Assembly: GCA_027064585.1 (NCBI GenBank) | Contig: JAMOPI010000003.1 | Coordinates: forward strand, 1-64,000 | Length of the DNA stretch: 64,000 nucleotides | DNA from: Candidatus Desulfofervidaceae bacterium | GTDB taxonomy: Bacteria > Desulfobacterota > Desulfofervidia > Desulfofervidales > Desulfofervidaceae | Direction: 5' to 3' | Shown here: piece after piece, positions 1 to 64,000 of the stretch | Layout of the letters: each line of letters starts with the position of its first letter | How positions within the stretch are numbered: position 1 is the first letter of the stretch | Program-made: the position numbers and the translations under genes | Notes under the pieces: model-generated | The model's database searches: none | Seen by the model: only the letters and a program-made list of their open reading frames with translations | What the model was told of the DNA's origin: nothing

Positions 1-168
1 TGCATGCTTTTTGTGAGAAAACGGCACTCCCTTTTTCTTGAAGGTTCCAAAAGCAGGATCTTTTATCACCATCTTTTCTGGAAAGGAACCACTTATGGCA
101 AACGTATAACCTACAGCTAAGAAGGCTGCTATCGCTAAGATGACTGTTAAACCTTTCCATCCCTTCAT
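1..168 (-). CDS. Class III (c3-type) cytochrome, N-terminal part, runs off the left edge
   Basis: Fifty-six codons are visible from the ATG at 168, preceded by an AGGAGGTG ribosome site. Residues 7-24 form a hydrophobic export signal, so the product should be periplasmic. The last visible residues contain F-S-H-K-K-H, the F-x-H-x-x-H pattern that supplies axial heme ligands just before the first CXXCH of class III multiheme cytochromes. The heme-attachment motifs themselves lie beyond the window, so the family call rests on the signal and this motif only. The likely role is periplasmic electron carriage in sulfate or hydrogen metabolism. Confidence 0.6.
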   Translation of the reverse strand, partial: MKGWKGLTVILAIAAFLAVGYTFAISGSFPEKMVIKDPAFGTFKKKGVPFSHKKHA

Positions 169-208
169 CTTCCCTTTCACCTCCTTTCATTTAAATTTAA
201 GTGAATTT

Positions 209-237
209 AATATAAAAATCCAAAAGGCATTTGTCAA
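209..237 (-). promoter_or_regulatory. Sigma-70-type promoter of the cytochrome gene
   Basis: On the minus strand TTGACA (237-232) is followed after exactly 17 nt by TATATT (214-209). It lies about 40 nt upstream of the cytochrome start codon. Confidence 0.7.
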
Positions 238-246
238 GAAAATGTT

Positions 247-750
247 TTAACCCTTATAAGCCTTAATGATATCTTCTACCCGCTTTTTCACAAAATCAAC
301 TGCCTCTTTTAATTTTTCTTTAGAGATCGGTTTTATTTTGGCTGCCAAGGCATTTATCTCCTCTTCGTCTTTTCCTAACAATTTAGCTACATAAAATGTA
401 TCAATCTCTCCACCCTCTACTAAAAAACCACACCCACCAGCCGTACCTAAAAACTCGTCTTGATAGAAGATGGGCACGACAAATTTAGTAAAGCCGACAT
501 CACACTCACCCACGATCGGTATTCGTTTCTCTTTAGCTATTTTCATCATATTTTGCTGGGCCGAGGCACATACTATCCGGCTTTGTTCATTACCTTTAAT
601 TAATGGACATATCTCATTAGCCCAGCCTGGGGTTGGATGAATAATAAATCCTTCGTTATTGCTTACGGCTCCATTCATGCCAAACTTGGTATGAATTTCA
701 GTAGCCAGCTCTTGCCAACCTTCTACCGGAAGAATATCCTTTAACTCCAT
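247..750 (-). CDS. PocR ligand-binding domain protein
   Basis: A 167-residue protein that is essentially one PocR domain, the sensory module first recognised in the PocR regulator and often fused to histidine kinases or AraC regulators. Here it stands alone, with no output domain. Features of the family are the early 'GMNGAVSN' segment, 'CPLIKG' with a cysteine, 'CASAQQNMM' and the glycine-rich 'GTAGGCGF'. Several cysteines could hold a metal or redox ligand. It should be cytoplasmic, since there is no signal peptide. An AGGGAGGTG ribosome site precedes the ATG at 750. It is transcribed in the same direction as the cytochrome gene but has its own leader. Function as a stand-alone sensor is inferred. 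Confidence 0.8.
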   Translation of the reverse strand: MELKDILPVEGWQELATEIHTKFGMNGAVSNNEGFIIHPTPGWANEICPLIKGNEQSRIVCASAQQNMMKIAKEKRIPIVGECDVGFTKFVVPIFYQDEFLGTAGGCGFLVEGGEIDTFYVAKLLGKDEEEINALAAKIKPISKEKLKEAVDFVKKRVEDIIKAYKG

Positions 751-844
751 TGTTTCACCTCCCTTTTAAATTCTTCTGTCTTTTAGCACATCTTCATGAG
801 AAAAATCAAGTAAAATCTTGCAACTTTTCCAAGGCAAGATTAAA

Positions 845-1333
845 ATGCCAACTATGGGGTACATCTTTGAAAAGGCCAAGATGGCAGATGTAAAGTCTAT
901 TTATGAGCTTTTAACGTATTACGGACAAAAGGGCTTACTTTTGCCACGTCCTTTAAGCCAAATCTATGATTTTTTAAGGGATTTTTTTGTCTGTCGGCGG
1001 GAAGGAAAGGTCGTAGGCATTTGTGCCCTGCATATCTGTTGGGAAAATCTGGCCGAGATTCGTTCTTTAGCGGTAAAAGAAGCCTTTCAAGGTAAGGGCA
1101 TTGGCTCACGTCTGGTACAAGCCTGTTTGCAGGAAGCAATGAGCTTTGGCATTAACCGGGTATTTACCCTGACCTATCAGCCAGACTTCTTTAGAAGGTT
1201 TGGCTTTAGGGAGATTGAGAAGTCTCTTTTACCTCATAAGATTTGGGCAGACTGCATTCATTGTCCTAAGTATCCGGATTTATGTGATGAAATACCAATG
1301 TTATGGGAGTTTAAAAATGGAGAAGATTATTGA
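845..1333 (+). CDS. Short ArgA-type GNAT N-acetyltransferase (N-acetylglutamate synthase-like)
   Basis: A 162-residue single-domain GNAT protein. The acetyl-CoA loop is seen as 'GKGIGSRLV' after the beta-4 strand 'EIRSLAV'. Conserved blocks 'LLPRPLSQIYDFLRDF', 'ALHICWENLAEIRSLAV' and the C-terminal 'LPHKIWADCIHCPKYP' are typical of the short bacterial N-acetylglutamate synthases that start arginine synthesis in lineages lacking the long ArgA. No arginine gene lies nearby. I chose the ATG at 845; a TTG at 818 and an ATG at 854 are also in frame, and the ribosome site is weak for all three. The stop overlaps the next gene's start by 17 nt, suggesting co-translation. Confidence 0.75.
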   Translation: MPTMGYIFEKAKMADVKSIYELLTYYGQKGLLLPRPLSQIYDFLRDFFVCRREGKVVGICALHICWENLAEIRSLAVKEAFQGKGIGSRLVQACLQEAMSFGINRVFTLTYQPDFFRRFGFREIEKSLLPHKIWADCIHCPKYPDLCDEIPMLWEFKNGEDY

Positions 1334-2648
1334 GCAATGTGAAAAGGAAATTAAGAATAGGGGCATAAGGGAGTATGAAATCTATGCCGTAAAGATTAAG
1401 AGTACTGTTGTCCAAGTTAAAGAGAACAAGAACGATTTTGCCCAAACCGGCTGGTATGAAGGCCTAAGTTTACGGGTGTTAAATAATGGCAAACTAGGCT
1501 TTGCCTATACGACCGATTTAAGCCCGAAGGCTATTTCTCAATTAGTAGAAAAAGCTAGAACGGCAGCCACTGTTACTGTCCAGGAACCATTGCTTAAATT
1601 CCCCTTACTAGCAGAAGATTATCCGAGAATAGAGGAATATGATAATAAACTAGAAACCCTTACCCTCGCCCAGCGTATGGAATTTGCCAAAGAGATGGAA
1701 ACAGCGGCCAGGGAATTTAGCCCTTATATTAAAAGAGTAAGGCAGTCTCAGTTAAGGGATGTGATTTCAGAGGTTTTTCTCTATAACCAACATGGTAAAA
1801 CCCTCCACTATGCCCGTACTCTTCTTAGCGCCAGCATTTTGGTGATGGCCGAAAGGAGTAGTGAGGCTGAGATGGGTTGGCACTTTACCTTTTCCCCTTT
1901 TTATGCTGACTTGAACCCGGCTGCGATCGGAAAAGAGGCAGCTAAAATGGCCACTGAGGCCTTAGGGGCAAGACCTATTAAGACACAAAAGACAAATGTG
2001 GTGCTTATCAGTCGGGTAGCCAGTGAGATCTTAGATGTTATTAGTCACGCCTTTTTGGCAGAAGAAGTGCAAAAGGGAAAATCACTCTTGGCTCCTTACT
2101 TAGGAAAGACCGTTATGTCTCCGTTGGTAAACATCTATGATGATGGTCTTTATCCCAAGGGTTATAGCACTAGACCCTTTGATGATGAAGGAGTACCACA
2201 GCAGAAGACGGTATTGGTAGAAGGGGGGATAGTTAAGGGATGGCTTTATGATAGCTACACTGCGGCTAAAGAGAAGAAGGTGTCTACCGGCAATGCGGTG
2301 AGGCTATCTTTAGAAACCCCGCCCAAAGTAGGGGTAACTAACCTCTACTTAGCCCTTGGAGAAATGCCTTTTGAAGGCCTGTTAAAACAATTAGATACTG
2401 GCCTTGTGGTGACTGATGTCTTGGGTATGCACACAGCCGATCCTGTTTCTGGTGACTTTTCGGTGGGAATAAGCGGATATTGGGTAGAAAAGGGCGAGAG
2501 GGCCTTCCCAGTTAAAGGAGTGGCCATGGCTGGGAATGTGCTAGAGTTGTTTAAACGCATTGCTTCTGTGGGGAATGACTTGCGTTTTTGGGGACACTGT
2601 GGGGCTCCAAGCGTATTGGTAGAAGGGGTACAGATTAGTGGGACATAA
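1317..2648 (+). CDS. pmbA: PmbA/TldE subunit of the TldD-TldE metalloprotease complex
   Basis: A 443-residue U62 family protein from the ATG at 1317; an upstream in-frame extension would overlap most of argA and is unlikely. It lacks the HEXXH zinc motif of TldD, so it is the non-catalytic partner TldE/PmbA, which with TldD degrades unfolded peptides and matures some peptide cofactors. The C-terminal block 'MAGNVLELFKRI' followed by 'GAPSVLVEGV' is the family signature. No tldD is in the window. The gene overlaps argA by 17 nt and is followed after 63 nt by the BrxD-like ATPase pair, so the whole run may be one transcript. Confidence 0.88.
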   Translation: MEKIIEQCEKEIKNRGIREYEIYAVKIKSTVVQVKENKNDFAQTGWYEGLSLRVLNNGKLGFAYTTDLSPKAISQLVEKARTAATVTVQEPLLKFPLLAEDYPRIEEYDNKLETLTLAQRMEFAKEMETAAREFSPYIKRVRQSQLRDVISEVFLYNQHGKTLHYARTLLSASILVMAERSSEAEMGWHFTFSPFYADLNPAAIGKEAAKMATEALGARPIKTQKTNVVLISRVASEILDVISHAFLAEEVQKGKSLLAPYLGKTVMSPLVNIYDDGLYPKGYSTRPFDDEGVPQQKTVLVEGGIVKGWLYDSYTAAKEKKVSTGNAVRLSLETPPKVGVTNLYLALGEMPFEGLLKQLDTGLVVTDVLGMHTADPVSGDFSVGISGYWVEKGERAFPVKGVAMAGNVLELFKRIASVGNDLRFWGHCGAPSVLVEGVQISGT

Positions 2649-2711
2649 CTTGACGGTAACACCAGGGCATGCCACAATGAGGAAGAATCATTTAAACTTT
2701 AGGTAGCTAAC

Positions 2712-3959
2712 ATGCAACTTACTTCCCAAATTGCTAGACGCATCATTGAAACGGTAGGCAGTTATGGCACGCCACCTGAATACGGGTTTCAGTTTTTTAC
2801 CGCTGGACTTGAGCCATATCTGCAGATATTGCGTGAGGAGTATCTAAAGACTTACATCAAAGAAGATGGCGGGGCGGCTGTTAAAATCGTCATTGGGACA
2901 TACGGAGGTGGAAAGACACACTTTCTTTATTGCTTGCGTGAGCTTGCCTGGCAGGAAAACTTTGCCGTCAGTTATGTGCCCTTAAGTCCAGAGGAAACTC
3001 CCTTTTATCGCCTAGAAAGCGTGTATCGTAGCGTCATTAACAACCTTACCTATCCCCTTTCGGCCCAGGAGATCTTGCAGGGGATGGAAAAAGGGGTAGG
3101 TCCCTTTCTTATTGCTTGGTATGAAAGAGTCAGAGCTGGTTTTCAAAACGCAGGCCTTGGGGAGGAGGAAATAGAGACAGAGATCGGGCCTTATCTGGAC
3201 GCCCTGCAGCGAGGCATAGAAAATACCAACTTTGCCAAGGCCGTTACGGCTGCCTTTTGGGCCTTACACTATGGGGAGGAACAGAATTTTTATCACCTCT
3301 TGCAGTGGCTTAAGGCCGAGGGATATGACCGTGAGGTGCATCGTTTTTTTGGCATCCTTTCCCCCATTGACCGTAGTAATGCCTTTGCCATGATCCGTTC
3401 TTTGGTGCAATGGATAAGACAGATTGGTTACAGTGGGTTAGTTATCCTCTTTGATGAAGCCGAACCTATCGCCAGTTTAGGACATAAACAGAGGGAACTC
3501 ATGCTTTCTAATCTAAGGGAGTTAATTGATGCCTGTATGCTTACTTCCTTTCGCCATGTGATGGTCTTTTATGCCATACCAGATGAAAGGCTTTTAGAAG
3601 GCCCATCCTATATCTATGAGGCCCTGAAACAACGTATTTCTTCAGTATTTGATTTTTTCAATCCTTCGGGCGTAAAGATTGAGCTGGAGCGGACAAAGAT
3701 TGATCCAATAGCACTTTTGCTAGAAATAGGGAATAAACTTAAAAACATTTATGAAGTGGCCTATAGGATGAAATTGCCCCAAAGGACAGAGACGATTATT
3801 GCCACCGTGGCGGAAGAGGCCTATGAACGCCGCTTTGGCGATGTTGGCTACCTGCGTTTGTTTGTGCAGAATGTTATCAGGGCCTTTCACCTCTTACGTC
3901 AGGATCCTAAACTGGCAGAAAAGGATAAAAAAATCAAACGTATGTTAAACGTCTCATGA
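2712..3959 (+). CDS. BrxD-like (DUF2791) P-loop ATPase, first of a tandem pair
   Basis: A 415-residue cytoplasmic P-loop protein. Visible: N-terminal 'GSYGTPPEYGFQFFTAGLEPYL' type start, Walker A GTYGGGKT at residues 62-69, and Walker B 'VILFDEAEP' near residue 245. These match the DUF2791 ATP-binding family to which BrxD of type 2/3 BREX phage-defence systems belongs. Family members also occur outside BREX, beside DEAD-box helicases and TerB-like proteins. None of those partners, nor PglX, PglZ or BrxC, is present here. Its stop overlaps the start of a second, divergent member by 4 nt, so the two are surely co-translated and may form a heteromer. The biochemical role is unknown; defence is only an inference from the family. 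Confidence 0.82.
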   Translation: MQLTSQIARRIIETVGSYGTPPEYGFQFFTAGLEPYLQILREEYLKTYIKEDGGAAVKIVIGTYGGGKTHFLYCLRELAWQENFAVSYVPLSPEETPFYRLESVYRSVINNLTYPLSAQEILQGMEKGVGPFLIAWYERVRAGFQNAGLGEEEIETEIGPYLDALQRGIENTNFAKAVTAAFWALHYGEEQNFYHLLQWLKAEGYDREVHRFFGILSPIDRSNAFAMIRSLVQWIRQIGYSGLVILFDEAEPIASLGHKQRELMLSNLRELIDACMLTSFRHVMVFYAIPDERLLEGPSYIYEALKQRISSVFDFFNPSGVKIELERTKIDPIALLLEIGNKLKNIYEVAYRMKLPQRTETIIATVAEEAYERRFGDVGYLRLFVQNVIRAFHLLRQDPKLAEKDKKIKRMLNVS

Positions 3960-5284
3960 GAAAGCTGCGGGTCAGTCATCCCAGACTGGGCGAGGGCGTT
4001 ATCCTGGAAACCCGCCACCGGGGACAAGAGTGCCTGGTGAAGTTTCAAAATGGGCTTACCCTGTGGGTAAAGAGAAAGTTTCTTACCTTTGTTTCTCACT
4101 TAAGGACCGTGGAATCTAAAAAGACTCGTTATCCCTTTGCTCCTTCTATTTTACCTTTAAAACCAAGGGACAATCAAGGACGGGAGGTGATTGAAGCCTT
4201 CCGCATGGGCATTGTGCCCCAACCGTGGGTCAAGGGTTGGACGGTAGGGCGGGCAGAAGAAGTGGCTCAGATAAAGACATGGCTACACGATCAAACCTCT
4301 GGCACCCTTGTCATTAAAGGAGAATACGGGGCAGGAAAGACTCATCTCCTTGAATATGTTTTTTACAAAGCCTTAGAGCTCAATTACGCCGTGGCTAGGG
4401 TAAGTATAGATCCGGTGAGTGCCCACTTGGCCTTTCCCAAACGCATTTATAGTGGCCTTACCCAAAGCTTAAGGGTGCCTGCTTCCCAAAAGGAATTGGA
4501 CTTTCGGGAAGTCCTTGTCCTTTTGGCCCAGGCTGATGTCTTATCTGACCATAAGATCCTTGGTCCCTTTTTAAAGGCATTAAAAGAAGGTCAGGTTACT
4601 ACACCTATGTGGCACTGGATAGAGGGATTTGATACCTCCTTTTCTAAATGGGGCGGGCTTTATGACCATACCACTGCGGCCAATATTTATTGTTATATTC
4701 TTTCTGGTCTAAGCTATGCCTTAGTAGAAATCATGGACATAAACGGACTGATTCTCCTCTTTGATGAGGCCGAATCAAGCCGTATTTATCGTTACACCTA
4801 TGAATGGCTGCGCGGGATAAACTTTTTGCGAGCCCTTATCTTGGTAGCCAACGATGAGCCGGATTTGATAGAAGAAAAGGTGGTAAAGACAGAAACGTGC
4901 TACCAAGGTGAGCGCACCAATCTAATTTATTCAGGCCTGCGGCCGTTGCCCTATGTTTACCGGTTACCTACTTATTTAAAGGTTGTCTTTGCCGTAACGC
5001 CGGATGTCTCTTTAGAAAGACTAACGGCCGAATATAACATTTATACCATTGATCTAGAGCCTCTTCATCCTCAACTATTAGAGCACTTCTTTTACCGGTT
5101 TGTAGAACTCTATCGTCGGGTATACGGATTGACCCTAAGTAGCGTTGAAAAAAAGGAGATATTTTCGCTGATTCAACAATACGCCTTTATCTCTACCCGC
5201 CTCTTTATCAAGGCCATGGTAGAGTGTTTGGATTTTAAACGTTTTTATCCTCATAAAACAGTCAAACAACTAATCAAGGGGTAA
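3956..5284 (+). CDS. BrxD-like (DUF2791) P-loop ATPase with N-terminal tudor/SH3-like domain
   Basis: A 442-residue paralogue of the preceding gene, starting in a 4-nt overlap with it. Residues 1-50 ('HPRLGEGVILETRHRG', then 'VKFQNGLTLWV') form a small beta-barrel like the tudor-type domain at the C-terminus of UvrD/PcrA helicases or a CarD-type fold; such modules often bind RNA polymerase or nucleic acid. The ATPase core follows: Walker A GEYGAGKT near residues 122-129 and Walker B 'ILLFDEAES' near residue 265. The first paralogue lacks the N-terminal domain. The division into a plain and a tudor-bearing subunit is seen; the binding role is inferred. Confidence 0.8.
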   Translation: MRKLRVSHPRLGEGVILETRHRGQECLVKFQNGLTLWVKRKFLTFVSHLRTVESKKTRYPFAPSILPLKPRDNQGREVIEAFRMGIVPQPWVKGWTVGRAEEVAQIKTWLHDQTSGTLVIKGEYGAGKTHLLEYVFYKALELNYAVARVSIDPVSAHLAFPKRIYSGLTQSLRVPASQKELDFREVLVLLAQADVLSDHKILGPFLKALKEGQVTTPMWHWIEGFDTSFSKWGGLYDHTTAANIYCYILSGLSYALVEIMDINGLILLFDEAESSRIYRYTYEWLRGINFLRALILVANDEPDLIEEKVVKTETCYQGERTNLIYSGLRPLPYVYRLPTYLKVVFAVTPDVSLERLTAEYNIYTIDLEPLHPQLLEHFFYRFVELYRRVYGLTLSSVEKKEIFSLIQQYAFISTRLFIKAMVECLDFKRFYPHKTVKQLIKG

Positions 5285-5289
5285 TGGCC

Positions 5290-6105
5290 ATGATTAGAAA
5301 AATAGTTATTTTGGTCTTCTTATCAGCTTTTTCCTTTAACTCTTGGGCAGGGCAAATGGATTTATGGAAAATTTGTAATTATCTAAAAGCAAGAAAGTTT
5401 GTTGACTTAACCCACACATTTCATCCAGGAATCCCCCATTGGCCTGGTTTTCCGGATGAAAAAATAGAGACACTTTATTGGTATGAAAAAGGTGTAGGCA
5501 GCATTGGGGCTGGCTTTTTTGCTAGGAGATACTGCCTTGTAGGACAATGGGGTACGCATGTAGATGCGCCTGCTCACTTTTCCCCTGGAAAAAGAACTCT
5601 GGATGAGATTAGTGTTAAAGAAATGGTTATGCCTTTGGTGGTAATTGATGTCCATGAAAAGGTAAAACAGAATCCTGATTATATAATTACTCTTAAAGAC
5701 ATAGAGGCATGGGAGAAAAAATACGGCAAGATTCCAGAAGGGGCATTTGTAGTAATGAGAACAGATTGGTTTAAAAGATGGCCTGACATGAAGGCCATGA
5801 AAAATGAAGATAAAAACGGTATAGCCCATTACCCAGGTTGGAGTTTGGAGGTTTTAAAATTCCTTTGCGAAAAAAGAAAAATCTGTGCTATTGGACATGA
5901 AACTACAGACACAGACCCAGGCATCAAAACCTCTAAAGGCATTTATGAGTGTGAGACATATATTTTATCCCACAATCATTATCAAATTGAACTTTTAACA
6001 AATCTAGACAAACTGCCTGAAAAAGGCGCTATCGCGATTGTCAGTTTTCCCAAACCAGAAAAAGGAGCTGGATTTCCTGCACGTGTATTTGCTATTTTGC
6101 CTTAG
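5290..6105 (+). CDS. Exported cyclase / kynurenine formamidase-like metal hydrolase
   Basis: A 271-residue member of the PF04199 cyclase family. An N-terminal signal peptide ending near 'SWAGQ' places it outside the cytoplasm, unlike the cytoplasmic formamidases. The metal-binding motif is complete: 'HTFHPG' and the H-x-G-T-H-x-D-x-P-x-H pattern in 'WGTHVDAPAHF'; 'GHETTDTDPG' supplies the later conserved His. Two ATGs are possible: 5284 overlaps the preceding stop (TAATG), but the AGGGG ribosome site at 5276-5281 is well spaced only for 5290, which I prefer. The substrate is not predictable: family members hydrolyse formamides, esters or cyclic amides. Confidence 0.8.
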   Translation: MIRKIVILVFLSAFSFNSWAGQMDLWKICNYLKARKFVDLTHTFHPGIPHWPGFPDEKIETLYWYEKGVGSIGAGFFARRYCLVGQWGTHVDAPAHFSPGKRTLDEISVKEMVMPLVVIDVHEKVKQNPDYIITLKDIEAWEKKYGKIPEGAFVVMRTDWFKRWPDMKAMKNEDKNGIAHYPGWSLEVLKFLCEKRKICAIGHETTDTDPGIKTSKGIYECETYILSHNHYQIELLTNLDKLPEKGAIAIVSFPKPEKGAGFPARVFAILP

Positions 6106-6139
6106 GTTTTATAGATTTGGTTAAGACAGCTGCGATGGC

Positions 6140-6168
6140 TTGACAAATGCTTTTAAATGCCGTTTAAT
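6140..6168 (+). promoter_or_regulatory. Promoter of tRNA-Leu
   Basis: TTGACA (6140-6145) and TTTAAT (6163-6168) are 17 nt apart and end 10 nt before the first tRNA base. Confidence 0.75.
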
Positions 6169-6178
6169 AAAGGAGCAA

Positions 6179-6267
6179 GCCCGGGTGGCGGAACTGGCAG
6201 ACGCAAGGGACTTAAAATCCCTTGGGCCTCTGTGCCCGTGTGGGTTCAAGTCCCACCCCGGGCACCA
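6179..6267 (+). tRNA. tRNA-Leu (anticodon UAA), CCA encoded
   Basis: An 89-nt class II tRNA. The acceptor stem is GCCCGGG (6179-6185) pairing with CCCGGGC (6257-6263). The anticodon stem GGGA/TCCC closes the loop CTTAAAA, giving anticodon TAA. A long variable arm GGGC/GCCC, the T-arm GTTCAAG, discriminator A and an encoded CCA (6265-6267) follow. It is the attachment site of the element that follows. Confidence 0.95.
6205..6267 (+). repeat. Attachment repeat attL (3' part of tRNA-Leu)
   Basis: This 63-bp stretch recurs at 14353-14415 with 59 of 63 positions identical. All four differences fall in the variable arm of the tRNA. A direct repeat of a tRNA 3' end that flanks an integrase gene is the usual trace of site-specific integration. 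Confidence 0.9.
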
Positions 6268-6287
6268 TAAAAAGCAACAAATAAAGG

Positions 6288-6329
6288 CCAGTTAGGAGAT
6301 GAGGAAGAAACTCCTAGCTGGTTTTTTTT
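6288..6329 (+). terminator. Intrinsic terminator downstream of tRNA-Leu
   Basis: CCAGTTAGGAG (6288-6298) pairs with CTCCTAGCTGG (6311-6321) with one G-T pair, followed by eight T (6322-6329). It lies just inside the element and would end the tRNA transcript. Confidence 0.85.
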
Positions 6330-6345
6330 GTTTACCAAAAAACTT

Positions 6346-6365
6346 AGTGGCCAAATAGTGGCCAA
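6346..6365 (+). repeat. 20-bp direct repeat near the left attachment site
   Basis: AGTGGCCAAATAGTGGCCAA occurs here and at 14208-14227, close to the other end of the element. It is itself two copies of AGTGGCCAA spaced by AT. It is a candidate arm-type binding site for the integrase or excisionase. Confidence 0.6.
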
Positions 6366-6400
6366 AAAGGGGTAAAAGGCAGTAAAAAGAAAGTTAAAAA

Positions 6401-6560
6401 TATGTTTTCCCTTTTCCAACCGCAAAAAAAAGCAATGCCCATCGCCGACCGATGTCAAGGCTGCGGAGCGATAGCGGAGCACCCGAAGGGCTTGGCCTTG
6501 ACATCGGGAGGGAGGCGATGGGCTATAATGGAATTGGGTTGGAAAGGAAAGAAGAGAATT
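6401..6560. repeat. Long palindromic repeat, copy A
   Basis: GCCCATCGCC (6437-6446) pairs perfectly with 6514-6523, and a 12-bp inner stem (6450-6461 with 6495-6506) contains the family core GTCAAGGC/GCCTTGAC. Outer arms CCTTTTCCAACC / GGTTGGAAAGG extend the inverted repeat. The downstream arm carries CTATAATGG. Related copies lie at 32.2, 37.9 and 38.1 kb. The first 30 bp of the left arm (6401-6430) recur alone at 9023-9052. Confidence 0.7.
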
Positions 6561-7427
6561 TACATCCGGCCTATCGGCCGCAGTTTTTTTGAGTAGTGCC
6601 TTCGGCACTACTTGTCCACAGGCTTACGCCTGTGGACGGCTGGACTTGACATTAAACAAATTTTTTGCTAATTTTTTAGTAGTTTATATCCTTCACTCCG
6701 GTTGGAGTGATTGAGCCTGCGCCCGGTTGGGCAGCAGGTAAACGCATGGACGGCAATTGCGCCCCGTCCCGCGATAGAGTAGGGGAGTAGCGTCCCCTGA
6801 TGTGATTCAGGTTATCTGCCCCTGCCTTGTCCGGTTGGACAGGCAGATAAGCGGTGGTGTTTTTTGTGTAGAGTTTTTGGTTTTTCTGTGCTTGTCTTGC
6901 CTTGGATCTTGCCTTGCGTAACCCGCTTTTTGAGTTTTTCTGCTTTTTTAAGTGTTTAGTGTATTTGCCCTAGTGTGTGCTTCCTAATGCATTCCTTTTG
7001 GCAGTTTGCAGAGCGGAGGGCTTGGACGAACAGGCCAAGCCCGAAGCTTGGCTGTAACGAAGCTTTGAAAAGCGAAGTGGAAGCCAATTTGGAGCAGGGC
7101 AGAACGGGAACCAGAGGACAAACAGCAGAGAAAGCGAGCAGTCTCTTTTTTCCAGAAAAAAAGAGACTGCGAGCATTTTGTTAATGAAATAGGGGAATTA
7201 CCTTTCAGACCTTGCAGACTTGTCATGCAGACTTGTTTTGGAGTTTCCAAACAAACAACCTCCTGCCTGTAGGACACCTCTGAAGAAGGGGTGCCCTATG
7301 GGATTGACCTAAAAACCGTTCAACCCTCGCCTCTGCATAAGGGGCCTGAAGGGATCACATATTAGGGGTGGCCTACCTACAGGCTTTTACTTTCAACTTC
7401 AACACCAGGGAAAGGAGGTAAAAACAA
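6561..7427. other. Hairpin-rich region without a convincing gene
   Basis: No reading frame here looks coding. Perfect hairpins follow one another. 6567-6580 (CGGCC/GGCCG) is followed by T7, so it may terminate transcription. Next come 6593-6611 (GTAGTGCC/GGCACTAC) and 6614-6637 (10-bp stem, TTAC loop). Three stems closed by a GGTT loop lie at 6693-6710, 6716-6738 and 6828-6841, the last nested in a 9-bp outer stem (6812-6820 with 6842-6850). A further stem is at 6781-6798. 7138-7170 is a 14-bp perfect stem. GCAGACTTGT is repeated at 7214-7223 and 7227-7236. An AGGAGGT site precedes the next gene. It could be a structured RNA or a DNA-processing site. Confidence 0.5.
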
Positions 7428-7829
7428 ATGCTGTTTGAACAATATTTAAAAAGAAAAACAAGGCTTTTAACGAGGAAGCATGAAAACACACGAAGATGGG
7501 AACGGCAGAGGCAAAAACATGTAGAGCAGTTTCTCAGGTATTGTGAAAACAGATGGGGCATAAAAAAGATGAGCAATATTGAGCAAAAGCATTTTGACTG
7601 CTATGTTGGCTATTTAAGGCAGAGTAAGGGATATGCCGGCGAAACAATCAGAAAGCACTGTCTCTCTTTGAGGGACTTTTTTGAGCGGGCAAAGTTGAAC
7701 ATTAAAGTAAACCCAGAAAAAGGCAAAAAACGCAGGATTCAGAGAAAAATGCAAAAGATAGAACAAGTGCTTAGGAAGTGGGGGATAGAAAATCCTGAAG
7801 TGTTTGAAGATGTAAGAAATACTCTGTAA
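7428..7829 (+). CDS. Recombinase core-binding (SAM-like) domain protein without catalytic domain
   Basis: A 133-residue basic protein, with ATG at 7428 after an AGGAGG ribosome site. The pattern 'TRRWERQRQKHVEQFLRYCENRWG' then 'FDCYVGYLRQSKGYAGETIRKHCLSLRDFFERA' fits the four-helix SAM-like N-terminal domain of phage integrases. None of the catalytic R, H-x-x-R or Tyr motifs follows. It may be a broken integrase, or a small DNA-binding accessory to the full recombinase immediately downstream. Both genes are led by the same kind of GGTT-loop hairpin block, which argues for a shared origin. Confidence 0.55.
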   Translation: MLFEQYLKRKTRLLTRKHENTRRWERQRQKHVEQFLRYCENRWGIKKMSNIEQKHFDCYVGYLRQSKGYAGETIRKHCLSLRDFFERAKLNIKVNPEKGKKRRIQRKMQKIEQVLRKWGIENPEVFEDVRNTL

Positions 7830-7833
7830 ATTG

Positions 7834-7876
7834 CATCCTTCACCCTGGTTGGGGTGAAGGATGTGCCCGGTTGGGC
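7834..7876 (+). other. Two GGTT-loop hairpins ahead of the second recombinase
   Basis: A 13-bp stem (7834-7846 with 7851-7863, one G-T pair) is capped by GGTT. It is followed directly by GCCC-GGTT-GGGC (7865-7876). The segment GCCCGGTTGGGCAGCAGG, continuing TAAAC, is repeated exactly from 6721-6743. Confidence 0.65.
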
Positions 7877-7899
7877 AGCAGGTAAACACAAAAACCAGG

Positions 7900-7931
7900 G
7901 GGCAGTGAGGGCAGGCACTGCCCTATTTTTT
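7900..7931 (+). terminator. Terminator-like hairpin (possible attenuator) upstream of the recombinase
   Basis: GGGCAGTG (7900-7907) pairs with CACTGCCC (7916-7923), followed by TATTTTTT. It ends about 2 nt before the GGAGGAG ribosome site of the next gene, so readthrough would be needed for expression. Confidence 0.65.
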
Positions 7932-7946
7932 GGAGGAGAAACAAAC

Positions 7947-8957
7947 ATGGCCAAAGCACCCATGCAGATTAAAAACGACTACAAAATAAACCTCGTAGCC
8001 TCCAGCATAGCGGATTTCACAAACAGAGGCCAGGCATGGGAAGACAAAATAAAAACAGTCTTAAACGACCTGAGAGATGAAACAGGCCTGAAAACCCTGA
8101 AGGAACTGGATCAGTCAAAAATAGAGCAATACCTTGAATCCCTGCAGGACAGATTGGAAAGCGGCGACCTATCCGGAAGCGCAACCTCCACTTACATAAG
8201 TGCTTTAAACTCCATAATCGAATATGTGAACGAATACAGAAATACAGAGCTTGAAAAAATCAGTGCAGCCGCATGGGAGTTATCCCGTGGCCACCAGGAC
8301 TTTCAGGATAGATCGGTTTCAGAGCATGCCCATCAGGACTTTTTAAACTGGCTCCATCAGAAATACGAAAGCACCCAAAATGAAAACTACCTTGCCCTAG
8401 CATACTCAGTGGAACTTCAGCGGGAATTTGGCCTGCGTGCCAGAGAATCATTTGCTCTCAAAATCGCAGAAAAAGAAATAGGGGACACTCTCTCGATAAA
8501 CAAATACGACCTACCCAAAAACGCCAGGTCAAGGGAGATAGAAATCAGAATTGACTCACAAAAAGAAGCCCTCAAAGCAGCTCAAACCTTCGCCAGAGAA
8601 CACGGCTGGAAAAGCCTCATAGCCCCAAATATGTCTCTAAAAGAATGGAAAACCTTTGCTTATTCTTGCGTGCAAGAATTCAGGCAGGCCACAGGACATT
8701 CAGACTACCACTTCCACGGAGAACGCCACGCCTATGCTCATTCTCTATACTTCTCTTTATGGGAAGGAAAAACAGGGTACAAAGTAGAATGCCCGGTCGT
8801 AGTTGGCCTGGAAAAACAGGAATGGCTATCATACGCAGCAGAAAAAACAAGCATGGATGTAGAAAACATAAAGGAAATAGACAAAGAAATCAGGCTGGAA
8901 GTTAGCAAAAGCCTTGGACATAATAGAATAGACATTACAAGAACTTATTTGGGATAA
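7947..8957 (+). CDS. Tyrosine recombinase, integrase-domain (PF12835-like) family
   Basis: A 336-residue protein. The ATG at 7947 has a GGAGGAG ribosome site; the longer frame from 7854 would read through the hairpins. An N-terminal core-binding domain occupies about residues 1-115. The catalytic domain shows the first Arg in 'FGLRARESFAL', H-x-x-R as 'HGERHAYAHS', and the terminal 'LGHNRIDITRTYLG' with the nucleophilic Tyr. All core residues are present, so it looks active. This family occurs on integrative and conjugative elements. It differs from the zinc-ribbon integrase at the other end, so the element carries two unrelated recombinases; this one may resolve dimers or mark an older insertion. 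Confidence 0.75.
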   Translation: MAKAPMQIKNDYKINLVASSIADFTNRGQAWEDKIKTVLNDLRDETGLKTLKELDQSKIEQYLESLQDRLESGDLSGSATSTYISALNSIIEYVNEYRNTELEKISAAAWELSRGHQDFQDRSVSEHAHQDFLNWLHQKYESTQNENYLALAYSVELQREFGLRARESFALKIAEKEIGDTLSINKYDLPKNARSREIEIRIDSQKEALKAAQTFAREHGWKSLIAPNMSLKEWKTFAYSCVQEFRQATGHSDYHFHGERHAYAHSLYFSLWEGKTGYKVECPVVVGLEKQEWLSYAAEKTSMDVENIKEIDKEIRLEVSKSLGHNRIDITRTYLG

Positions 8958-9086
8958 AAATCTGCAAACAATCTAATGAACAATAAATCTCCCTTGTGAA
9001 AGCTTTATTTAACCCAAGATTATATGTTTTCCCTTTTCCAACCGCAAAAAAAGATTTGTGCCTCGAAAAAATTTTTAATGTTCAGA

Positions 9087-9287
9087 TGCACCGATGCACC
9101 ATTCATTATTTTTATTGACTATACCTGCAAAAGTTTGGTGCAGGAGCGCTTGCACCAATTCGCACCATTGCACCGTTTAAACTATCACCCCTTTGTTTTG
9201 GTGCGTTGGTGCAGTATGGTGCAAAGAGGGTTGCACCATTTTTTTATAGAGTTCCTCTGCGTTTTCTGGCCTTGGTGCATTGGTGCA
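9087..9287. repeat. Iteron-like array of GGTGCA/TGCACC hexamers
   Basis: Ten exact copies of GGTGCA in either orientation lie within about 200 bp, at 9087, 9095, 9137, 9151, 9169, 9208, 9218, 9232, 9274 and 9282. Two one-base variants lie at 9161 and 9200. Several are paired about 8-10 bp apart, close to one helical turn. The array runs from just past the 3' end of the helicase gene into its last codons. Such clusters at the end of a rep/primase gene are typical of replication origins of plasmids and phage satellites. Confidence 0.6.
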
Positions 9288-10301
9288 CAGAGGTATATTT
9301 TTTCTTTCTTCCACCTCCGAAGGCGCTAGCAGTGGATATAAGACATTTATACCCCCAGAAGCTATAATTGTCGCATATCTGCCTCGTCCTTCTATTTCAA
9401 CCAGCTCCTGTTCCTTTGCCTTGGCTAATCTGCGATTCAGGGCCCACTTAGATATCTGTAATATGTCCTGCAATTCTCCCTTGGACATCTTCCCACCATT
9501 TTCAAATATGATGTCAAGCATTTCCTTTACTTTAGGGTCAAAGACAGCCTCAAACAGCAAAGGCTGAAGCTCATATACGATGCGATAGTCGTCTATAGTC
9601 GCAATCACTTGTCCATGTTCGTTTTTGGGCCTCTGGTATTGGTGTAAAAGAGCAGATGCTTTAATCAGGTATAAAATTTTTTTGAAATCTCTTAAAAATC
9701 TTTCTTGATCGGTTGGAAAGCAAGAGGCAATTACATGAGCATAAGGGATAAACACGCCAACAGGCTGCAAAAGGGAATCTGCTATCTGCCAGATACGCAT
9801 TTCCTCAGTTGTTTCTTCCGATTCTTTAATGGCCAGGTAATATGCTTTTCTTGCTAGATCTGGGTTGTGTTCCAAGGAAATAACTATTACCCTAGTGCCC
9901 AGTTCAAAATCTATTTTGGTCCGTGTGGTTGTGGTAATCAGCACCATTCCGGTTGCATCTATTTCGTTTTCTCTTATGCCAATTTGTCCAGTACGGGTAT
10001 TCTTTTCTACTGTGCCTATCTTAAGCTTGCATTCTGACAACCCCGTCCTGATTGTCATGGCGGCGTCTTTTGTGCCAGGCAATTCAAATACAACCAGGAC
10101 TTTCCTTGCAAGTGGTTCAGAGCGATAAAGTAAGAAATTTGTCGTCATTCTTGTAAATTTTTCAACATCTTTAGGGTCAACAGTGGCCAGTACAGATTCA
10201 ACAAGCGCACTTTTACCAACGCTGCTTGCTCCTTGGATTATCAATCCAGTTCCTGTCTTGTTGTCTAGAAGCTTCCGACCAGTAATGATGAGCTTCGCCA
10301 A
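9177..10301 (-). CDS. Primase-associated helicase-type P-loop ATPase
   Basis: A 374-residue protein downstream of the TOPRIM primase. Walker A GASSVGKS is at residues 24-31. 'LVVFELPGTKDA' fits the Walker B strand, 'VLITTTTRTKID' the sensor-1 strand, and 'GTRVIVISL' an arginine finger region. This order is seen in helicase halves of DUF3854/primase proteins of phages and plasmids. A winged-helix-like segment 'MSKGELQDILQISKWALNRRLAKA' lies near residues 265-290. The first codon is uncertain: the TTG at 10301 is the visible start, but the frame stays open upstream into the preceding gene, so translation may be coupled to it. The C-terminal tail is encoded by the GGTGCA array. Confidence 0.65.
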   Translation of the reverse strand: MAKLIITGRKLLDNKTGTGLIIQGASSVGKSALVESVLATVDPKDVEKFTRMTTNFLLYRSEPLARKVLVVFELPGTKDAAMTIRTGLSECKLKIGTVEKNTRTGQIGIRENEIDATGMVLITTTTRTKIDFELGTRVIVISLEHNPDLARKAYYLAIKESEETTEEMRIWQIADSLLQPVGVFIPYAHVIASCFPTDQERFLRDFKKILYLIKASALLHQYQRPKNEHGQVIATIDDYRIVYELQPLLFEAVFDPKVKEMLDIIFENGGKMSKGELQDILQISKWALNRRLAKAKEQELVEIEGRGRYATIIASGGINVLYPLLAPSEVEERKNIPLCTNAPRPENAEELYKKMVQPSLHHTAPTHQNKGVIV

Positions 10302-10321
10302 TGTTCTGGCTTTTTCTCGGC

Positions 10322-11110
10322 CTACATAAAAGGCATTTGTGCCTCTATAAACTTTTGGAGCAAGGCAGGATTAGCGAGTAGTTCTTTTGCCCTGTGTTCT
10401 TCCTCCTGGGTCCACTCTTTGCTATTTTTGACTTCAGGTTTGGGTTTGAAAGCATATAAAAGGGAGAAAAAATCCTTTTTGCCCAGGCCAAGGGCTTTAG
10501 GTAAGAATGCTTGAATTAGAGTAAACTGTTCTTTGCTGAGATTAAGCTTTGATATGACTTTGATGATATCCCTTGGGTGATTTTGGGCTACTTTTGCCCA
10601 TTCCTTGGCCTTTTCACATAGTTCTTTAAAGGCCTCATGGCCTTGTTCTGCTATAAAATCGTCTACGCCGTATTTTTCTTTTGGTTTTGGTTTGGGAAGT
10701 AACACGATGTAAACATTAGCTCCCTCCAAAAAGAGGAAAAGTGAAAGCTTTAGCGCTGCCATTCGGACCTGGTAGTTGTCATAAATGTCTGGGCTGTCAT
10801 AAACTATGTGGACATTTCTTCCTCTCCAGTTAAAAACTTCTAGATCGGATGCTAGTTTGTTTTTATCAATAGTATTTGTAAAATTCCAGACCCCCGGAAG
10901 ACCAATAGCATTCCACCCATATTTACACAAACATACAGCTTTCTTTTCGCCTTCGGTAATTACCAACGGCTTATGTGGTTTTTCCCGAAGTTTCCAGATG
11001 TGGTCCAAGATGTAGGGTCTAGTGACTATCCCTGAAGGTTGTAGATACTTGACCTCTTTGTTCTCTTTTTCTACATTTATAGGTGGGGTGGGTAAAGCCT
11101 TACTCGACAA
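10322..11110 (-). CDS. DUF3854 (TOPRIM) primase, C-terminal part after a frameshift
   Basis: This frame encodes the TOPRIM core: 'LVITEGEKKAVCLCKYGWNAIGLPGVWN' holds the conserved Glu, 'VHIVYDSPD' the acidic strand, and 'YGVDDFIA' the later D-D motif. The family is the primase-like half of many phage and satellite replication proteins. The frame begins at a TTG (11110), but its first residues do not resemble a protein start. The domain's N-terminal portion is in the -1 related frame immediately upstream (11077-11322). Joined near 11085, the two give a continuous DUF3854 protein. It lies directly upstream of the helicase ATPase, as expected for a primase-helicase unit. Confidence 0.7.
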   Translation of the reverse strand: MSSKALPTPPINVEKENKEVKYLQPSGIVTRPYILDHIWKLREKPHKPLVITEGEKKAVCLCKYGWNAIGLPGVWNFTNTIDKNKLASDLEVFNWRGRNVHIVYDSPDIYDNYQVRMAALKLSLFLFLEGANVYIVLLPKPKPKEKYGVDDFIAEQGHEAFKELCEKAKEWAKVAQNHPRDIIKVISKLNLSKEQFTLIQAFLPKALGLGKKDFFSLLYAFKPKPEVKNSKEWTQEEEHRAKELLANPALLQKFIEAQMPFM

Positions 11111-11322
11111 AATCGGGCCCGGGGATATGGAATGACCAGGAAAGTCTCACACTCCCGGGCCAGGTCATGTTTTTTAAACTTTGCAGAACCAAGCAGTTCA
11201 AAAAGCCTTTTTCTCTTTTCTTCTTCACTGCCCTTCAGTTCATACCAACCCAGGGCTTCTACCTCCGGGCCAGAAAGCCCGGATTTTTCCAGGTCTGCTT
11301 TGATTACTTCGCTTGTTATCAT
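11077..11322 (-). CDS. DUF3854 primase, N-terminal part (frame-shifted from the following piece)
   Basis: Eighty-one residues from the ATG at 11322, which has an AGGAGGTG ribosome site. 'LEKSGLSGPEVEALGWYEL' and 'FLVIPYPRARFCRVRLYPP' are the start of DUF3854 domains, which continue as '..KYLQPSG..' in the next frame. The reading frame ends at TAA about 30 nt into the overlap. A -1 shift around the C-rich stretch CCCACCCCACC would restore the full-length protein. Decay, an assembly error or programmed frameshifting cannot be distinguished from one sequence. The start nearly abuts the AlpA-like gene, so the two are co-transcribed. Confidence 0.65.
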   Translation of the reverse strand: MITSEVIKADLEKSGLSGPEVEALGWYELKGSEEEKRKRLFELLGSAKFKKHDLARECETFLVIPYPRARFCRVRLYPPHL

Positions 11323-11324
11323 TT

Positions 11325-11564
11325 TTATTCACCTCCTTTCAATTCACGAATTCGCTGGGCCCTCTTTTCGCTTTCCACAATTGCCCTTTCCACTTCCTCT
11401 CGCCAGACATCCGCTCTGATGTAAAGCTTCCCGAAAATGCGAACAAAAAGCCTTGGGCACTTTCCGATTGAATGCCACTTCCGAAGAGTGCTGGGTTTTA
11501 TCATGATCCCAGCTTGCTCAAGCGCTTTTTGATCGCCCACCCAAATGAGTTTTTCCTTTTCCAT
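11325..11564 (-). CDS. AlpA/excisionase-like small HTH DNA-binding protein
   Basis: A 79-residue protein with an AAGGAGG ribosome site. 'IKPSTLRKWHSIGKCPRLFVRIFGKLYIRADVWREEVERAI' matches the MerR-like winged helix of AlpA/Xis proteins: recognition helix, 'wing' and a C-terminal helix. In satellites such genes activate excision or the primase operon. Here it is the first gene of the replication operon (it, primase, ATPase) and lies just downstream of the 38-bp dyad, a plausible binding site for it or for a repressor. Function is inferred from family and position. Confidence 0.7.
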   Translation of the reverse strand: MEKEKLIWVGDQKALEQAGIMIKPSTLRKWHSIGKCPRLFVRIFGKLYIRADVWREEVERAIVESEKRAQRIRELKGGE

Positions 11565-11881
11565 CTTCCTGCCTCCTTATGATTTGTTTTTCTCTCTATT
11601 TATTTAATGGGGAGGCAGTAAAATTTTGGGGATGGAGGTGAAGAAGTATAGAAAATGATTACTTGTCGTTACTCTCAACTAAAATTGCAGGGCTACAATT
11701 TCCGTTCAGCTAAAGATATTTTCAAAAAAAGAAAAAACAGGGTGTCCCGCGGTAAACAGTGAGTTATGTGGAAAACACTTTTACCAATTCGTCTCAAATG
11801 AGACAAACTGGTAAAAATAATTCAGAAATACCTGAAAACAATCCCACTGAGGGCTACCTTTGCCTAAAAAATGAATGACAA
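11565..11881. other. Control region between replication and toxin-antitoxin genes
   Basis: No gene is visible in 317 bp. It holds the 38-bp dyad (11779-11816) and should carry the promoter of the leftward replication operon. No clear sigma-70 pair stands out. Confidence 0.4.
11779..11816. promoter_or_regulatory. 38-bp dyad-symmetric site, candidate operator or origin element
   Basis: TTTTACCA (11779-11786) mirrors TGGTAAAA (11809-11816), and GTCTCA (11791-11796) mirrors TGAGAC (11799-11804) around an AA centre. Sixteen of 19 position pairs are complementary. The two-layer symmetry suggests a dimer-of-dimers site rather than a terminator, since no T-run follows. Confidence 0.65.
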
Positions 11882-12082
11882 TTAGAGTGGAGAAAGTTTA
11901 TTAGGATTATTTTTTGGGGATTTTACATCAAAGACTTCATCTCTTGAAAGGGTTCTCACTTTGTCAAGCTCTATGTCTTGTTTTCTTTCTAAAAGCTCCT
12001 TGTCTTCTCCTTTAAGCACAAGAGAAAGTGTCTCTATGTCTTCTTTGCTCATGTTGCTAATGATTTTTGCCAGATCTTCCAT
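11882..12082 (-). CDS. Small acidic/lysine-rich hypothetical protein
   Basis: Sixty-six residues, mostly helical: 'MEDLAKIISNMSKEDIETLSLVL' then a charged tail with 'LSRDEVFDV'. I do not recognise the family. The size, helical N-terminus and neighbourhood (HicB and a PIN antitoxin) would suit an orphan antitoxin. The ribosome site is weak. Confidence 0.4.
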   Translation of the reverse strand: MEDLAKIISNMSKEDIETLSLVLKGEDKELLERKQDIELDKVRTLSRDEVFDVKSPKNNPNKLSPL

Positions 12083-12109
12083 GTTAATATTTAGAGTTAT
12101 GTCTGACTT

Positions 12110-12325
12110 CTAAAGGTTTACCTCTACCTGGTAAGCCATACTATTGCTTACAGGAATTGGCATATTTTCAGCCTTTAGCCCTTCCAGGTGAAATTTAATA
12201 GCTTCACGCATATTTTGAATTGTCTCTTCAACCGTTTTGCCTGTGGCAACACAACCAGGTAAATCAGGGCAATAAGCAGAGTAGTTACCGTTGGCCTTTT
12301 CTATTATGACGGTATATTTAAGCAT
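12110..12325 (-). CDS. HicB-family antitoxin-like protein, no HicA partner
   Basis: Seventy-one residues with the partial RNase H-like HicB fold: 'YTVIIEKANGNYSAYCPDLPGCVATGKTVEETIQNMREAI', the usual Y-x-A-x-x-P-D-L-P-G-C core. There is no C-terminal HTH or RHH extension, and no HicA gene adjoins it, unlike the complete pair at 61.6-62.1 kb. It may be a solitary antitoxin that counters a toxin elsewhere. Confidence 0.8.
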   Translation of the reverse strand: MLKYTVIIEKANGNYSAYCPDLPGCVATGKTVEETIQNMREAIKFHLEGLKAENMPIPVSNSMAYQVEVNL

Positions 12326-12388
12326 TTTACTTCCCTCCCTTCAAACCTGCCTGTTTTAATCAGGGACGACTAAATAAAGTAGAAAAAT

Positions 12389-12592
12389 TTATTGGGTTTG
12401 GTTTTTCCTGAATTCCATTGCTTCTTTGCTCAATTCTTCCACTTTTTTATCTTTCCATAAATCCCGCTGCCACTTGGTGTAATCAAAGGGTTCTCTTTTT
12501 ATCAAAGAAATAAATCTCTCTGCTTCCACTTTGCCAAGCTCTTTTAACAGCACTTCCATGCCTTTTATTTTTAATTCTGTATCGGTTCTCAT
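12389..12592 (-). CDS. Antitoxin partner of the PIN toxin
   Basis: Sixty-seven residues, highly charged and helical ('ELKIKGMEVLLKELGKVEAERFISLIKREPFDYTKWQRDLW'). It starts in a 4-nt overlap with the end of the PIN gene. This pattern is common as the small partner directly downstream of VapC-like PIN genes. The toxin-first order is the reverse of classical vapBC. Confidence 0.6.
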   Translation of the reverse strand: MRTDTELKIKGMEVLLKELGKVEAERFISLIKREPFDYTKWQRDLWKDKKVEELSKEAMEFRKNQTQ

Positions 12593-13035
12593 ATTTCCTC
12601 CAGAATTTTCAAAAATTTAATTGGGTCTACTGCTGTGATTTCCCTAAGTTTTTCAATCTTCTTTAAAATTTTGTCATCTGTGGTTATGAAATAATCAGCT
12701 TTGCCTTCTATTGCACATGCAACATGCAGCGCATCTTTGGCTTTCAAGCCATAGCTGACCAATTCTTTTGCTTTTTGCAAAACTCTTTCATTTTCTTCAA
12801 TATCTAATATCGCAAATTGCTTCCATTCCCGAATAGCGTTTTTTCTCTCTTCAAAGGGATTCTGTTCGTTTTCATAATCTAGGATATATGACCATAAAAC
12901 TTTTAACCTGCCTTCAATGATTTTGTTTTGAATGTAAAGCTTTGCCTCCGTTTCAAGTTTTATCCGAATTGAAGATTGATCGTCAAATGGACGATTAAAC
13001 ACACAATTATCAAGATAAACCACTATATCTTTCAT
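12589..13035 (-). CDS. PIN-domain ribonuclease toxin (VapC-like)
   Basis: A 148-residue PIN domain. Acidic metal ligands are visible: 'VYLDNCVFNRPFDD' at the N-terminus, a Glu in the middle, 'LKAKDALHVACA' and 'ADYFITTDDKIL' near the end. It probably cleaves RNA when free of its partner. Its ATG overlaps the integrase stop (TAATG), so toxin synthesis depends on integrase translation. The coupling suggests it stabilises the element against loss. Confidence 0.8.
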   Translation of the reverse strand: MKDIVVYLDNCVFNRPFDDQSSIRIKLETEAKLYIQNKIIEGRLKVLWSYILDYENEQNPFEERKNAIREWKQFAILDIEENERVLQKAKELVSYGLKAKDALHVACAIEGKADYFITTDDKILKKIEKLREITAVDPIKFLKILEEI

Positions 13036-14183
13036 TATTTTAGTCTAACAACTCCGGTTTCTTTTTTCAACATTTTTTGCAGACCTTTAACCGCCTCTCT
13101 TTTCGTATCTGGTATTAAATGGCTGTATCGTTCGGTCATAGCTAAAGTTTTGTGACCTAAAAGCTCTTTTATTACATGTAAAGGTGTCCCCTGGATCGCC
13201 AGCCAGCTTGCGAATGTGTGGCGGAGAGTATGGAAAACGACTTTTTGCCTTGGGTCTGAAACACCATCGTTCAGCCCCAAGCTGTCCACTATTTCTTTAA
13301 AGAAGTGGGATATTTCCTGCACTTTAGTTTTGTAACTTGGGAAGATGTGCTCATCAGGCTGTCCTTTTTCTTTTTCCTGGAATATTTTTATAACCTCTTC
13401 GGTCATATAGGCCGCGCGATTGGTTTTGTTCTTGGGGTCTTTCACATAGATTATTTCGTTCTCTAAATCTATATCTGCCCAGGTTAAGTTAATTATCTCG
13501 CTGGCTCTTAGCCCGCAATATAAAGCAAGGGTGCATATTTCATACATCTGTTTACTTCTTTTTTGGCTCTCCTCTAGAACCATCTTAGCTTCTTCTGGCG
13601 ATAGGAAACGAATGCGTCTGTTATCTGTCTTGGGCTTGCTAACTTTTGAAACAGGGTTATCCCCCTTATAAATATCCCACAATATAGCCTTATTGAAAGC
13701 TTGTCTTACAATAGCAAGGGCATATTCAATGGTTCTGGGTGCTTTGCCGGCGTCTTTCATCACTTTTTTCATTCTTTCAAGGACAAAAGGAGATACATCT
13801 TTCAATGGTTTATTCCCGATTGTAGGCTTTATCCACAGCCGATAAATACTCTCCTCTCTGGCATAGCTTGAACTGGCTTTATTTTCCTTTGCCCAGGGTA
13901 GGTATTTCTTTTCCATGTATTCGGGGAAAGGGGTATTTTCCTTTCTGGCCTGTCTTCTATCATAATAATCGCCAGCTACTAATTCAGATTTGATTTTGCT
14001 TTCTATCTGTCTGGCTAACTCAAGACTGCCGGGCACCGTCTTGCATATTCGTCTACCGTTTACCATCACTCGCACATAGTATACTTTACCATGTTTCGGA
14101 ACGACAGCTCCACATTTAGGGCATTTCTTATGCTTTAAAGCAAAAGTGTTTTTGCATTTCTGACATAGATAGTTGACAGCCAT
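13035..14183 (-). CDS. Tyrosine integrase with N-terminal zinc ribbon
   Basis: A 382-residue site-specific recombinase from the ATG at 14183, with GAGGA upstream; an upstream extension to 14231 would start inside the 20-bp repeat. Residues about 4-30 form a four-cysteine zinc ribbon (C-x2-C and C-P-K-C-G). The arm/AP2-like and core-binding domains follow. The catalytic domain has Arg in 'YCGLRASEIINL', H-x-x-R 'HTLRHTF', 'LGHKTLAMTERYSHL' with the Tyr nucleophile. Its position, about 170 bp from the right-end tRNA repeat and reading away from it, makes it the enzyme that inserted the element at tRNA-Leu. Confidence 0.88.
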   Translation of the reverse strand: MAVNYLCQKCKNTFALKHKKCPKCGAVVPKHGKVYYVRVMVNGRRICKTVPGSLELARQIESKIKSELVAGDYYDRRQARKENTPFPEYMEKKYLPWAKENKASSSYAREESIYRLWIKPTIGNKPLKDVSPFVLERMKKVMKDAGKAPRTIEYALAIVRQAFNKAILWDIYKGDNPVSKVSKPKTDNRRIRFLSPEEAKMVLEESQKRSKQMYEICTLALYCGLRASEIINLTWADIDLENEIIYVKDPKNKTNRAAYMTEEVIKIFQEKEKGQPDEHIFPSYKTKVQEISHFFKEIVDSLGLNDGVSDPRQKVVFHTLRHTFASWLAIQGTPLHVIKELLGHKTLAMTERYSHLIPDTKREAVKGLQKMLKKETGVVRLK

Positions 14184-14207
14184 TTCTATCCTCTGTTGTT
14201 TCTTTCC

Positions 14208-14227
14208 AGTGGCCAAATAGTGGCCAA
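14208..14227 (+). repeat. 20-bp direct repeat near the right attachment site
   Basis: Identical to 6346-6365. GGTAAAA motifs also lie next to both copies. It overlaps the integrase leader, so it could autoregulate integrase as well as bind it. Confidence 0.6.
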
Positions 14228-14352
14228 TCAAGTATCCATTTCCTCACCACTCTATCATAAAAAAGTAAATTTTGTCAATCGTATTTTTGCCTATATTATG
14301 GGAAGTTAGTAAAAGCAGGCAAAAAATGGTAAAAGATAGAAAATGAAATTTA

Positions 14353-14415
14353 AAGGGACTTAAAATCCCTTGGGGCCTTGTCCCCGTGTGGGTTCAAGTC
14401 CCACCCCGGGCACCA
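14353..14415 (+). repeat. Attachment repeat attR (partial tRNA-Leu)
   Basis: A copy of the tRNA-Leu 3' half from the anticodon stem through CCA, lacking the acceptor 5' strand and D-arm, so it is not a functional tRNA. The variable arm is GGGG/CCCC with a CCTTGT loop, against GGGC/GCCC with CTCTGT in the intact gene. Confidence 0.9.
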
Positions 14416-14683
14416 TTTTTAGATGATTTCTCAATTTGTCCCATTTCCCTACTTCAAGATATAAGGCAGGACATTATATCCTCTTGAAAATTCATTTTTT
14501 CTGGCGGGGATAAATCCCTCTCTCTCTACAAAAGATGGAAAGATTTACGCAATCGCCTAACATTAAATGACGTTGCCAGTAGCTTTTTGCTATTTTAAAT
14601 GACAAAAATTTGCTCTTGATTGTTTTTTTATCTTCATTAAAATGGAAATTGGTTGATTTTCAAAAAATCAGGGGGAGCAAATC

Positions 14684-14933
14684 ATGCAAATCATAATTCC
14701 TGACGAAATAGCCGAAGAAATAAAAATTCCAGGTGATAGACTAGAAAAGGAGTTAAAAAAAGGAACTTGCGTTTACCCTATATGCCAAAGGACTTGCTTC
14801 TATGGGCACGGCAAGGAAACTTTGTAAATTATCTAAATGGAAGTTTTTAGAAGAACTTGCTAAAAGGGGCATTGAAAGACACTACACAGAAAAAGAACTA
14901 GAGGAAGATATAAAATATGCATGTGGTGATTAA
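14684..14933 (+). pseudogene. UPF0175-family antitoxin, frameshifted
   Basis: The ATG at 14684 follows a GGGGGAG ribosome site. The first 25 codons ('MQIIIPDEIAEEIKIPGDRLEKEL') run into a 7-A tract (14755-14761). Beyond it the sense continues in another frame: 'LYAKGLASMGTARKLCKLSKWKFLEELAKRGIERHYTEKELEEDIKYA', a UPF0175 C-terminus. A one-base change in the A tract explains the break. Confidence 0.75.
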
Positions 14934-15062
14934 TTCAGGCCCAATAATTCATTTGGCCAAGGTAGGTAGAATTGATTTAATAACTAATTTTTTTGGAAAT
15001 GTATTTATTCCTGAAGAGGTTTTAAGGAAGTCTTTATTGAAAGGCAAAAACCGAAAAGAAGT
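14917..15062 (+). pseudogene. DUF3368 (VapC-like PIN) toxin, truncated
   Basis: It starts inside the end of the UPF0175 gene, the usual order of this TA pair. 'VINSGPIIHLAKVGRIDLITNFFGNVFIPEEVLRK' is the N-terminal third of a DUF3368 toxin (about 150 residues when complete). Homology stops near 15060, where an unrelated fragment on the other strand begins. Confidence 0.75.
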
Positions 15063-15090
15063 GTCCTGCCCCCTGGGGACAGAACATAAC

Positions 15091-15530
15091 TTTTCCTCCT
15101 CCGCTTCCCTAATCTTCCCCAAAGCCTTCTCCACCGGAAACACCTTTTCCTCGGTTTTCTTAGCCCCATACCGCGTAGGAAAGAGATTATAGTCGTTCTT
15201 AACGGTTTCTTCGTTAGTGATAACCTTGCTCAGCTCTTTTTTTCCTTCCCACTTGAAATAAGTCTTAGCTATTTCAGAAATGGTGCTCTCAGGCAAGAGG
15301 ATTACCGCTTCAATAAAGTCTTTTTCTACAAATTTCTTGCGGATATCGCACTTACGGTTTGTGCTTTGCGTACCAGAACCGCGGTAAATCTCCCCGGTAT
15401 CCAAGACCACCGCTATGCGTTTTCCATCTTTTAAAGAAGCAAACATGTGTTAAATCCAGCTCCAGTCCACCGCGTTTGAAGGTGGATAACCAAAAGCGAA
15501 ACGACCATAAGGGTCATTGTTATTGACTTA
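15091..15530 (-). pseudogene. HsdM (type I N6-adenine methylase) fragment
   Basis: The minus strand reads 'NDPYGRFAFGYPPSNAVDWSWI', then TAA (15452-15450) where HsdM proteins have Gln, then 'HMFASLKDGKRIAVVLDTG', '..RGSG..', 'DIRKKFVEKDFIEAVILLPE'. A deletion then removes the section after the LLPE motif, and the tail 'GKKELSKVITNEETVKNDYNLFPTRYG' follows. A nonsense codon, an internal deletion and lost ends show a dead gene. A TGTCC/GGACA hairpin near 15063-15083 marks the junction with the VapC fragment and may be the scar of a small mobile sequence. Confidence 0.8.
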
Positions 15531-15673
15531 ATTTTTTATTTTTACCCACTTTCACAGTCATGTTTCTTCCTGATATCTTCAAATTTTCTCAACCTTTAAC
15601 TTGAGCAAATCTTATGTATAAAGTATTAAATTTTAAATTATCACAATTATTTGCGGTTGAAAACAATCTTATT

Positions 15674-15741
15674 AAAAAACACCCCAGGTGTCTTCATTTA
15701 GAAGAAGGCAAAAGGGGAAATGAGAAGGTACACCTGGGGTA
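15674..15741 (-). terminator. Terminator of the porin gene
   Basis: ACCCCAGGTGT (15682-15692) and ACACCTGGGGT (15731-15741) pair perfectly around a 38-nt loop. On the minus strand the stem is followed by GTTTTTTAA. Confidence 0.65.
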
Positions 15742-15761
15742 AAAATTAAAAATTAGGAGAG

Positions 15762-16871
15762 TTAAAAGCTTATCTGGAGCACAGTTTGTACAAAGTAATC
15801 GTCTGGCTGGCTGCCTTCCCGAAAGAGCTTTTCATAGTCTAATAAAATCAAATTGTTTTTATAGAGCCGGTAACTTACACCTGTAATTACTCTACGTTCA
15901 ATATCACCGGTCTGATCCAGATTTTTGTCCCAGATGTCATAGCGTCCAATGACTTCTATTTTGGGCTCAAACGGCATCTTTACCCGGGCAAACCAGGAGA
16001 AGCCTCGTTTGTTGTTTTCGTCTTTACCACTTTGACAGCCTTTATCCCGGGCATAGGTAAAGGTCAATGTATAAAAAGGCGCTTCATAACTTACATAAAA
16101 GGTATTCACATACCAATCAGGTAAAGAGGAAAAACCGTATTTCCCATAATAGTCAGACTTACTTGGGTCGTCCGAAAGGTTTCCCTTGCCATAGATACCA
16201 AAATAAGAAAACTGTAGTCCTGGCAAGATATCTGGCAGGGGCCTAATGGTAATTCTTCCCTCTAATGCCTTGTTGTTGTTTTTTTCACCGGCATGATAAC
16301 CTGAACCATTGAAGGCACCAATAGAAAAGCTTCCATAGCGGCCCGCATAGTGTTTATCTACCTTCTCTTTGTATTCCTTAGGCATTTCTCCACCAAAATA
16401 ACCAAACCAGGCAATACCCTGATCAGCCGAGTTAAATATGTGGTTTCTTTCTTGGAGCATGGTCCCCTGACAACGATAGCCATTTACGGCCTCTTTAAAA
16501 TCCAGCCAAGGGAAGTGAATCTGCCCAAATTCAATAAAATTATTGGTGAGAAAGCCTAGATTGGGAAAATACAAACGGGCATAGAGATATTTAATCCGCA
16601 CATTTACATCACCATTGCCCGTTCGGGTGATATCAGGCGTTACCCTGACCCTTAACCAAGGTGTAATTTTCTTTTTAATGTTGATATAACCGCGGGTTAT
16701 ACTAAAATGATTATTGCTTTCTCCCTTCTTTTTGCCTGCCCTATAATCCAGATACCAAAGTGCCCCGATTTTTATGCCCCTTAAACCCGGAGGTAGCTCA
16801 ATCGTTTCTGCCCTTGCCACACCTGCACATAAAGTTAAACAAGCTATTAAAAGCCAACACCATTTACGCAT
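15762..16871 (-). CDS. Outer-membrane porin, probably phosphate-starvation induced
   Basis: A 369-residue protein with a signal peptide cleaved near 'GVARAETIE', alternating beta-strand pattern throughout, and a C-terminal Phe ('VLQISF') as recognised by the BAM machinery. The layout resembles OprP/OprO-type porins. A four-fold Pho-box-like array lies about 60 nt upstream and pstS is the next phosphate gene, so it is likely a phosphate-uptake porin; the ion preference is inferred from regulation, not from residues. The ribosome site is GAGGAGGAG. An AbiEii-type toxin pair on the opposite strand separates it from pstS. Confidence 0.75.
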   Translation of the reverse strand: MRKWCWLLIACLTLCAGVARAETIELPPGLRGIKIGALWYLDYRAGKKKGESNNHFSITRGYINIKKKITPWLRVRVTPDITRTGNGDVNVRIKYLYARLYFPNLGFLTNNFIEFGQIHFPWLDFKEAVNGYRCQGTMLQERNHIFNSADQGIAWFGYFGGEMPKEYKEKVDKHYAGRYGSFSIGAFNGSGYHAGEKNNNKALEGRITIRPLPDILPGLQFSYFGIYGKGNLSDDPSKSDYYGKYGFSSLPDWYVNTFYVSYEAPFYTLTFTYARDKGCQSGKDENNKRGFSWFARVKMPFEPKIEVIGRYDIWDKNLDQTGDIERRVITGVSYRLYKNNLILLDYEKLFREGSQPDDYFVQTVLQISF

Positions 16872-16897
16872 TGCCTCTCCTCCTCTTTAAAATTTTT

Positions 16898-16911
16898 GAC
16901 CTCGCGAGGTC
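16898..16911. promoter_or_regulatory. 14-bp perfect palindrome in the porin leader
   Basis: GACCTCGCGAGGTC lies between the expected transcription start and the ribosome site of the porin gene. It could be an operator or a leader hairpin. Confidence 0.45.
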
Positions 16912-16932
16912 AGCATGCTTATAATAATAAAG

Positions 16933-16972
16933 ATTAAAGAGCAAATAAAAAGTTTGTTTAGATTTGGTTAAG
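16933..16972 (-). promoter_or_regulatory. Pho-box-like array upstream of the porin
   Basis: Minus-strand heptamers CTTAACC, CTAAACA, TTTTATT and CTTTAAT are each separated by 4 nt, the 11-bp period of PhoB boxes. A TATTAT -10-like element follows. Confidence 0.6.
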
Positions 16973-17030
16973 GAAATTTGTTGTCTAGAAACCCTTGACG
17001 ACGCCACAAAAAAGAAGTTTGATTTTAAAT

Positions 17031-17240
17031 ATGAACGATGAATCCTTTTTTTGGGATTATGAAAAATGTTCAGAGATAAAATTTTTAGAGCGGATAGGTT
17101 TGTTTTTTCCCCAGCTGGGAAGAAATAAGAACATTGTGGTGCAATTATACAGAAATTTACATAAGTTAAATATACCTGAAGAAAACAAAAAACTTATTAA
17201 ACTTTACTATCAACTAATTGAAAATGGAGAATTGGCTTGA
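17031..17240 (+). CDS. Small partner of an AbiEii-type toxin
   Basis: Sixty-nine residues from the ATG at 17031. 'FFWDYEKCSEIKFLERIGLFFPQLGRNKNIVVQLYRNL' is reminiscent of the small W-D containing proteins often found just upstream of AbiEii-like nucleotidyltransferases. Its stop overlaps the toxin start by 4 nt (TTGA). It is inferred to be the antitoxin or a helper. Confidence 0.6.
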   Translation: MNDESFFWDYEKCSEIKFLERIGLFFPQLGRNKNIVVQLYRNLHKLNIPEENKKLIKLYYQLIENGELA

Positions 17241-17890
17241 AGGTATTAACTCTACTGCAAGATCAATTTTTAAATTTTTTTAAAGCATCTGAGCTATCTA
17301 ATCATTTTTATTTTACAGGCGGTACCGCATTGTCAGCCTTTTATCTTGAACACCGTTATTCTTATGATTTGGATTTTTTTACGGCGAAAAGAGATGCTTT
17401 AAATCTAGAAGCGATATTAAAATTTTTAAATTCCTTACCAGGACTAAGCCAGACAAGATATGAAAAAATATACGATAGAAGGTTGTTTTTTCTGCATTTT
17501 TCTGCCGGTGTGCTGAAGGTAGAATTTACATTCTATCCCTTTAAACAAATTGCCAAACCTAAAGTGGTTGAAGGTTTGGTTGTAGACAGTCTTGAGGACA
17601 TATTTGTGAATAAATTATGCGCATTGTGCGATCGGAATGAAGACAAAGATTTGATAGATGTCTACTTTATTTTAAAACACAAAGGGTTGAGCTATCTTCT
17701 ATGGGGAGTCAAAAAGATCAAAGAGAAATTTGGCATAGATGGGGCTGAATACGTTATTCAAAGAAGGTTGATAACTGTGCCTAAAGAGTTGGATAATTTA
17801 CCTTATTTGATAAAACCAATCTCAGGCTATAGAGACTTTTTAAAAAAAGCCGTGGTGATGCTGGCAAAAGAATATTGGGATTTGGATTAA
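17237..17890 (+). CDS. AbiEii/AbiGii-family nucleotidyltransferase toxin
   Basis: A 217-residue protein starting at TTG 17237. 'FYFTGGTALSAFYLEHRYSYDLDFFT' is the nucleotidyltransferase signature with G-G-T-A-L and D-L-D-F metal ligands; 'SLEDIFVNKLCALCDRNEDKDLIDVYFIL' is the conserved AbiEii middle block with K and D-x-x-D. In this family the enzyme modifies tRNA or nucleotides and gives abortive phage defence. The pair is transcribed against the phosphate genes on both sides, so it looks inserted. Confidence 0.82.
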   Translation: MKVLTLLQDQFLNFFKASELSNHFYFTGGTALSAFYLEHRYSYDLDFFTAKRDALNLEAILKFLNSLPGLSQTRYEKIYDRRLFFLHFSAGVLKVEFTFYPFKQIAKPKVVEGLVVDSLEDIFVNKLCALCDRNEDKDLIDVYFILKHKGLSYLLWGVKKIKEKFGIDGAEYVIQRRLITVPKELDNLPYLIKPISGYRDFLKKAVVMLAKEYWDLD

Positions 17891-18002
17891 AAGTTTTCTT
17901 CAGAAATTTCTTTAAGATTTATCTCTATCTTGGGTTTATTGGGGTTGTTAGGTTTCAACCCTCATTTGGGTTTTGAAAATAGTTAAGTAGGCCATTTTGA
18001 TA

Positions 18003-18040
18003 GAAAACAAAAGGGCGATGGTATGTTGCCCATCGCCCTT
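18003..18040 (-). terminator. Terminator of pstS
   Basis: AAGGGCGATGG (18011-18021) pairs with CCATCGCCCTT (18030-18040). On the minus strand TTGTTTTC follows the stem. Confidence 0.75.
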
Positions 18041-18064
18041 CAAATCTGGTTATGTATGTAAAAG

Positions 18065-19108
18065 TTACCAGTTAACTAATCTTTTTCCATCATAAGTCAT
18101 ACTGCGAATGATGGCTTCTGCCTTTTTGACCGCACTTTTAGGCAGGCGAGCATAGAGAAGACCTTCGTTATATTTCTGTCCTTCGTGAATCATCCACCAA
18201 AGCAACTTAGCCAAAGTTAGGGCCCGTTTTTTAGAGCGCCCTTGATAATGCTGTTCTTTGTAAAAGATGATCCAGGTAAAGCTACTGATAGGATAACCAT
18301 CAGGGGCGTCCGTATTGGTAATAGATACCCTAGTGTCGGCAGGAAGCTTAATGTTGGCCGCCGCAGAAACAGATTTTAAGGTTGGCTTAATAAAATTGCC
18401 CGCCTTGTTTTGAATTAAGGCAAAGGGCATACCGTTTTTTTGGGCGTAAATGAGTTCTACATAACCTATACTACCTGGTATTTGTCTAATCAAACCAGCT
18501 ACACCAGGATTACCCTTTGCTCCTAAGCCTGTAGGCCAATTAAGGACCTTACCTCTTCCTACCTTTTTTGCCCATTCCTTACTTACCTTGCTTAGATAGT
18601 CGCTAAAGATAAAGGTTGTGCCACTTCCTTCTGAACGGTGGACCACTACAATATTCATAGACGGTAAGACAACCTCTGGATTTAAGCGGACAATACGCTT
18701 ATCATTCCACTTTTTGATTTTCCCCAGAAAGATATCGGCAATGACATCTGGTGTCAACCTTAAGGTAGGATTGCCAGGCAGATTATAGGTAATGACAACC
18801 GCACCTAAACAGGTGGGAATGTGTAGAATTTTAGCTGGTGCCTTTCTAAGTTCTGCGTCACTCATAAAGGCATCTGTGCCGCCAAAGTCAACGATCCGAC
18901 TTAAAAGCTGCCTGATACCGCCACCAGAGCCAATGGCCTGATAATTCACCTTTACCCCCGTCAACTTGTGATAGACACTAAACCACTTATCATAAAGAGG
19001 ATAAGGGAAAGTTGCGCCAGCCCCAATCAATGTTTGGCCGGCATGACAAATACTAAACATACCTAACACTAAACCCAGCAATAAACACATCCTTACCAAT
19101 CGTCGCAT
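18065..19108 (-). CDS. pstS: Periplasmic phosphate-binding protein PstS
   Basis: A 347-residue protein with a signal peptide ending 'SICHAG'. Phosphate-binding loops are visible: 'IGAGATFPYPLYDKW', 'GSGGGIRQL', 'FGGTDAFMS' and 'HRSEGSGTTFIF'. It captures phosphate for the PstCAB transporter, which is not in the window. A Pho-box-like array lies directly upstream and a terminator downstream, so it is a single-gene transcript expected to rise on phosphate starvation. Confidence 0.93.
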   Translation of the reverse strand: MRRLVRMCLLLGLVLGMFSICHAGQTLIGAGATFPYPLYDKWFSVYHKLTGVKVNYQAIGSGGGIRQLLSRIVDFGGTDAFMSDAELRKAPAKILHIPTCLGAVVITYNLPGNPTLRLTPDVIADIFLGKIKKWNDKRIVRLNPEVVLPSMNIVVVHRSEGSGTTFIFSDYLSKVSKEWAKKVGRGKVLNWPTGLGAKGNPGVAGLIRQIPGSIGYVELIYAQKNGMPFALIQNKAGNFIKPTLKSVSAAANIKLPADTRVSITNTDAPDGYPISSFTWIIFYKEQHYQGRSKKRALTLAKLLWWMIHEGQKYNEGLLYARLPKSAVKKAEAIIRSMTYDGKRLVNW

Positions 19109-19154
19109 CTCAAAACCCTCCTTTTTGAATTTTTGTTGCCTTATATGCCTTTGG

Positions 19155-19194
19155 GTTAAAAATTGAATAAAGATTTTGTTAATTTTGAGTTAAG
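19155..19194 (-). promoter_or_regulatory. Pho-box-like array upstream of pstS
   Basis: Minus-strand heptamers CTTAACT, ATTAACA, CTTTATT and TTTTAAC sit at 11-bp intervals. A TATAAG -10-like element and the ribosome site AAGGAGGG follow. Confidence 0.7.
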
Positions 19195-19220
19195 GTTTTT
19201 GTTTAAGAGAGAAAAAAGGG

Positions 19221-21155
19221 TTAATCACTTATAACCAAGGCAGAGCCTTCTATTGCCTTGGCCTGTTTTTTCACTTCGGCGGCCTTTATGGCAATTTCTT
19301 GATAGGTCTTTTTGTTTTTAGAAGAAACAATGGCGACAGAGACAGAGGCAAGAGGGAATTGTCTTTTATTTCCTTCTCGGTCTTTAGAGATAAAGTATCC
19401 TTGTTTTAAATCTTTTTCATCATAAAGTCTTGCTAAGGCCATTTTCATTTTTTCTAATAGTTCCTCGCCAAACTCCTTTACATCTACATTGTTTGGAAGG
19501 ATAAAGACAAAGTCATCACCACCTATATGTCCAAGAAAGGAATCATGAATAGGACTTAATGTGTTTCTTAACACACCAGCTACCGTCTTGATCATTTCAT
19601 CCCCTTTAGCAAATCCATACCTATCATTATATGGTTTAAAGTTATCTATATCTACATATCCAACCCAGAAGGGTTTTCCAGCGCTTAACCTTTCTTCAAT
19701 TTCATGTTCTATCAAAACATTGCCTGGCAGGCTGGTGAGAGGATTAAGACTTAAACGGGCCTTGTGGAAGATGTAATAGAGCTTTTCGAGTAGATTTTCT
19801 CTGGTTATATAAAAGAGCATTTTTCCTTGGACGGTAATAATAGCAACATTAGTTCTATTTCGGTCCATAAAGAGAAGAATGTCTATAATATTGGGCGTAT
19901 ATTCACAAACAGGCAACTTTTTGATGATCCAGGAATATCCAGTTTTTAATATGTCTTTAATCTTTTTATAAGTAAGGATACTTTTTCGTATTTCAGAGGT
20001 GGCAAAGATTCTATATTCTTCTAGATCAAGCAGATAAGTTCCTTCCTCGGTTTCTAAAAGGACAAACTGTTCAGGAATATTGTCTAATTTTTGTTTTATG
20101 TCTAAAAAACGCCAGTTTAAGGAAACAGACAATGAGGGGAGGTTTTTTAGAATGTCTTTCATGCTATATACATCGTATTTTTTACTTTGTGGGCGATTGG
20201 TAACAATTTGGGAGAAAATTTCCCTGTCGATCTTACCCTTGGGAGAAGGTTTAGCAAAAAGGTATCCTTGCATGTACTTAACGCCTAACTCTTCAAGGGT
20301 TGCAAGGTCTTCCTTATTTTCTACCCCTTCCGCAATAACTCTAGCTCCCTTCCTGCTAGCCAGGTCTATCAAGGTGTTTACTATCTGCCACTTAAGGGAG
20401 CTTTTGGTAATGCCGTGGACAAGTTCGTGAGGGAGTTTGATGAAATCAATAGGAATAACTTCTAAAAGAAGTTTGATAGAGTTATAGCCTGTACCAAAGT
20501 CATCAATAGCAATCTTAAATCCCTGTTTTTTATAATGACTTAACATTTGGTTTAAGGTATTCACATCTTCAATTTCTTCTGCCTCTGTTAGCTCAATTAC
20601 TACTCTTTCAGGGCAAAGATTGAATTTCTCACAATAGCGTTTTGTCCAGCCCAGACCGAATTTATCTGAATAGATAGAAATAGGATTGACATTAATAAAA
20701 AGATGGCTGTTTTTATGATTATATGGAAATGTTTTCATTGCCAGTTTTCTGCACAACCAGTCTAACTCCGATCCAATGCTCATGTTTTTAATTACCCCCA
20801 TAAACTGGCCAGGAGAGATAATGTTATCCTTTATTTTCAACCGACATAGGGCTTCCCATCCTAAGACTTCTCTGTTTTTGATATCTATGATTGGTTGATA
20901 ATACATAACTACTTTTTGTTGAATGATGGCCTCAATTAAATGTAGATTTTTCATGAGTATTGGTAAAGGAATTAGTTTCTTTTTTGAAATATCTAACAAA
21001 AAAGCATCCCTTAGGCCATTTTGGCAATGGAGATGATTCAGAGTGTTTAAAAGGTCTCTGTAATCAAAGCCTTCAAGATGGAGAAGTTTAAAATGAGAAG
21101 AGAGGCTATTAACACAGAATTTAATTGGGATGACAAGTTTAAATTTAGTATTCAC
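19221..21155 (-). CDS. EAL-GGDEF c-di-GMP enzyme, probably a phosphodiesterase
   Basis: A 644-residue cytoplasmic protein. The EAL domain comes first (about residues 75-325), with intact catalytic residues: 'WEALCRL', 'INVNP', 'ELTE', 'IDDFGTGYNS', 'FIKLP', 'AEGVE' and 'MQGYLFAKP'. A linker of about 120 residues, CBS-like in size, precedes a C-terminal GGDEF domain whose signature reads GGDDF and lacks an RxxD inhibitory site. The EAL domain should hydrolyse c-di-GMP; the GGDEF domain may only bind GTP. The Pho-box-like array upstream is the same type as that of pstS, linking c-di-GMP turnover to phosphate supply. Confidence 0.85.
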   Translation of the reverse strand: MNTKFKLVIPIKFCVNSLSSHFKLLHLEGFDYRDLLNTLNHLHCQNGLRDAFLLDISKKKLIPLPILMKNLHLIEAIIQQKVVMYYQPIIDIKNREVLGWEALCRLKIKDNIISPGQFMGVIKNMSIGSELDWLCRKLAMKTFPYNHKNSHLFINVNPISIYSDKFGLGWTKRYCEKFNLCPERVVIELTEAEEIEDVNTLNQMLSHYKKQGFKIAIDDFGTGYNSIKLLLEVIPIDFIKLPHELVHGITKSSLKWQIVNTLIDLASRKGARVIAEGVENKEDLATLEELGVKYMQGYLFAKPSPKGKIDREIFSQIVTNRPQSKKYDVYSMKDILKNLPSLSVSLNWRFLDIKQKLDNIPEQFVLLETEEGTYLLDLEEYRIFATSEIRKSILTYKKIKDILKTGYSWIIKKLPVCEYTPNIIDILLFMDRNRTNVAIITVQGKMLFYITRENLLEKLYYIFHKARLSLNPLTSLPGNVLIEHEIEERLSAGKPFWVGYVDIDNFKPYNDRYGFAKGDEMIKTVAGVLRNTLSPIHDSFLGHIGGDDFVFILPNNVDVKEFGEELLEKMKMALARLYDEKDLKQGYFISKDREGNKRQFPLASVSVAIVSSKNKKTYQEIAIKAAEVKKQAKAIEGSALVISD

Positions 21156-21229
21156 TCCATAATCTTCCAGCTTTATTTGCGAAGATTCCTTTTAAATATT
21201 TTTTACACATTTTAATAATTGGGTAGCAA

Positions 21230-21269
21230 AATAAAAACAGAATAAAGGCTTTGTTAAAATTTAGTTAAA
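21230..21269 (-). promoter_or_regulatory. Pho-box-like array upstream of the EAL-GGDEF gene
   Basis: Minus-strand heptamers TTTAACT, TTTAACA, CTTTATT and TTTTATT recur every 11 bp, almost the same series as at pstS. Confidence 0.65.
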
Positions 21270-21435
21270 ACTCCCAGACAAGTGTGTTGGAATAGGGTAT
21301 TCTGTTCCCATGGAGAGCAAGATACTTCCATCTTTAGTGGAGCATTTATGATGAACCATGTCAATGACCCTATAACTTGTAGGCCAATTACAGATCTGAC
21401 TTGTTTTTTCTCTCTAACTGTGTTAAAAGAGGGAC

Positions 21436-22113
21436 ATGCGGTGTATGAAGTGTGGTTATCATTCCTTTGATTATTTAGATGCTTGTCCTAAGTGTGGAAC
21501 GGATTGGAAGGAGTATAAAGAGAGATTTCATATTACAGCCTATAAACCTGAGGAGTTTAACCTTCTCTCTGGTTTGGCATTAAGCTCTTCTACCCAAGAG
21601 GAAATGGAGACGGTAGCCTTAGAAGAAGAAATACCACAAACAGAAACTTCTTCTTTTCCAGAACTAGAAACAAAGGCCACATCAGAAGTATCTTCTTCGC
21701 CAGAGTTTGCTAAGGAAGGATTGCAGGAAGCTGAAATTAAGCTTAAGCTTCCTGAAGGAGATAATCTTGAGTCAGAGCCCGCCGAGGAGACTTCTTTACA
21801 ACCTAAGGTGTTAGATGAACTAGAGGAGGCAGAGGAAGCCCTAAAAGAAGTAGAGGGACTAGAAGAACTGAAAGGTTTAGAAGGATTAAAAGGATCTGAG
21901 CTAGAAGAGCCCAAGTTGGAAGAGCCTAAATCAGAAGAACTAAAAGAGAAGAAGACAGACGAAAAGCCTGTTTCTGAGATATCTGAGGAGTTAGAACCCC
22001 TAGATATTTTGGAAGGCCTTTCAGAGGCAGACTTAGACTTGGAAATTCCAGAAGAAGATCTCCTGTTAGGAGACATAAAAGAACATGAGTTATCTCCTAA
22101 GGCAGATGAATAA
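21436..22113 (+). CDS. Zinc-ribbon protein with long acidic repeat tail
   Basis: A 225-residue protein. Residues 3-19 are a zinc ribbon (M-K-C-G-Y-H, C-P-K-C-G). The rest is Glu/Leu/Lys-rich low-complexity sequence with short repeats such as 'LEGLKGLE' and 'EEPKLEEPKSEEL', likely disordered. Such proteins are widespread in Desulfobacterota and have no assigned function. A shadow Ser-rich frame on the opposite strand is an artefact of the codon bias. It converges with lolA, overlapping it by 17 nt. Confidence 0.65.
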   Translation: MRCMKCGYHSFDYLDACPKCGTDWKEYKERFHITAYKPEEFNLLSGLALSSSTQEEMETVALEEEIPQTETSSFPELETKATSEVSSSPEFAKEGLQEAEIKLKLPEGDNLESEPAEETSLQPKVLDELEEAEEALKEVEGLEELKGLEGLKGSELEEPKLEEPKSEELKEKKTDEKPVSEISEELEPLDILEGLSEADLDLEIPEEDLLLGDIKEHELSPKADE

Positions 22114-22741
22114 TCTCTACTCCTTTGGGTGGACTAAATTTAAATAGGCTGTCCTTTAGTGGTTTGTTATAAACAAATCTAGACAACCGGATGATGTTTT
22201 GGTTTCCATAAAAGTCGGTGAATTTGATTTCGGTAATTTGATAATCTGTTTTCCTTACCTTTACCAGAATTTGTTTAGCTCCAATATGAGTTTGGGTTGG
22301 AGTGAGTGCTAAAGTGAAGGCATTCTTTCCTTCCTGAATTCCAATTTCAAAAAATTTGGTTACGTTTTTAATGTCTAAAAATAAAGAAGTTAAAAGTTGT
22401 TTATCAAAAAATTTAGCCAACTTTCCTATCATTACCTGATTTTGGCCTTCGTCATAAAACCAGATTTTTTTACCATCACTAATAACATGATACCTTTGGG
22501 GAATAAAGTAATCCCAGCGCATCATCTGGGGGCGTTTTAGATACATTTCTCCTTCCATATGTTTTTTTCGGCTTAAACCTGTAACGACGAGGGTGTCTTG
22601 GGTAAAGTGTGCTTTTAAGGTGTGCAGACTGGCGCTTTTTTCTTGTAGTTTTCCTAAAACAGCTTTTAATGAAGAAGCCCTTGCGCTAAAAGAAATGACA
22701 AATAACCATAAACATGCCCAAACAAAGGTTTTTCTCGTCAT
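22097..22741 (-). CDS. lolA: Outer-membrane lipoprotein carrier LolA
   Basis: A 214-residue periplasmic chaperone that carries lipoproteins from LolCDE to the outer membrane. The signal peptide ends near 'SARAS'. The LolA fold pattern is visible: 'LHTLKAHFTQDT', 'GEMYLKRPQMMRWDY', 'DGKKIWFYDEGQNQV'. The ATG at 22741 overlaps the ftsK stop by 4 nt (ATGA), so I prefer it to the longer frame; the two are one operon. Confidence 0.9.
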   Translation of the reverse strand: MTRKTFVWACLWLFVISFSARASSLKAVLGKLQEKSASLHTLKAHFTQDTLVVTGLSRKKHMEGEMYLKRPQMMRWDYFIPQRYHVISDGKKIWFYDEGQNQVMIGKLAKFFDKQLLTSLFLDIKNVTKFFEIGIQEGKNAFTLALTPTQTHIGAKQILVKVRKTDYQITEIKFTDFYGNQNIIRLSRFVYNKPLKDSLFKFSPPKGVEIIHLP

Positions 22742-24792
22742 CTTTCTCCCTTCCACTCCTTTACTAACACCTGCCTTGGTCTTATTCCGTCTGAGGGGCT
22801 AACAATGCCTTCTTCTTCCATGCGTTCAATCAAACGTGCTGCCCGATTGTAACCAATGCGTAGGTGTCTTTGCACCATAGAAATAGATGCCTTACCTGTT
22901 CTTATGACCAGTCTTACGGCTTCTTTATATTTTTCATCGTCATAATCACCAAAATCAAAGTCTTCTTTGCTCCCCTCGTCTTTTACCGAAAGATCAGAGA
23001 TGTATTCGGGTTCACCCTGTTCTTTCCAAAAATCTACAACGGCCTTGATTTCTTCTTCGGAAACATAAGCCCCATGCAGGCGCTGAAGCTTGGACGTGCC
23101 TGGAGGTAAAAAGAGCATATCTCCGCGGCCAAGAAGCTTTTCAGCCCCCATGACATCCAAAATGGTGCGGGAATCAGTCTTAGAAGATACCTGAAAGCTG
23201 ATTCTGGCTGGAAAATTGGCCTTAATGACGCCAGTAATAACGTCTACCGAGGGCCTTTGCGTGGCCAGAATAAGATGCACACCTGCCGCGCGGGCCATTT
23301 GGGCCAAACGCACTAAAGAGGTTTGGACTTCTTTAGAGGCAACAATCATTAAGTCTGCCAGTTCATCAATAATAATTACCAAATAGGGTAGGGGAAGGAA
23401 TTGTTCTTTTTGCTCGGCTGGGAGTTGTTGAATCTTGGCGTTGTAATTATCTAAATTTCTTGCTCCTAAATTGGCCAGGAGTTCATATCTCCTTTCCATT
23501 TCCCACACTGCCCATTTTAAGGCTTGATTGGCCTCATCCATGTCTGTGATAACCGGATAAAGCAAGTGAGGAATGTTATTATAATAAGAAAGTTCAATTC
23601 GTTTAGGGTCAACCAAAAGAAACTTGAGATATTCAGGAGTACAATGAGTAAGCAGCCCACAGATAAGCACATTAAGGCACACACTTTTTCCACTTCCCGT
23701 GGCGCCAGCAATAAGCAGGTGAGGCATCTTGGTAAGGTCAGAGACTACGGGTTCACCAAAGATGTTTTTCCCTAACGCTAAGGGCAACTTGGCCTTGTGA
23801 AAGGCAGGTGCTTCAAGGATATCTCTTAGGTAAACTATTTCCCGTTCAGCATTGGGGACTTCAATACCAACAACGGCCTTGCCAGGGATAGGGGCTACCA
23901 CGCGGATGCTCCCGGCCTTAAGCTTTAGGGCCAGATCGTCAGCTAAAGAGGAAATACGGCTGATCTTTACCCCTGGAGCTGGTTCAAATTCATACATCGT
24001 TACCACCGGACCAGGATTAATTTGCACGACCTTTCCTTCCACACCAAAGTCCTTTAGTGTTTCTTCCAGCAGGCGGGCCATGGTTTGAAGGTAGCCATTA
24101 TTTTGGCGTTTGCTCTTATGTTGACTAGTAGTAAAAATATTTAAAGGTGGGAGTTGCCATTTACCATAAGATACAGGCTTAACTATTTGTTTTTTCGGAG
24201 ATGGACTCTGTCTTTTTTTTCTTTCTTTGGTTTCTGTTTTAGCTGGTCTGGTAGGCTTGAGAGAAAAGGCCTTTTTAAACCACTGCTTGAATTGTTGTCC
24301 TATTTGGGTAACAATTTTCATTCCCCTAAACGCAGGTGGAATTAAAGAAAAACGCAGGCAGGTAATGCCTAAAAGTGTTATTCCCATTTCTACTAGCCAG
24401 GCCAAACTATCTTTAAAGGAAGTGGAAAACCAAGAAAAAACTAACTGGTGAAGGAAATGTCCCCATCTGCCTGCCGAAAGGGGATAAATAAGGTCGCTAG
24501 TAGCAGCACTGCCTGTAAAAAGCAAGATACTTCCTGCCAATGCCCAAATAATGCGGCCAGCTCCCTTTTTTTGCCAAAAGAGAAATGCCAGGTAGAAGAG
24601 CAAAAAGGGAATAAGAAACAAACTAAGCCCTAAGGATTGGCTGAGTACTGGCAAGAGCGAAGTGTTTGGGCCTTGACTAAAAAAATAGGCCAGTCCTAAG
24701 GACAATGATAAAACGCTCAAAACAAAAAGAAATATAGAAATACCTTTTCTCACGGCAAGATAAGAGATAACACGCTCATAAAGGCTTGTCAA
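22738..24792 (-). CDS. ftsK: DNA translocase FtsK
   Basis: A 684-residue protein with four N-terminal membrane segments within the first 170 residues, a short basic linker, then the RecA-like motor: Walker A 'GATGSGKS', Walker B 'LVIIIDELADLM', and 'ATQRPSVDVITGVIKAN'. A C-terminal winged-helix gamma domain ('SISMVQRHLRIGYNRAARLIERMEEEGIV') reads polar DNA motifs. It pumps DNA at the division septum and activates XerCD at dif. The linker is far shorter than in E. coli FtsK, closer to SpoIIIE size. It is followed by lolA. Confidence 0.95.
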   Translation of the reverse strand: MTSLYERVISYLAVRKGISIFLFVLSVLSLSLGLAYFFSQGPNTSLLPVLSQSLGLSLFLIPFLLFYLAFLFWQKKGAGRIIWALAGSILLFTGSAATSDLIYPLSAGRWGHFLHQLVFSWFSTSFKDSLAWLVEMGITLLGITCLRFSLIPPAFRGMKIVTQIGQQFKQWFKKAFSLKPTRPAKTETKERKKRQSPSPKKQIVKPVSYGKWQLPPLNIFTTSQHKSKRQNNGYLQTMARLLEETLKDFGVEGKVVQINPGPVVTMYEFEPAPGVKISRISSLADDLALKLKAGSIRVVAPIPGKAVVGIEVPNAEREIVYLRDILEAPAFHKAKLPLALGKNIFGEPVVSDLTKMPHLLIAGATGSGKSVCLNVLICGLLTHCTPEYLKFLLVDPKRIELSYYNNIPHLLYPVITDMDEANQALKWAVWEMERRYELLANLGARNLDNYNAKIQQLPAEQKEQFLPLPYLVIIIDELADLMIVASKEVQTSLVRLAQMARAAGVHLILATQRPSVDVITGVIKANFPARISFQVSSKTDSRTILDVMGAEKLLGRGDMLFLPPGTSKLQRLHGAYVSEEEIKAVVDFWKEQGEPEYISDLSVKDEGSKEDFDFGDYDDEKYKEAVRLVIRTGKASISMVQRHLRIGYNRAARLIERMEEEGIVSPSDGIRPRQVLVKEWKGER

Positions 24793-24794
24793 AT

Positions 24795-26933
24795 CTAAGC
24801 TGCCGGTAGATAAAAGGTAAAAGTTGTTCCCTTTCCTACTTCAGAGGTTACGGTGATATAACCACCATGCTTTTTAATTACCGCGTAACACAAAGAAAGA
24901 CCAAGACCAATGGCATTGGGTTTTGAGGTATAAAAAGGGAGAAATATCTTTTCTATTTCTTCTGGAGGAATACCTTCTCCTTCATCACGGATAGAGATTT
25001 TGACATAACGTCCTTTCTTTAAGTTGGGAATTTCATTATCTGCTTTTATTTCTACATTTTTACCTGAGATGTAAATAAATTTACCCTTATGTTTCATAGC
25101 AGCCACGGCATTACTCACTAAGTGTTTTATAACTTGACCAATCTGGTGTTTATCTCCCTTTACTGGCCAAAGGCCTGGGGGTAAGTGAAACTTTACTTTT
25201 ATGTTGCTATCCTTTAACACCGCATATGTCTTTTCTTGAATAAGGCTGACAATATCAACTTTCTCTTTGACAGAAAATCCTCCTTCGGCAAAGGCCAAGA
25301 GACGGCTAGTTAATTTTCTAGATCTACCTACGATTTCTTCTGCTTTTTCTAAGGCCTTAATTGCCTTCTGTGGAGAATGAGCTAAGGCCTTAGCAACCGA
25401 AATGTTGCCCAAAATGCCCATCAGCAAGTTGTTAAACTCATGGGCAATTCCTGCCGCCAATACCCCTATTGCTCCTAAGCGTTGCATGCGGGCCAATTCT
25501 AACTCAACTCTCCTTTTTTCAGATACATCGCGAAAAATAACAATAATACCAGATGTTTGATTGTCTTTATTTAAAGGAGCAATAGTCAGTTCAATTATAT
25601 ATTTTTTCCCATTTTTAGACTTTAAAACCATTTCCTGATACAGACACTCTGCTCGGCCATTTCTTATAGCTGTTTTAAAAATATCTTTATAGGCCTGTGT
25701 TTCTGGAATAAAGATGTCTTCAAAAGGTTTCCCTATAGCTTTTTCTTTTTTAAAACCAGTCAATTCTTCAGCCATGGCATTCATAAGGATTATCCGATTT
25801 TCTTTATTGGTTACAATTACTCCTTCGGTTAGACTGCTTAAAATAAGAGATAAAAATTCTTTTTCAGCCGCTAATGCCTTTTGGCTTTTTTCTATTTTTT
25901 CTAGGGTAGAATTAATGGTTTGTGCAAGTTGACCAATCTCATCCTTTCTTTCTACCGGAACGCGTTTGGTTAAATCTTGAGATAGAGTGACGGTTTTAAG
26001 GGTATTAATGACCCGAAACAAAGGCTGCAGAAATGCCTTTTCATACAACAAAAAGCCAGCAGTAGCTCCTAAAAGACCTGCAATGGTAAAAATAAGCAAT
26101 ATCCGTTTAATAAGACCTTTAAAGGTTTTATACATAAATCTGGGTTTTTCTACTTTTAGGACAAAGGCTGGCTTCCCCCTTATATCTTTAAATAATGCAT
26201 AGGCAGCTATGGTTTGGAGATTAAGAGGACGTATAAAATAGGGCTTGTTTTTTAAGATAAGGAGAGTCTTTTTTATTTCTGCTGGTAAATTAGGGGTATT
26301 AATAAGATAAACACTGACTTTACAATGCGTAAAAGAGGTAGCCGCTTCTATGAAATCTTTGTCTATAAGTCTTCCCATGGCCAATATGCCCCGAGGAGGA
26401 CCTGATTCATCACTTTTAAGGATAGCACAAGCCACGACAAAAAGAGGTCCGTGTTCGGTTAATAAAATGCCTTTAATCTCTTTCTGTTTTAAGGCCCGAA
26501 AAAAGGGATGATGAAGATCCAAATGGGCTTTATTGAATTCAGCAAAGCTAATGGGTTTATTCTGACGGAAGTCATAACTGCCTTCATACACTATTTTCCC
26601 CTTTGTATCGGCAATAAGGATGAGATTTAAGTGGGTTTCTACAAAGGTGCTTGGTACCAGATTGCTTTCTTCGTAATGTTTATTTTTAGTTTGGACATAT
26701 TCGTATGTGTCATCCCAAAATGACCAATCCTCAGCACTTCTCTGAATGTGTCCCAACTCGTAGGAAATAATATGGAAAATGGTATTTATCTCTTTAAGAG
26801 CATCTTTCCTTTCAAGTGTTTTAAATGATCTTAGGACAATCCAATGTAACCAACCGTAGACCAACAAAACAAAAAGGAAAATGGTAATAACCGAAAGAAG
26901 AGCAACTTTTTGACGGAGAGAAAAACGATTCAA
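24795..26933 (-). CDS. Membrane sensor histidine kinase (CHASE4-HAMP-PAS-HisKA-HATPase)
   Basis: A 712-residue kinase. TM1 is near residues 10-30. A periplasmic CHASE4-type domain ('SYELGHIQRSAEDWSFWDDTYEYV') extends to TM2 near residue 285. HAMP ('[18 protein letters not shown]'), PAS ('LTEGVIVTNKENRIILMNAMAEELTGF'), the phospho-acceptor 'GIAHEFNNLL' and ATPase boxes 'DEGEGIPPEEIEKIF' and 'GLGLSL' follow. No response regulator adjoins it; the CheY-like protein at 58.3 kb is a possible but unproven partner. It ends 2 nt before the ftsK start. Confidence 0.9.
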   Translation of the reverse strand: MNRFSLRQKVALLSVITIFLFVLLVYGWLHWIVLRSFKTLERKDALKEINTIFHIISYELGHIQRSAEDWSFWDDTYEYVQTKNKHYEESNLVPSTFVETHLNLILIADTKGKIVYEGSYDFRQNKPISFAEFNKAHLDLHHPFFRALKQKEIKGILLTEHGPLFVVACAILKSDESGPPRGILAMGRLIDKDFIEAATSFTHCKVSVYLINTPNLPAEIKKTLLILKNKPYFIRPLNLQTIAAYALFKDIRGKPAFVLKVEKPRFMYKTFKGLIKRILLIFTIAGLLGATAGFLLYEKAFLQPLFRVINTLKTVTLSQDLTKRVPVERKDEIGQLAQTINSTLEKIEKSQKALAAEKEFLSLILSSLTEGVIVTNKENRIILMNAMAEELTGFKKEKAIGKPFEDIFIPETQAYKDIFKTAIRNGRAECLYQEMVLKSKNGKKYIIELTIAPLNKDNQTSGIIVIFRDVSEKRRVELELARMQRLGAIGVLAAGIAHEFNNLLMGILGNISVAKALAHSPQKAIKALEKAEEIVGRSRKLTSRLLAFAEGGFSVKEKVDIVSLIQEKTYAVLKDSNIKVKFHLPPGLWPVKGDKHQIGQVIKHLVSNAVAAMKHKGKFIYISGKNVEIKADNEIPNLKKGRYVKISIRDEGEGIPPEEIEKIFLPFYTSKPNAIGLGLSLCYAVIKKHGGYITVTSEVGKGTTFTFYLPAA

Positions 26934-27014
26934 TTTAAGTCCTAAAACCTCCTTTAAAATTGATTTTTAACATATTTTCTTTTGCCTTTTATGTTAACTT
27001 AGGGTTTAAGTCTA

Positions 27015-28769
27015 CTACAGTATTTTTGCCGTTCTTTCTACCTTGGCTGCCATTTCTTTGCGCATTTTTTCTAATTGTCTGGCCAGTACCGGATCATTTA
27101 TGGCCAAAATTTCAGCCGCAAGGATGGCCGCATTTTTTGCCCCTGCCTTGCCTACACTAGTAACCGCCACAGGCACTCCAGCTGGCATTTGCACTGAGGA
27201 AAGCAAGGCATCTAGACCATTAAAAGGCGGCACGGCCAACGGAACAGCAATGACTGGCAGGGTAGTATGGGCGGCGATTACACCAGCCAAATGAGCCGCG
27301 CAGCCTGCGCCAGCGATAATAACCTTTATTCCCCTTTCTTTGGCTGTTTCTGCGTATGTCATCACCCGCTTAGGTGTACGATGGGCTGAGGCCACGGTGA
27401 GTTCGCACGGAATAAGCAACTCGCGCAGGGTTTCTTTTGTTTGCAGCATAATGTCCTTATCTGAGATGCTGCCCATAACAATGCCCACAAAGCGGCCTAG
27501 ATGCTTTAGGGCCTTAAAGCCAATGTCTCGCCGATAATAGACGCCATCCCAGGATATCTCTTTTACGGCTTCATAGGCATTGGCAATGGTTTCTGGCAAA
27601 GTTTTACCTAAGGCCGTTACACCCAATACCCGTCCTCCACTGGTGTAAAACTGACCGTCTTTAAGGGTTGTGCCAGCATGAAAGACAAAGAGGTCATCCC
27701 TGCCTTCTAGCTTCTCCAGTCCGGTGATAAGTTTTCCCTTTTCATATTTGCCTGGATAACCTTGTGAGGCCATCACTACGCATACACTTGGTCTTGGGTC
27801 AATCACGAGGGTTTTATCCTTTAAATCTCCGTCTATGACTGCATTTAACACCTCTAATAAATCGGACTTAAGGCGCATGAGCAAAGGTTGGGCCTCAGGG
27901 TCGCCAAAACGACAATTAAACTCCAATACCTTGGCCTTACCGTCCTTGATGATAAGCCCGGCATAGAGCACACCTTTATATGGATAACCTTCATTGGCCA
28001 TTCCCTTAATAGTCGGATAAATAATGTCTTCTAGGATATGCCTTTCTATCTCAGGCGTAACTACCGGAGCTGGCGAATAGGCGCCCATGCCACCTGTATT
28101 GGGTCCTTTGTCATCTTCATATATGGGTTTATGATCCTGGGCCGAAGGAAAGGCAACAATATTTTCACCATCGCTAAATACCAAATAGGAAGCCTCTTCT
28201 CCTTCTAAAAACTCTTCAATGACTACCTTATTACCTGCTTCGCCAAAGGCCTTTTTGACCATGATCAGATCAATGGCCTCTAATGCTTCCTCCAGGGTGC
28301 GAGCAGGGATAACTCCTTTGCCCGCAGCCAGTCCATCGGCCTTAACCACAATAGGTGCTCCTTTTTCTTTGACATATCTTTTGGCCTCTTCTGGATCAGA
28401 AAACACGGCAAAGTCAGCCGTAGGCACACCATACTTGCGCATCAGTTCTTTGGCAAAGGCCTTACTTCCCTCAATCATGGCGGCTTTTTTAGAAGGGCCA
28501 AAGATGCGTAGCCCCTTGGCCGTAAAGACATCTACAATGCCCTTAACCAAAGGATCTTCTGGCCCAACTACCGTTAAATCAATCTTTTCCTTCTCTGCAA
28601 AATCAGCTAAGGCGGTAAGGTCTGAGGCCTTTATATCCACGCATTCTGCCAGTTTAGAAATACCCCCATTACCAGGGGCACAATATATCTTCTCCACTAA
28701 AGGTGATTGGCTAATTTTCCATACCAAGGCATGTTCTCTGCCGCCACTACCTATAACTAAAACCTTCAT
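27015..28769 (-). CDS. purD: PurD-PurE fusion: GAR synthetase and N5-CAIR mutase
   Basis: A 584-residue bifunctional purine enzyme. Residues 1-425 are phosphoribosylamine-glycine ligase (PurD): 'VIGSGGREHAL', 'GPEDPL', ATP-grasp 'VVKADGLAAGKGV', 'DHKPIYEDDKGPNTGGMGAYSPAP', 'FNCRFGDPE'. From about residue 430 a complete class I PurE follows: 'GIVMGSISDKD', 'SAHRTP', 'GAGCAAHLAGV', 'MPAGVPVAV'. PurD makes GAR (step 2) and PurE the carboxyl shift of step 6, which are not consecutive, so the fusion is not simple channelling. It ends about 80 nt from the sensor kinase start. Confidence 0.92.
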   Translation of the reverse strand: MKVLVIGSGGREHALVWKISQSPLVEKIYCAPGNGGISKLAECVDIKASDLTALADFAEKEKIDLTVVGPEDPLVKGIVDVFTAKGLRIFGPSKKAAMIEGSKAFAKELMRKYGVPTADFAVFSDPEEAKRYVKEKGAPIVVKADGLAAGKGVIPARTLEEALEAIDLIMVKKAFGEAGNKVVIEEFLEGEEASYLVFSDGENIVAFPSAQDHKPIYEDDKGPNTGGMGAYSPAPVVTPEIERHILEDIIYPTIKGMANEGYPYKGVLYAGLIIKDGKAKVLEFNCRFGDPEAQPLLMRLKSDLLEVLNAVIDGDLKDKTLVIDPRPSVCVVMASQGYPGKYEKGKLITGLEKLEGRDDLFVFHAGTTLKDGQFYTSGGRVLGVTALGKTLPETIANAYEAVKEISWDGVYYRRDIGFKALKHLGRFVGIVMGSISDKDIMLQTKETLRELLIPCELTVASAHRTPKRVMTYAETAKERGIKVIIAGAGCAAHLAGVIAAHTTLPVIAVPLAVPPFNGLDALLSSVQMPAGVPVAVTSVGKAGAKNAAILAAEILAINDPVLARQLEKMRKEMAAKVERTAKIL

Positions 28770-29290
28770 GGTTGGCCTCCTAAATGCCTTTTAATATATG
28801 CCCAGTCTAATTTATGAGCATAATGTTGTTTAATTTCTTCTATATCAAGCTTGTCCTGGGGTCTATTAGAGAGGGACTTCATGATAAAAATATCTTCTAA
28901 AGAAAGGATAGGTAATATAGTATCCTCAAATTCTATTTCTATACGGCGTTTCAAAGCCTCTTTATGAAAAGGTGTTTTTGCCAGTAAAAAATCTAAAATA
29001 AATTCTTCATTCTCCTTTATAACTACCACACGCCAGATTTCTGTTTTGTTAAAGACCATTGGCTTAGGATGAGAAAACACATCATCAAATATTTGCGCAA
29101 GCTCATGCTCTAATTGCTCAAAATCTTTTTCTTTCTCTAAAAGAATTAAAAAGTCTATATCCACCGTTGCTCTTGGTTTAACTAAAGCGCTATAAGCTAA
29201 TCCCCCAGCTACAGCGAAACAATAACCTTTACGCCTTAAAAGATCGGCTACTTCTTTTAAGACTGTAATAAGTTTAACTCGCGTTCCCAC
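28766..29290 (-). CDS. Nucleotidyltransferase-fold protein (toxin-like)
   Basis: A 174-residue protein from GTG 29290 (AAAGG site); a TTG at 29323 would add 11 residues. 'YCFAVAGGLAYSALVKPRATVDIDFLI' holds the G-G and D-x-D nucleotidyltransferase motif; 'LSLEDIFIMKSLSNRPQDKLDIEEI' matches the AbiEii-like block with K and D-x-x-D. It overlaps a small upstream gene, as in toxin-antitoxin pairs, and its stop overlaps the purDE start by 4 nt, so it is transcribed with purine genes. Confidence 0.72.
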   Translation of the reverse strand: MGTRVKLITVLKEVADLLRRKGYCFAVAGGLAYSALVKPRATVDIDFLILLEKEKDFEQLEHELAQIFDDVFSHPKPMVFNKTEIWRVVVIKENEEFILDFLLAKTPFHKEALKRRIEIEFEDTILPILSLEDIFIMKSLSNRPQDKLDIEEIKQHYAHKLDWAYIKRHLGGQP

Positions 29291-29457
29291 ACCTTTTCCT
29301 TTTGTTGCTTTATTTCCTGCCAAAATATTCTTTCTAATTCTTTTTCGGAAAGATTTGGATATTTTTTCTTTAAAACTGCCTTTCTTAACTCCTGACAGAG
29401 TTCTATAAGAGCAAAGGTTTGTTCTAAATTTTTAACCATTTGCGTTTTATTTATCAT
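29257..29457 (-). CDS. Small helical partner of the nucleotidyltransferase
   Basis: Sixty-six residues, strongly helical and charged ('ALIELCQELRKAVLKKKYPNLSEKELERIFWQEI'), with 34 nt overlapping the next gene. No family is recognised beyond the frequent pairing of such proteins with nucleotidyltransferases. An antitoxin role is inferred. Confidence 0.5.
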   Translation of the reverse strand: MINKTQMVKNLEQTFALIELCQELRKAVLKKKYPNLSEKELERIFWQEIKQQKEKVWERELNLLQS

Positions 29458-29458
29458 C

Positions 29459-30121
29459 TTAAGCCAGTTTCATACCCACTTGAATTTCAGCGGCAATGCC
29501 AATACTCCATTTTAAAGACTTTAAGGCACCATCTAGAAACTTGGCAATCATAGCGTCATATTTGCTTATCATTTCAAACACCTTTTTGGCCAAGGCTAAA
29601 CGGGTAAGTCCGCCTATTCCTCCGTCCCTTTTTATTTCCTCCATCAGCTTGGGATAATCGGCCGGATCACACACAGCTGCTACATAAGGAAAGTTTTTCG
29701 CCGCGGCGCGCAAAAGCGTTGGCCCTCCAATGTCAATCTGTTCTAAGGATTCTCTAAGAGGCATATTTCCTTGATTTTTATAGACACTTTCAAAATCATA
29801 AAGATTAACCACCACCATGTTAATAGGCTTAATTTCATACTTTCGCATCTCCTCGGTGTGTTTCTTGTTATCCAATTGGGCCAGGATCCCACCATGAATT
29901 TTGGGATGAAGGGTCTTGACCCGTCCATCAAGCATTTCTGGGGAGCCAGTATAATCACTTACCTCTGTCACCGTAATTCCATTCTCGCGTAAAAGTTTGG
30001 CCGTGCCACCAGTAGAGATAATTTCTGTCCCTTCTTCAGACAAAAACTTGGCAAATTCTACAATACCCTCTTTATTTGTTACACTCACTACTGCCCGCTC
30101 AATTTTTACAATATTGGCCAT
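29459..30121 (-). CDS. purH: IMP cyclohydrolase, stand-alone PurH N-terminal domain
   Basis: A 220-residue protein covering only the MGS-like cyclohydrolase domain: 'RAVVSVTNKEGIVEFAKFL', 'IISTGGTAKLLRE', 'PEMLDGRVKTLHPKIHGGIL', 'DIGGPTLLRAAAKN'. Normal PurH is about 520 residues with a C-terminal AICAR transformylase, absent here. The last 25 residues are not typical of the linker, so this looks like a settled short form rather than a fresh truncation. The formyltransferase step must be encoded elsewhere. It lies upstream of the nucleotidyltransferase pair and purDE. Confidence 0.88.
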   Translation of the reverse strand: MANIVKIERAVVSVTNKEGIVEFAKFLSEEGTEIISTGGTAKLLRENGITVTEVSDYTGSPEMLDGRVKTLHPKIHGGILAQLDNKKHTEEMRKYEIKPINMVVVNLYDFESVYKNQGNMPLRESLEQIDIGGPTLLRAAAKNFPYVAAVCDPADYPKLMEEIKRDGGIGGLTRLALAKKVFEMISKYDAMIAKFLDGALKSLKWSIGIAAEIQVGMKLA

Positions 30122-30216
30122 TTTATGCCTCCTTTTGAAAGGTTTAAGTTGTTAAATTTTATTTAGGAAGTTCTTCCGGCATTTCTCTAGATTTTGTCCA
30201 TGACACATAACATTCA

Positions 30217-31338
30217 TTACAACAAATCCTTACTCGTCTGTTCTATTACCTCATCCAACTTCTTCTGTAAGGCCACCGGCAGTCCTTCTATATCGGCTTC
30301 TAAAAAGCCCCGCACAATAACCGATGTTGCTTCTTCTTCATCTAGCCCTCTAGCCATTAGATATTCTATTTCTTCCTGAGCAATCTTACCTACCGCAGCC
30401 TCATGGGAAAGTTCAACCTCATCTGTCTTGGCCACCAATTCGGGAATGGCATGGATAAAACCTTTTTTTAAAATAAGCCCTTTACATTCCAGGTGCCCTT
30501 TTACTTCTTTTACCTCCCCCACAAGACGCCCTCTAGAGATGACTTCTCCTCCTGTGGTCATGGCGCGCGAAATAATTTCAGCCCTGGTTCTTGGCGCAGC
30601 GCAGATGACTTCTCCACCTATGTCTAAATGAGCGCCTGAAGGGGCAACCAGGACAGAGTGAAGACGTGCGACGGCGCCTTCTCCCTCTAAACGAACGCTT
30701 GGAAATGACTGGACAGATTTTACTTCGCCTAAAGTAATGTAGTTAGAAATAAACTGTCCTTTTTCTTCTACATTTACCGCGGTGCGAGGACGTACTACCA
30801 CATCCCTTCCCCATCGGTGTACCATGGTATAGGTAAGTTTTCCTCCTTTTTTGATATAAAACTCAGACATACCAAAGTGTACACCTTGGGTAACATGAGG
30901 GGCAGTAAGACAACCAGTAATGATATGCAATTCTGCCCCTTCTTCTACGATAACGATATTATGCACATTTTGCTGAAAGCCAGGGGTAGCAATAAGCAAA
31001 GCGGCCTGGATAGGAATTATGTTTTTTACTCCAGATAAGGCCCGGATGAAATAGCCATTAAAAGGTCCTTCCTTTACGGCCATTGTGTATTCGTCCTTAT
31101 CTGGAGAAATGCCCTGCCAGAAATAATCATTTAACCAATCATATTTTTGCAAGGCTTCTTTAATTGGTAAGACTTCTAAGCCTTCTTGTTTGACCTCACA
31201 ATGCACAACCTCTAGGTTCTGTTGAATAAAGGTGCCCTCTCTTTTTTCAGGGGCGATTTCTATGCCTGCTTCGGCCAAGATCTTTTTTTCTTCCTCTGGC
31301 AAACTGGTTAAATCATATTCTGTTCCCCGTTCAGACAT
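30217..31338 (-). CDS. sufB: SufB/SufD-family Fe-S cluster scaffold protein
   Basis: A 373-residue SufBD protein. The beta-helix core is seen in 'LLIATPGFQQNVHNIVIVEEGAELHIITGC' and 'GGKLTYTMVHRWGRDVVVRPRTAV', and the C-terminal 'GGEVISRGRL', 'CKGLIL', 'EVELSHEAAVGKIAQEEIEYLMARGLDEEEA'. With SufC it assembles iron-sulfur clusters. A two-gene SufB-SufC set without SufD, SufS or SufU is the compact form of anaerobes. The ATG at 31338 has the site CAGGAGTG and overlaps sufC by 31 nt. Confidence 0.88.
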   Translation of the reverse strand: MSERGTEYDLTSLPEEEKKILAEAGIEIAPEKREGTFIQQNLEVVHCEVKQEGLEVLPIKEALQKYDWLNDYFWQGISPDKDEYTMAVKEGPFNGYFIRALSGVKNIIPIQAALLIATPGFQQNVHNIVIVEEGAELHIITGCLTAPHVTQGVHFGMSEFYIKKGGKLTYTMVHRWGRDVVVRPRTAVNVEEKGQFISNYITLGEVKSVQSFPSVRLEGEGAVARLHSVLVAPSGAHLDIGGEVICAAPRTRAEIISRAMTTGGEVISRGRLVGEVKEVKGHLECKGLILKKGFIHAIPELVAKTDEVELSHEAAVGKIAQEEIEYLMARGLDEEEATSVIVRGFLEADIEGLPVALQKKLDEVIEQTSKDLL

Positions 31339-32087
31339 CTTATACACTCCTGGTAGCCGTATTTGCTTATCTGTTCTAGGATTTCAAAGGGATTACCTCC
31401 TACACACATTTTCCCCTTATACAAAATACGCCCTTTATCGGCAGGAACATATCTTAAAATATGTCCTGTATGTGTAATGATAAGACCAGATTTCTTCTTT
31501 TCTAATTTTTCTTCTTTTAAAGAACGATAGGCAAGGGCCTTTGTTGGTGTCCTGCCCAATATTTTCTTTATAGTCTCTCCAATTAAAGCAATGTTTTCCA
31601 AATCTACACCGGATTCAGGTTCATCTAATAAGACTAAATCAGGCTGTTGGGCCATAAGCTGGAGTAATTCAGACCGCTTTATCTCTCCCCCAGAAAGACC
31701 ATCGTTAACATCTCTATCCAGCAGATGCGTAAAGTTTAACTCCTTGGCCAGGGCTTCAATATCTATGTCTCTGCCATGGGTACATAGTTTGACCAGGTCT
31801 CTTGTTTTTAGTCCAGTAATGGTTGGTGGACGCTGAAAGGAAATGCCAATACCCATCTTTGCTCTTTCGTATACGGGTAGATTGGTTATATCCTTTCCTT
31901 TAAAGATAATCCTTCCTTTAACCACTTTATACCTAGGGAAACCCATAATGGTCATCAACAAAGAGGTTTTTCCTGAACCGTTTGGGCCAAAAAGCACTAA
32001 AAGCTCACCCTTTTTAATCTCCAAGTTAATGTTGGTCAACACATGTTTACCATTTATCTCTACGGTCAAATCCTCAAGCCTAAGCAT
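31308..32087 (-). CDS. sufC: SufC ATPase of the SUF Fe-S assembly system
   Basis: A 259-residue ABC ATPase: Walker A 'GPNGSGKTS', signature 'LSGGEIKRSELLQL', Walker B 'LVLLDEPESGVDLE', and the SufC-type 'SFQRPPTITGLKTRDLV'. It energises SufB(D). A 'TPTKALAYRSLKEEKLEKKKSG' insertion before the H-loop is longer than usual. The ATG at 32087 follows GGGAGTAG; an upstream frame extension lacks family similarity. First gene of the two-gene operon. Confidence 0.92.
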   Translation of the reverse strand: MLRLEDLTVEINGKHVLTNINLEIKKGELLVLFGPNGSGKTSLLMTIMGFPRYKVVKGRIIFKGKDITNLPVYERAKMGIGISFQRPPTITGLKTRDLVKLCTHGRDIDIEALAKELNFTHLLDRDVNDGLSGGEIKRSELLQLMAQQPDLVLLDEPESGVDLENIALIGETIKKILGRTPTKALAYRSLKEEKLEKKKSGLIITHTGHILRYVPADKGRILYKGKMCVGGNPFEILEQISKYGYQECIRCLNGEQNMI

Positions 32088-32178
32088 TTTTCTACTCCCT
32101 AAAAAACTCATGCCCTTATTAACGTTAAACAGATGGTAAGTCAATAGCTATTCCCAAAATCCGCGATAGATTTATAAT

Positions 32179-32350
32179 ATTCCACAAAAATTGATGAATT
32201 TTCTTTTTTTCTTCTGGCTTCAAATAAAAAGTCAGCACCGCAGCGAGCGAGGTCAAGACTGGCCGTTAAGCCACCTGTAGGGCTTGGCCTTGACCGCATA
32301 AACGAGCGGAGGCGCTATAATTATGGTTGGACTTGAGGAAAAGATAAATG
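32179..32350. repeat. Long palindromic repeat, copy B
   Basis: It shares the core GGTCAAG..GGGCTTGGCCTTGACC and the downstream GGAGGCGCTATAATTATG with copy D. Its left flank (ATTCCACAAAAATTGATGAA, 32179-32198) matches the left flank of copy C with one difference. It lies between the divergent sufC and mreB genes; the 497-bp gap otherwise holds only the mreB promoter. Confidence 0.7.
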
Positions 32351-32526
32351 CTTTTCACTTTTTAAGTAAAAGGCGTTTAAAAAATTGTCTCATTATGGCC
32401 TACTTATAGGTTTTTGTAGGACAACCATGGATTTTGGGCTTATTTACATGTCCACTTTTTTGGAGTATCATTTTTTAAAGATCTTTGCCTTTACATTTGC
32501 TAAAGTTTATTCAGTCATTTTTCCCA

Positions 32527-32555
32527 TTGCTAAAAAAAGGAAATTTTGGTAGCAT
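32527..32555 (+). promoter_or_regulatory. Possible mreB promoter
   Basis: TTGCTA and TAGCAT are 17 nt apart, 30 nt upstream of the mreB start codon. Confidence 0.45.
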
Positions 32556-32566
32556 GCAGTGATTAA

Positions 32567-34435
<1,869 letters not shown>

Positions 34436-34436
<1 letters not shown>

Positions 34437-34897
34437 TGCTTAAAAGGATTTTTCTTTTCTTTCTTTGGCCTGGTATTTGGTTTTTTCTTTCTGTGTTTTT
34501 AAGACCCGGTCTAGGAAGTGAATGGTGTTTTCTTGTGTTTAGTGTAAGCCTCTTTTGGCTCATTGCCTATGGAGGGAAAGGGTGTCTTTATGCCGTGTTT
34601 TTCTGGGGGGGTATACTGGATGTCTATAAAAGTAATGTTATTGGCATTCATTTGATTGGCCTTTTATGTCTTTTTTGGGTTGTCAGAATGATTCGTCCCA
34701 AACTGGTTTGGCACTATTATCTCACCCAAATAATTTATATCTTAGGAACATTTTTATTTTTTTATCTCTGGCGATATATGATGTATAGTGTTTTAGATAT
34801 GACCGAAGAGATGCCCCATTTTATCCAAGCTCTTTTGGATGCCTTAAAGGGTGGCATTATAACACCATTTTTGTATAAACTTTACAAATTTCATTGA
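34436..34897 (+). CDS. mreD: Rod-shape membrane protein MreD
   Basis: A 153-residue protein made of about five membrane helices with few polar residues, fitting MreD in size and position between mreC and mrdA. 'GGILDVYKSNVIGIHLIGLL' corresponds to the conserved G-x-x-x-D segment of the family. It overlaps mreC by one base. Confidence 0.82.
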
Positions 34898-34926
34898 CAT
34901 TAATAATTCACAAATAATGCACGATT

Positions 34927-36747
34927 ATGCCCCTTAACCAGGATCAAATTTTAAAAACTTGGAAAAAACGCCAAGCCTGGGCAAGAGGATTTGTCATTTT
35001 TTTCTTTCTTATTATCATTTTGCGTCTGGCCTATTTACAGATTTATCAGGGAGATTATTATGCCCTTCAGGCTGAAAATAATCGGATGGAGATAGAGAAA
35101 ATTCCTGCTCCACGCGGACGCATTTTTGACCGTAATGGCATCCTGCTGGCTAGTAACCGCCCTTGCTTTTGTCTCTTACTCTACCCCCAAAAGTTACCAC
35201 GTAAAAAGGAAGAGTTGGGAAAATACGCCCAATTTCTTAAACCTGTTTTGAAAAAGCCGGTTAAAGAAATTATGGATGAGCTAAAAAAGACCTTACGGTG
35301 TCCTCTAAGCCCAGTTTATCTAAAAAAGAAGCTTAAGTGGTCAGAGGTAGTTTACATTGAATCTCAAACCTATTTCTTTCCGGGATTACAGATTGTTTTC
35401 TGGCCCCTTCGGTGTTATCCCTTTCGTTCTCTTGCCGCGCATGTATTGGGCTATGTTGGTCCCATCACGGCCAAACAATTGCAATCCGGTCAATTCCCTG
35501 ATGCTGAGCCTACTGATTTTATTGGTCAAAGTGGAATAGAAAAGACCTATCAAAGACTTCTTGCAGGCAAAAAAGGAAAGAGGTATTTAGAAGTAGATGC
35601 CCTTGGACGCATCCTTAAAACACTTAAGAAGATAGAACCCATTCCCGGAGCTGACCTTTATCTAAGTATAGATGCCGCCCTTCAAAAGGAAGCAGAAAAA
35701 GAATTAAGAGGTAAAAGTGGGGCTATAATTGCCCTTGACCCCCAAAACGGTTATGTTCTGGCCTTGGCTAGTAGCCCCAGTTTTGACCCTAACCTTTTTG
35801 TTAAAGGAATGGATCAAAAAACCTGGCAGCGGCTTTTAAACAATCTTACCCATCCCTTACAAAATCGTGTTACCTTAGGTCTTTATCCACCTGGGTCTAT
35901 TTTTAAGATAGTTACTGCCTTAGCAGGTCTTCAGAGTAAGACGATCACTCCCCACACCCGTATTTATTGCAACGGAGGATTTCTTTTAGGTACACGTCTC
36001 TTTCGCTGTTGGAAAAGGAATGGTCATGGTTGGGTTGATCTTAAAAAGGCCATTGTTGAGTCTTGTGATGTGTATTTCTACCAATTGGGGTTCTGGCTGG
36101 GTATTAAAAGGTTGTCAGATTATGCCCTTAAATGTGGCTTTGGACAGAAAACAGGCATAGATATTCAAGAAAAAGCAGGGCTAGTGCCTACCCCTGCTTG
36201 GAAATGGAAGGTGTATAAGCGACGGTGGCAAAAGGGAGAGACTTTGAATGTGGCTATCGGGCAGGGTGCGCTTTTGGTAACTCCTTTACAAATTGCTCAG
36301 TTCTTTGTAGCCTTAGCTAATGGGGGAAAGATTTACAAACCACAATTGGTGCTAAAGATTGTATCACCTGAAGGAAAAATTATTAAGGAAAATGGGCCTG
36401 TGCTTGAAGGCAAGTTACCAGCAACAAAACAGCAGCTAAGATTAATCAAAGAGGCCTTGGCTGGAGTGATGAATAATCCCTTGGGTACAGGCTATAGGGC
36501 GCGTTCCCTTAGATTTAAAATGGCTGGAAAAACAGGCACAGCCCAGATTGCTTCCCTTCCGCAAAAGAAGAGTAGGAATGCTTCTATATTGCATAAAGAT
36601 CACGCCTGGTTTGCCGGTTTTGCCCCAGTGCAAAACCCTAAGATTGTTATCGTTGTACTCATTGAACACGGGGGGCATGGTGGTGCTGTCGCGGCGCCTA
36701 TTGCTCGTGATTTAGTAGAGTTTTATTTAAGTAAGGTGCAAAGATGA
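34927..36747 (+). CDS. mrdA: Penicillin-binding protein 2 (elongation transpeptidase)
   Basis: A 606-residue class B PBP. One TM near residues 18-38, the pedestal start 'PRGRIFDRNGILLASNRP', then the transpeptidase: S-x-x-K in 'PPGSIFKIV', S-x-D in 'ESCDVYFYQLG', K-T-G in 'MAGKTGTAQ'. It cross-links peptidoglycan along the cell side wall with RodA. The stop overlaps rodA by 4 nt. Confidence 0.95.
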   Translation: MPLNQDQILKTWKKRQAWARGFVIFFFLIIILRLAYLQIYQGDYYALQAENNRMEIEKIPAPRGRIFDRNGILLASNRPCFCLLLYPQKLPRKKEELGKYAQFLKPVLKKPVKEIMDELKKTLRCPLSPVYLKKKLKWSEVVYIESQTYFFPGLQIVFWPLRCYPFRSLAAHVLGYVGPITAKQLQSGQFPDAEPTDFIGQSGIEKTYQRLLAGKKGKRYLEVDALGRILKTLKKIEPIPGADLYLSIDAALQKEAEKELRGKSGAIIALDPQNGYVLALASSPSFDPNLFVKGMDQKTWQRLLNNLTHPLQNRVTLGLYPPGSIFKIVTALAGLQSKTITPHTRIYCNGGFLLGTRLFRCWKRNGHGWVDLKKAIVESCDVYFYQLGFWLGIKRLSDYALKCGFGQKTGIDIQEKAGLVPTPAWKWKVYKRRWQKGETLNVAIGQGALLVTPLQIAQFFVALANGGKIYKPQLVLKIVSPEGKIIKENGPVLEGKLPATKQQLRLIKEALAGVMNNPLGTGYRARSLRFKMAGKTGTAQIASLPQKKSRNASILHKDHAWFAGFAPVQNPKIVIVVLIEHGGHGGAVAAPIARDLVEFYLSKVQR

Positions 36748-37832
36748 GTGTTAAAGACCTTTCCTGGTGGATATTTGTGCTCCTCATAGGTATTGTTGTT
36801 TTAGGCTTACTTAACCTCTACAGTGCTACCTGCCAATTGGGAACTAAGGCCATTTTGTTTAAAAAGCAAGTTTGTTGGGTAGGGATAGGCTTTATTGCCC
36901 TAGTGATATTTAATTTTATGGATTACCGTAAACTTTACCTTTATGCCTACCCTATATATGTTGTTACTCTATGTCTTTTAGGAATGGTGTTGTTTCTTAG
37001 CCCTAAAATCATGGGAGCCAAACGCTGGCTTACTTTAGGAGTATGTACCTTTCAACCTTCAGAATTAGCCAAGCTGGTATTGATTGTTATTCTTTCCTAT
37101 CATTTCAGTAGAACCGAGACTGGAGAACAGAACCTCAAATCTTTTATAACCGGAGCCCTCCTTACCCTTATGCCTGTATTTTTAATCATTCTAGAGCCGG
37201 ATCTAGGGACGGCCTTAATTTTACTCATCTTGTTTGTAAGCTTATGTATCTTTGCCCATGTAAACCCCAAGTATCTTTTGGTTTGTGTTTTAATTTGTCT
37301 CATTTTTTCTCCTTTTGTTTGGGAGTACGGCTTAAAGACTTACCAAAAGGCCAGGATCATTGCCTTTCTTTATCCGCAAGAAGATCTTTATGGTGTTGGC
37401 TACCATATTACGCAATCCAAAATTGCTGTTGGTTCAGGCAGACTTTGGGGAAAGGGTTTTTTAAAAGGCACGCAAACCCAACTTCGGTTTTTACCTGAAC
37501 ACTACACCGATTTTATCTTTTCGGTCTTTGCGGAAGAATGGGGATTTATTGGTTGTATAGGACTCTTGGGGTTATATTTAAGTATTATCCTTATGGGCCT
37601 TAAGATTTGCCAAAAGACAACAGAGCCTTTCAGTTATCTGCTGGCCACAGGTATTGTAATCATGTTTTTTGGGCAAACGGTCATCAACATTGGTATGGCC
37701 TTGGGGCTCTTACCAGTAGTAGGGGTACCCTTGCCCTTTATGAGCTATGGTGGTTCAGCCATTTTGACGAACTTCATCGCCTTTGGTATTCTGATGAAGA
37801 TTGGGAGAAGAAGATTGATGACTGGTGGTTAA
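36744..37832 (+). CDS. rodA: Peptidoglycan glycosyltransferase RodA
   Basis: A 362-residue SEDS protein with about ten membrane helices. Signature 'GAKRWLTLGVCTFQPSELAKL' and the catalytic-loop region 'LPEHYTDFIFSVFAEEWGFIG', and 'GVPLPFMSYGGSAILTNF' are all present. It polymerises glycan strands in complex with PBP2. Last gene of the operon; two palindromic repeats follow. Confidence 0.95.
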   Translation: MSVKDLSWWIFVLLIGIVVLGLLNLYSATCQLGTKAILFKKQVCWVGIGFIALVIFNFMDYRKLYLYAYPIYVVTLCLLGMVLFLSPKIMGAKRWLTLGVCTFQPSELAKLVLIVILSYHFSRTETGEQNLKSFITGALLTLMPVFLIILEPDLGTALILLILFVSLCIFAHVNPKYLLVCVLICLIFSPFVWEYGLKTYQKARIIAFLYPQEDLYGVGYHITQSKIAVGSGRLWGKGFLKGTQTQLRFLPEHYTDFIFSVFAEEWGFIGCIGLLGLYLSIILMGLKICQKTTEPFSYLLATGIVIMFFGQTVINIGMALGLLPVVGVPLPFMSYGGSAILTNFIAFGILMKIGRRRLMTGG

Positions 37833-37859
37833 TACTGATATGGTGAAAAATAATTATAG

Positions 37860-38046
37860 TATTCCGCAAAAATTGATGAATTTCCTTTCTTCCTTACTTA
37901 CAGAAATTATACGCCAAGGCCTCGTTAGGTGGTCAAGGGTCTACGCTCGCTGTGGACCTGCGCTAAAGGCGCAGGCTGCACCTTTTGGGCTTGCCCTTGA
38001 CCACACTCGGCCTTGGCAAAAAGAAAAAATCGGAAGGAGAAAGGGG
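37860..38046. repeat. Long palindromic repeat, copy C (variant)
   Basis: Perfect stems GCCAAGGCC (37913-37921 with 38009-38017) and GTGGTCAAGGG (37929-37939 with 37994-38004), with an inner CTGCGC/GCGCAG hairpin. Left flank shared with copy B. Outer T-rich and A-rich arms are also roughly complementary. Confidence 0.65.
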
Positions 38047-38054
38047 AAAAAGAA

Positions 38055-38206
38055 AATTTTCCTTTTTCCTTCCAACCCCAAATGAAGAGTCAGCGCCGAA
38101 GCGAGCGAGGTCAAGGCTGGCTGCTAAGCCACCCGTAGGGCTTGGCCTTGACCGCTAAGCGAGCGGAGGCGCTATAATTATGATTGGGCCTTGGAAGAAA
38201 AAAGGT
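38055..38206. repeat. Long palindromic repeat, copy D
   Basis: AGCGCC (38092-38097) pairs with GGCGCT (38168-38173) and GGTCAAGGC (38109-38117) with GCCTTGACC (38145-38153). Outer arms CCTTTTTCCTTCCAA / TTGGAAGAAAAAAGG extend it. It carries CTATAATTATG like copy B. Copies C and D fill the 444-bp rodA-folD gap. Confidence 0.7.
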
Positions 38207-38276
38207 CTCCACAAATTACATAGAATTATGCGGTTAACTATAATTTTTTATATAACAAAATAAACCAAGGAGGGAC

Positions 38277-39137
38277 ATGATGGCAAGGTTAATAAGCGGG
38301 AAGGATATCGCGGCCGCAATTAGGGAAGAACTGGCGGCAGAGATAAAGGAACTTACGGCAAAGGGTAACAGGCCTCCTTGTTTGGCCGTAGTTTGGGTAG
38401 GAGATGACCCTGCTTCTGCTACGTATGTCCGCGCCAAAGGCAAGGCCTGTGAAAAGATTGGGATGCAGTTTAAGTTACATCACCTAAAAGAGGATGTGTC
38501 TGAAGAAGAGCTCTTAAGCCTCTTGCAGGAACTCAATGCAGACAAAGAAGTAGATGCCATGCTTGTGCAACTGCCCTTGCCTAAGCACATCTCTGAAAAG
38601 AAGGTTATAGAAACCATTGCCCCGGACAAAGATGCCGATGGCTTTCATCCCTATAACCTTGGCCGACTTTTAATGGGAGAGCCAACTTTTGTTCCCTGTA
38701 CGCCGGCCGGTATCCTAGAACTGTTTAAGCGTTCAGACATAGACACAAAAGGGAAAGAAGTGGTCATCATTGGTCGTAGTAATATTGTGGGCAAGCCCAT
38801 GGCTGCCCTGCTTATGCAGAAAAAAACCGGCAATGCCACGGTTACTGTCTGTCATACGGCGACCAAGGATATTACCTTTCACACCAAGAGGGCCGATATC
38901 CTCATCGTTGCCGCAGGTCAGCCTAAGATGATTAAGGCAGATATGGTTAAAGAAGGGGCGGTCGTTATAGATGTGGGTATTCATCGCACCGAAAGCGGGC
39001 TTTGTGGGGATGTGGACTTTGAAGAGGTAGAACCAAAGGTTTCTGCCATTACGCCTGTCCCTGGTGGTGTAGGTCCAATGACGGTGGCCATGCTTTTAAA
39101 GAATACCTTACAGGCATATAAAATGAGGATGAGGTAA
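38277..39137 (+). CDS. folD: FolD, methylene-tetrahydrofolate dehydrogenase/cyclohydrolase
   Basis: A 286-residue bifunctional enzyme interconverting 5,10-methylene-, methenyl- and 10-formyl-THF. Catalytic Lys in 'YVRAKGKACEKIG', folate-binding 'QLPLPKHI' and 'DADGFHPYNLGRLL', 'PCTPAGILEL', and NAD(P) loop 'IGRSNIVGKPMAALL' are intact. Ribosome site AAGGAGGG. It begins a three-gene run with mtnA and ilvE. It could serve C1 metabolism or the purine pathway. Confidence 0.95.
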   Translation: MMARLISGKDIAAAIREELAAEIKELTAKGNRPPCLAVVWVGDDPASATYVRAKGKACEKIGMQFKLHHLKEDVSEEELLSLLQELNADKEVDAMLVQLPLPKHISEKKVIETIAPDKDADGFHPYNLGRLLMGEPTFVPCTPAGILELFKRSDIDTKGKEVVIIGRSNIVGKPMAALLMQKKTGNATVTVCHTATKDITFHTKRADILIVAAGQPKMIKADMVKEGAVVIDVGIHRTESGLCGDVDFEEVEPKVSAITPVPGGVGPMTVAMLLKNTLQAYKMRMR

Positions 39138-39155
39138 ATGCATAGGGAGGAAGGC

Positions 39156-40184
39156 ATGAAAGTCAAGCCCATCTTTTGGCAGGATGATGCGGTCATGATC
39201 CTGGATCAGCGGCTTCTACCCTGGCAGATTAAATATTTAAAGTGCACGAAGGTGCAACAAGTGGCTAAATCCATTAAAAACATGGCTATTAGAGGGGCGC
39301 CAGCCATTGGCATTGCTGCGGCCATGGGAGTTGCCTTAGGCGTGCAAGGACTAAAGAGCAAGCGTGGTCTAGAAAAGAAATTTGACAGGTTTTGTGAAAT
39401 CATTGCCCAAAGTCGTCCTACCGCTAGAAACCTATTTTGGGCCTTAGAACGGATGAAAAGGGTTTTTGAGGCTAATAAAGAAAAATCGTTAGAAGAATTA
39501 AAAGAAATGCTTAAAAAAGAGGCGCAGACAATTTTAGAGGAAGACATTGCCATTAATAAACGTATCGGTCAACAGGGCAAGCACTTAATTAAACCGGGCA
39601 TGACCGTTCTTACCCATTGTAATGCTGGTGCTTTGGCCACAGGTGGTTATGGTACGGCCCTAGGTATTATCCGGGCAGCTTGGGAGGCAGACATTAAATT
39701 TCAGGTCATCGCTGATGAAACACGACCTTATTTACAAGGAGCGAGACTTACGGCCTGGGAGCTTAAGCAAGAAGGTATCCCGGTAACGGTAATTTCAGAT
39801 AACACTGCTGGTTATCTTATGGCTCAAGGGAAGATTGACCTTATCATTGTCGGTGCAGACCGCATTGCGGCCAATGGCGATACGGCCAATAAGATTGGCA
39901 CCTATAGCCTGGCGGTGCTAGCAGCAAAACACAATATTCCCTTTTATGTTGCTGCTCCTTTTTCTACTTTTGATTTAAATATTCCTGATGGAAAGGCCAT
40001 CCCTATAGAAGAGCGTTCTGGTGAAGAAGTAATTTACATTGGGCGTAAAAGGGTTTGCCCTGAAGGCGTAAATGCGTTATATTACGCCTTTGATGTTACG
40101 CCGGTAGAACTTATTACGGGGATTGTGACAGAAGAGGGCATTTTAAGGCCCCCATTTAAGAAAGAGATAAGGAATTTTGTATAG
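39156..40184 (+). CDS. mtnA: MtnA, methylthioribose-1-phosphate isomerase
   Basis: A 342-residue eIF2B-like isomerase of the methionine salvage pathway. 'AIRGAPAIGIAAAMG', catalytic Cys in 'LTHCNAGALATGGYGTA', and Asp in 'IIVGADRIAANGDTANKIGTY' are present. The ATG at 39156 with GGGAGGA is chosen over 39138. No other salvage gene is next to it; in anaerobes MtnA often acts in a shunt or in purine-related isomerisation. Confidence 0.93.
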   Translation: MKVKPIFWQDDAVMILDQRLLPWQIKYLKCTKVQQVAKSIKNMAIRGAPAIGIAAAMGVALGVQGLKSKRGLEKKFDRFCEIIAQSRPTARNLFWALERMKRVFEANKEKSLEELKEMLKKEAQTILEEDIAINKRIGQQGKHLIKPGMTVLTHCNAGALATGGYGTALGIIRAAWEADIKFQVIADETRPYLQGARLTAWELKQEGIPVTVISDNTAGYLMAQGKIDLIIVGADRIAANGDTANKIGTYSLAVLAAKHNIPFYVAAPFSTFDLNIPDGKAIPIEERSGEEVIYIGRKRVCPEGVNALYYAFDVTPVELITGIVTEEGILRPPFKKEIRNFV

Positions 40185-40193
40185 GAGGAAGCG

Positions 40194-41114
40194 ATGGTTG
40201 CCAAGGCAAAATACATCTGGATGGATGGGAAATTAATCAATTGGGATGAGGCCAAGGTGCATATCCTTACCCATACCCTGCACTACGGTCTAGGTGTGTT
40301 TGAGGGCATTCGTTGTTATGCCTGTGCGGACGGTAGATCAGCGGTGTTTCGGCTTAAGGATCATATACGGCGTCTATTTGATTCAGCCAAAATTGTGATG
40401 ATGGGATTGCCCTATACACAGGAAGAAATCTACAATGCCACCTTAGAGACCCTTAAGGCTAACGGACAAAAAGAGGCCTACATTCGCCCGCTTGCCTTTA
40501 TTGGTGAAGGAGTGATGGGGTTACATCCGCAAGATAATCCTATTCATGTTGCCATTGTTACCTGGGAATGGGGGGCTTATCTTGGTGAAGAGGGACTTAA
40601 AAACGGCATCCGGGTGAAGGTTTCTTCCTTTAACCGGCATTATGTTAATGCCATGATGACTAAGGCCAAGGTGGTAGGTAACTATGTCAATTCCATCTTG
40701 GCCAAACTAGAAGTAACCAAAGCCGGTTATGACGAGGCCATTATGTTAGATACTGAAGGCTATGTCTCTGAAGCCACTGGCGAGAACCTGTTTATTGTTA
40801 GAGACGGTGTCTTAAAGACTACTCCTTTAACCTCAGTCTTACCTGGCATTACGCGTGATTCTCTTATCACCTTAGCCAAAGACAATAATTATGCAGTAAT
40901 AGAAGAACGTTTTACCAGGGATGAACTTTATATAGCCGATGAGGCCTTTTTCTGTGGCACGGCGGCCGAGGTTACCCCGATAAGAGAAGTAGATGACCGC
41001 CAAATTGGGGTAGGCAAACCAGGTCCGATTACGAGAAAAATGCAATCTTTATATTTTGATGTCGTAAGAGGGAAGGTAGAGAAGTATTACCATTGGCTTG
41101 ATTTTGTGGAGTGA
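40194..41114 (+). CDS. ilvE: Branched-chain amino acid aminotransferase
   Basis: A 306-residue class IV PLP enzyme. '[32 protein letters not shown]' is the family start; PLP Lys lies in '[16 protein letters not shown]', and '[11 protein letters not shown]' and '[12 protein letters not shown]' complete the signature. It transaminates Leu, Ile and Val. AGGAGG site 5-8 nt before the ATG. It converges with the ABC gene, overlapping it by 28 nt. Confidence 0.94.
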
Positions 41115-41881
41115 TTTATAGTTATCCAAAAGCGGCCAAAGCGCCTTTGGACATAGATATTTAAATCAAAGGTCTGAGAAAGGAGATTGTTGGTTAAAAC
41201 CTCTTCTTTTCCTCCTTGCGCCAACACACGCCCCTCTTTTAAAAGCAGGACATGCGTAAAGAGGGGCGTAATTTCTTCTATGTGATGTGTTACTAAGATA
41301 ACCGTAGCTGAAGGAGCAATCCTTTCTAAATCAAAAAGAAATTGTTCTCTGGTTGTTAAGTCTAATCCTGATAACGGTTCATCCAAAACAAGTAAGTCCG
41401 GTTTAGCCATCAAGGCGCGTGCTAAAAGGGTGCGTTGTTTTTCGCCTTGAGAAAGGGTGCTAAATGGTCTTTGGGCCAGCTGAAGAATATCTAATCTTTC
41501 TAAGAGTAGAATAGCCCTTTTATAATCTTCTTTTTCTGGTTCTACCCAAAGGCCAAAGCTGGCATATTTACCGCTAATGACGGCATTTATCACCCTTTGG
41601 GTAGGTGGAATTTCGGCTAGAAGTTCTTGTGAGATCCAACCAATGTGTCTTCTCAATTCCCTTAAATCAGATTTCCCATACCGCCTTCCCAAAACCATTA
41701 CCTCACCCTTACTTGGCCAAAGATAACCAGCTACAATACGCAAAAGGGAAGTTTTTCCCGCCCCATTTGCCCCTACAACTGCCCAATGTTCTCCTTTCTT
41801 AATGGTCCAAGAAATATTGTCTAGAATGGTCTGATGCCCTCTAAACAAAGAGATTTCCTTTAAAGCTACTATCTCGCCCAT
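41087..41881 (-). CDS. Solitary ABC-transporter ATPase
   Basis: A 264-residue ABC ATPase: Walker A 'GANGAGKTS', signature 'LSQGEKQR', Walker B '[12 protein letters not shown]', H-loop 'VTHHIEEI'. The pattern '[25 protein letters not shown]' is like the YlmA/ModF group of soluble ATPases. No permease gene adjoins it. I use the ATG at 41881; the longer frame upstream is unlikely. Divergent from the reductase gene. Confidence 0.85.
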
Positions 41882-41995
41882 AATGATTAGATAACACAGG
41901 AATATAGGAGAAACAAGACAAAACACTTGCGAAGGTAGGGTATTTGTGGCATTATAGCAGCAACCTTAATTTATTTGGGGCAAAAGGGGATTCCT

Positions 41996-42967
41996 TTGTA
42001 TCATGTTTTAGTTACTGGAGCCACAGGTTTTATTGGCAGTCACTTGGTAGAGGCACTTTTAACGCAAGGGCATGAAGTCTATTGTTTGGTGCGAGACAAA
42101 ACTCGCCTGCGGTGGCTTGCTGGTTTACCCATAAACATTATAGAAGGAGACTGTACGGATTTCTCGTCCTTAAAATTGCCGCAGGTAGAGGTTATTTATC
42201 ACTTGGCCGGACGGGTAAAGGCTAAAAAAACAGTTACCTTTTATCAGGTTAATGTTTACGGTACTATAAATTTGCTTAAGGCCATTGTGCAGCAAAAACT
42301 TAAGTTAAAAAAGTTTATTTTTGTATCTACGCTAGCCGTGCATGGACTACCTGATGTAAGGGTTATCAGAGCGGATGATCCTCCCTTTCCTCAAACGCAT
42401 TATGCCAAGAGTAAATACTTGGCCGAGCAGGTCGTTATGGCTTATAAAGATATATTTCCGGTGGTTATTCTTCGTCCTACAGCCGTTTATGGACCAAGGG
42501 ATAAAGAATTCTTGGGTTATCTTCAATGTATCAAACATGGCCTTGCCCCGGTCTTAAATCCAAAAGGAATATTGAGCTTTTGTTATGTAAAGGATTTGGT
42601 GGGCTTTTTACTGGCTGCTTTAGAAAAAGAGGTGCCAAGTGGAAAGGTTCTTCTTATCTCTGATGGACAAGCATATACCTGGGAAGAGGCCGTTTCTGTT
42701 ATTGCTAGACAAATGCAGAAAAAACCTCTTTTGCTTAAGCCTCCTAAATATTTGGCTTTCCTTCTTGCCCTCATGGCTGAGGGTATAAGTCTCTTTTTAG
42801 ATCAGCCTCTTATTTTCTCCCGTGATAAGCTTAAAGAAATCTTCCAAAAAAGCTGGTTTTGTGATATTGCAGAAACATGCAATATTTTGGGTTATATCCC
42901 CCAGTATGATTTTACGAGAGGAATGCAGGAGACAGTTGAGTGGTATCAAAAAAGGGGATGGTTGTAG
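41996..42967 (+). CDS. cerR: NAD-dependent SDR reductase, probable ceramide reductase CerR
   Basis: A 323-residue extended SDR: 'VLVTGATGFIGSHLVEALL' binds the dinucleotide, 'YHLAGRVKAKK' follows, and the catalytic Tyr-Lys is in 'THYAKSKYLAEQ'. On its own it would be called an epimerase/dehydratase, but it lies 3 nt ahead of a serine-palmitoyltransferase-like gene, followed by a GNAT acyltransferase. In Caulobacter the SDR in this gene set (CerR) reduces the 3-keto group of the sphingoid product. The start is a TTG at 41996 placed by AAGGGG; a TTG at 41975 is an alternative. Confidence 0.72.
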   Translation: MYHVLVTGATGFIGSHLVEALLTQGHEVYCLVRDKTRLRWLAGLPINIIEGDCTDFSSLKLPQVEVIYHLAGRVKAKKTVTFYQVNVYGTINLLKAIVQQKLKLKKFIFVSTLAVHGLPDVRVIRADDPPFPQTHYAKSKYLAEQVVMAYKDIFPVVILRPTAVYGPRDKEFLGYLQCIKHGLAPVLNPKGILSFCYVKDLVGFLLAALEKEVPSGKVLLISDGQAYTWEEAVSVIARQMQKKPLLLKPPKYLAFLLALMAEGISLFLDQPLIFSRDKLKEIFQKSWFCDIAETCNILGYIPQYDFTRGMQETVEWYQKRGWL

Positions 42968-42970
42968 AAA

Positions 42971-44155
42971 ATGGATATCTTTGCCAAGTGCTTTGCTTTT
43001 AAGAACAGGTTAGAAACGGTTAAACAAGGAGGGCAGTATTTTTATTTTCGCAAGATTTGCTCGGTGCAGGGCCCAGAGGTTATCTGTAAAGGCCGGCGTA
43101 TGATTATGCTTGGCTCTAATAATTACCTGGGCTTGACTGAGGATCCGAGGGTAAAAGAGGCGGCCATTGTTGCTATTAAAAAATATGGAACTGGATGTGC
43201 TGGATCTCGTCTTTTAAATGGTACGATAGATATACATGAAGAATTAGAAGCGCAGATTGCTCAATTCTTTCACCAAGAGGCAGCAATAGTCTTTTCTACC
43301 GGCATGCAGGCCAATCTTGGTTGTATTCAGGCCTTGGTGGACAATGGGTCTATTGCTATTTTGGATAAATATGACCATGCTAGTATTATTGATGGCTGTC
43401 GGCTAGCATTAGGGGAGTTTAAGCGGTATCCTCATAATGATATGGGTGCTTTGGAGAAATTACTGGATAAATATAAAGATAAGGAAAAGCTGATTATTGT
43501 AGATGGTGTCTTTAGTATGGAAGGAGATTTAGCCAATCTGCCACAAATTGTCAGGTTGGCTAGGCAGTATGATGCGAGGGTCATGGTGGACGATGCTCAC
43601 GGTATTGGAGTAATGGGTAAAAACGGTAGGGGTACAGCGGAACATTTTGGTTTAGAAAAAGAAGTAGATATTATTATGGGCACCTTCAGTAAGTCCCTGG
43701 CTACTATTGGTGGTTTTATTACTGCCTGTAAGGAGGTAGTAGAATATATAAAACATGTAGGAAGGGCATTTCTTTTTAGTGCCAGTCTTGCTCCACCCCT
43801 CGTGGCGGCGGCCAGCATGGCCTTTAGAATTATTGAGAAAGAGCCTGAGCGCCGTAAACGCCTGTGGGATAACACTCATTTTTGGTTAAATGGCTTAAAA
43901 TCTCTTGGCTTTGACACAGGTCATAGTACTACCCCTGTTGTGCCGGTAATTATCGGCGATGCAGAAAAGACATTTGAAATGTGTCGTCTTCTAGAAGAAG
44001 AAGGTGTTTTTGTTAGCCCGGTTGTTCCTCCTGCCGTTCCGCCTGGACGGGCTCTTTTACGCACCAGTCTTATGGCCACGCATACTCAGGAACAACTAGA
44101 ACGGGCCTTAGATGCCTTTGCTAAAACTGGCCGTAAGTTAGGGATTATCCCGTGA
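42971..44155 (+). CDS. spt: Alpha-oxoamine synthase, probable serine palmitoyltransferase
   Basis: A 394-residue PLP enzyme that would condense serine with an acyl thioester to 3-keto-sphinganine. PLP Lys is in '[13 protein letters not shown]', the stacking His in 'YDHASIIDG', and '[11 protein letters not shown]' is the aldimine loop. The stretches '[21 protein letters not shown]', '[14 protein letters not shown]' and the C-terminal '[17 protein letters not shown]' resemble Bacteroides and other bacterial Spt more than BioF or Kbl, and no biotin or threonine gene is near. A stop-start GTGA overlap links it to the GNAT gene. Confidence 0.75.
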
Positions 44156-45273
44156 TTAGGCTTAAAGAAGTTAAAACAAAGGAAGAAGAAAAGGCATTTT
44201 TACTTTTACCTTGGAAGATTTATAAAAATGATCCATATTGGGTGCCTCCTTTATTAGAAGATGTGAAGTTTTGCCTCAGCCCCTCTAAAAATCCGTTTTA
44301 CCAACATGCTGAGAGGATATTATTTTTGGCCTTTAAGAATGGAGAACCGGTAGGTAGAATCGCAGCTATTATAGACCATAATTATAATCAATATCACCAA
44401 GAAAGGGTTGGTTGGTTTGGTTTCTTTGAAAGTGTAAATGATCCAAATGTAACTAAGATCCTTCTAGATGCGGCGAGGAGATGGGTGAGGAAAAAGGGGA
44501 TGGAAATTTTTAGGGGGCCGGTAAATCCCTCTACCAATGAAACTTGCGGTTTGCTGGTGGAAGGTTTTAACGATCCACCCTGTTTTATGATGACTTATAA
44601 TCCTTCTTATTATCAAAGACTTTTAGAGGAATATGGTTTTAAGAAGGTAAAAGATCTTTTGGCCTATGAGGTAAACTTACCTTTTGCTGATGAGCCTGTA
44701 AAGAAGACAGAAGGCATCGTCAGGCAGGTGAATAAACGTTACCCCCAATTGACTGTGCGGTCCTTAAATATAAAAGATTGGGATAATGAACTTAAACGGG
44801 TGCAAGAGGTGTATAATAGCGCTTGGGCTAAAAATTGGGGCTTTGTTCCCATGACTGAGGCTGAGATAGAAATGATGGCCAAGCGGTTAAAACCCATTGT
44901 GGTGCCAGAATTGGTCTGGCTGGCGGAGTGGGAAAAAGAACCCATTGCCTTTTTGATGCTTATGCCTGATTATTTTCAGGTCCTAAAGCATCTAAATGGC
45001 CGTCTTTTCCCTTTAGGCTGGCTTAAGTTTCTCTGGTATCGTCGTAAGATAGACCGGGTGCGGGCCGTAACCTTAGGGATAAAAAGGAAGTTTCATCATA
45101 CCGGTGTGGTGCCCCTTTTTCTTTTTCAGTCTAGTCTTATCTTAAAAAGGTTTCCCTATCAGCGCTTAGAGTTTTCCTGGATTCTAGAAGATAATCTGCC
45201 AGTAGTAAAGCTTGCCGAGTTTGCCAATGCTCGCCTGTATAAACGTTATCGGATATATGAGATAGAGGCATAG
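44152..45273 (+). CDS. bcerS: Large GNAT acyltransferase, probable bacterial ceramide synthase
   Basis: A 373-residue protein starting at GTG 44152. 'KDPY'-type start '[34 protein letters not shown]', then '[15 protein letters not shown]', '[12 protein letters not shown]', '[24 protein letters not shown]' and '[27 protein letters not shown]' fit the family that includes the ceramide synthase bCerS of Caulobacter. It would N-acylate the sphingoid base. Families of this type are also annotated just as hypothetical GNAT proteins; the gene triad is what supports the call. Confidence 0.72.
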
Positions 45274-45296
45274 AGCTTTGCAAAATTAATTATAGA

Positions 45297-45408
45297 TGCG
45301 TAAATGCGTGTATGCGTGTATTAATAGATGGGCACGTTCACCCATTCACCCATTTACTCATTCACGCATTAACCCGTTAACTCATCCACGCATATACCCA
45401 TTTCCTTG
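45297..45408. repeat. Degenerate octamer tandem repeat with inverted halves
   Basis: Fourteen 8-bp units run without a gap. The first units are TGCGTAAA, TGCGTGTA, TGCGTGTA. The later ones are TTCACCCA (twice), TTTACTCA, TTCACGCA, TTAACCCG, TTAACTCA, TCCACGCA and TATACCCA. TGCGTGNA at the left is the complement of TNCACGCA at the right, so the array can fold back on itself. The rest of the 298-bp gap holds no credible gene. Confidence 0.65.
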
Positions 45409-45571
45409 CCCCATTAACGAGGCCTGGGGATATAATTATCTTCATGGAAAGATGAAATTTCGCAAAACTTTTATATGGTCTTTCCTAGCTATTCTTGCCA
45501 AAAGGAGTGCCTTATTCTATATTAATGCAAAGTAATAGGTAGATGGTGGTTGGTAATTACAAAATAAAAAT

Positions 45572-45838
45572 ATGCCTACAATTTCAATGTTTTTTGGAAT
45601 TATTATTAGGATGTACTGTGCTCCTTCAGAACATGAACCACCGCATATTCATGCCTATTATCAAGACTATAAAGCAGCAATTCATATAGAAACTGGTGAA
45701 CTTATAGCAGGAGAATTACCTAAGAAACAACTTCGCTTAGTTCAAGCATGGATCGAAATTCATAAAGAAGAATTAATAGCAAACTGGAGATTGGCACAAA
45801 AGGGAGAAACGCCTTATAAAATTGAACCTTTGAAATAA
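45572..45838 (+). CDS. DUF4160 protein
   Basis: An 88-residue protein: 'MPTISMFFGIIIRMYCAPSEHEPPHIHAYYQDYKAAIHIETGEL' is the DUF4160 signature with the H-x-P-P-H-I-H cluster. Such proteins are usually paired with DUF2442 partners, as here, and are treated as toxin-antitoxin-like. Function is undetermined; the histidines could bind metal. Confidence 0.8.
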   Translation: MPTISMFFGIIIRMYCAPSEHEPPHIHAYYQDYKAAIHIETGELIAGELPKKQLRLVQAWIEIHKEELIANWRLAQKGETPYKIEPLK

Positions 45839-45859
45839 AACATAGGAGGGAAACGGCCT

Positions 45860-46099
45860 ATGTATATAGGAATTAAAGAAGTGCAGCCGCTAAAGGATTA
45901 TAAATTAAGATTGAAATTTGAGAACAATGAAGAAAAAATTTTTGATTTAAAACCTTATCTTGATTTAGGAAAATTTTTTGAACTTCGGGATCAAGAGTTA
46001 TTTAATAAAGTAAGAATTAATTTTGATACTATTGAATGGCCGAATGGAATAGACTTAGATCCAGAATTTTTATATAAACATTCAAAAGACAAAGCCTAA
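45860..46099 (+). CDS. DUF2442 protein
   Basis: A 79-residue protein, 'VQPLKDYKLRLKFENNEEKIFDLKPYLDLGKFFELRD...WPNGIDLDPEFLY', the DUF2442 pattern. It follows the DUF4160 gene by 21 nt with an AGGAGGG site. Likely the second half of a TA-like module. Confidence 0.82.
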   Translation: MYIGIKEVQPLKDYKLRLKFENNEEKIFDLKPYLDLGKFFELRDQELFNKVRINFDTIEWPNGIDLDPEFLYKHSKDKA

Positions 46100-46164
46100 C
46101 AAATTATTCTAGCAGACGCCGATAAACGCGCTGCTGGATTTTGGCGATAGGCAGACGGATTTAA

Positions 46165-47520
46165 ATGTTAAAAAGAATTTTTCCCTTGATATGCTTTTGG
46201 TTTGCTATCTCCTTTCCTGCTTATGCTGATATAAATACCGCCCCCCTTTTACGTTATCAAACCTGGCACGGAGAAAGAGAGATTGATGCCTTGGGTCCTT
46301 TGTTTTCTTATACTTCTGGTCCTAAACACAAGTTATTTGCCTTTCGTCCTTTATTTTCTTATGAACGTAATGACCAAACACTTTCTTGGGATATTTTTTA
46401 TCCTATCATCCGGTATAAAAAGGATTCTTTCGGTCCTTCTTTTCACTTTTTCCCTTTTATAAATGCAGGGACAAATTACAAAGAAGTCTTTCCTTTTTTC
46501 TGGGGAAAAACAAGAGAAGGGGAGAGATATGGCGGTTTTTTCCCTTTTTATGGGAAAATGAAGCAGCGTTATGACCGGGATGAAATAGAATTTTTCCTTT
46601 GGCCCCTTTACATTCATTCCTCTAAAGGTGAATTTCATACTACGCATTTTCTCTGGCCCGTATTTACCTTTACAAATGGCCCTCAAAGGCGGGCCTTTAA
46701 ATTTTTCCCTTTGTATGGTTATGATACTAAAGAGGGCGAGTTTGAAAAGCACTACCTTTTCTGGCCCATTTTTATCTGGCAAAAAACTAGGCTGAATACA
46801 GACCGGCCACAAAGCTATTTTTCGGTGTTCCCCTTTTGGGTTTCAGAAAAATCTCCAGAGATGTGTTCATATACATTCCTCTGGCCCTTTTTTCGTTATT
46901 ATCGGAATAAATACTATCGGCACTATGACTTCCCCTGGCCCCTGTTGGGATATTCTAGGGATAAGGCAGTAAAGTCCTTTAGCCTTCTTCCTTTAGTCAA
47001 ATATGAAGAGAGTAAGCATCAAAAGAGTGTGTTTCTTTTTTATCCCCTTTACAAATATGAAATAGAAAAAAAGAAGAATGAAACCATCACGACTACTTAC
47101 ATCTTATTTATAAATCGCTATGAAAGGTGGTTTAAAAACGGCAAACTATATTTCAAATTAGTTCGCTTTTGGCCATTTTTTTATTATCGTCTTGATGAGG
47201 ATAGAGAAAAGACCTATTTCCCCGCCATTATACCCATTGAAGACCCTGGCTTTGAAAGGGTTTTAGCCCCTATCTTTCGTATTTATTATCATGAGAAAGA
47301 CAATGCCGGTAATGTTTATACCAAGTGGTTCTGGGGGCTTTATAGCTACCATAAAGAGGGAAAAAAAGAAACTTATCACCTTTTCCCCTTATTCAATTGG
47401 GAAAAGACACCAGAGAAAAAAAGGCTCTCCCTGCTAGCCGGTCTTTTTCAAAGTATTACTAACAAAAAGTCTCATTATTTAAAAGTGCTTTATTTATTTA
47501 ATTTTAAATTGAATAAATAA
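46165..47520 (+). CDS. Exported aromatic-repeat (WP-L/F-F) protein, function unknown
   Basis: A 451-residue protein with a signal peptide ending 'FPAYAD'. The mature part is built from about 15 loosely repeated strands of 20-30 residues, each with a core like 'FFLWPLYIHSSKGEF', 'HFLWPVFTFTNGPQ', 'KFFPLYGYDTKEGEF', 'LFWPIFIWQK', 'FLWPFFRYYRN', 'DFPWPLLGYSRDK'. Trp-Pro and Phe-Pro pairs recur with alternating aromatic residues, suggesting a beta-barrel or beta-propeller in the outer membrane. It does not end in the usual aromatic residue. I do not recognise a characterised family. The 46-bp leader is short and no operon partner is clear. Confidence 0.7.
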   Translation: MLKRIFPLICFWFAISFPAYADINTAPLLRYQTWHGEREIDALGPLFSYTSGPKHKLFAFRPLFSYERNDQTLSWDIFYPIIRYKKDSFGPSFHFFPFINAGTNYKEVFPFFWGKTREGERYGGFFPFYGKMKQRYDRDEIEFFLWPLYIHSSKGEFHTTHFLWPVFTFTNGPQRRAFKFFPLYGYDTKEGEFEKHYLFWPIFIWQKTRLNTDRPQSYFSVFPFWVSEKSPEMCSYTFLWPFFRYYRNKYYRHYDFPWPLLGYSRDKAVKSFSLLPLVKYEESKHQKSVFLFYPLYKYEIEKKKNETITTTYILFINRYERWFKNGKLYFKLVRFWPFFYYRLDEDREKTYFPAIIPIEDPGFERVLAPIFRIYYHEKDNAGNVYTKWFWGLYSYHKEGKKETYHLFPLFNWEKTPEKKRLSLLAGLFQSITNKKSHYLKVLYLFNFKLNK

Positions 47521-47597
47521 CTTCGTTTATGTCTTTTTGTTTCAAAAAAACTTATTGCTCCATGCGGCTAACTATATTTTTCAAACAGCCTCAGATT

Positions 47598-47622
47598 AAC
47601 CCTTGCCTAAAAGGGGTTTTTT
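47598..47622 (+). terminator. Terminator between the repeat protein and aspC
   Basis: AACCCTT (47598-47604) and AAGGGGTT (47611-47618) pair with one bulge, followed by a T-run to 47622. Confidence 0.55.
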
Positions 47623-47671
47623 CGTTATGATGCTTTTTTCTTAAACTACGGTTTAGGTTAGGAGGATTAAG

Positions 47672-48850
47672 ATGTTAGCAAACAGAATTAAGGCCATTCC
47701 CCCTTCACCTACACTTACCATTACCGCTAAGGCCAAGGCCATGCGGGCGGCAGGTGAGGATGTGCTTAGTTTGGCCGCAGGAGAACCTGATTTTGACGCA
47801 CCAGAACATGTAAAAGAGGCTGCCATTAAGGCCATAAAGGAAGGCTTTAATAAATATACCCCCGTCGGGGGTATCCCTGAGCTAAAAGAGGCGATCGTTA
47901 ATTTTGTCAAGAGGGAATATGGGTTAGGATATGATCCAGAAGAGGTTTTAGTCTGTTGTGGAGGAAAACAGGCCCTTTATAACCTCTTTCAGGTCATTTT
48001 AAATCCAGGTGATGAGGTCATTATTCCGGCCCCTTATTGGGTTTCATATCCGCCTATAGTCTTATTGGCCGGTGGGAAGCCTGTTATCATTGAAACGAAA
48101 GAAGAAGAGAGTTTTAAGCTTAATCCTCAGGATTTAGAGGCCCATATTACTCCTTGGACGAAGGCTTTAATCCTTAATAGTCCTTCTAACCCCACCGGCA
48201 GTGTATATACAAAAGAAGAGCTTGAGGCAATTGCCCATATCTTAAAGGGTAAAAATATATGGATTGTGTCTGATGATGTTTATCACAAGATTATTCTTAA
48301 AGATGAGATTAAATGGATGTGTATTGCCTCTATAGATGAAGAAATAAGAAAAAGAACTTTTATTGTTAATGCCCTTTCTAAGACCTATTCCCTGACAGGC
48401 TGGCGTATAGGCTACTTGATTGGCAGTAAAGAAGTCATAAAGGCCGCTACCAGATTACAAAGTCAGAGCACTTCTAATCCCAATTCTATTGCCCAAAAAG
48501 GGGCAGTAGCTGCCTTAAATGGACCGCAGGAATTTTTGCAAACCTGGGTAGATGCCTTTAAAAGACGGGCCAACCGTTTAATGGAGATGCTGATAGAAAT
48601 TCCTAATCTATCTTGTTTTGAACCCCAAGGGGCATTTTATGCCTTTCCTAATATTTCGGCTTATTTTAATAAAACAATAACCGATTCTGTAAAAATGGCC
48701 GAATATCTTTTAGAAGAAGCTAAAGTAGCCGTTGTGCCAGGAGCGGCCTTTGGCAAAGAGGGATTTATACGGATTTCTTTTGCTACCTCTTTAGAGGTAA
48801 TAGAAAAAGCTTGCCAGAGGTTGAAGAAGGCGTTAGAAAAACTTAAGTAA
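47672..48850 (+). CDS. aspC: Aspartate/aromatic aminotransferase (class I, AAT I-gamma type)
   Basis: A 392-residue PLP aminotransferase. 'LAAGEPDFDAPEHVKEAAIKAI', 'YTPVGGIPELKEAI', substrate-site 'NSPSNPTGSVYTKEELEAIA', PLP Lys in 'NALSKTYSLTGWRIGY', Arg in 'GFIRISFAT'. AGGAGG site. It probably makes aspartate from oxaloacetate, though Ala or prephenate can be substrates in this group. The next gene starts one base after its stop. Confidence 0.92.
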   Translation: MLANRIKAIPPSPTLTITAKAKAMRAAGEDVLSLAAGEPDFDAPEHVKEAAIKAIKEGFNKYTPVGGIPELKEAIVNFVKREYGLGYDPEEVLVCCGGKQALYNLFQVILNPGDEVIIPAPYWVSYPPIVLLAGGKPVIIETKEEESFKLNPQDLEAHITPWTKALILNSPSNPTGSVYTKEELEAIAHILKGKNIWIVSDDVYHKIILKDEIKWMCIASIDEEIRKRTFIVNALSKTYSLTGWRIGYLIGSKEVIKAATRLQSQSTSNPNSIAQKGAVAALNGPQEFLQTWVDAFKRRANRLMEMLIEIPNLSCFEPQGAFYAFPNISAYFNKTITDSVKMAEYLLEEAKVAVVPGAAFGKEGFIRISFATSLEVIEKACQRLKKALEKLK

Positions 48851-48851
48851 G

Positions 48852-49931
48852 ATGCAATTAGTTGAGCAAATATTAAAGGCCTTTAAAGGCATTGTTTTTA
48901 TTACGGATGAGAAAGATACGATAATTCAATGTTTTGGTTTGGTTGAAGAAATTCTTGCTTATTCTCCAGAAGAATTGAAGGGTAGGTCTATTACCATTCT
49001 TTTCTTCCCAGAAGACCGAGAGATTTTATTTTCTAATTTGAAATATAAAGTGCGGACAATAGGCTTTTTTAAAGGCCGCATTGCTTTTCTTGGAAAAAAC
49101 GGGCAAAAGAGAATTTTGGAGCTTTATTTAAGCTCAGACAAAGGGGAAAAGTGGACATATATCCTTAAAGATTGCACTGAAGAAGTAGAAAGAGAACGTA
49201 AAATAAAAGAACACATCAAATACCTATCTTTGGGCGAAATTGCCAATGTTCTGGCCCATCATCTACGTAATCCTATTACCGGCATTGGGGGCTTTTCTAA
49301 AAGGGCCTTGCGGATTTGCATGACAGATCCCAAGTGTCGTGAGTATTTGCAGATTATTCAAAAACAGGCAGAAAGACTTGAAAAACTGGTCAAGGTTATA
49401 GAAACATTTGTCTTTTTACCATCTCCCCATTTTCAGCCAGTGGTTTTTATTAAGCTGTTAAAACAAGTTCTTCAGAGATGGATCAAAAGATATCCTGACA
49501 GACGTTGGCGGTTTTATGTTAGTCCTTCCTATGGTTCCCTTTCTCTGAAGATTATGGGAGATCCTTTGTTGTTGGAAATGGCCTTAGATGAACTCCTTAA
49601 AAATGCGTGTAATTTTACGAAAACCAAGGATATGATTCAAATCTTGTTAGATAAGGAGATAAAAAACGATAGAGAGTATGTAAGGCTGATTATTAAAGAT
49701 ACTGGTCAAGGTATGAATAAAGAAGATTTAGAAAATATCTTTAACCTTTTTTATACCAAAAGGCCGGAAGAGATAGGTATTGGCCTAACTCTTACCCAAA
49801 AGATCATTAAAATGCATAACGGAGACATCTCTTTTCAAAGTGAGCTAGGAAGGGGTACACAGGTCCAAGTAGAAATACCTGTAGACAGACGCAGGCTGAT
49901 TAGATATATGCGTTTAAAACGAGCTGAGTAG
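48852..49931 (+). CDS. Soluble PAS-HisKA-HATPase sensor kinase
   Basis: A 359-residue cytoplasmic kinase without membrane segments. PAS domain ('GIVFITDEKDTIIQCFGLVEEILAYSPEELKG') at about 10-115, phospho-acceptor His in 'VLAHHLRNPITGIGGF', ATPase N-box 'DELLKNACNF', 'DTGQGMNKEDLENIFNLFYT' and 'GIGLTL'. No regulator gene adjoins it. It converges with the ACT-MBL gene, overlapping it by 18 nt. Confidence 0.88.
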   Translation: MQLVEQILKAFKGIVFITDEKDTIIQCFGLVEEILAYSPEELKGRSITILFFPEDREILFSNLKYKVRTIGFFKGRIAFLGKNGQKRILELYLSSDKGEKWTYILKDCTEEVERERKIKEHIKYLSLGEIANVLAHHLRNPITGIGGFSKRALRICMTDPKCREYLQIIQKQAERLEKLVKVIETFVFLPSPHFQPVVFIKLLKQVLQRWIKRYPDRRWRFYVSPSYGSLSLKIMGDPLLLEMALDELLKNACNFTKTKDMIQILLDKEIKNDREYVRLIIKDTGQGMNKEDLENIFNLFYTKRPEEIGIGLTLTQKIIKMHNGDISFQSELGRGTQVQVEIPVDRRRLIRYMRLKRAE

Positions 49932-51437
49932 TTCTGGCGTATAATGTTCTATTTCTCCATATATCTCTAGTTCTTTTTCCTTTAGTACTGAAATAGCCCC
50001 GTGTCCTCCACAGATGAGACACCTGCGACCCTGAGAAGCTAGTTGGGCATCAGTTTCAGCCGCAATTTCCAGTAAGGCTTCTCTTTCCTTAGCAGCAATT
50101 TCACTGTCTACATTCACCGAAGTCATAAGGATTTTGGCCAAGGTATTAAATCGCTTTCTTTCTGGGGTGAAGCTTTTAAAATTCATCAGACTATCTCCTG
50201 TAAACAAGAGCCCATATTCAGGACAGAAGAAGAATACCTGCCCATAAAGATGTCCTCCTAGGCTTTCAAGAACTTCAAACTTAAGCGGTCCTACTTGAAA
50301 CCGATAGATGATGGGAAAGATATTACGCAGGCCCAACACCTGCGTGGGAAAAACTTTTATCTTTTTAGGTGGGGTGAATTTAGAAAAGAGGTTAATAAGT
50401 TTGGTGTAGACTTCTTCTAAGATATACCCTTCTACTCTTGAACCATAGGCCCGGTTAGCCTTTTCAATGATTTCTACCGTGCCTTGGTGCATATAAGAGG
50501 GAATGTTATAGAAGCCACCTGCCCCAGCGTGGTCAGCATCGGCGTGAGTAATGAAGATGCGGCTTAATCTGTTCAAGTCTCCCAGGCCGTAATGTTGAAA
50601 CATCCTCATTACATCTGGGTAATATATGCCAAAACCGGTGTCAATCATGACCATTTCTTCAGGCGTGTTTAAGATAAAGATGTTACCCCCACAGGGCATC
50701 TGGAAACAGAAAAGTTCTATCCCTGCTTCTATCTTGATGCGCTGAAGATCGGCATAGAATCCCCTGCCAGAGGTTTCTTTAAGGGTTTTACCACTAAGAA
50801 TGATGCTTTCAAAGACATCCTTGGGCTCTTGTTTTAGATTGGTTAATTCTTGGACAATGTGGTTAATATCATGTAGGAGCTTTAGTAAAAACGCATCCTC
50901 AGCCGTGCCGATAATTTCCCGCAACTGTTGAGCAAAACGGATATAAAAAACCGTATTATCCAAGTGCCGTCCACGCGTGTCATATTCTAAGATTTCAATG
51001 CGGTAGCGGGATTTTAAGTCATTAAGAAGTTTGTCTATTATTTCGCTGTTTTCTATTGTTAGACTGACAGTGAGCCTATCTGGGTGTTTGCCCCGTTCGT
51101 CAAAGTCTAAAAAGGCAATGTTGGCCCGGGCCGAGGTAGTGTAATTTAGAAATTCAAAGAGGGCCCCTGGCCGATTAGGTAGATAAATATTAAATTTCAA
51201 AAAACCAACAGGTTGTAACGATTCCTGGAGATAACCAATCTTATGCAATTCTTCTTTGATTTTCTTATCTGCCTTGTCTGAATCCACCGTAATTTCAAAA
51301 AAGACTGTGTGCGGATCTATACGGTGATCATAGTGAATACGACTGATGTTGCTGTTATACTTGCGGATAATCTCAGCTGCCTTGTGCAAGGCCCCTGGTT
51401 CATTAGGCATTCGGGCAATAAAATGCAGCTTTTTCAT
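49914..51437 (-). CDS. ACT-ACT-metallo-beta-lactamase fusion
   Basis: A 507-residue protein. Residues 1-75 ('LHFIARMPNEPGALHKAAEIIRKYNSNISRIHYD') and about 80-155 ('KFNIYLPNRPGALFEFLNYTTSARANIAFLDFDE') are two ACT-type ligand-binding domains. A helical linker follows. From about 240 the MBL fold shows 'MVMIDTGFGIYYPDV', the metal motif 'ITHADADHAG', 'LGGHLYGQ', 'LLFTGDSLMNF' and 'GGHG'. It looks like a metal hydrolase or oxygen-reductase-type flavodiiron relative without flavodoxin, gated by an amino acid. Substrate unknown. SD GGAGGA precedes the ATG. Confidence 0.8.
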   Translation of the reverse strand: MKKLHFIARMPNEPGALHKAAEIIRKYNSNISRIHYDHRIDPHTVFFEITVDSDKADKKIKEELHKIGYLQESLQPVGFLKFNIYLPNRPGALFEFLNYTTSARANIAFLDFDERGKHPDRLTVSLTIENSEIIDKLLNDLKSRYRIEILEYDTRGRHLDNTVFYIRFAQQLREIIGTAEDAFLLKLLHDINHIVQELTNLKQEPKDVFESIILSGKTLKETSGRGFYADLQRIKIEAGIELFCFQMPCGGNIFILNTPEEMVMIDTGFGIYYPDVMRMFQHYGLGDLNRLSRIFITHADADHAGAGGFYNIPSYMHQGTVEIIEKANRAYGSRVEGYILEEVYTKLINLFSKFTPPKKIKVFPTQVLGLRNIFPIIYRFQVGPLKFEVLESLGGHLYGQVFFFCPEYGLLFTGDSLMNFKSFTPERKRFNTLAKILMTSVNVDSEIAAKEREALLEIAAETDAQLASQGRRCLICGGHGAISVLKEKELEIYGEIEHYTPELLSSF

Positions 51438-51585
51438 TTATTATCCTCCTCCCTAAAAATTCATTATAATAGCCTTATCTTACGTTTTTGACAATAAAAT
51501 AACACTCTTGTTTTAGCCTGGCTAAGGTATATGGTTGAACAAAAAACTTGATTTTTCTTTTAACTTGTTTATATTGGAAAGTGAG

Positions 51586-53349
51586 ATGAGGGTTAATACC
51601 ATTAGAAGGAAGATCATCCGCTTCGTTCGGAAGCTAGAGCTGCCGGAATATGTATTTTTGGTCTTAGTTGCTTTCATCATTGGTATTTTAGCTGCCTTGG
51701 GCAGTTATCTGTTTATAAAGGCCGTTGAGTTTGCCTGGCACAAATGTTTCTTATATTGTCTTAATTTTTGTCGTACATCCTCTGTTTTTCACATTTTAGT
51801 TCCCTTTTTACTTCTTATCCCGGCAGCGATTTTATTTTTATTGGCCCTGCTTTTTGGACATGATATCTACGGCTATGGTTTCCCGGATTTTCTCGTCAAT
51901 GTTAATTTAAAAGGAGGTGTTCTTCTTATAAAGCGCACCCTTGCCAAGATATTTGCTTCTGTTGTCACTTTGGGATTAGGAGGTAGTGCTGGGCAAGAAG
52001 GGCCGATTGCGCAGATAGGAGGAATTGTTGGTTCAGGGCTTAGCCATTTTTTTGTGGCTTCTGAAGAAAGACGACGTACTTTTATCGCCTGTGGTGCGGC
52101 CGGAGCTATTGCGGCTGTGTTTAATGCTCCTATTGCTGGGGTTTTCTTTGCCTTAGAAATTGTTCTTTTGGGTAACTTTGAGCTAACTAACTTTATGCCT
52201 GTGGTTGTATCTTCGGGCATGGGCACAATTACTGCCCGTGCCCTTTTTGGAAACCAAACGGCCTTTAAAATGCCGCCTTATACCTTTGTTAGCTATTGGG
52301 AGTTGTTTTTTTATATTCTTTTAGGTGTCTTTTTAGGATTGCTAGCCTATTTTTTTATCCGAGTATTTTACGGCATAAAAAGTTATTTTAAGGGGTTGCC
52401 TTTTTCTCCTTACTTAAAACCTTTTATTGGCTTTTTTATTGTAGGCCTAATAGGCATGTTTTTTCCTCAGATATTTGGGGTTGGATATGAAGAGGTGCAA
52501 AAGGTTCTGAATGCTCAGATGTTACCATGGATGATGATTGTCTTGGTATTTCTAAAGATAATTGCTACAGCCATTACCTTAGGTTCAGGCGGCGTTGGTG
52601 GTATGTTCTCGCCTGCCTTTTTTATCGGGGCCATGGCCGGTGGTGCCTTTGGGGCAGCAATTCATCACTTTTTTCCTCTCATTACTGCTGCTTATCCTGC
52701 CTACGCAGCCGTAGGTATTGGTGCGTTCTTGGCTGCCCTTACACATGCCCCGGTAACGGCCGTGTTTTTGGCCTTTGAAATGACTGGTGATTATTATATC
52801 ATCTTACCCATTCTCTTTGCCTCTATTACCGGTCTCTTAGTAGCGTATGCCTTTAGCAGGGATTCTATTGATACCTATGAGTTGAGTCAGCAGGGTATTA
52901 ATCTTCATGCTGGACATGAAAGGAATATCCTTGCCTCTATTAAAGTGAAAGATGCCATGACCCATCAAGTAGTGGTCGTTCCTGAAGATATGACCTTTAA
53001 AGAATTCCTTGCCTTTGTAAGGGATAAAAAACACACATGTTTTCCCGTAGTCAACGACAAGAATGAGTTATGTGGAATTATTTCCTTCCAGAACTTTCGC
53101 GAAATGTTGGGAAAAGAAGGGATAAGTGAAGATCTTAAAGTTAAGGATTTAAAAACATCGCCAGTAGTCACTATTCTTCCTGAGGATACTTTAGAGACGG
53201 CCATGTCTAAGATGCGCTATCACAATATTGAACGCTTGCCTGTTACAGATCCAAATAATCCTAAGAAACTAACTGGTTTCCTTTCCCAAAGAGATATATG
53301 GGCTGCTTACAATAAGGCCCTTTTAGAAAGAATGGGAAAAACTTCTTAA
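51586..53349 (+). CDS. ClC chloride channel/antiporter with C-terminal CBS pair
   Basis: A 587-residue protein. The ClC filter is seen in 'GSAGQEGPIAQIGG' (gating Glu present), 'GGVGGMFSPAFFIGAMAGGAFG' and 'THAPVTAVFLAFEMTGDY'. The segment 'FNAPIAGVFFALEIVLLG' has Ile at the place of the inner proton-handling Glu of E. coli ClC, hinting at a channel-like rather than H+-coupled mode. Two CBS domains (about residues 465-585) regulate it. The ATG at 51586 (GGAAAGTGAG) is preferred to a TTG at 51535. Confidence 0.9.
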   Translation: MRVNTIRRKIIRFVRKLELPEYVFLVLVAFIIGILAALGSYLFIKAVEFAWHKCFLYCLNFCRTSSVFHILVPFLLLIPAAILFLLALLFGHDIYGYGFPDFLVNVNLKGGVLLIKRTLAKIFASVVTLGLGGSAGQEGPIAQIGGIVGSGLSHFFVASEERRRTFIACGAAGAIAAVFNAPIAGVFFALEIVLLGNFELTNFMPVVVSSGMGTITARALFGNQTAFKMPPYTFVSYWELFFYILLGVFLGLLAYFFIRVFYGIKSYFKGLPFSPYLKPFIGFFIVGLIGMFFPQIFGVGYEEVQKVLNAQMLPWMMIVLVFLKIIATAITLGSGGVGGMFSPAFFIGAMAGGAFGAAIHHFFPLITAAYPAYAAVGIGAFLAALTHAPVTAVFLAFEMTGDYYIILPILFASITGLLVAYAFSRDSIDTYELSQQGINLHAGHERNILASIKVKDAMTHQVVVVPEDMTFKEFLAFVRDKKHTCFPVVNDKNELCGIISFQNFREMLGKEGISEDLKVKDLKTSPVVTILPEDTLETAMSKMRYHNIERLPVTDPNNPKKLTGFLSQRDIWAAYNKALLERMGKTS

Positions 53350-53361
53350 AGAGGCATAATT

Positions 53362-55461
53362 ATGTTGTTAGAAAAGCTTTTTAATCCACGGTCGGTGGCC
53401 ATTGTGGGAGCGTCTACTCACCCAGGCAAAATCGGGCATATCTTAATAGAAAATATGCTCAAGTATAAATATAAAGGAAAAATCTTTCCTATTAATCCTA
53501 AGGCTTCTGAAATTTTGGGACTAAAGGTTTATCCTTCTCTTAAAGATGTGCCAGAAAAGATAGACTTGGCCATTATTGCTGTTAAACCGCCAGCAGTATT
53601 AGAGACGATTAAAATATGTGGCGAAAAAGGGGTAGAGATGGCCGTAGTCATCTCGGCTGGATTTAAAGAAGCAGGGCCAGAGGGGGCGAAGCTAGAGGAA
53701 GAGTTAAAAAGACTGGCTAAGGAAAGTGGAGTGCGCGTTTTAGGCCCCAATTGTGTAGGTTTAATAGATACTTCTTCTCACCTAAATGCCTCTTTTGCTA
53801 GTGGGATGCCTGAGAAAGGTAAAATTGGCTTTTTTTCCCAATCAGGGGCAATGTGTATTGCTGTTTTAGACTGGGCCTTGGGCGAAAAAGTAGGATTTTC
53901 TAAATTTATTAGTCTAGGTAATAAGGCGGATATTTCCGAAATAGATATGCTTATTGCCTTGGGAGAAGATAAAAATACAAATGTCATTCTGGGCTATTTG
54001 GAGGGAGTAGAAGATGGCACAACCTTTATCCAAGTAGCCCAAGAAGTTTCTAAGAAGAAGCCTATTGTGCTTATAAAGGCTGGCGTAACCTCGGCTGGTG
54101 CTAAGGCCGTGTCCTCACATACAGGTTCCCTAGCTGGGTCTGAGTCGGCCTACCAAGCAGCCTTTAAACAGAGCGGCATCATACGAGCACGTACGGTGAT
54201 AGAGCTTTTTAACTACGCCTATTCCCTTGCTACCCAACCCCTTCCCAAAGGGCCTAGGGTAGCCATTTTGACCAACTCTGGTGGTCCTGGTATTGTGGCC
54301 GCTGATGCCTGCGACCAATCACTTTTACAGCTGGCACGCCTTAAGGCAGAGACAGTAGAAAAGCTGCGCTCATTTTTACCACCGATGGCCTCATTCTTTA
54401 ACCCTATAGACATCCTTGGTGATGCCCATGTAGATCGCTATGACAAGGCCTTAGACGTTCTGGTAGAAGACGATAATGTAGACGCAATTATTGTGCTTTT
54501 GACCCCAACCGCTACTATAGAAGTGGAAGAAACGGCTAAGACAGTGGTAAAACATGCCAAAAAGGCAAAGAAACCTATCCTTTGTGCCTTTATGGGCAAG
54601 ATGGAGGTAAATAAAGGGGTAAGATATTTAAAAAAGCATGGTATTCCCAATTACCTTTGTCCAGAGGACGCTGTGGATACTTTAGAAAAGATGTGGCAGA
54701 GGCAACACTGGCTTTCTCAACCACCAGCAGAGTATCCTCATATCCAGGCCAATCGGAGTCATGTGCGTTATCTGTTAGAAATGGCTAAACGCCAAGGGCG
54801 ATATCACTTAAGTGAAAAGGATGCTAAAGAGGTGCTTAAGGCCTATGGTTTTACCCTGCCCAAGACGCATTTGGCCCGAACTAAAGAAGAGGCCGTAGAG
54901 GCGGCTAAAAAAATTGGTTTTCCAGTAGTGTTAAAGATTGTATCTCCAGACATTTCCCACAAGACCGATGTGGGAGGAGTGATGTTAAATCTGGATTCCC
55001 CTCAGGCTGTAAAGGAGGCATTTACAGAGATAATGCTTAAAGTAAGAAGCAAAAATCCAAAAGCAGCTATTTATGGTGTCTCGGTGCAAGAGATGGTTCA
55101 AGGCGCAAAGGAAGTCATTGTTGGCTTTAGACGTGATCCGCAGTTTGGGCCTCTTTTAATGTTTGGTATGGGTGGTATTTATGTAGAAATACTCAAAGAT
55201 GTTACCTTCCGCCTTGCGCCCATTTCTAAGCGGGAAGCAATGGAAATGATCCGCGAGGTAAAGTCATATCCAATCTTGCGCGGGGTAAGAGGGGAAGCTC
55301 CGGCGGATGTTTCAGCCTTAGTAGATGCTATTTTGGCCTTGGCTCAATTTGCTCTTGATTTTCCTGAAATTGTTGAGGCGGAGATCAATCCCCTTTTAGT
55401 CAAACCAGTCGGGCAGGGATGTGTAGCTGTAGATGCCCGACTAAGTATAAAAAAGGAGTAA
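53362..55461 (+). CDS. ADP-forming acetate-CoA ligase (fused alpha-beta)
   Basis: A 699-residue NDP-forming acyl-CoA synthetase. Residues 1-130 are a CoA-binding Rossmann domain ('VAIVGASTHPGKIGHILIENM'); the succinyl-CoA synthetase-like domains follow, with the phospho-His in 'VSSHTGSLAGSESAY'; the C-terminal ATP-grasp part begins near 'SEKDAKEVLKAYGF' and has 'FPVVLKIVSPDISHKTDVGGV'. It makes ATP from acetyl-CoA when converting to acetate, or the reverse. It starts 12 nt after clc and is followed after 4 nt by the Pta-like gene. Confidence 0.92.
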   Translation: MLLEKLFNPRSVAIVGASTHPGKIGHILIENMLKYKYKGKIFPINPKASEILGLKVYPSLKDVPEKIDLAIIAVKPPAVLETIKICGEKGVEMAVVISAGFKEAGPEGAKLEEELKRLAKESGVRVLGPNCVGLIDTSSHLNASFASGMPEKGKIGFFSQSGAMCIAVLDWALGEKVGFSKFISLGNKADISEIDMLIALGEDKNTNVILGYLEGVEDGTTFIQVAQEVSKKKPIVLIKAGVTSAGAKAVSSHTGSLAGSESAYQAAFKQSGIIRARTVIELFNYAYSLATQPLPKGPRVAILTNSGGPGIVAADACDQSLLQLARLKAETVEKLRSFLPPMASFFNPIDILGDAHVDRYDKALDVLVEDDNVDAIIVLLTPTATIEVEETAKTVVKHAKKAKKPILCAFMGKMEVNKGVRYLKKHGIPNYLCPEDAVDTLEKMWQRQHWLSQPPAEYPHIQANRSHVRYLLEMAKRQGRYHLSEKDAKEVLKAYGFTLPKTHLARTKEEAVEAAKKIGFPVVLKIVSPDISHKTDVGGVMLNLDSPQAVKEAFTEIMLKVRSKNPKAAIYGVSVQEMVQGAKEVIVGFRRDPQFGPLLMFGMGGIYVEILKDVTFRLAPISKREAMEMIREVKSYPILRGVRGEAPADVSALVDAILALAQFALDFPEIVEAEINPLLVKPVGQGCVAVDARLSIKKE

Positions 55462-55465
55462 GAAG

Positions 55466-56530
55466 ATGAAGACGATTTATATTGGTTCTACGGTGCCTTT
55501 TTCTGGTAAAGGGTTAATTACTTTAGGTTTAGGAAAATATTTTTTAGGTAAAGGATATAAAATTGGTTATTTTAAACCCTTGGGTAAACTTCCAGTAAAG
55601 GTAGAAAGCGATGTGATTACCGACAAGTTGGCCTATTTTATCTATCAAAGTTTGGGGCTAAAAGACGATATTTCGCAGCTTTGTCCAGTGATATTGAATT
55701 ATGAACTTATGGTAAAAGGGCTACGGGGAGAGGTGGATAACTTGATGCCCAAGGTAAAGAAGGCCTTTGCGGCCATTTCTCAAGGAAAAGATTTAGTCCT
55801 AATCGGTGGGGCAGAGACCGTGTGGTTGGGAAACTTCTTGGGAATTTCTGGTTTTAAGGTGGCTCAAACACTGGAGGCAAAGGTAATTCTGGTTAATAAA
55901 TATACAGCCGAGTTTTTTTTAGACACCGTTTCTGAGGCTAAGGAGACGATGCAGGATAAACTCTTGGGAGTAGTTATTAATTGGGTAAAGGAAGAACAGA
56001 AGAGGGATATTGAAGAATTGGTTGTCCCGTGGCTGGAGAAAAACGATATTCCTGTTTTGGGTGTTATTCCTTATGATGCCTTTCTTACGGCCGTGAGTGT
56101 GGCCGAGTTATGTGAAAGATTGGGCGGAAAGGTTATCACTGGGCAAGAAGGATTGAGCAATTTTGTCCAAAACTATCTTATTGGCGGTATGGAGGTAGAT
56201 AAATTCACCGAATACCTACGCCGAATACCAGATGTAGCCGTCATCGTAGGTGGGGATAGGTCTGATATTCAGTTGGTTTCTATTGAAGAAAGGGCCAAAT
56301 GCTTAGTTTTGACTGGTAATTTAATGCCAAATGAAATCATTATTTCCAAGGCTGAGCAAAGAGGAGTGCCTATTATTCTTCTTCGTGACGACACTTATAT
56401 AGCGGCCCAAAAGATTCAAGACATTGCCACGCGGTTGAGTCTTAAAGAAAAAGAAAAGGTAGAACGGGGACTGAGACTTGTAAACGAACATTTTGATTTT
56501 GCCCGGCTAGAAAGGTTATTGGAAAAGTAG
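55466..56530 (+). CDS. Phosphotransacetylase N-domain-like regulator (AAA_26 + DRTGG)
   Basis: A 354-residue protein resembling the non-catalytic N-terminal half of long Pta enzymes: a BioD-like P-loop domain with 'IYIGSTVPFSGKGLITLGLGKYF' and 'LGVVINWVKE', then a DRTGG domain ('VAVIVGGDRSDIQLVSIEERAKCLVLTGNLMPN'). The P-loop ends in GKG rather than GKT/S, so nucleotide hydrolysis is doubtful. Next to ADP-forming acetate-CoA ligase it probably tunes acetate flux, as the domain does in Pta. Ribosome site AAGGAG. Confidence 0.85.
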   Translation: MKTIYIGSTVPFSGKGLITLGLGKYFLGKGYKIGYFKPLGKLPVKVESDVITDKLAYFIYQSLGLKDDISQLCPVILNYELMVKGLRGEVDNLMPKVKKAFAAISQGKDLVLIGGAETVWLGNFLGISGFKVAQTLEAKVILVNKYTAEFFLDTVSEAKETMQDKLLGVVINWVKEEQKRDIEELVVPWLEKNDIPVLGVIPYDAFLTAVSVAELCERLGGKVITGQEGLSNFVQNYLIGGMEVDKFTEYLRRIPDVAVIVGGDRSDIQLVSIEERAKCLVLTGNLMPNEIIISKAEQRGVPIILLRDDTYIAAQKIQDIATRLSLKEKEKVERGLRLVNEHFDFARLERLLEK

Positions 56531-56799
56531 ACTGAGGTTAAATGAATAGACGAGAACTCATTTACTCAATCTGATGGTTGAATTTTGTCATTAGGAAGAC
56601 TACAGTGTATCTTAACAGATTTTCGGTGGCTAACGGAAAGAATTTGGATCTACAAAAACATGTCTTTTCCTAAACACCAGCGGTGAATCTCTAAAAAGAA
56701 TTATCTTAAAGGCATCTATATCTGTATAATAAAAAGCGGGTTTAGCAGGGGGTGTTTTTTTACCCAATCAGGTATATCCAACCCCTCAGATTGAGCCAG

Positions 56800-57057
56800 T
56801 CATTCTGCAAGTGAAGCCAAAAACGCCTTTAGAGGTAAGGGTAGCTCTTCCACCGGACAGGAAGAAATCATGGCTATTTTTTCTTCTTTACTTGCCCACC
56901 AGAAGAGATTGATAAATGTAAACACATCCCTTTTGTTATTTATATCTTTAACTAACTGTTTAGAAAGCTTTCTTATATCAAACATGGCCAGCTTTAGGTA
57001 TTTAATTTTTTCATTTCTTCCATTACAACTTTTGCAAAAATAGCCTTTTAGCGTCAA
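56800..57057 (-). CDS. Small hypothetical protein beside nucleotidyltransferase debris
   Basis: Eighty-five residues at most; an internal Met at residue 26 gives a 60-residue form ('MFDIRKLSKQLVKDINNKRDVFTFINLFWWASKEEKIAMI...'). It overlaps the end of the broken nucleotidyltransferase, the place where a partner gene would sit. No family recognised. The 269 bp before it (56531-56799) hold nothing I can assign. Confidence 0.35.
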   Translation of the reverse strand: MTLKGYFCKSCNGRNEKIKYLKLAMFDIRKLSKQLVKDINNKRDVFTFINLFWWASKEEKIAMISSCPVEELPLPLKAFLASLAE

Positions 57058-57520
57058 AGTAGCTTTCCGGGAAAAACTGATAGAACACTTCTTTAATTTC
57101 TTCTACTGTTTGAAGGCCAAGGCTTTTACACAAAAGGCAGGCATCCTCAAAATCCTTATCTGGTCTTACGGCCAGGATTTTAAGGGCCAGAAGATAACTC
57201 TTAGTAGGCATAAAAACCCTCAAATTTGTTCCTTAAAAAACAATTTCTGTTTCTTTGGGAGGCCTTGCATATATAAAGCGTAATACCTCTATACTTGGCC
57301 ACTTCTTTCCTTTAAATCCCAACTTTTTGCCAGCAGTAATTAAACTGTCTACAACTTCTTCTTTGGGTAAAAATAGGCATCAATATCTTTTGTAAATTTA
57401 CGAGCATCAAAGGCAAAAAACCAATGCACTAAGGCATATTTCTCCTATAACGCCTTTATGTTTAAGAATCCTGTCTGCCTCTTGAAAGGGCCTTAAAAGA
57501 GGTTGTTTGTCTATAACCAT
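57023..57520 (-). pseudogene. DUF6036/AbiEii-like nucleotidyltransferase, frameshifted
   Basis: The sense runs through three frames. 'MVIDKQPLLRPFQEADRILKHKGVIGEICL' from ATG 57520; then 'FAFDARKFTKDIDAYF' with the D-x-D motif; then 'PKEEVVDSLITAGKKLGFKGKKWPSIEVLRFIYARPP'; and finally 'MPTKSYLLALKILAVRPDKDFEDACLLCKSLGL' (57023-57223). The glycine motif before the D-x-D is damaged. At least three small indels show decay. Confidence 0.75.
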
Positions 57521-57556
57521 TTTAAATACTTTACAGCCTGACTTACCTCTGTCAAC

Positions 57557-58297
57557 CTACAAAACAGCCGCTACTACTAAAAGCCGGGGACTGGTATAGA
57601 GAGAAAAGGGATTCTGAAGATAATCCCCAAACATCTCTTCTATCCAAAAACCGGCCTGCAGTAATTCTTTTTCTAACGTTTGTGGTTCTATAATAGCCAG
57701 GGTAAGCCGGTTGTGATAGGTATGAAGCGGGGTGGAAGCGCCATATTCATATTCTTGATAAGTTTGCTCTACGATAATTTTGTTATCGGTATATGTTTCC
57801 TTACTTTGTTTAGTAACAAGGGTGCCTGCCTTGGCATAGACAAATTCCTTTTGCAAGTACTTTTCATTGGGGATCAGACGATAAGGATTAAACAGGTCAA
57901 TAAGAATTTTCCCTCGTGGGGCCAAAAGGGAATGGAGCTGCCGGAGGAAAAAGATTCTTTCTTTAGTAGAAGTCAGAAAATGAAGCACGCCAAAGGGCAT
58001 AAGAATAGAAGTAAATCTTTTTTTAAACCCCAACCTGCGCATATCCATACAAATAAGAAAAAAAGGAAGGGCCCTTTGCTTTTTCTTTGCCTGTTTTAGC
58101 ATGGGTAAGGAGATGTCAATTCCTATCACCTTATATCCCTTTTGGGCTAAAGGGATGGCAACTCTTCCTGTGCCGCAACCGATTTCTAAAAGACAACAAG
58201 GGGGAAAAGGCAAGTAATTTAGGTAAAAATAAACATCTTCTTGTGAAGAAAACTCACTATCATAAAGATGGGCAATTTCATCATAAGGCCGTTTCAT
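57557..58297 (-). CDS. Class I SAM-dependent methyltransferase
   Basis: A 246-residue protein starting 'MKRPYDEIAHLYDSEF'. Motif I 'CCLLEIGCGTGRVAIPLAQKGYKVIGIDIS' binds SAM; 'FLICMDMRRLGF' and 'SILMPFGVLHFLTS' are motifs II-III. Small-molecule methyltransferase; the substrate cannot be read from sequence. Single gene between nucleotidyltransferase debris and the CheY gene. Confidence 0.88.
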   Translation of the reverse strand: MKRPYDEIAHLYDSEFSSQEDVYFYLNYLPFPPCCLLEIGCGTGRVAIPLAQKGYKVIGIDISLPMLKQAKKKQRALPFFLICMDMRRLGFKKRFTSILMPFGVLHFLTSTKERIFFLRQLHSLLAPRGKILIDLFNPYRLIPNEKYLQKEFVYAKAGTLVTKQSKETYTDNKIIVEQTYQEYEYGASTPLHTYHNRLTLAIIEPQTLEKELLQAGFWIEEMFGDYLQNPFSLYTSPRLLVVAAVL

Positions 58298-58326
58298 GGT
58301 AGAGCATAAATGGCTTTACCATTATT

Positions 58327-58713
58327 TTATGATTGCATTACCTGGTCAATAGTCTTTTTTAGTTCTTCTAGCCGATACGGTTTGACCAAGGCAGCATCAA
58401 AGCCATAGCCCTTATATTGGAGAAGGACGTCATCTTTTGCATAACCGCTAGAAACAATGACCTTTATATTTGGATCAATCTTCCGAAGCTCCCAAATGGC
58501 CTCTTTTCCTCCCATTCCCCCTGGCACAGTTAAATCCATGATTACAAAGGCAAAGGGACGTCCATCTTGTTTGGCCTTAAGAAATTTAGCAATGGCTTCT
58601 TTTCCATCTATAGCGAATTCTGGTTCATATCCAAGAATTTTTAACATTTCACCTAGCACCTCCCTTACCATTTCTTCATCGTCCATAATTAATACACGGT
58701 TTAAACTTGCCAT
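58327..58713 (-). CDS. CheY-like single-domain response regulator
   Basis: A 128-residue receiver domain: acidic pocket 'MDDEE', phospho-Asp in 'FVIMDLTVPGGMGG', Thr/Ser in 'VIVSSGYAKDD', Lys in 'ALVKPYRLEEL'. No output domain. The G-G-M-G-G loop is common in regulators of PAS-type hybrid kinases. It may serve one of the two orphan sensor kinases in the window. Confidence 0.92.
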   Translation of the reverse strand: MASLNRVLIMDDEEMVREVLGEMLKILGYEPEFAIDGKEAIAKFLKAKQDGRPFAFVIMDLTVPGGMGGKEAIWELRKIDPNIKVIVSSGYAKDDVLLQYKGYGFDAALVKPYRLEELKKTIDQVMQS

Positions 58714-59098
58714 TTTTCTGTCCCCCTGTTTGATCTTAAGAAAATTTATTTATGCTTTGGTTCTATGTTGGGGAGTTTTAATATTTCTAGATAGCCTATT
58801 TATGAGTTTAAGAATTATATAATTTCTTAAAGATAAAAGCAACAAAAAAATACCATAAAAATCGCTCAACGAAAATTGTTGACAAAAAAAAACAATTCCC
58901 TTAAAAGGTTATATAGAAAAAGATTAAATAAAAAATACACAGAGAGGTTAACAGACAACTTGCTAAAAAGAAGGTGTAAAGTCATACTTTAAAAGAAGAG
59001 TTGTGAAAGAAAGGTGAGGTATCAAAAAAATGGAAAGTGTTTTTTTATAAGGTGTTGTAAGATTTGAGATCTTTCTAAACAGAGAGGGGAGGAGAGAG
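58714..59098. other. Intergenic leader of the cytochrome-chemoreceptor genes
   Basis: An A-rich gap of 385 bp with no gene. It holds a sigma-70-like promoter at 58879-58907 and a GAGGGGAGGAGAG ribosome region before the cytochrome gene. The 5' UTR of about 180 nt has no obvious riboswitch fold. Confidence 0.5.
58879..58907 (+). promoter_or_regulatory. Sigma-70-like promoter of the tetraheme cytochrome
   Basis: TTGACA (58879-58884) and TAAAAG (58902-58907) are separated by 17 nt. Confidence 0.5.
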
Positions 59099-59560
59099 AT
59101 GTTATTAAAAAGCTTTTGGGTTGGTTTAGGGGTATTAGTGTGTGTTTTTAGCTTAGCTTACGCAGGTGAGAAAAAGAAAACCTATGTTGGCTCAAAGGTC
59201 TGTGCTGAATGTCATCAGCAAGAGTATGAAAACTGGAATAGATATAGCGAAATGTCGCACGCGTTTGAGTCTGTCATGCGGATGAAACATGATCTTACCC
59301 CAGAAGAGCTAAAGGGTTGTTATAAATGCCATACTACAGGTTATGGTGAGCCTACAGGCTTTAAAGATCCTGTAACTACACCTGATTTAAAAGAGGTAGG
59401 TTGTGAGGCCTGTCATGGGCCTGGTTCAGTACACGTGCAGACAAATGATCCAGCGGATATTAAAACAAATATTACCACAAAAGACTGCAAACGTTGCCAT
59501 AATACAGCCAGAGAAAAGGCCTTTGGTTTTAAACCACTTATCCACGCAGGGGCACATTAA
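59099..59560 (+). CDS. Periplasmic tetraheme cytochrome c (c554-like)
   Basis: A 153-residue protein with a signal peptide cleaved after 'AYAG'. Four CXXCH heme motifs are visible: C35-x2-C38-H39, C74-C77-H78, C102-C105-H106 and C130-C133-H134. 'VGSKVCAECHQQEYENW', 'SEMSHAFE' and 'GCEACHGPGSVHV' match the cytochrome c554 / multiheme C-family. It would move electrons in the periplasm. A heme-binding chemoreceptor gene follows after 51 nt, probably in the same transcript. Confidence 0.9.
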   Translation: MLLKSFWVGLGVLVCVFSLAYAGEKKKTYVGSKVCAECHQQEYENWNRYSEMSHAFESVMRMKHDLTPEELKGCYKCHTTGYGEPTGFKDPVTTPDLKEVGCEACHGPGSVHVQTNDPADIKTNITTKDCKRCHNTAREKAFGFKPLIHAGAH

Positions 59561-59611
59561 GAATATGAAAACGTATCAATAGGATTAAAAATTAAAAATG
59601 GGAGGCAAGAG

Positions 59612-61342
59612 ATGTGGAAAATCGTTAAACGAAGTTTACCGCTCAAGGTCTTTTTAATCTTATTCTTTACCTTATGTACCATCATGACTGTTATTATCTG
59701 GTTTACTGTAAACAAAGTTACAAAAGATAGCATAGCTCAAATGACCAGATTTGAGGAGGATATAGAAACAATTCTTTATAGTGCTATGAAATTCCCTATG
59801 GAAATAAATGAGGAAAAAGTTACACAGCGGTTATTAAATGAGCTCGCCCATAATTCAAATGTAGAGGTAACTGTATGTGATACGGACAAGAGGATTGTTT
59901 ATACAACTAACCAAAGTCTTAAAAATGCCCAAATGACCCAGTTAATAAAAAATAAAGAAACACTTAATGCCCTGAATAAAGCCCTTCAAAATGAGGTTGT
60001 GAATGAAAGAGAGCTTTTTCATGAAGTTACTGGTAAAAAACATTATGTAGTAGGAATTAGGGTCATCAAAAATGAGCCTGCCTGTTACCATTGTCATGGA
60101 AGAAGTAAGGCGGTTTTAGGGGCGCTAGTTGTAAGAAAGGATGTTACTCCTACTTATGGAGCCATTTCTTCTGCGCGCAACCGCGATATTTTCTTCAGTG
60201 CAATTGGAATAATTATTGTTGTTGCCTTAATTTATTTACTACTTAACAAAATGGTTTTAAAGCCCGTTGCTATCCTTACAGAGAAGGCCGCTATTGTTGC
60301 CAATGGAGATTTAACCGTAGACATTTCTGTGGCAAGCGAGGATGAAATTGGGAGACTGGCAAAGGGGTTTAACCACATGGTCAAAAACTTAAGACAACTT
60401 CTTCAGCAGGTAGCAGCGGCTTCTGAACAGGTAGATATTGCTTCTTCAGAAGTAGCTACTTCTAGCCAAAAACTAGCTGAAGGGGCAAGTGAACAGGCGT
60501 CTTCTTTAGAAGAGACTTCTGCCTCTATGGAAGAGATTGCCTCCATGACTAAACAAAACGCCGATAATGCCCTTCAGACCGACCAGCTAATGAAAGAAAC
60601 TAAACAGATAACACAGGAGACAGGAAAATTCATGAAAGAATTGATGACTTCTATGGAAAACATGGCCAAACTGGCTGACGAAACCCAAAAAATTGTTAAA
60701 AATATTGATGCAATTGCCTTTCAAACCAATCTTTTAGCCCTTAATGCCGCGGTAGAGGCAGCAAGGGCAGGTGAGGCAGGGATGGGTTTTGCTGTAGTGG
60801 CCGATGAGGTCAGGAATCTGGCCCAACGCACAGCAACAGCGGCTAAGGATACGGCCCAATTGATTGAACAAACAGTAAAGGGTATTCATACCAATTTAGA
60901 GCTTGTTAAGAAGGTAGATACAGATTTCTCTAAGGTAGAAGAATCGGCTACTAAGGTAGCCAGTCTGGTGGCTGAGATTACGGCGGCTTCGCAGGAACAG
61001 ACCCAAGGTATTAGTCAAGTAAATACCGCCTTAACCCAGATGGACAAAGTAACCCAACAGGTAGCAGCTAATGCTGAAGAGTTGGCTTCGGCCAGTGAAG
61101 AACTTAAGAGCCAAGCGGCTAACTTGATTGATCTGATTGGTCAATTTAAATTTGGGAAGACTCAAAAAGTGGAAGGTTCTTCAAGGCAAGTAAGATATGT
61201 TACTCCTCCTCCTAAACTTCAAGGAACACCTAAAAAGGCACTTCCTAAAGGGGGACAAAACGCACTTCCTCAAAAAGAAGAGAAAAAAGAACCTAATCCT
61301 GAAGAAGTGATTCCTTTAGACGAGGACTTTGAGGAATTCTAA
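59612..61342 (+). CDS. Methyl-accepting chemotaxis protein with periplasmic c-type heme site
   Basis: A 576-residue chemoreceptor. TM1 about 13-32, periplasmic domain 33-190, TM2 about 192-212, HAMP ('[17 protein letters not shown]'), and the MCP signalling domain with the conserved hairpin tip '[46 protein letters not shown]' region. The periplasmic domain holds C158-x-x-C161-H162, a covalent heme attachment motif, as in DcrA-like and Tll0287-like (DUF3365-type) redox sensors. It ends in DFEEF, matching the x-aromatic-x-x-aromatic pentapeptide that tethers CheR/CheB. It likely senses redox potential or a ligand of the heme. Confidence 0.9.
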
Positions 61343-61350
61343 GGGGAAAA

Positions 61351-61376
61351 AGAGGCCAGGTGTTTACCTGGCCTCT
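61351..61376. terminator. Bidirectional terminator after the heme chemoreceptor
   Basis: AGAGGCCAGGT (61351-61361) pairs perfectly with ACCTGGCCTCT (61366-61376). The plus side continues ACGTTTT and the minus side TTTTTCCCC. Confidence 0.75.
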
Positions 61377-61388
61377 ACGTTTTAGTTG

Positions 61389-61475
61389 TTAAAATTCTTC
61401 AAAATCTTCATCCAAAGGAATTACTTCTTCTGGATTTGGTTCTTGAGAAACTGTTTTCTTTTCCTCCCCTTAGGT
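61389..61475 (-). pseudogene. C-terminal remnant of a chemoreceptor
   Basis: The minus strand encodes a tail ending '[17 protein letters not shown]' and stop, as at the ends of the two full chemoreceptors. Upstream the frame is lost near 61470. The remnant and the hairpin beside it match 62406-62520 closely. Confidence 0.8.
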
Positions 61476-61571
61476 AGGGAAAAATCTCTTAAACCGAGCT
61501 AACAACCTTAGAACAGGAAATCAAGGGAAGAATTACAAAGTGGGTTTGAGAGTTATTATACTGAGGCACGG

Positions 61572-61784
61572 TTACGCTTTCAAAAAATCTCTCCAATCAA
61601 TGCCAAGCTGTTTCAAGATGGCATGGATGGTTCCTTTTTTCAAATCCTTATTACCCCAGTCTGGGATAATAGTAGCTTTGCCAGTAGAAGGATTTGTCCA
61701 CTTGCGATGTGAACCTCCTCCACGGCGGGGTATTTCTTCGCAACCTAAAAGCCTTAACTTTCTAACAAGTTCTTTATAAGTCAT
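61572..61784 (-). CDS. hicA: HicA mRNA-interferase toxin
   Basis: A 70-residue dsRBD-fold protein: 'TYKELVRKLRLLGCEEIPRRGGGSHRKWTNPSTGKATIIPDWGNKDLKKGTIHAILKQLGI', with the catalytic His in 'GGGSHRKW'. It degrades mRNA when free of HicB. It starts in a 4-nt overlap with hicB, the antitoxin-first order. Confidence 0.92.
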   Translation of the reverse strand: MTYKELVRKLRLLGCEEIPRRGGGSHRKWTNPSTGKATIIPDWGNKDLKKGTIHAILKQLGIDWRDFLKA

Positions 61785-62056
61785 ACGCTAAGTTCTATTA
61801 CCGACTCAAACCACACCGGGATTTTTTTAGCTGGATCAAATATTTCCACCGGCAACTCCCTGCCCATGTCCTCATAAAGCTCTTTTACTGCTTTAAACGC
61901 ATCCTCTAAGATCCGAGGAAGGTCTTTAAGGTCATCTATTTCGGTGATAAGCTCTGGAATAAGAGGTGAGGTAACAGTCCAGCCACCTTCTTCCTGAGGA
62001 GATAAAATCAAGGGAATTTTGGTTATTTTCTTCATAATTTTACCCTGTAATTTCAT
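61781..62056 (-). CDS. hicB: HicB-family antitoxin
   Basis: A 91-residue protein with a HicB fold ('KITKIPLILSPQEEGGWTVTSPLIPELITEIDDLKDLPRILEDAFKAVKELYED'). It neutralises HicA. An internal Met at residue 8 (62035) could be the true start. The gene pair sits between the duplicated chemoreceptor ends. Confidence 0.85.
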   Translation of the reverse strand: MKLQGKIMKKITKIPLILSPQEEGGWTVTSPLIPELITEIDDLKDLPRILEDAFKAVKELYEDMGRELPVEIFDPAKKIPVWFESVIELSV

Positions 62057-62405
62057 TTGGTTAATATTAGGCTAATGATAAAGAAACAAAAAGTCAAGTG
62101 AAAAAAGAAAAGTTGCTTGAGGAGAAAGCTTCCGACCCTCACAGCGAGGTAATAGATGCTGGTTAAAGGTAGTGTTTCTATTAGGAATCCAGATGAAGAA
62201 ATGGATTTTGAGTATGTAATCAAACTGAGCAAAAATGCTTAGTTATATAGTTTAATCATTATCTTCGCCGGAGACAATTTTTCTTATAAGGATTTTTGAG
62301 AAACACGCAAAGACACCCGAGATGGGTGAAGAGTATTTTCTGATAGAAAAGGGTGAAATGTACGACCTACTGAATCTCAAATACTTTGCCGGCGGACTAA
62401 TATAA
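62057..62405. other. Gap with unassigned open fragment
   Basis: No credible gene in about 350 bp. A 40-codon open stretch on the plus strand (about 62285-62404, 'IFEKHAKTPEMGEEYFLIEKGEMYDLLN') without a start or ribosome site may be a relic. It should also hold the hicBA promoter; none is clear. Confidence 0.4.
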
Positions 62406-62431
62406 AGAGGCCAGGTAAATACCTGGCCTCT
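62406..62431. terminator. Terminator of the 4HB chemoreceptor (second copy)
   Basis: AGAGGCCAGGT (62406-62416) / ACCTGGCCTCT (62421-62431), same stem as at 61351 with loop AAAT instead of GTTT. The plus side continues ACGTTTT; on the minus side, downstream of the chemoreceptor, the stem is followed by TTATA. Confidence 0.7.
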
Positions 62432-62443
62432 ACGTTTTAGTTG

Positions 62444-64000
62444 TTAAAATTCTTCAAAATCTTCATCCAAAGGAATTACATCTTCGGGTTTTGGTTCTTC
62501 TTTAGAAGTTGTTTTCTCTTCAGGTCTTTTCTTTGACTTTGAGGGAAGTGCCTTATAAAAGGTAGATTTTTGATTAGCCTTTTGCCCCCTTTTTTCCTCT
62601 AATACCCTAGGAATAACATGTCGCACTTCTTTAATTCCTTCTACTTTAAATTGCTTTACCATATCTACCAAGCTTTCTACTTGTCCTTTCATTTCTTCGC
62701 TAGCAGACGCCAATTGTTCCGCATTGGCAGCCATTTGTTGCGTAACTTTATCCATTTCTGATAAGGCTACATTCGCCTGACTTGTCCCCTGGGTTTGCTC
62801 CTGCGAAGCCGCCGTAATCTCAGCCACCAGACTGGCCACCTTAGTAGCCGATTCTTCTACCTTAGAGAAATCTGTATCTACCTTCTTAACAAGCTCTAAA
62901 TTGGTATGAATACCCTTTACTGTTTGTTCAATCAATTGGGCCGTATCCTTAGCCGCCGTTGCTGTGCGTTGGGCCAAATTCCTGACCTCATCGGCCACTA
63001 CAGCAAAACCCATCCCTGCCTCACCTGCCCTTGCTGCCTCTACCGCGGCATTAAGGGCTAAAAGATTGGTTTGAAAGGCAATTGCATCAATATTTTTAAC
63101 AATTTTTTGGGTTTCCTCAGCCAGTTTGGCCATATTTTCCATAGAAGTCATCAATTCTTTCATGGATTTTCCTGTCTCCTGGGTTATCTGTTTAGTTTCT
63201 TTCATTAACTGGTCAGTCTGAAGGGCATTATCGGCATTTTGTTTGGCCATGGAGGAGATTTCTTCCATAGAGGCAGATGTTTCTTCTAAAGAAGCTGCTG
63301 ATTCAGAAGCACCCTCTGCTAATTTCTGGCTAGAAGTAGCCACTTCTGAAGCAGCTGTGTCTATCTGCTCGCATCCCATGCGCACATTGGCAATAATTTT
63401 GGCTAACTGGTCAATGGATTGATTAAACCAGTATGCCAATTGACCGATTTCATCCTTAGAGTTTACCATCCACCGTTTTGTAAGATCTCCTTCCGCAATG
63501 GCTTGAAGGACGGGTATAGCCTTTTGTAAAGGCCGAGAAATACTATTGCTGATAAAACTAATTAGGCCAAAGACAAATAGAGATGAAATGATGATAAGGC
63601 CGATGAAAGTATTTTTTCCCCTTTGATATAAAAGAAGGGAGTTAGTGTAGATCTGACTGGAAATATCATCTTCTGTGTGTATTAGTTTAGCAATATTATG
63701 CGTAATAGCGTCTATTGTAGGATAAAGCTTAGTGGTCATAAGTCCTTCTAGTTTTTGTTCATCATTTGTGCGCAGGGCCTGCATTAAATCATTCATAAAC
63801 TGTTGACTGGCCTGCATACGTTGTTCAATTTCTGCAACCATCCTCTTTTCTTCTTTAGAAAGAATGGTCTTTTTAAACTCTTTCCATTCCTTATTCATTT
63901 TTTCTTGCGAGATATTAATGGCTTCTATGGCCTGAGCATAAGAAATTTCTTTATTTCTAGCCTTATGTAAGGCATCCATCAAATGTACGGCCCAGGCATT
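62444..64000 (-). CDS. 4HB-type methyl-accepting chemotaxis protein, N-terminus outside the window
   Basis: The frame is open to the right edge, so the start lies beyond 64000. The periplasmic part is helical ('[37 protein letters not shown]'), as in four-helix-bundle MCP domains. TM2 '[19 protein letters not shown]', HAMP '[16 protein letters not shown]' and the signalling domain follow. The signalling domain is almost the same as that of the heme chemoreceptor (59612-61342), and it ends in the same DFEEF pentapeptide, while the sensor part is unrelated. This points to domain swapping between paralogues. Confidence 0.92.

Follow-up and report, generated by a model that had tools for sequence, protein, structure and literature searches.

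Two adjacent genes in the analysed stretch of DNA (64 kb of the genome of a Candidatus Desulfofervidaceae bacterium, a deep-branching sulfate-reducer; hereafter the window) encode different ATPases, A and B, which in other bacteria form part of a four-gene module. The module itself is so far unnamed and is composed of parts from known families. In the Desulfofervidales the A-B pair is vertically inherited and retained, and in the genus of the window the cognate helicase of the module has apparently been lost.

The tandem ATPases and the Tudor-like domain of B

The following features were distinguished within the pair:

2712..3959, + strand: ATPase A (415 aa), a BrxD/SngB-like ORC/Cdc6-type AAA+ ATPase (PF10923)
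2895..2921, + strand: Walker A of A (GTYGGGKTH, residues 62-70); GGGKTH invariant in seven relatives
3438..3464, + strand: Walker B of A (LVILFDEAE, residues 243-251); DE invariant in seven relatives
3956..3959, + strand: ATGA overlap of the A stop and the B start, read in the sequence
3956..5284, + strand: ATPase B (442 aa), a diverged PF10923 paralogue with an N-terminal Tudor-like domain
3956..4093, + strand: UvrD/PcrA-type Tudor-like domain of B (residues 1-46), assigned from a profile search, hhalign and the strands of the model
4319..4345, + strand: Walker A of B (GEYGAGKTH, residues 122-130); kept in seven relatives
4748..4774, + strand: Walker B of B (LILLFDEAE, residues 265-273); DE invariant in seven relatives

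A matched the whole PF10923 (BrxC_BrxD) domain with 174.8 bits, and B, which diverges beyond its N-terminal P-loop half, matched that half with 61.6 bits. Both scores exceed the curated cut-off of 22.2 bits and the P-loop motifs are intact, which makes both proteins members of the family; theirs are the only PF10923 genes in the genome of the window (G000). In the PADLOC search, A scored 138.6 bits with BrxD and 92.7 bits with SngB. Translation of the two genes is likely coupled through the ATGA overlap, and the same 4-nt overlap is present in G001, G002, G003, G005 and G009. A genome-wide search of G000 for PglZ (PF08665), the product of a core BREX gene, gave no match, and neither PglX nor PglW was noticed within the 64-kb window. 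The ORFs, the Pfam matches and the absence of PglZ bear out the preliminary description of the locus as two overlapping BrxD-like ATPases unaccompanied by any other BREX gene. The A and B sequences form separate groups in a tree, which is consistent with an old duplication, the deep branches, including the split between the groups, being weakly supported (75/93).

The structures of both proteins were predicted with AlphaFold2 on the basis of alignments of seven sequences (mean pLDDT 76.8 and 75.1 for the two proteins). Using VIA-align, the model of A best matched archaeal Cdc6/Orc1 (2qby; Z 12.9, 251 residues, rmsd 3.6), with further matches to TnsC (Z 11.4) and BrxC (Z 9.9), and the model of B best matched ORC2/Cdc6 (1w5t; Z 14.5, 248 residues, rmsd 4.6). 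By these models, A and B are predicted to belong to the fold class of the ORC/Cdc6-clade AAA+ proteins, the Z values speaking for fold and not for function. The archaeal and eukaryotic ORC-Cdc6 heteromers resemble A-B both in predicted fold (Z 12.9-14.5) and in being hetero-pairs of paralogous ATPases, and both proteins had the Sulfolobus Cdc6/Orc1 heterodimer (2qby) among their top matches. However, the identity of A and B to ORC-Cdc6 is only about 10-18%, the client of A-B would be a non-hexameric SF2 helicase, and no origin-binding function is implied. Full-length profiles of A and of B, searched against PDB sequences, returned nothing useful.

When the profile of the N-terminus of B was searched against all PDB sequences, four matches were obtained up to E 10 (E 0.04-0.54), all of them UvrD/PcrA. 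Comparison by hhalign with the UvrD Tudor sequences of relatives gave a probability of 92.6% (E 4.5e-7), and four strands (residues 5-8, 12-20, 25-30 and 35-39) are predicted in the model. The earlier proposal that B carries a UvrD-type SH3/tudor module is upheld by these matches. When just the Tudor-like region was scanned with Pfam, PcrA_UvrD_tudor was detected in only one of seven members (E 0.15). With the C-terminal Tudor domain of PcrA/UvrD, the domain of B shares the VxHPxxGxGxV core of a small beta barrel and an invariant histidine, whereas it is placed at the N-terminus of an AAA+ ATPase and not at the C-terminus of a helicase.

The Tudor domain of PcrA binds RNA polymerase, for which K712 is needed (PMC5397179), and it also recognises a motif that other partners carry (PMC5397179, PMC8318588). 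By analogy, the domain of B might dock on RNA polymerase or a PcrA-partner-type motif, with the ATPases clearing stalled complexes or R-loops in transcription-coupled genome maintenance; the restriction of the PDB matches to UvrD/PcrA Tudor and the vertical retention of the pair would suit such a role. We nevertheless regard it as improbable. The position aligned to K712 is mostly not a lysine in the seven B proteins (the domain is short and the alignment approximate), so that the RNA-polymerase-contacting lysine has no conserved counterpart and the contact suggested in the preliminary description is doubtful; the histidine of the partner-binding surface of PcrA is kept. Furthermore, the domain is present in B of the Desulfofervidales, Nitrospinae, G009 and G060, but it is missing from B of loci L050 and L114, which argues that the machine can do without it and marks it as a putative accessory docking part.

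The CC-A-B-helicase module

In other Desulfobacterota, in Nitrospinae and in one cyanobacterium, A and B are usually located in the middle of a compact module with the order CC, A, B, SF2 helicase. CC is a protein of ~280 aa with a coiled-coil-like N-terminus, whose gene flanks A-B in G009, in further Desulfobacterota and in a MAG from the Nitrospinae (L016), and the SF2 helicase following A-B was placed near SngC/BrxHI by PADLOC. The arrangement was found at loci L016, L023, L049, L050, L065, L066, L068, L073, L074 and L076, and also on plasmids of Aulosira (L114) and Desulfomonile (L115). Giant-helicase variants are present at L065, L066, L068, L074, L076 and L078. In the SNF2 variants (L067, L069, L070 and L072), CC-A-B is followed by a 188-aa protein and an SNF2 helicase of ~740 aa that resembles ZorD/DpdE; the two copies of A checked in these modules (L067 and L069) have no recognisable Walker A. 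Given this variation in helicase type (DEAD-type, giant, SNF2), the shared core may not load one specific helicase. At L079 (G391; positions 1-4398), CC is followed by three PF10923 ATPases in succession, and a gene for a small HNH-like protein (5705-6019) lies directly upstream of the module at L050.

PF10923 genes were detected in 33 of 395 genomes of the phylum, in tandem in 24 of them and as single genes in nine; both single-gene loci that were read (L081 and L082) are Shango loci. CC was present in 23 of the 24 tandem-pair genomes, the remaining one being truncated where its contig ends, and in 2 of the 371 others (Fisher p 7e-34), i.e. G004 and G384 (a broken copy). The CC profile was built partly from tandem-pair genomes that were themselves counted; without these seed genomes the co-occurrence was 11/12 vs 2/371 (p 1.7e-18), and with the Desulfofervidales collapsed to one it was 7/8 vs 1/370 (p 3e-13). 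The CC proteins gave no PADLOC match. We know of no PADLOC model for the tandem-plus-CC module, and no published description of it was found in the literature searched, the coverage of which was incomplete.

This genome-neighbourhood comparison revealed that A-B is a conserved unit, kept together among relatives, as had been supposed. It does not, however, agree with the idea of a minimal two-component system of its own: in relatives A and B are two subunits of a four-part module, and CC is encoded elsewhere in the genome of the window, as is an unlinked helicase in sister genera. A self-sufficient pair, to which CC would be incidental, is quite unlikely in our opinion. A and B are the sole constant neighbours in all Desulfofervidales loci, the helicase was not found in G000 and G001, and none lies directly downstream of CC-A-B at L071 (G157); but CC tracks the tandem pair almost perfectly, and outside the Desulfofervidales the helicase is as a rule adjacent.

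Module components in the Desulfofervidales

The A-B pair was found in every sampled Desulfofervidales genome except G004, an incomplete MAG. Besides the window's genome, these are the other genome of the genus (G001) and genomes from two further genera of the family and from a second family of the order, and identity across them is 69-71% for A and 61-71% for B. G004, which represents a fourth genus of the family and is 81% complete, encodes CC and, at a contig edge, a helicase fragment; its lack of A-B may therefore be due to a gap in the assembly. The trees of A and of B are mostly parallel, with the groups (G000,G001) and (G002,G003) in both. Since dN/dS was saturated in most pairs, G002-G003 was the sole informative pair for both genes; its pN/pS was about 0.13/0.69 for A and about 0.17/0.73 for B, similar to PolB. 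Both A and B are under purifying selection. The pair is located among housekeeping genes, outside defence islands, in surroundings that vary by genus, the order GNAT-TldD/PmbA-A-B being common only within the genus of the window.

Other features of the window were also recorded. A putative cyclase gene (PF04199; 5284-6105) is not conserved beside the pair in relatives; its earliest potential start codon overlaps with the B stop codon in TAATG. A probable integrated element (7428-14231) contains (i) integrase-like genes (7428-7829 and 7854-8957), (ii) an ATPase/primase-like pair (9177-11110), (iii) small toxin-antitoxin-like genes (11882-13035) and (iv) a tyrosine integrase gene (13035-14231). 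Two lone nucleotidyltransferase-like ORFs (17237-17890 and 28766-29323) resemble AbiEii/MNT-type proteins.

The CC gene of the window's genome (G000:C29:14809-15630; E 3e-31) is unlinked to A-B and lies far from it, in a housekeeping operon. Each of the six Desulfofervidales genomes encodes CC, and the order pyrF/hps-SIS-CC around it is constant (the pyrF/hps and SIS neighbours were named by reading their sequences). The helicase gene is likewise unlinked to A-B in G002, G003 and G005. In G000 and G001, a search for the cognate SF2 helicase gave only generic DEAD/SF2 matches, the best one in G000 (1.4e-13, generic DEAD) comparing with about 1e-270 in G002, G003 and G005; this absence from the genus refers to two MAGs, each rated 100% complete. 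Thus, of the components of the module, the window's genome contains the tandem A and B and an unlinked CC, but not the cognate helicase. If the widespread arrangement is the ancestral one, the separate loci imply that the ancestral operon was split.

In G002 (L038, 5982-9977), the unlinked helicase gene directly adjoins a gene for an ~800-aa family-B-like DNA polymerase, and in G000, G001 and G003 the polymerase gene has no adjacent helicase. A fixed helicase site beside this polymerase was considered and rejected: the arrangement was seen only in G002, and an empty site could not be demonstrated.

Kinship with defence systems and the proposed role of A-B

BrxD has been classed as an ORC/Cdc6 protein linked to BrxHI, and a function in helicase loading was proposed (PMC12839542). 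The module resembles BrxD-BrxHI of type-2 BREX in the association of an ORC/Cdc6-type PF10923 ATPase with a BrxHI-like SF2 helicase. It differs in having two different ATPases and CC in place of one ATPase, and in the window's genome also in the lack of PglZ, in the helicase, which is not adjacent to A-B and apparently lost in the genus, and in the scores against the BrxD equivalog NF033438 (A 138.3 and B 54.7 bits; cut-off 350). Shango, comprised of a TerB protein, an ATPase and a helicase, has been proven to act against phages (PMC10250203). Full modules share with it an ATPase of the same Pfam family, a SngC-like helicase and one non-ATPase partner, but this partner is CC and the ATPase is a hetero-pair, whereas in the same phylum Shango loci (L081 and L082) have a single ATPase and no CC. 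The CC proteins of L016, L023, L065, L067 and L114 gave no SngA match, while L081 and L082 did. No SngA-like gene is present beside A-B, and Shango membership of the pair was ruled out.

The Pfam and PADLOC names, and the lack of another BREX gene nearby, might be taken to indicate that A-B is what is left of a decayed BREX or Shango locus. This is highly improbable and largely refuted. The Walker A and B motifs are not dead but intact in both proteins, pN/pS is low, the pair is kept in four further Desulfofervidales genomes, A is far below the BrxD cut-off (138 vs 350 bits), and neither CC nor a second ATPase belongs to BREX or Shango as these systems are defined. A BREX remnant was ruled out on the absence of PglZ, the low BrxD score, conservation and selection. 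Nor are close homologues confined to BREX or TerB-helicase loci, as the view of this copy as a leftover had anticipated, though one homologous module does adjoin BREX.

That module is carried by a conjugative plasmid of Aulosira laxa, in which the full CC-A-B-helicase set is located directly after PglX, PglZ, BrxD and BrxHI (type-2 BREX). On a Desulfomonile tiedjei plasmid the set is accompanied by AbiEi/AbiEii genes. Both contexts support a defence-related origin. They also favour, together with the SngC/BrxHI-like helicases, the proven anti-phage activity of Shango (PMC10250203) and the patchy distribution in the phylum (24/395 genomes), the view that the system is still an active anti-phage defence, a relative of Shango and type-2 BREX that senses and blocks invading DNA with parts from separate loci. 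We consider this possible but doubtful, since the system is universal in near-complete Desulfofervidales assemblies and lies there among housekeeping genes, with its components distributed between two or three loci and with the sequence evolution of a housekeeping gene. Moreover, no nuclease is linked to it, no helicase could be found in the window's genus, and searches of phage and viral collections gave no match. Its universal presence, housekeeping neighbourhoods and splitting point instead to a vertically maintained role in the Desulfofervidales.

A phage or viral origin was rejected, as neither B of the window nor B of Aulosira had a match in phages, nor A1 in viral contigs. A distant relative of ATPase A is held by 649 plasmid records, mostly of Klebsiella/Salmonella and mostly conjugative; in a Klebsiella plasmid taken as an example, no annotated gene lies under the match.

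The explanation that we favour, with modest confidence, is that A-B, probably with CC, constitutes the hetero-ATPase of the CC-A-B-helicase module, which loads or activates an SF2 helicase, and that it is a defence-derived system now inherited vertically, its helicase apparently lost in the genus of the window. A is a relative of BrxD/SngB, and B is an old, diverged paralogue that gained a UvrD-type Tudor-like domain, presumably a docking site. A and B would co-assemble with CC, a structural or adaptor partner, on DNA or a DNA-protein complex, and ATP binding would permit the assembly to load or activate a SngC/BrxHI-like SF2 helicase on DNA. The kinship and plasmid contexts of the module suggest descent from a BrxD-BrxHI/Shango-like module of anti-mobile-element origin, which in the Desulfofervidales would have become a vertically inherited chromosomal system with genes at separate loci. 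With the helicase missing from the window's genus, the loading role has no known client there, and A-B-CC may work with another helicase or remodel its target alone. A bolder and, in our estimation, unlikely extension of this explanation is that the defence-type loading module was domesticated into a helicase-free hetero-ATPase with a core function in Desulfofervidus-like bacteria, A-B and the unlinked CC serving as a Tudor-targeted, ORC-like bacterial remodeller in chromosome maintenance.

BrxD-type ATPases are among the least understood parts of BREX. The hetero-paired BrxD-type ATPases with CC make their proposed helicase-loading role testable without BREX. The module, which occurs next to BREX on a plasmid and elsewhere as a dispersed system inherited vertically, also offers an example in which the possible conversion of a defence machine into a core function can be studied.

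Follow-up and report, generated by a model that had tools for sequence, protein, structure and literature searches.

A three-gene operon predicted to make the ceramide backbone in a Desulfofervidaceae bacterium

Introduction

The ceramide pathway is already known from other bacteria, Desulfobacterota included. In the Caulobacter/Rhodobacteria cluster, which includes the E. coli BL21 locus, the genes are arranged as aasR-cerR-acpR-spt with a separate cerS, and bacterial cerS has been stated to lie always in a different operon (PMC11324152). The order of the two steps that follow Spt is disputed for Caulobacter (PMC11087976, PMC11324152). The genes of the BL21 locus are the subject of PMC9386255, in which the acyltransferase gene ECD_02850 was suggested to encode the N-acyltransferase that makes (dihydro)ceramide; because of its position in this locus we take ECD_02850 to be yghO. 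For sphingolipid-producing Bacteroidota, the three genes are reported not to be clustered (PMC11334938), and the ketosphinganine reductase of B. thetaiotaomicron is a 31-kDa SDR, BT_0972 (PMC9278070). For the Black Sea, The same source, an account of the Black Sea published in 2024, reports likely sphingolipid production by Desulfobacterota and describes anaerobes of this and other groups in which Spt-like genes lie near homologues of CerR and bCerS (PMC11334938).

Here, we describe a locus of this kind in a Candidatus Desulfofervidaceae bacterium. The window, that is the whole stretch of DNA analysed, comprises 64,000 nucleotides, and the assignment of its host to the Desulfobacterota, which an earlier note had made from the letters alone, holds. 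As in the Caulobacter/Rhodobacteria cluster, homologous Spt, CerR and N-acyltransferase (CerS/bCerS) are encoded, but acpR and aasR orthologues were not recognised. Adjacent genes also set the window apart from these Bacteroidota. Compared with the literature considered, two things are new: the predicted ceramide capacity of Desulfofervidaceae and a cerS that overlaps spt within one operon. Neither this family nor the operon layout of the window is named in the available portion of the Black Sea account (PMC11334938).

Results

Layout of the operon

The locus consists of three genes on the same strand:

41996-42967, plus strand: cerR, extended SDR; TTG start, TAG stop
42971-44155, plus strand: spt, alpha-oxoamine synthase; ATG start, TGA stop
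44152-45273, plus strand: bcerS, tandem-GNAT; GTG start, TAG stop

Three nucleotides (AAA) separate cerR from spt, and spt and bcerS overlap by 4 nt (GTGA), the GTG start of bcerS lying within the last four bases of spt. The three reading frames, their coordinates, the gap and the overlap had been given in the earlier note and are exact to the base. The element AAAAGGGG is located 6 nt upstream of the TTG of cerR at 41996, and a second in-frame TTG at 41975 is an alternative start. A promoter scan gave a signal no better than that of shuffled sequences. We consider it very probable (roughly 0.88) that cerR, spt and bcerS are translationally coupled in a single operon that serves to build the ceramide backbone, covering the Spt, bCerS and CerR steps.

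The upstream neighbour is a divergent ABC ATPase gene (41087-41926, minus strand). On the 3' side, about 300 non-coding bases follow bcerS and then unrelated genes. Just past bcerS, this gap contains a degenerate tandem repeat (45296-45403), which consists of an 8-bp unit ATGCGTGT in 3.2 copies and, in its second part, of eight copies of an 8/24-bp unit resembling TTCACCCA. Further downstream, a 451-amino-acid protein (46165-47520, plus strand) has a signal-like N-terminus, repeated FPLF/WPLF/YPLY-like motifs and no Pfam match; it looks like a repetitive protein and is perhaps exported. A gene at 49914-51437 (minus strand) encodes a fusion of ACT-type domains with a metallo-beta-lactamase fold.

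Conservation of gene order

The trio was found in identical order in all four other Desulfofervidaceae genomes examined (5/5 with the window genome), and the SDR-synthase-GNAT order also occurs in many other Desulfobacterota. Among 80 GNAT homologues, taken from named genomes of many phyla, the synthase lay within 6 kb of the GNAT in 51 cases and all three genes were present in 38. Since the order recurs across genomes of the family and the phylum, the arrangement of the trio is not due to chance, and this synteny excludes the GNAT as a chance neighbour. When the open reading frames around the operon were compared in 11 genomes, whose gene neighbourhoods are otherwise unrelated, the trio was the only block common to all, and the remaining widely shared reading frames overlapped the trio in other frames. 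No head-group or transport gene beside the operon was common to the 11 loci. The 4-nt overlap of spt and cerS in the window and the close spacing in its relatives are a clear exception to the published rule of a separate operon for cerS (PMC11324152).

Related arrangements were seen elsewhere. A Rubrobacter radiotolerans plasmid (L082, 10707-14074) carries an overlapping spt-bcerS pair; next come genes for a CerR-like SDR and for an LTA-synthase-like protein.

The synthase groups with Spt

Among the NCBIfam models, the spt product matched SerpalmtaseCFB (NF047600, Bacteroidota type) best, with 534 bits and ahead of the BioF and Kbl models. This score misses the cut-off of 640 bits, which was set for the Bacteroidota-type equivalog and is a model threshold rather than a definition of the enzyme class; the BioF and Kbl models likewise stayed below theirs. 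In the comparison with PDB chains, Sphingobacterium SPTs ranked first with 413 bits, followed by a Thermus synthase (326 bits), the Sphingomonas SPT (297 bits) and Kbl (at most 288 bits), with CFAT (263 bits), SulA (252 bits) and BioF (at most 220 bits) further down. The Sphingobacterium/Bacteroidota enzyme (PDB 3a2b; NF047600) is the closest characterised Spt, and its active-site signature is shared by the window protein.

Reference sequences for the phylogeny came from E. coli, Sphingomonas, Rhizobium, Legionella, Agrobacterium, Azospirillum and PDB chains. In the careful tree, the synthase fell inside a 25-row Spt clade (support 100/99) that is separate from the Kbl, BioF and HemA sequences; it lay outside the Rhodobacteria clade, and a quick tree placed it in the Spt clade as well (support 98). 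The earlier note had named a grouping with BioF or Kbl as an outcome that would speak against the ceramide reading; the synthase groups with Spt. Alignment to 3a2b indicated that the PLP lysine and the conserved Arg are present. At the position of Lys281 of SulA, where Ala in Spt versus Lys in SulA is the diagnostic residue (PMC9304779), the window synthase and all operonic relatives aligned carry Ala. The window synthase has an Spt-type FSAS motif. The same position is occupied by Asn in Kbl, by Thr in BioF and HemA and by Lys in SulA (cysteate transferase).

These data bear on two other assignments. It is extremely improbable that we are dealing with a true BioF or Kbl beside unrelated genes: the superfamily is shared, and such proteins are frequently annotated as glycine C-acetyltransferase or BioF, but the conserved trio argues against this assignment and it is excluded by the tree, by the diagnostic residue and by the search of the genome for biotin synthase BioB, which gave no match above the cut-off. 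The synthase is the sole member of its superfamily found in this genome, which is rated 100% complete. We regard it as highly improbable, too, that the condensing step is that of a cysteate acyltransferase (SulA/CFAT), with sulfonolipids of the capnine type as the product of the operon. Fold, type of condensation and the overall plan of the pathway, with a condensing enzyme, a reductase and an N-acyltransferase, are shared, and both enzymes appeared among the PDB matches; however, similarity is markedly lower (252-263 bits versus 413 for SPT) and the SulA-defining lysine is replaced in the window and in every operonic relative aligned (PMC9304779), so that residue and score exclude the cysteate transferase.

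A third possibility leaves the pathway unchanged but assumes that Spt prefers L-alanine (or glycine), so that 1-deoxyceramides would be formed and not ceramides. In the upper euxinic Black Sea, 1-deoxyceramides and sulfono-1-deoxyceramides were tied by co-abundance to Desulfobacterota and/or Bacteroidota, but the link consists of co-abundance and concerns other lineages (PMC11334938). The compared active-site residues of the window Spt fit serine-using SPTs, although they still allow alanine, and we consider the alanine variant unlikely. The preferred reading is a serine-using Spt.

A synthase on a Priestia megaterium plasmid (L088, 4001-5215) shares 50% identity with the window Spt, and it falls within the Spt clade. 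It adjoins a methyltransferase gene and an acyltransferase-family gene, with no CerR or bCerS beside it.

The reductase and the acyltransferase

For CerR and CerS we used the sequences of E. coli BL21 and Sphingomonas as references, which stand in for Caulobacter. The cerR product matched Pfam Epimerase (1.6e-36) and is an NAD(P)-binding extended SDR. It was located in a 33-row CerR clade (support 100) together with CerR of BL21 and Sphingomonas, and this clade leaves out E. coli RfaD as well as three SDR paralogues from the window genome. Similarity to the two reference enzymes was low, at 27-29% (E about 1e-29), a level at which a search with simple thresholds could overlook this CerR. The protein is a predicted 3-oxo-sphinganine/oxidised-ceramide reductase. 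No N-terminal signal peptide was visible in its sequence, which begins directly at the Rossmann strand. The CerR of Caulobacter is reported to be periplasmic.

The window GNAT protein was recognised neither by Pfam nor by NCBIfam, and 33 of 39 relatives match Pfam Acetyltransf_1. Over 99% of its length, it is about 35-36% identical to YghO of E. coli BL21 and about 32-33% to the Sphingomonas N-acyltransferase. Its AlphaFold (AF2) model had a pLDDT of 91 and a pTM of 0.89, and in a Foldseek search of the PDB the top matches of this model were tandem GNATs (best E 1e-15). Family alignment and predicted fold thus indicate that the assignment to the GNAT fold holds despite the Pfam miss. We predict that bcerS encodes a tandem-GNAT N-acyltransferase acting as bacterial ceramide synthase, but homology alone leaves its substrate unfixed because some members of the GNAT family have no neighbouring spt. 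Homology, phylogeny, synteny and predicted fold of the trio establish the gene identities, and the match to the three enzymes of bacterial ceramide synthesis proposed in the earlier note is upheld on the same grounds.

Two further loci (L070, 5739-6839; L071, 6448-7548) have the CerR-Spt-CerS order of the window and an Spt that is about 61% identical. Their GNAT is only 29-30% identical and has motifs in common with a Prevotella protein (L083), and the acyltransferase may have been replaced within the operon.

Discussion

The enzymatic steps and their sequence are inferences, as are the use of serine, the source of the acyl group and the transport of the product to the outer membrane. Spt would form 3-oxo-sphinganine by condensing L-serine and a long-chain acyl thioester, bCerS would N-acylate the long-chain base and CerR would reduce the 3-keto group. 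By analogy with Caulobacter, the product may then be delivered to the outer membrane.

The earlier note had remarked that a dedicated acyl carrier protein gene is lacking, and this was borne out: none lies beside the operon, and orthologues of AcpR and AasR were not recognised in the genome. A query with BL21 AcpR gave no match and an AasR query only partial AMP-ligase matches (about 30%), each being a weakly negative result of a single-sequence query. The specialised AcpR and AasR of the rhodobacterial five-gene ceramide system were thus not recognised in the window genome. One TIGR00517 ACP was detected and no second ACP was recognised. Since there is neither a recognised AcpR/AasR pair nor a second ACP, the most likely acyl donor is housekeeping acyl-AcpP or acyl-CoA. 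LpxC is present in the genome, so LPS is probably made and the sphingolipid would coexist with it; replacement of LPS by a sphingolipid was rejected for the same reason.

Ca. Desulfofervidus auxilii is a partner of thermophilic ANME-1 (PMC9201399), and we found no lipid data for any Desulfofervidaceae in the literature. A study of sediment from the Guaymas Basin treated one ceramide, Cer 18:0;O2/16:0;O, as unrelated to AOM; its lipid group had delta-13C values of -11 to -44 per mil, and methane-derived bacterial ether lipids were depleted (PMC12322946). These values suggest that AOM partners are not the main source of that one ceramide at this site, and the measurement indicates that an isotope test of ceramide source is feasible (PMC12322946). 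It is conceivable, although we hold it tentatively, that the whole family has ceramides in its membranes, the sulfate-reducing partner in thermophilic AOM included, and that 13C-depleted ceramides are an unrecognised marker of thermophilic AOM.

This minimal three-gene version, with no recognisable dedicated ACP or acyl-ACP synthetase, is useful for reconstitution of the pathway and for deciding which of the two steps, reduction or N-acylation, is the earlier one. The predicted sphingolipid makers would gain a family of anaerobes that is known for syntrophic partnerships with methanotrophic archaea, and it becomes questionable to assume that ceramides found in AOM sediments can have no connection with methane turnover.
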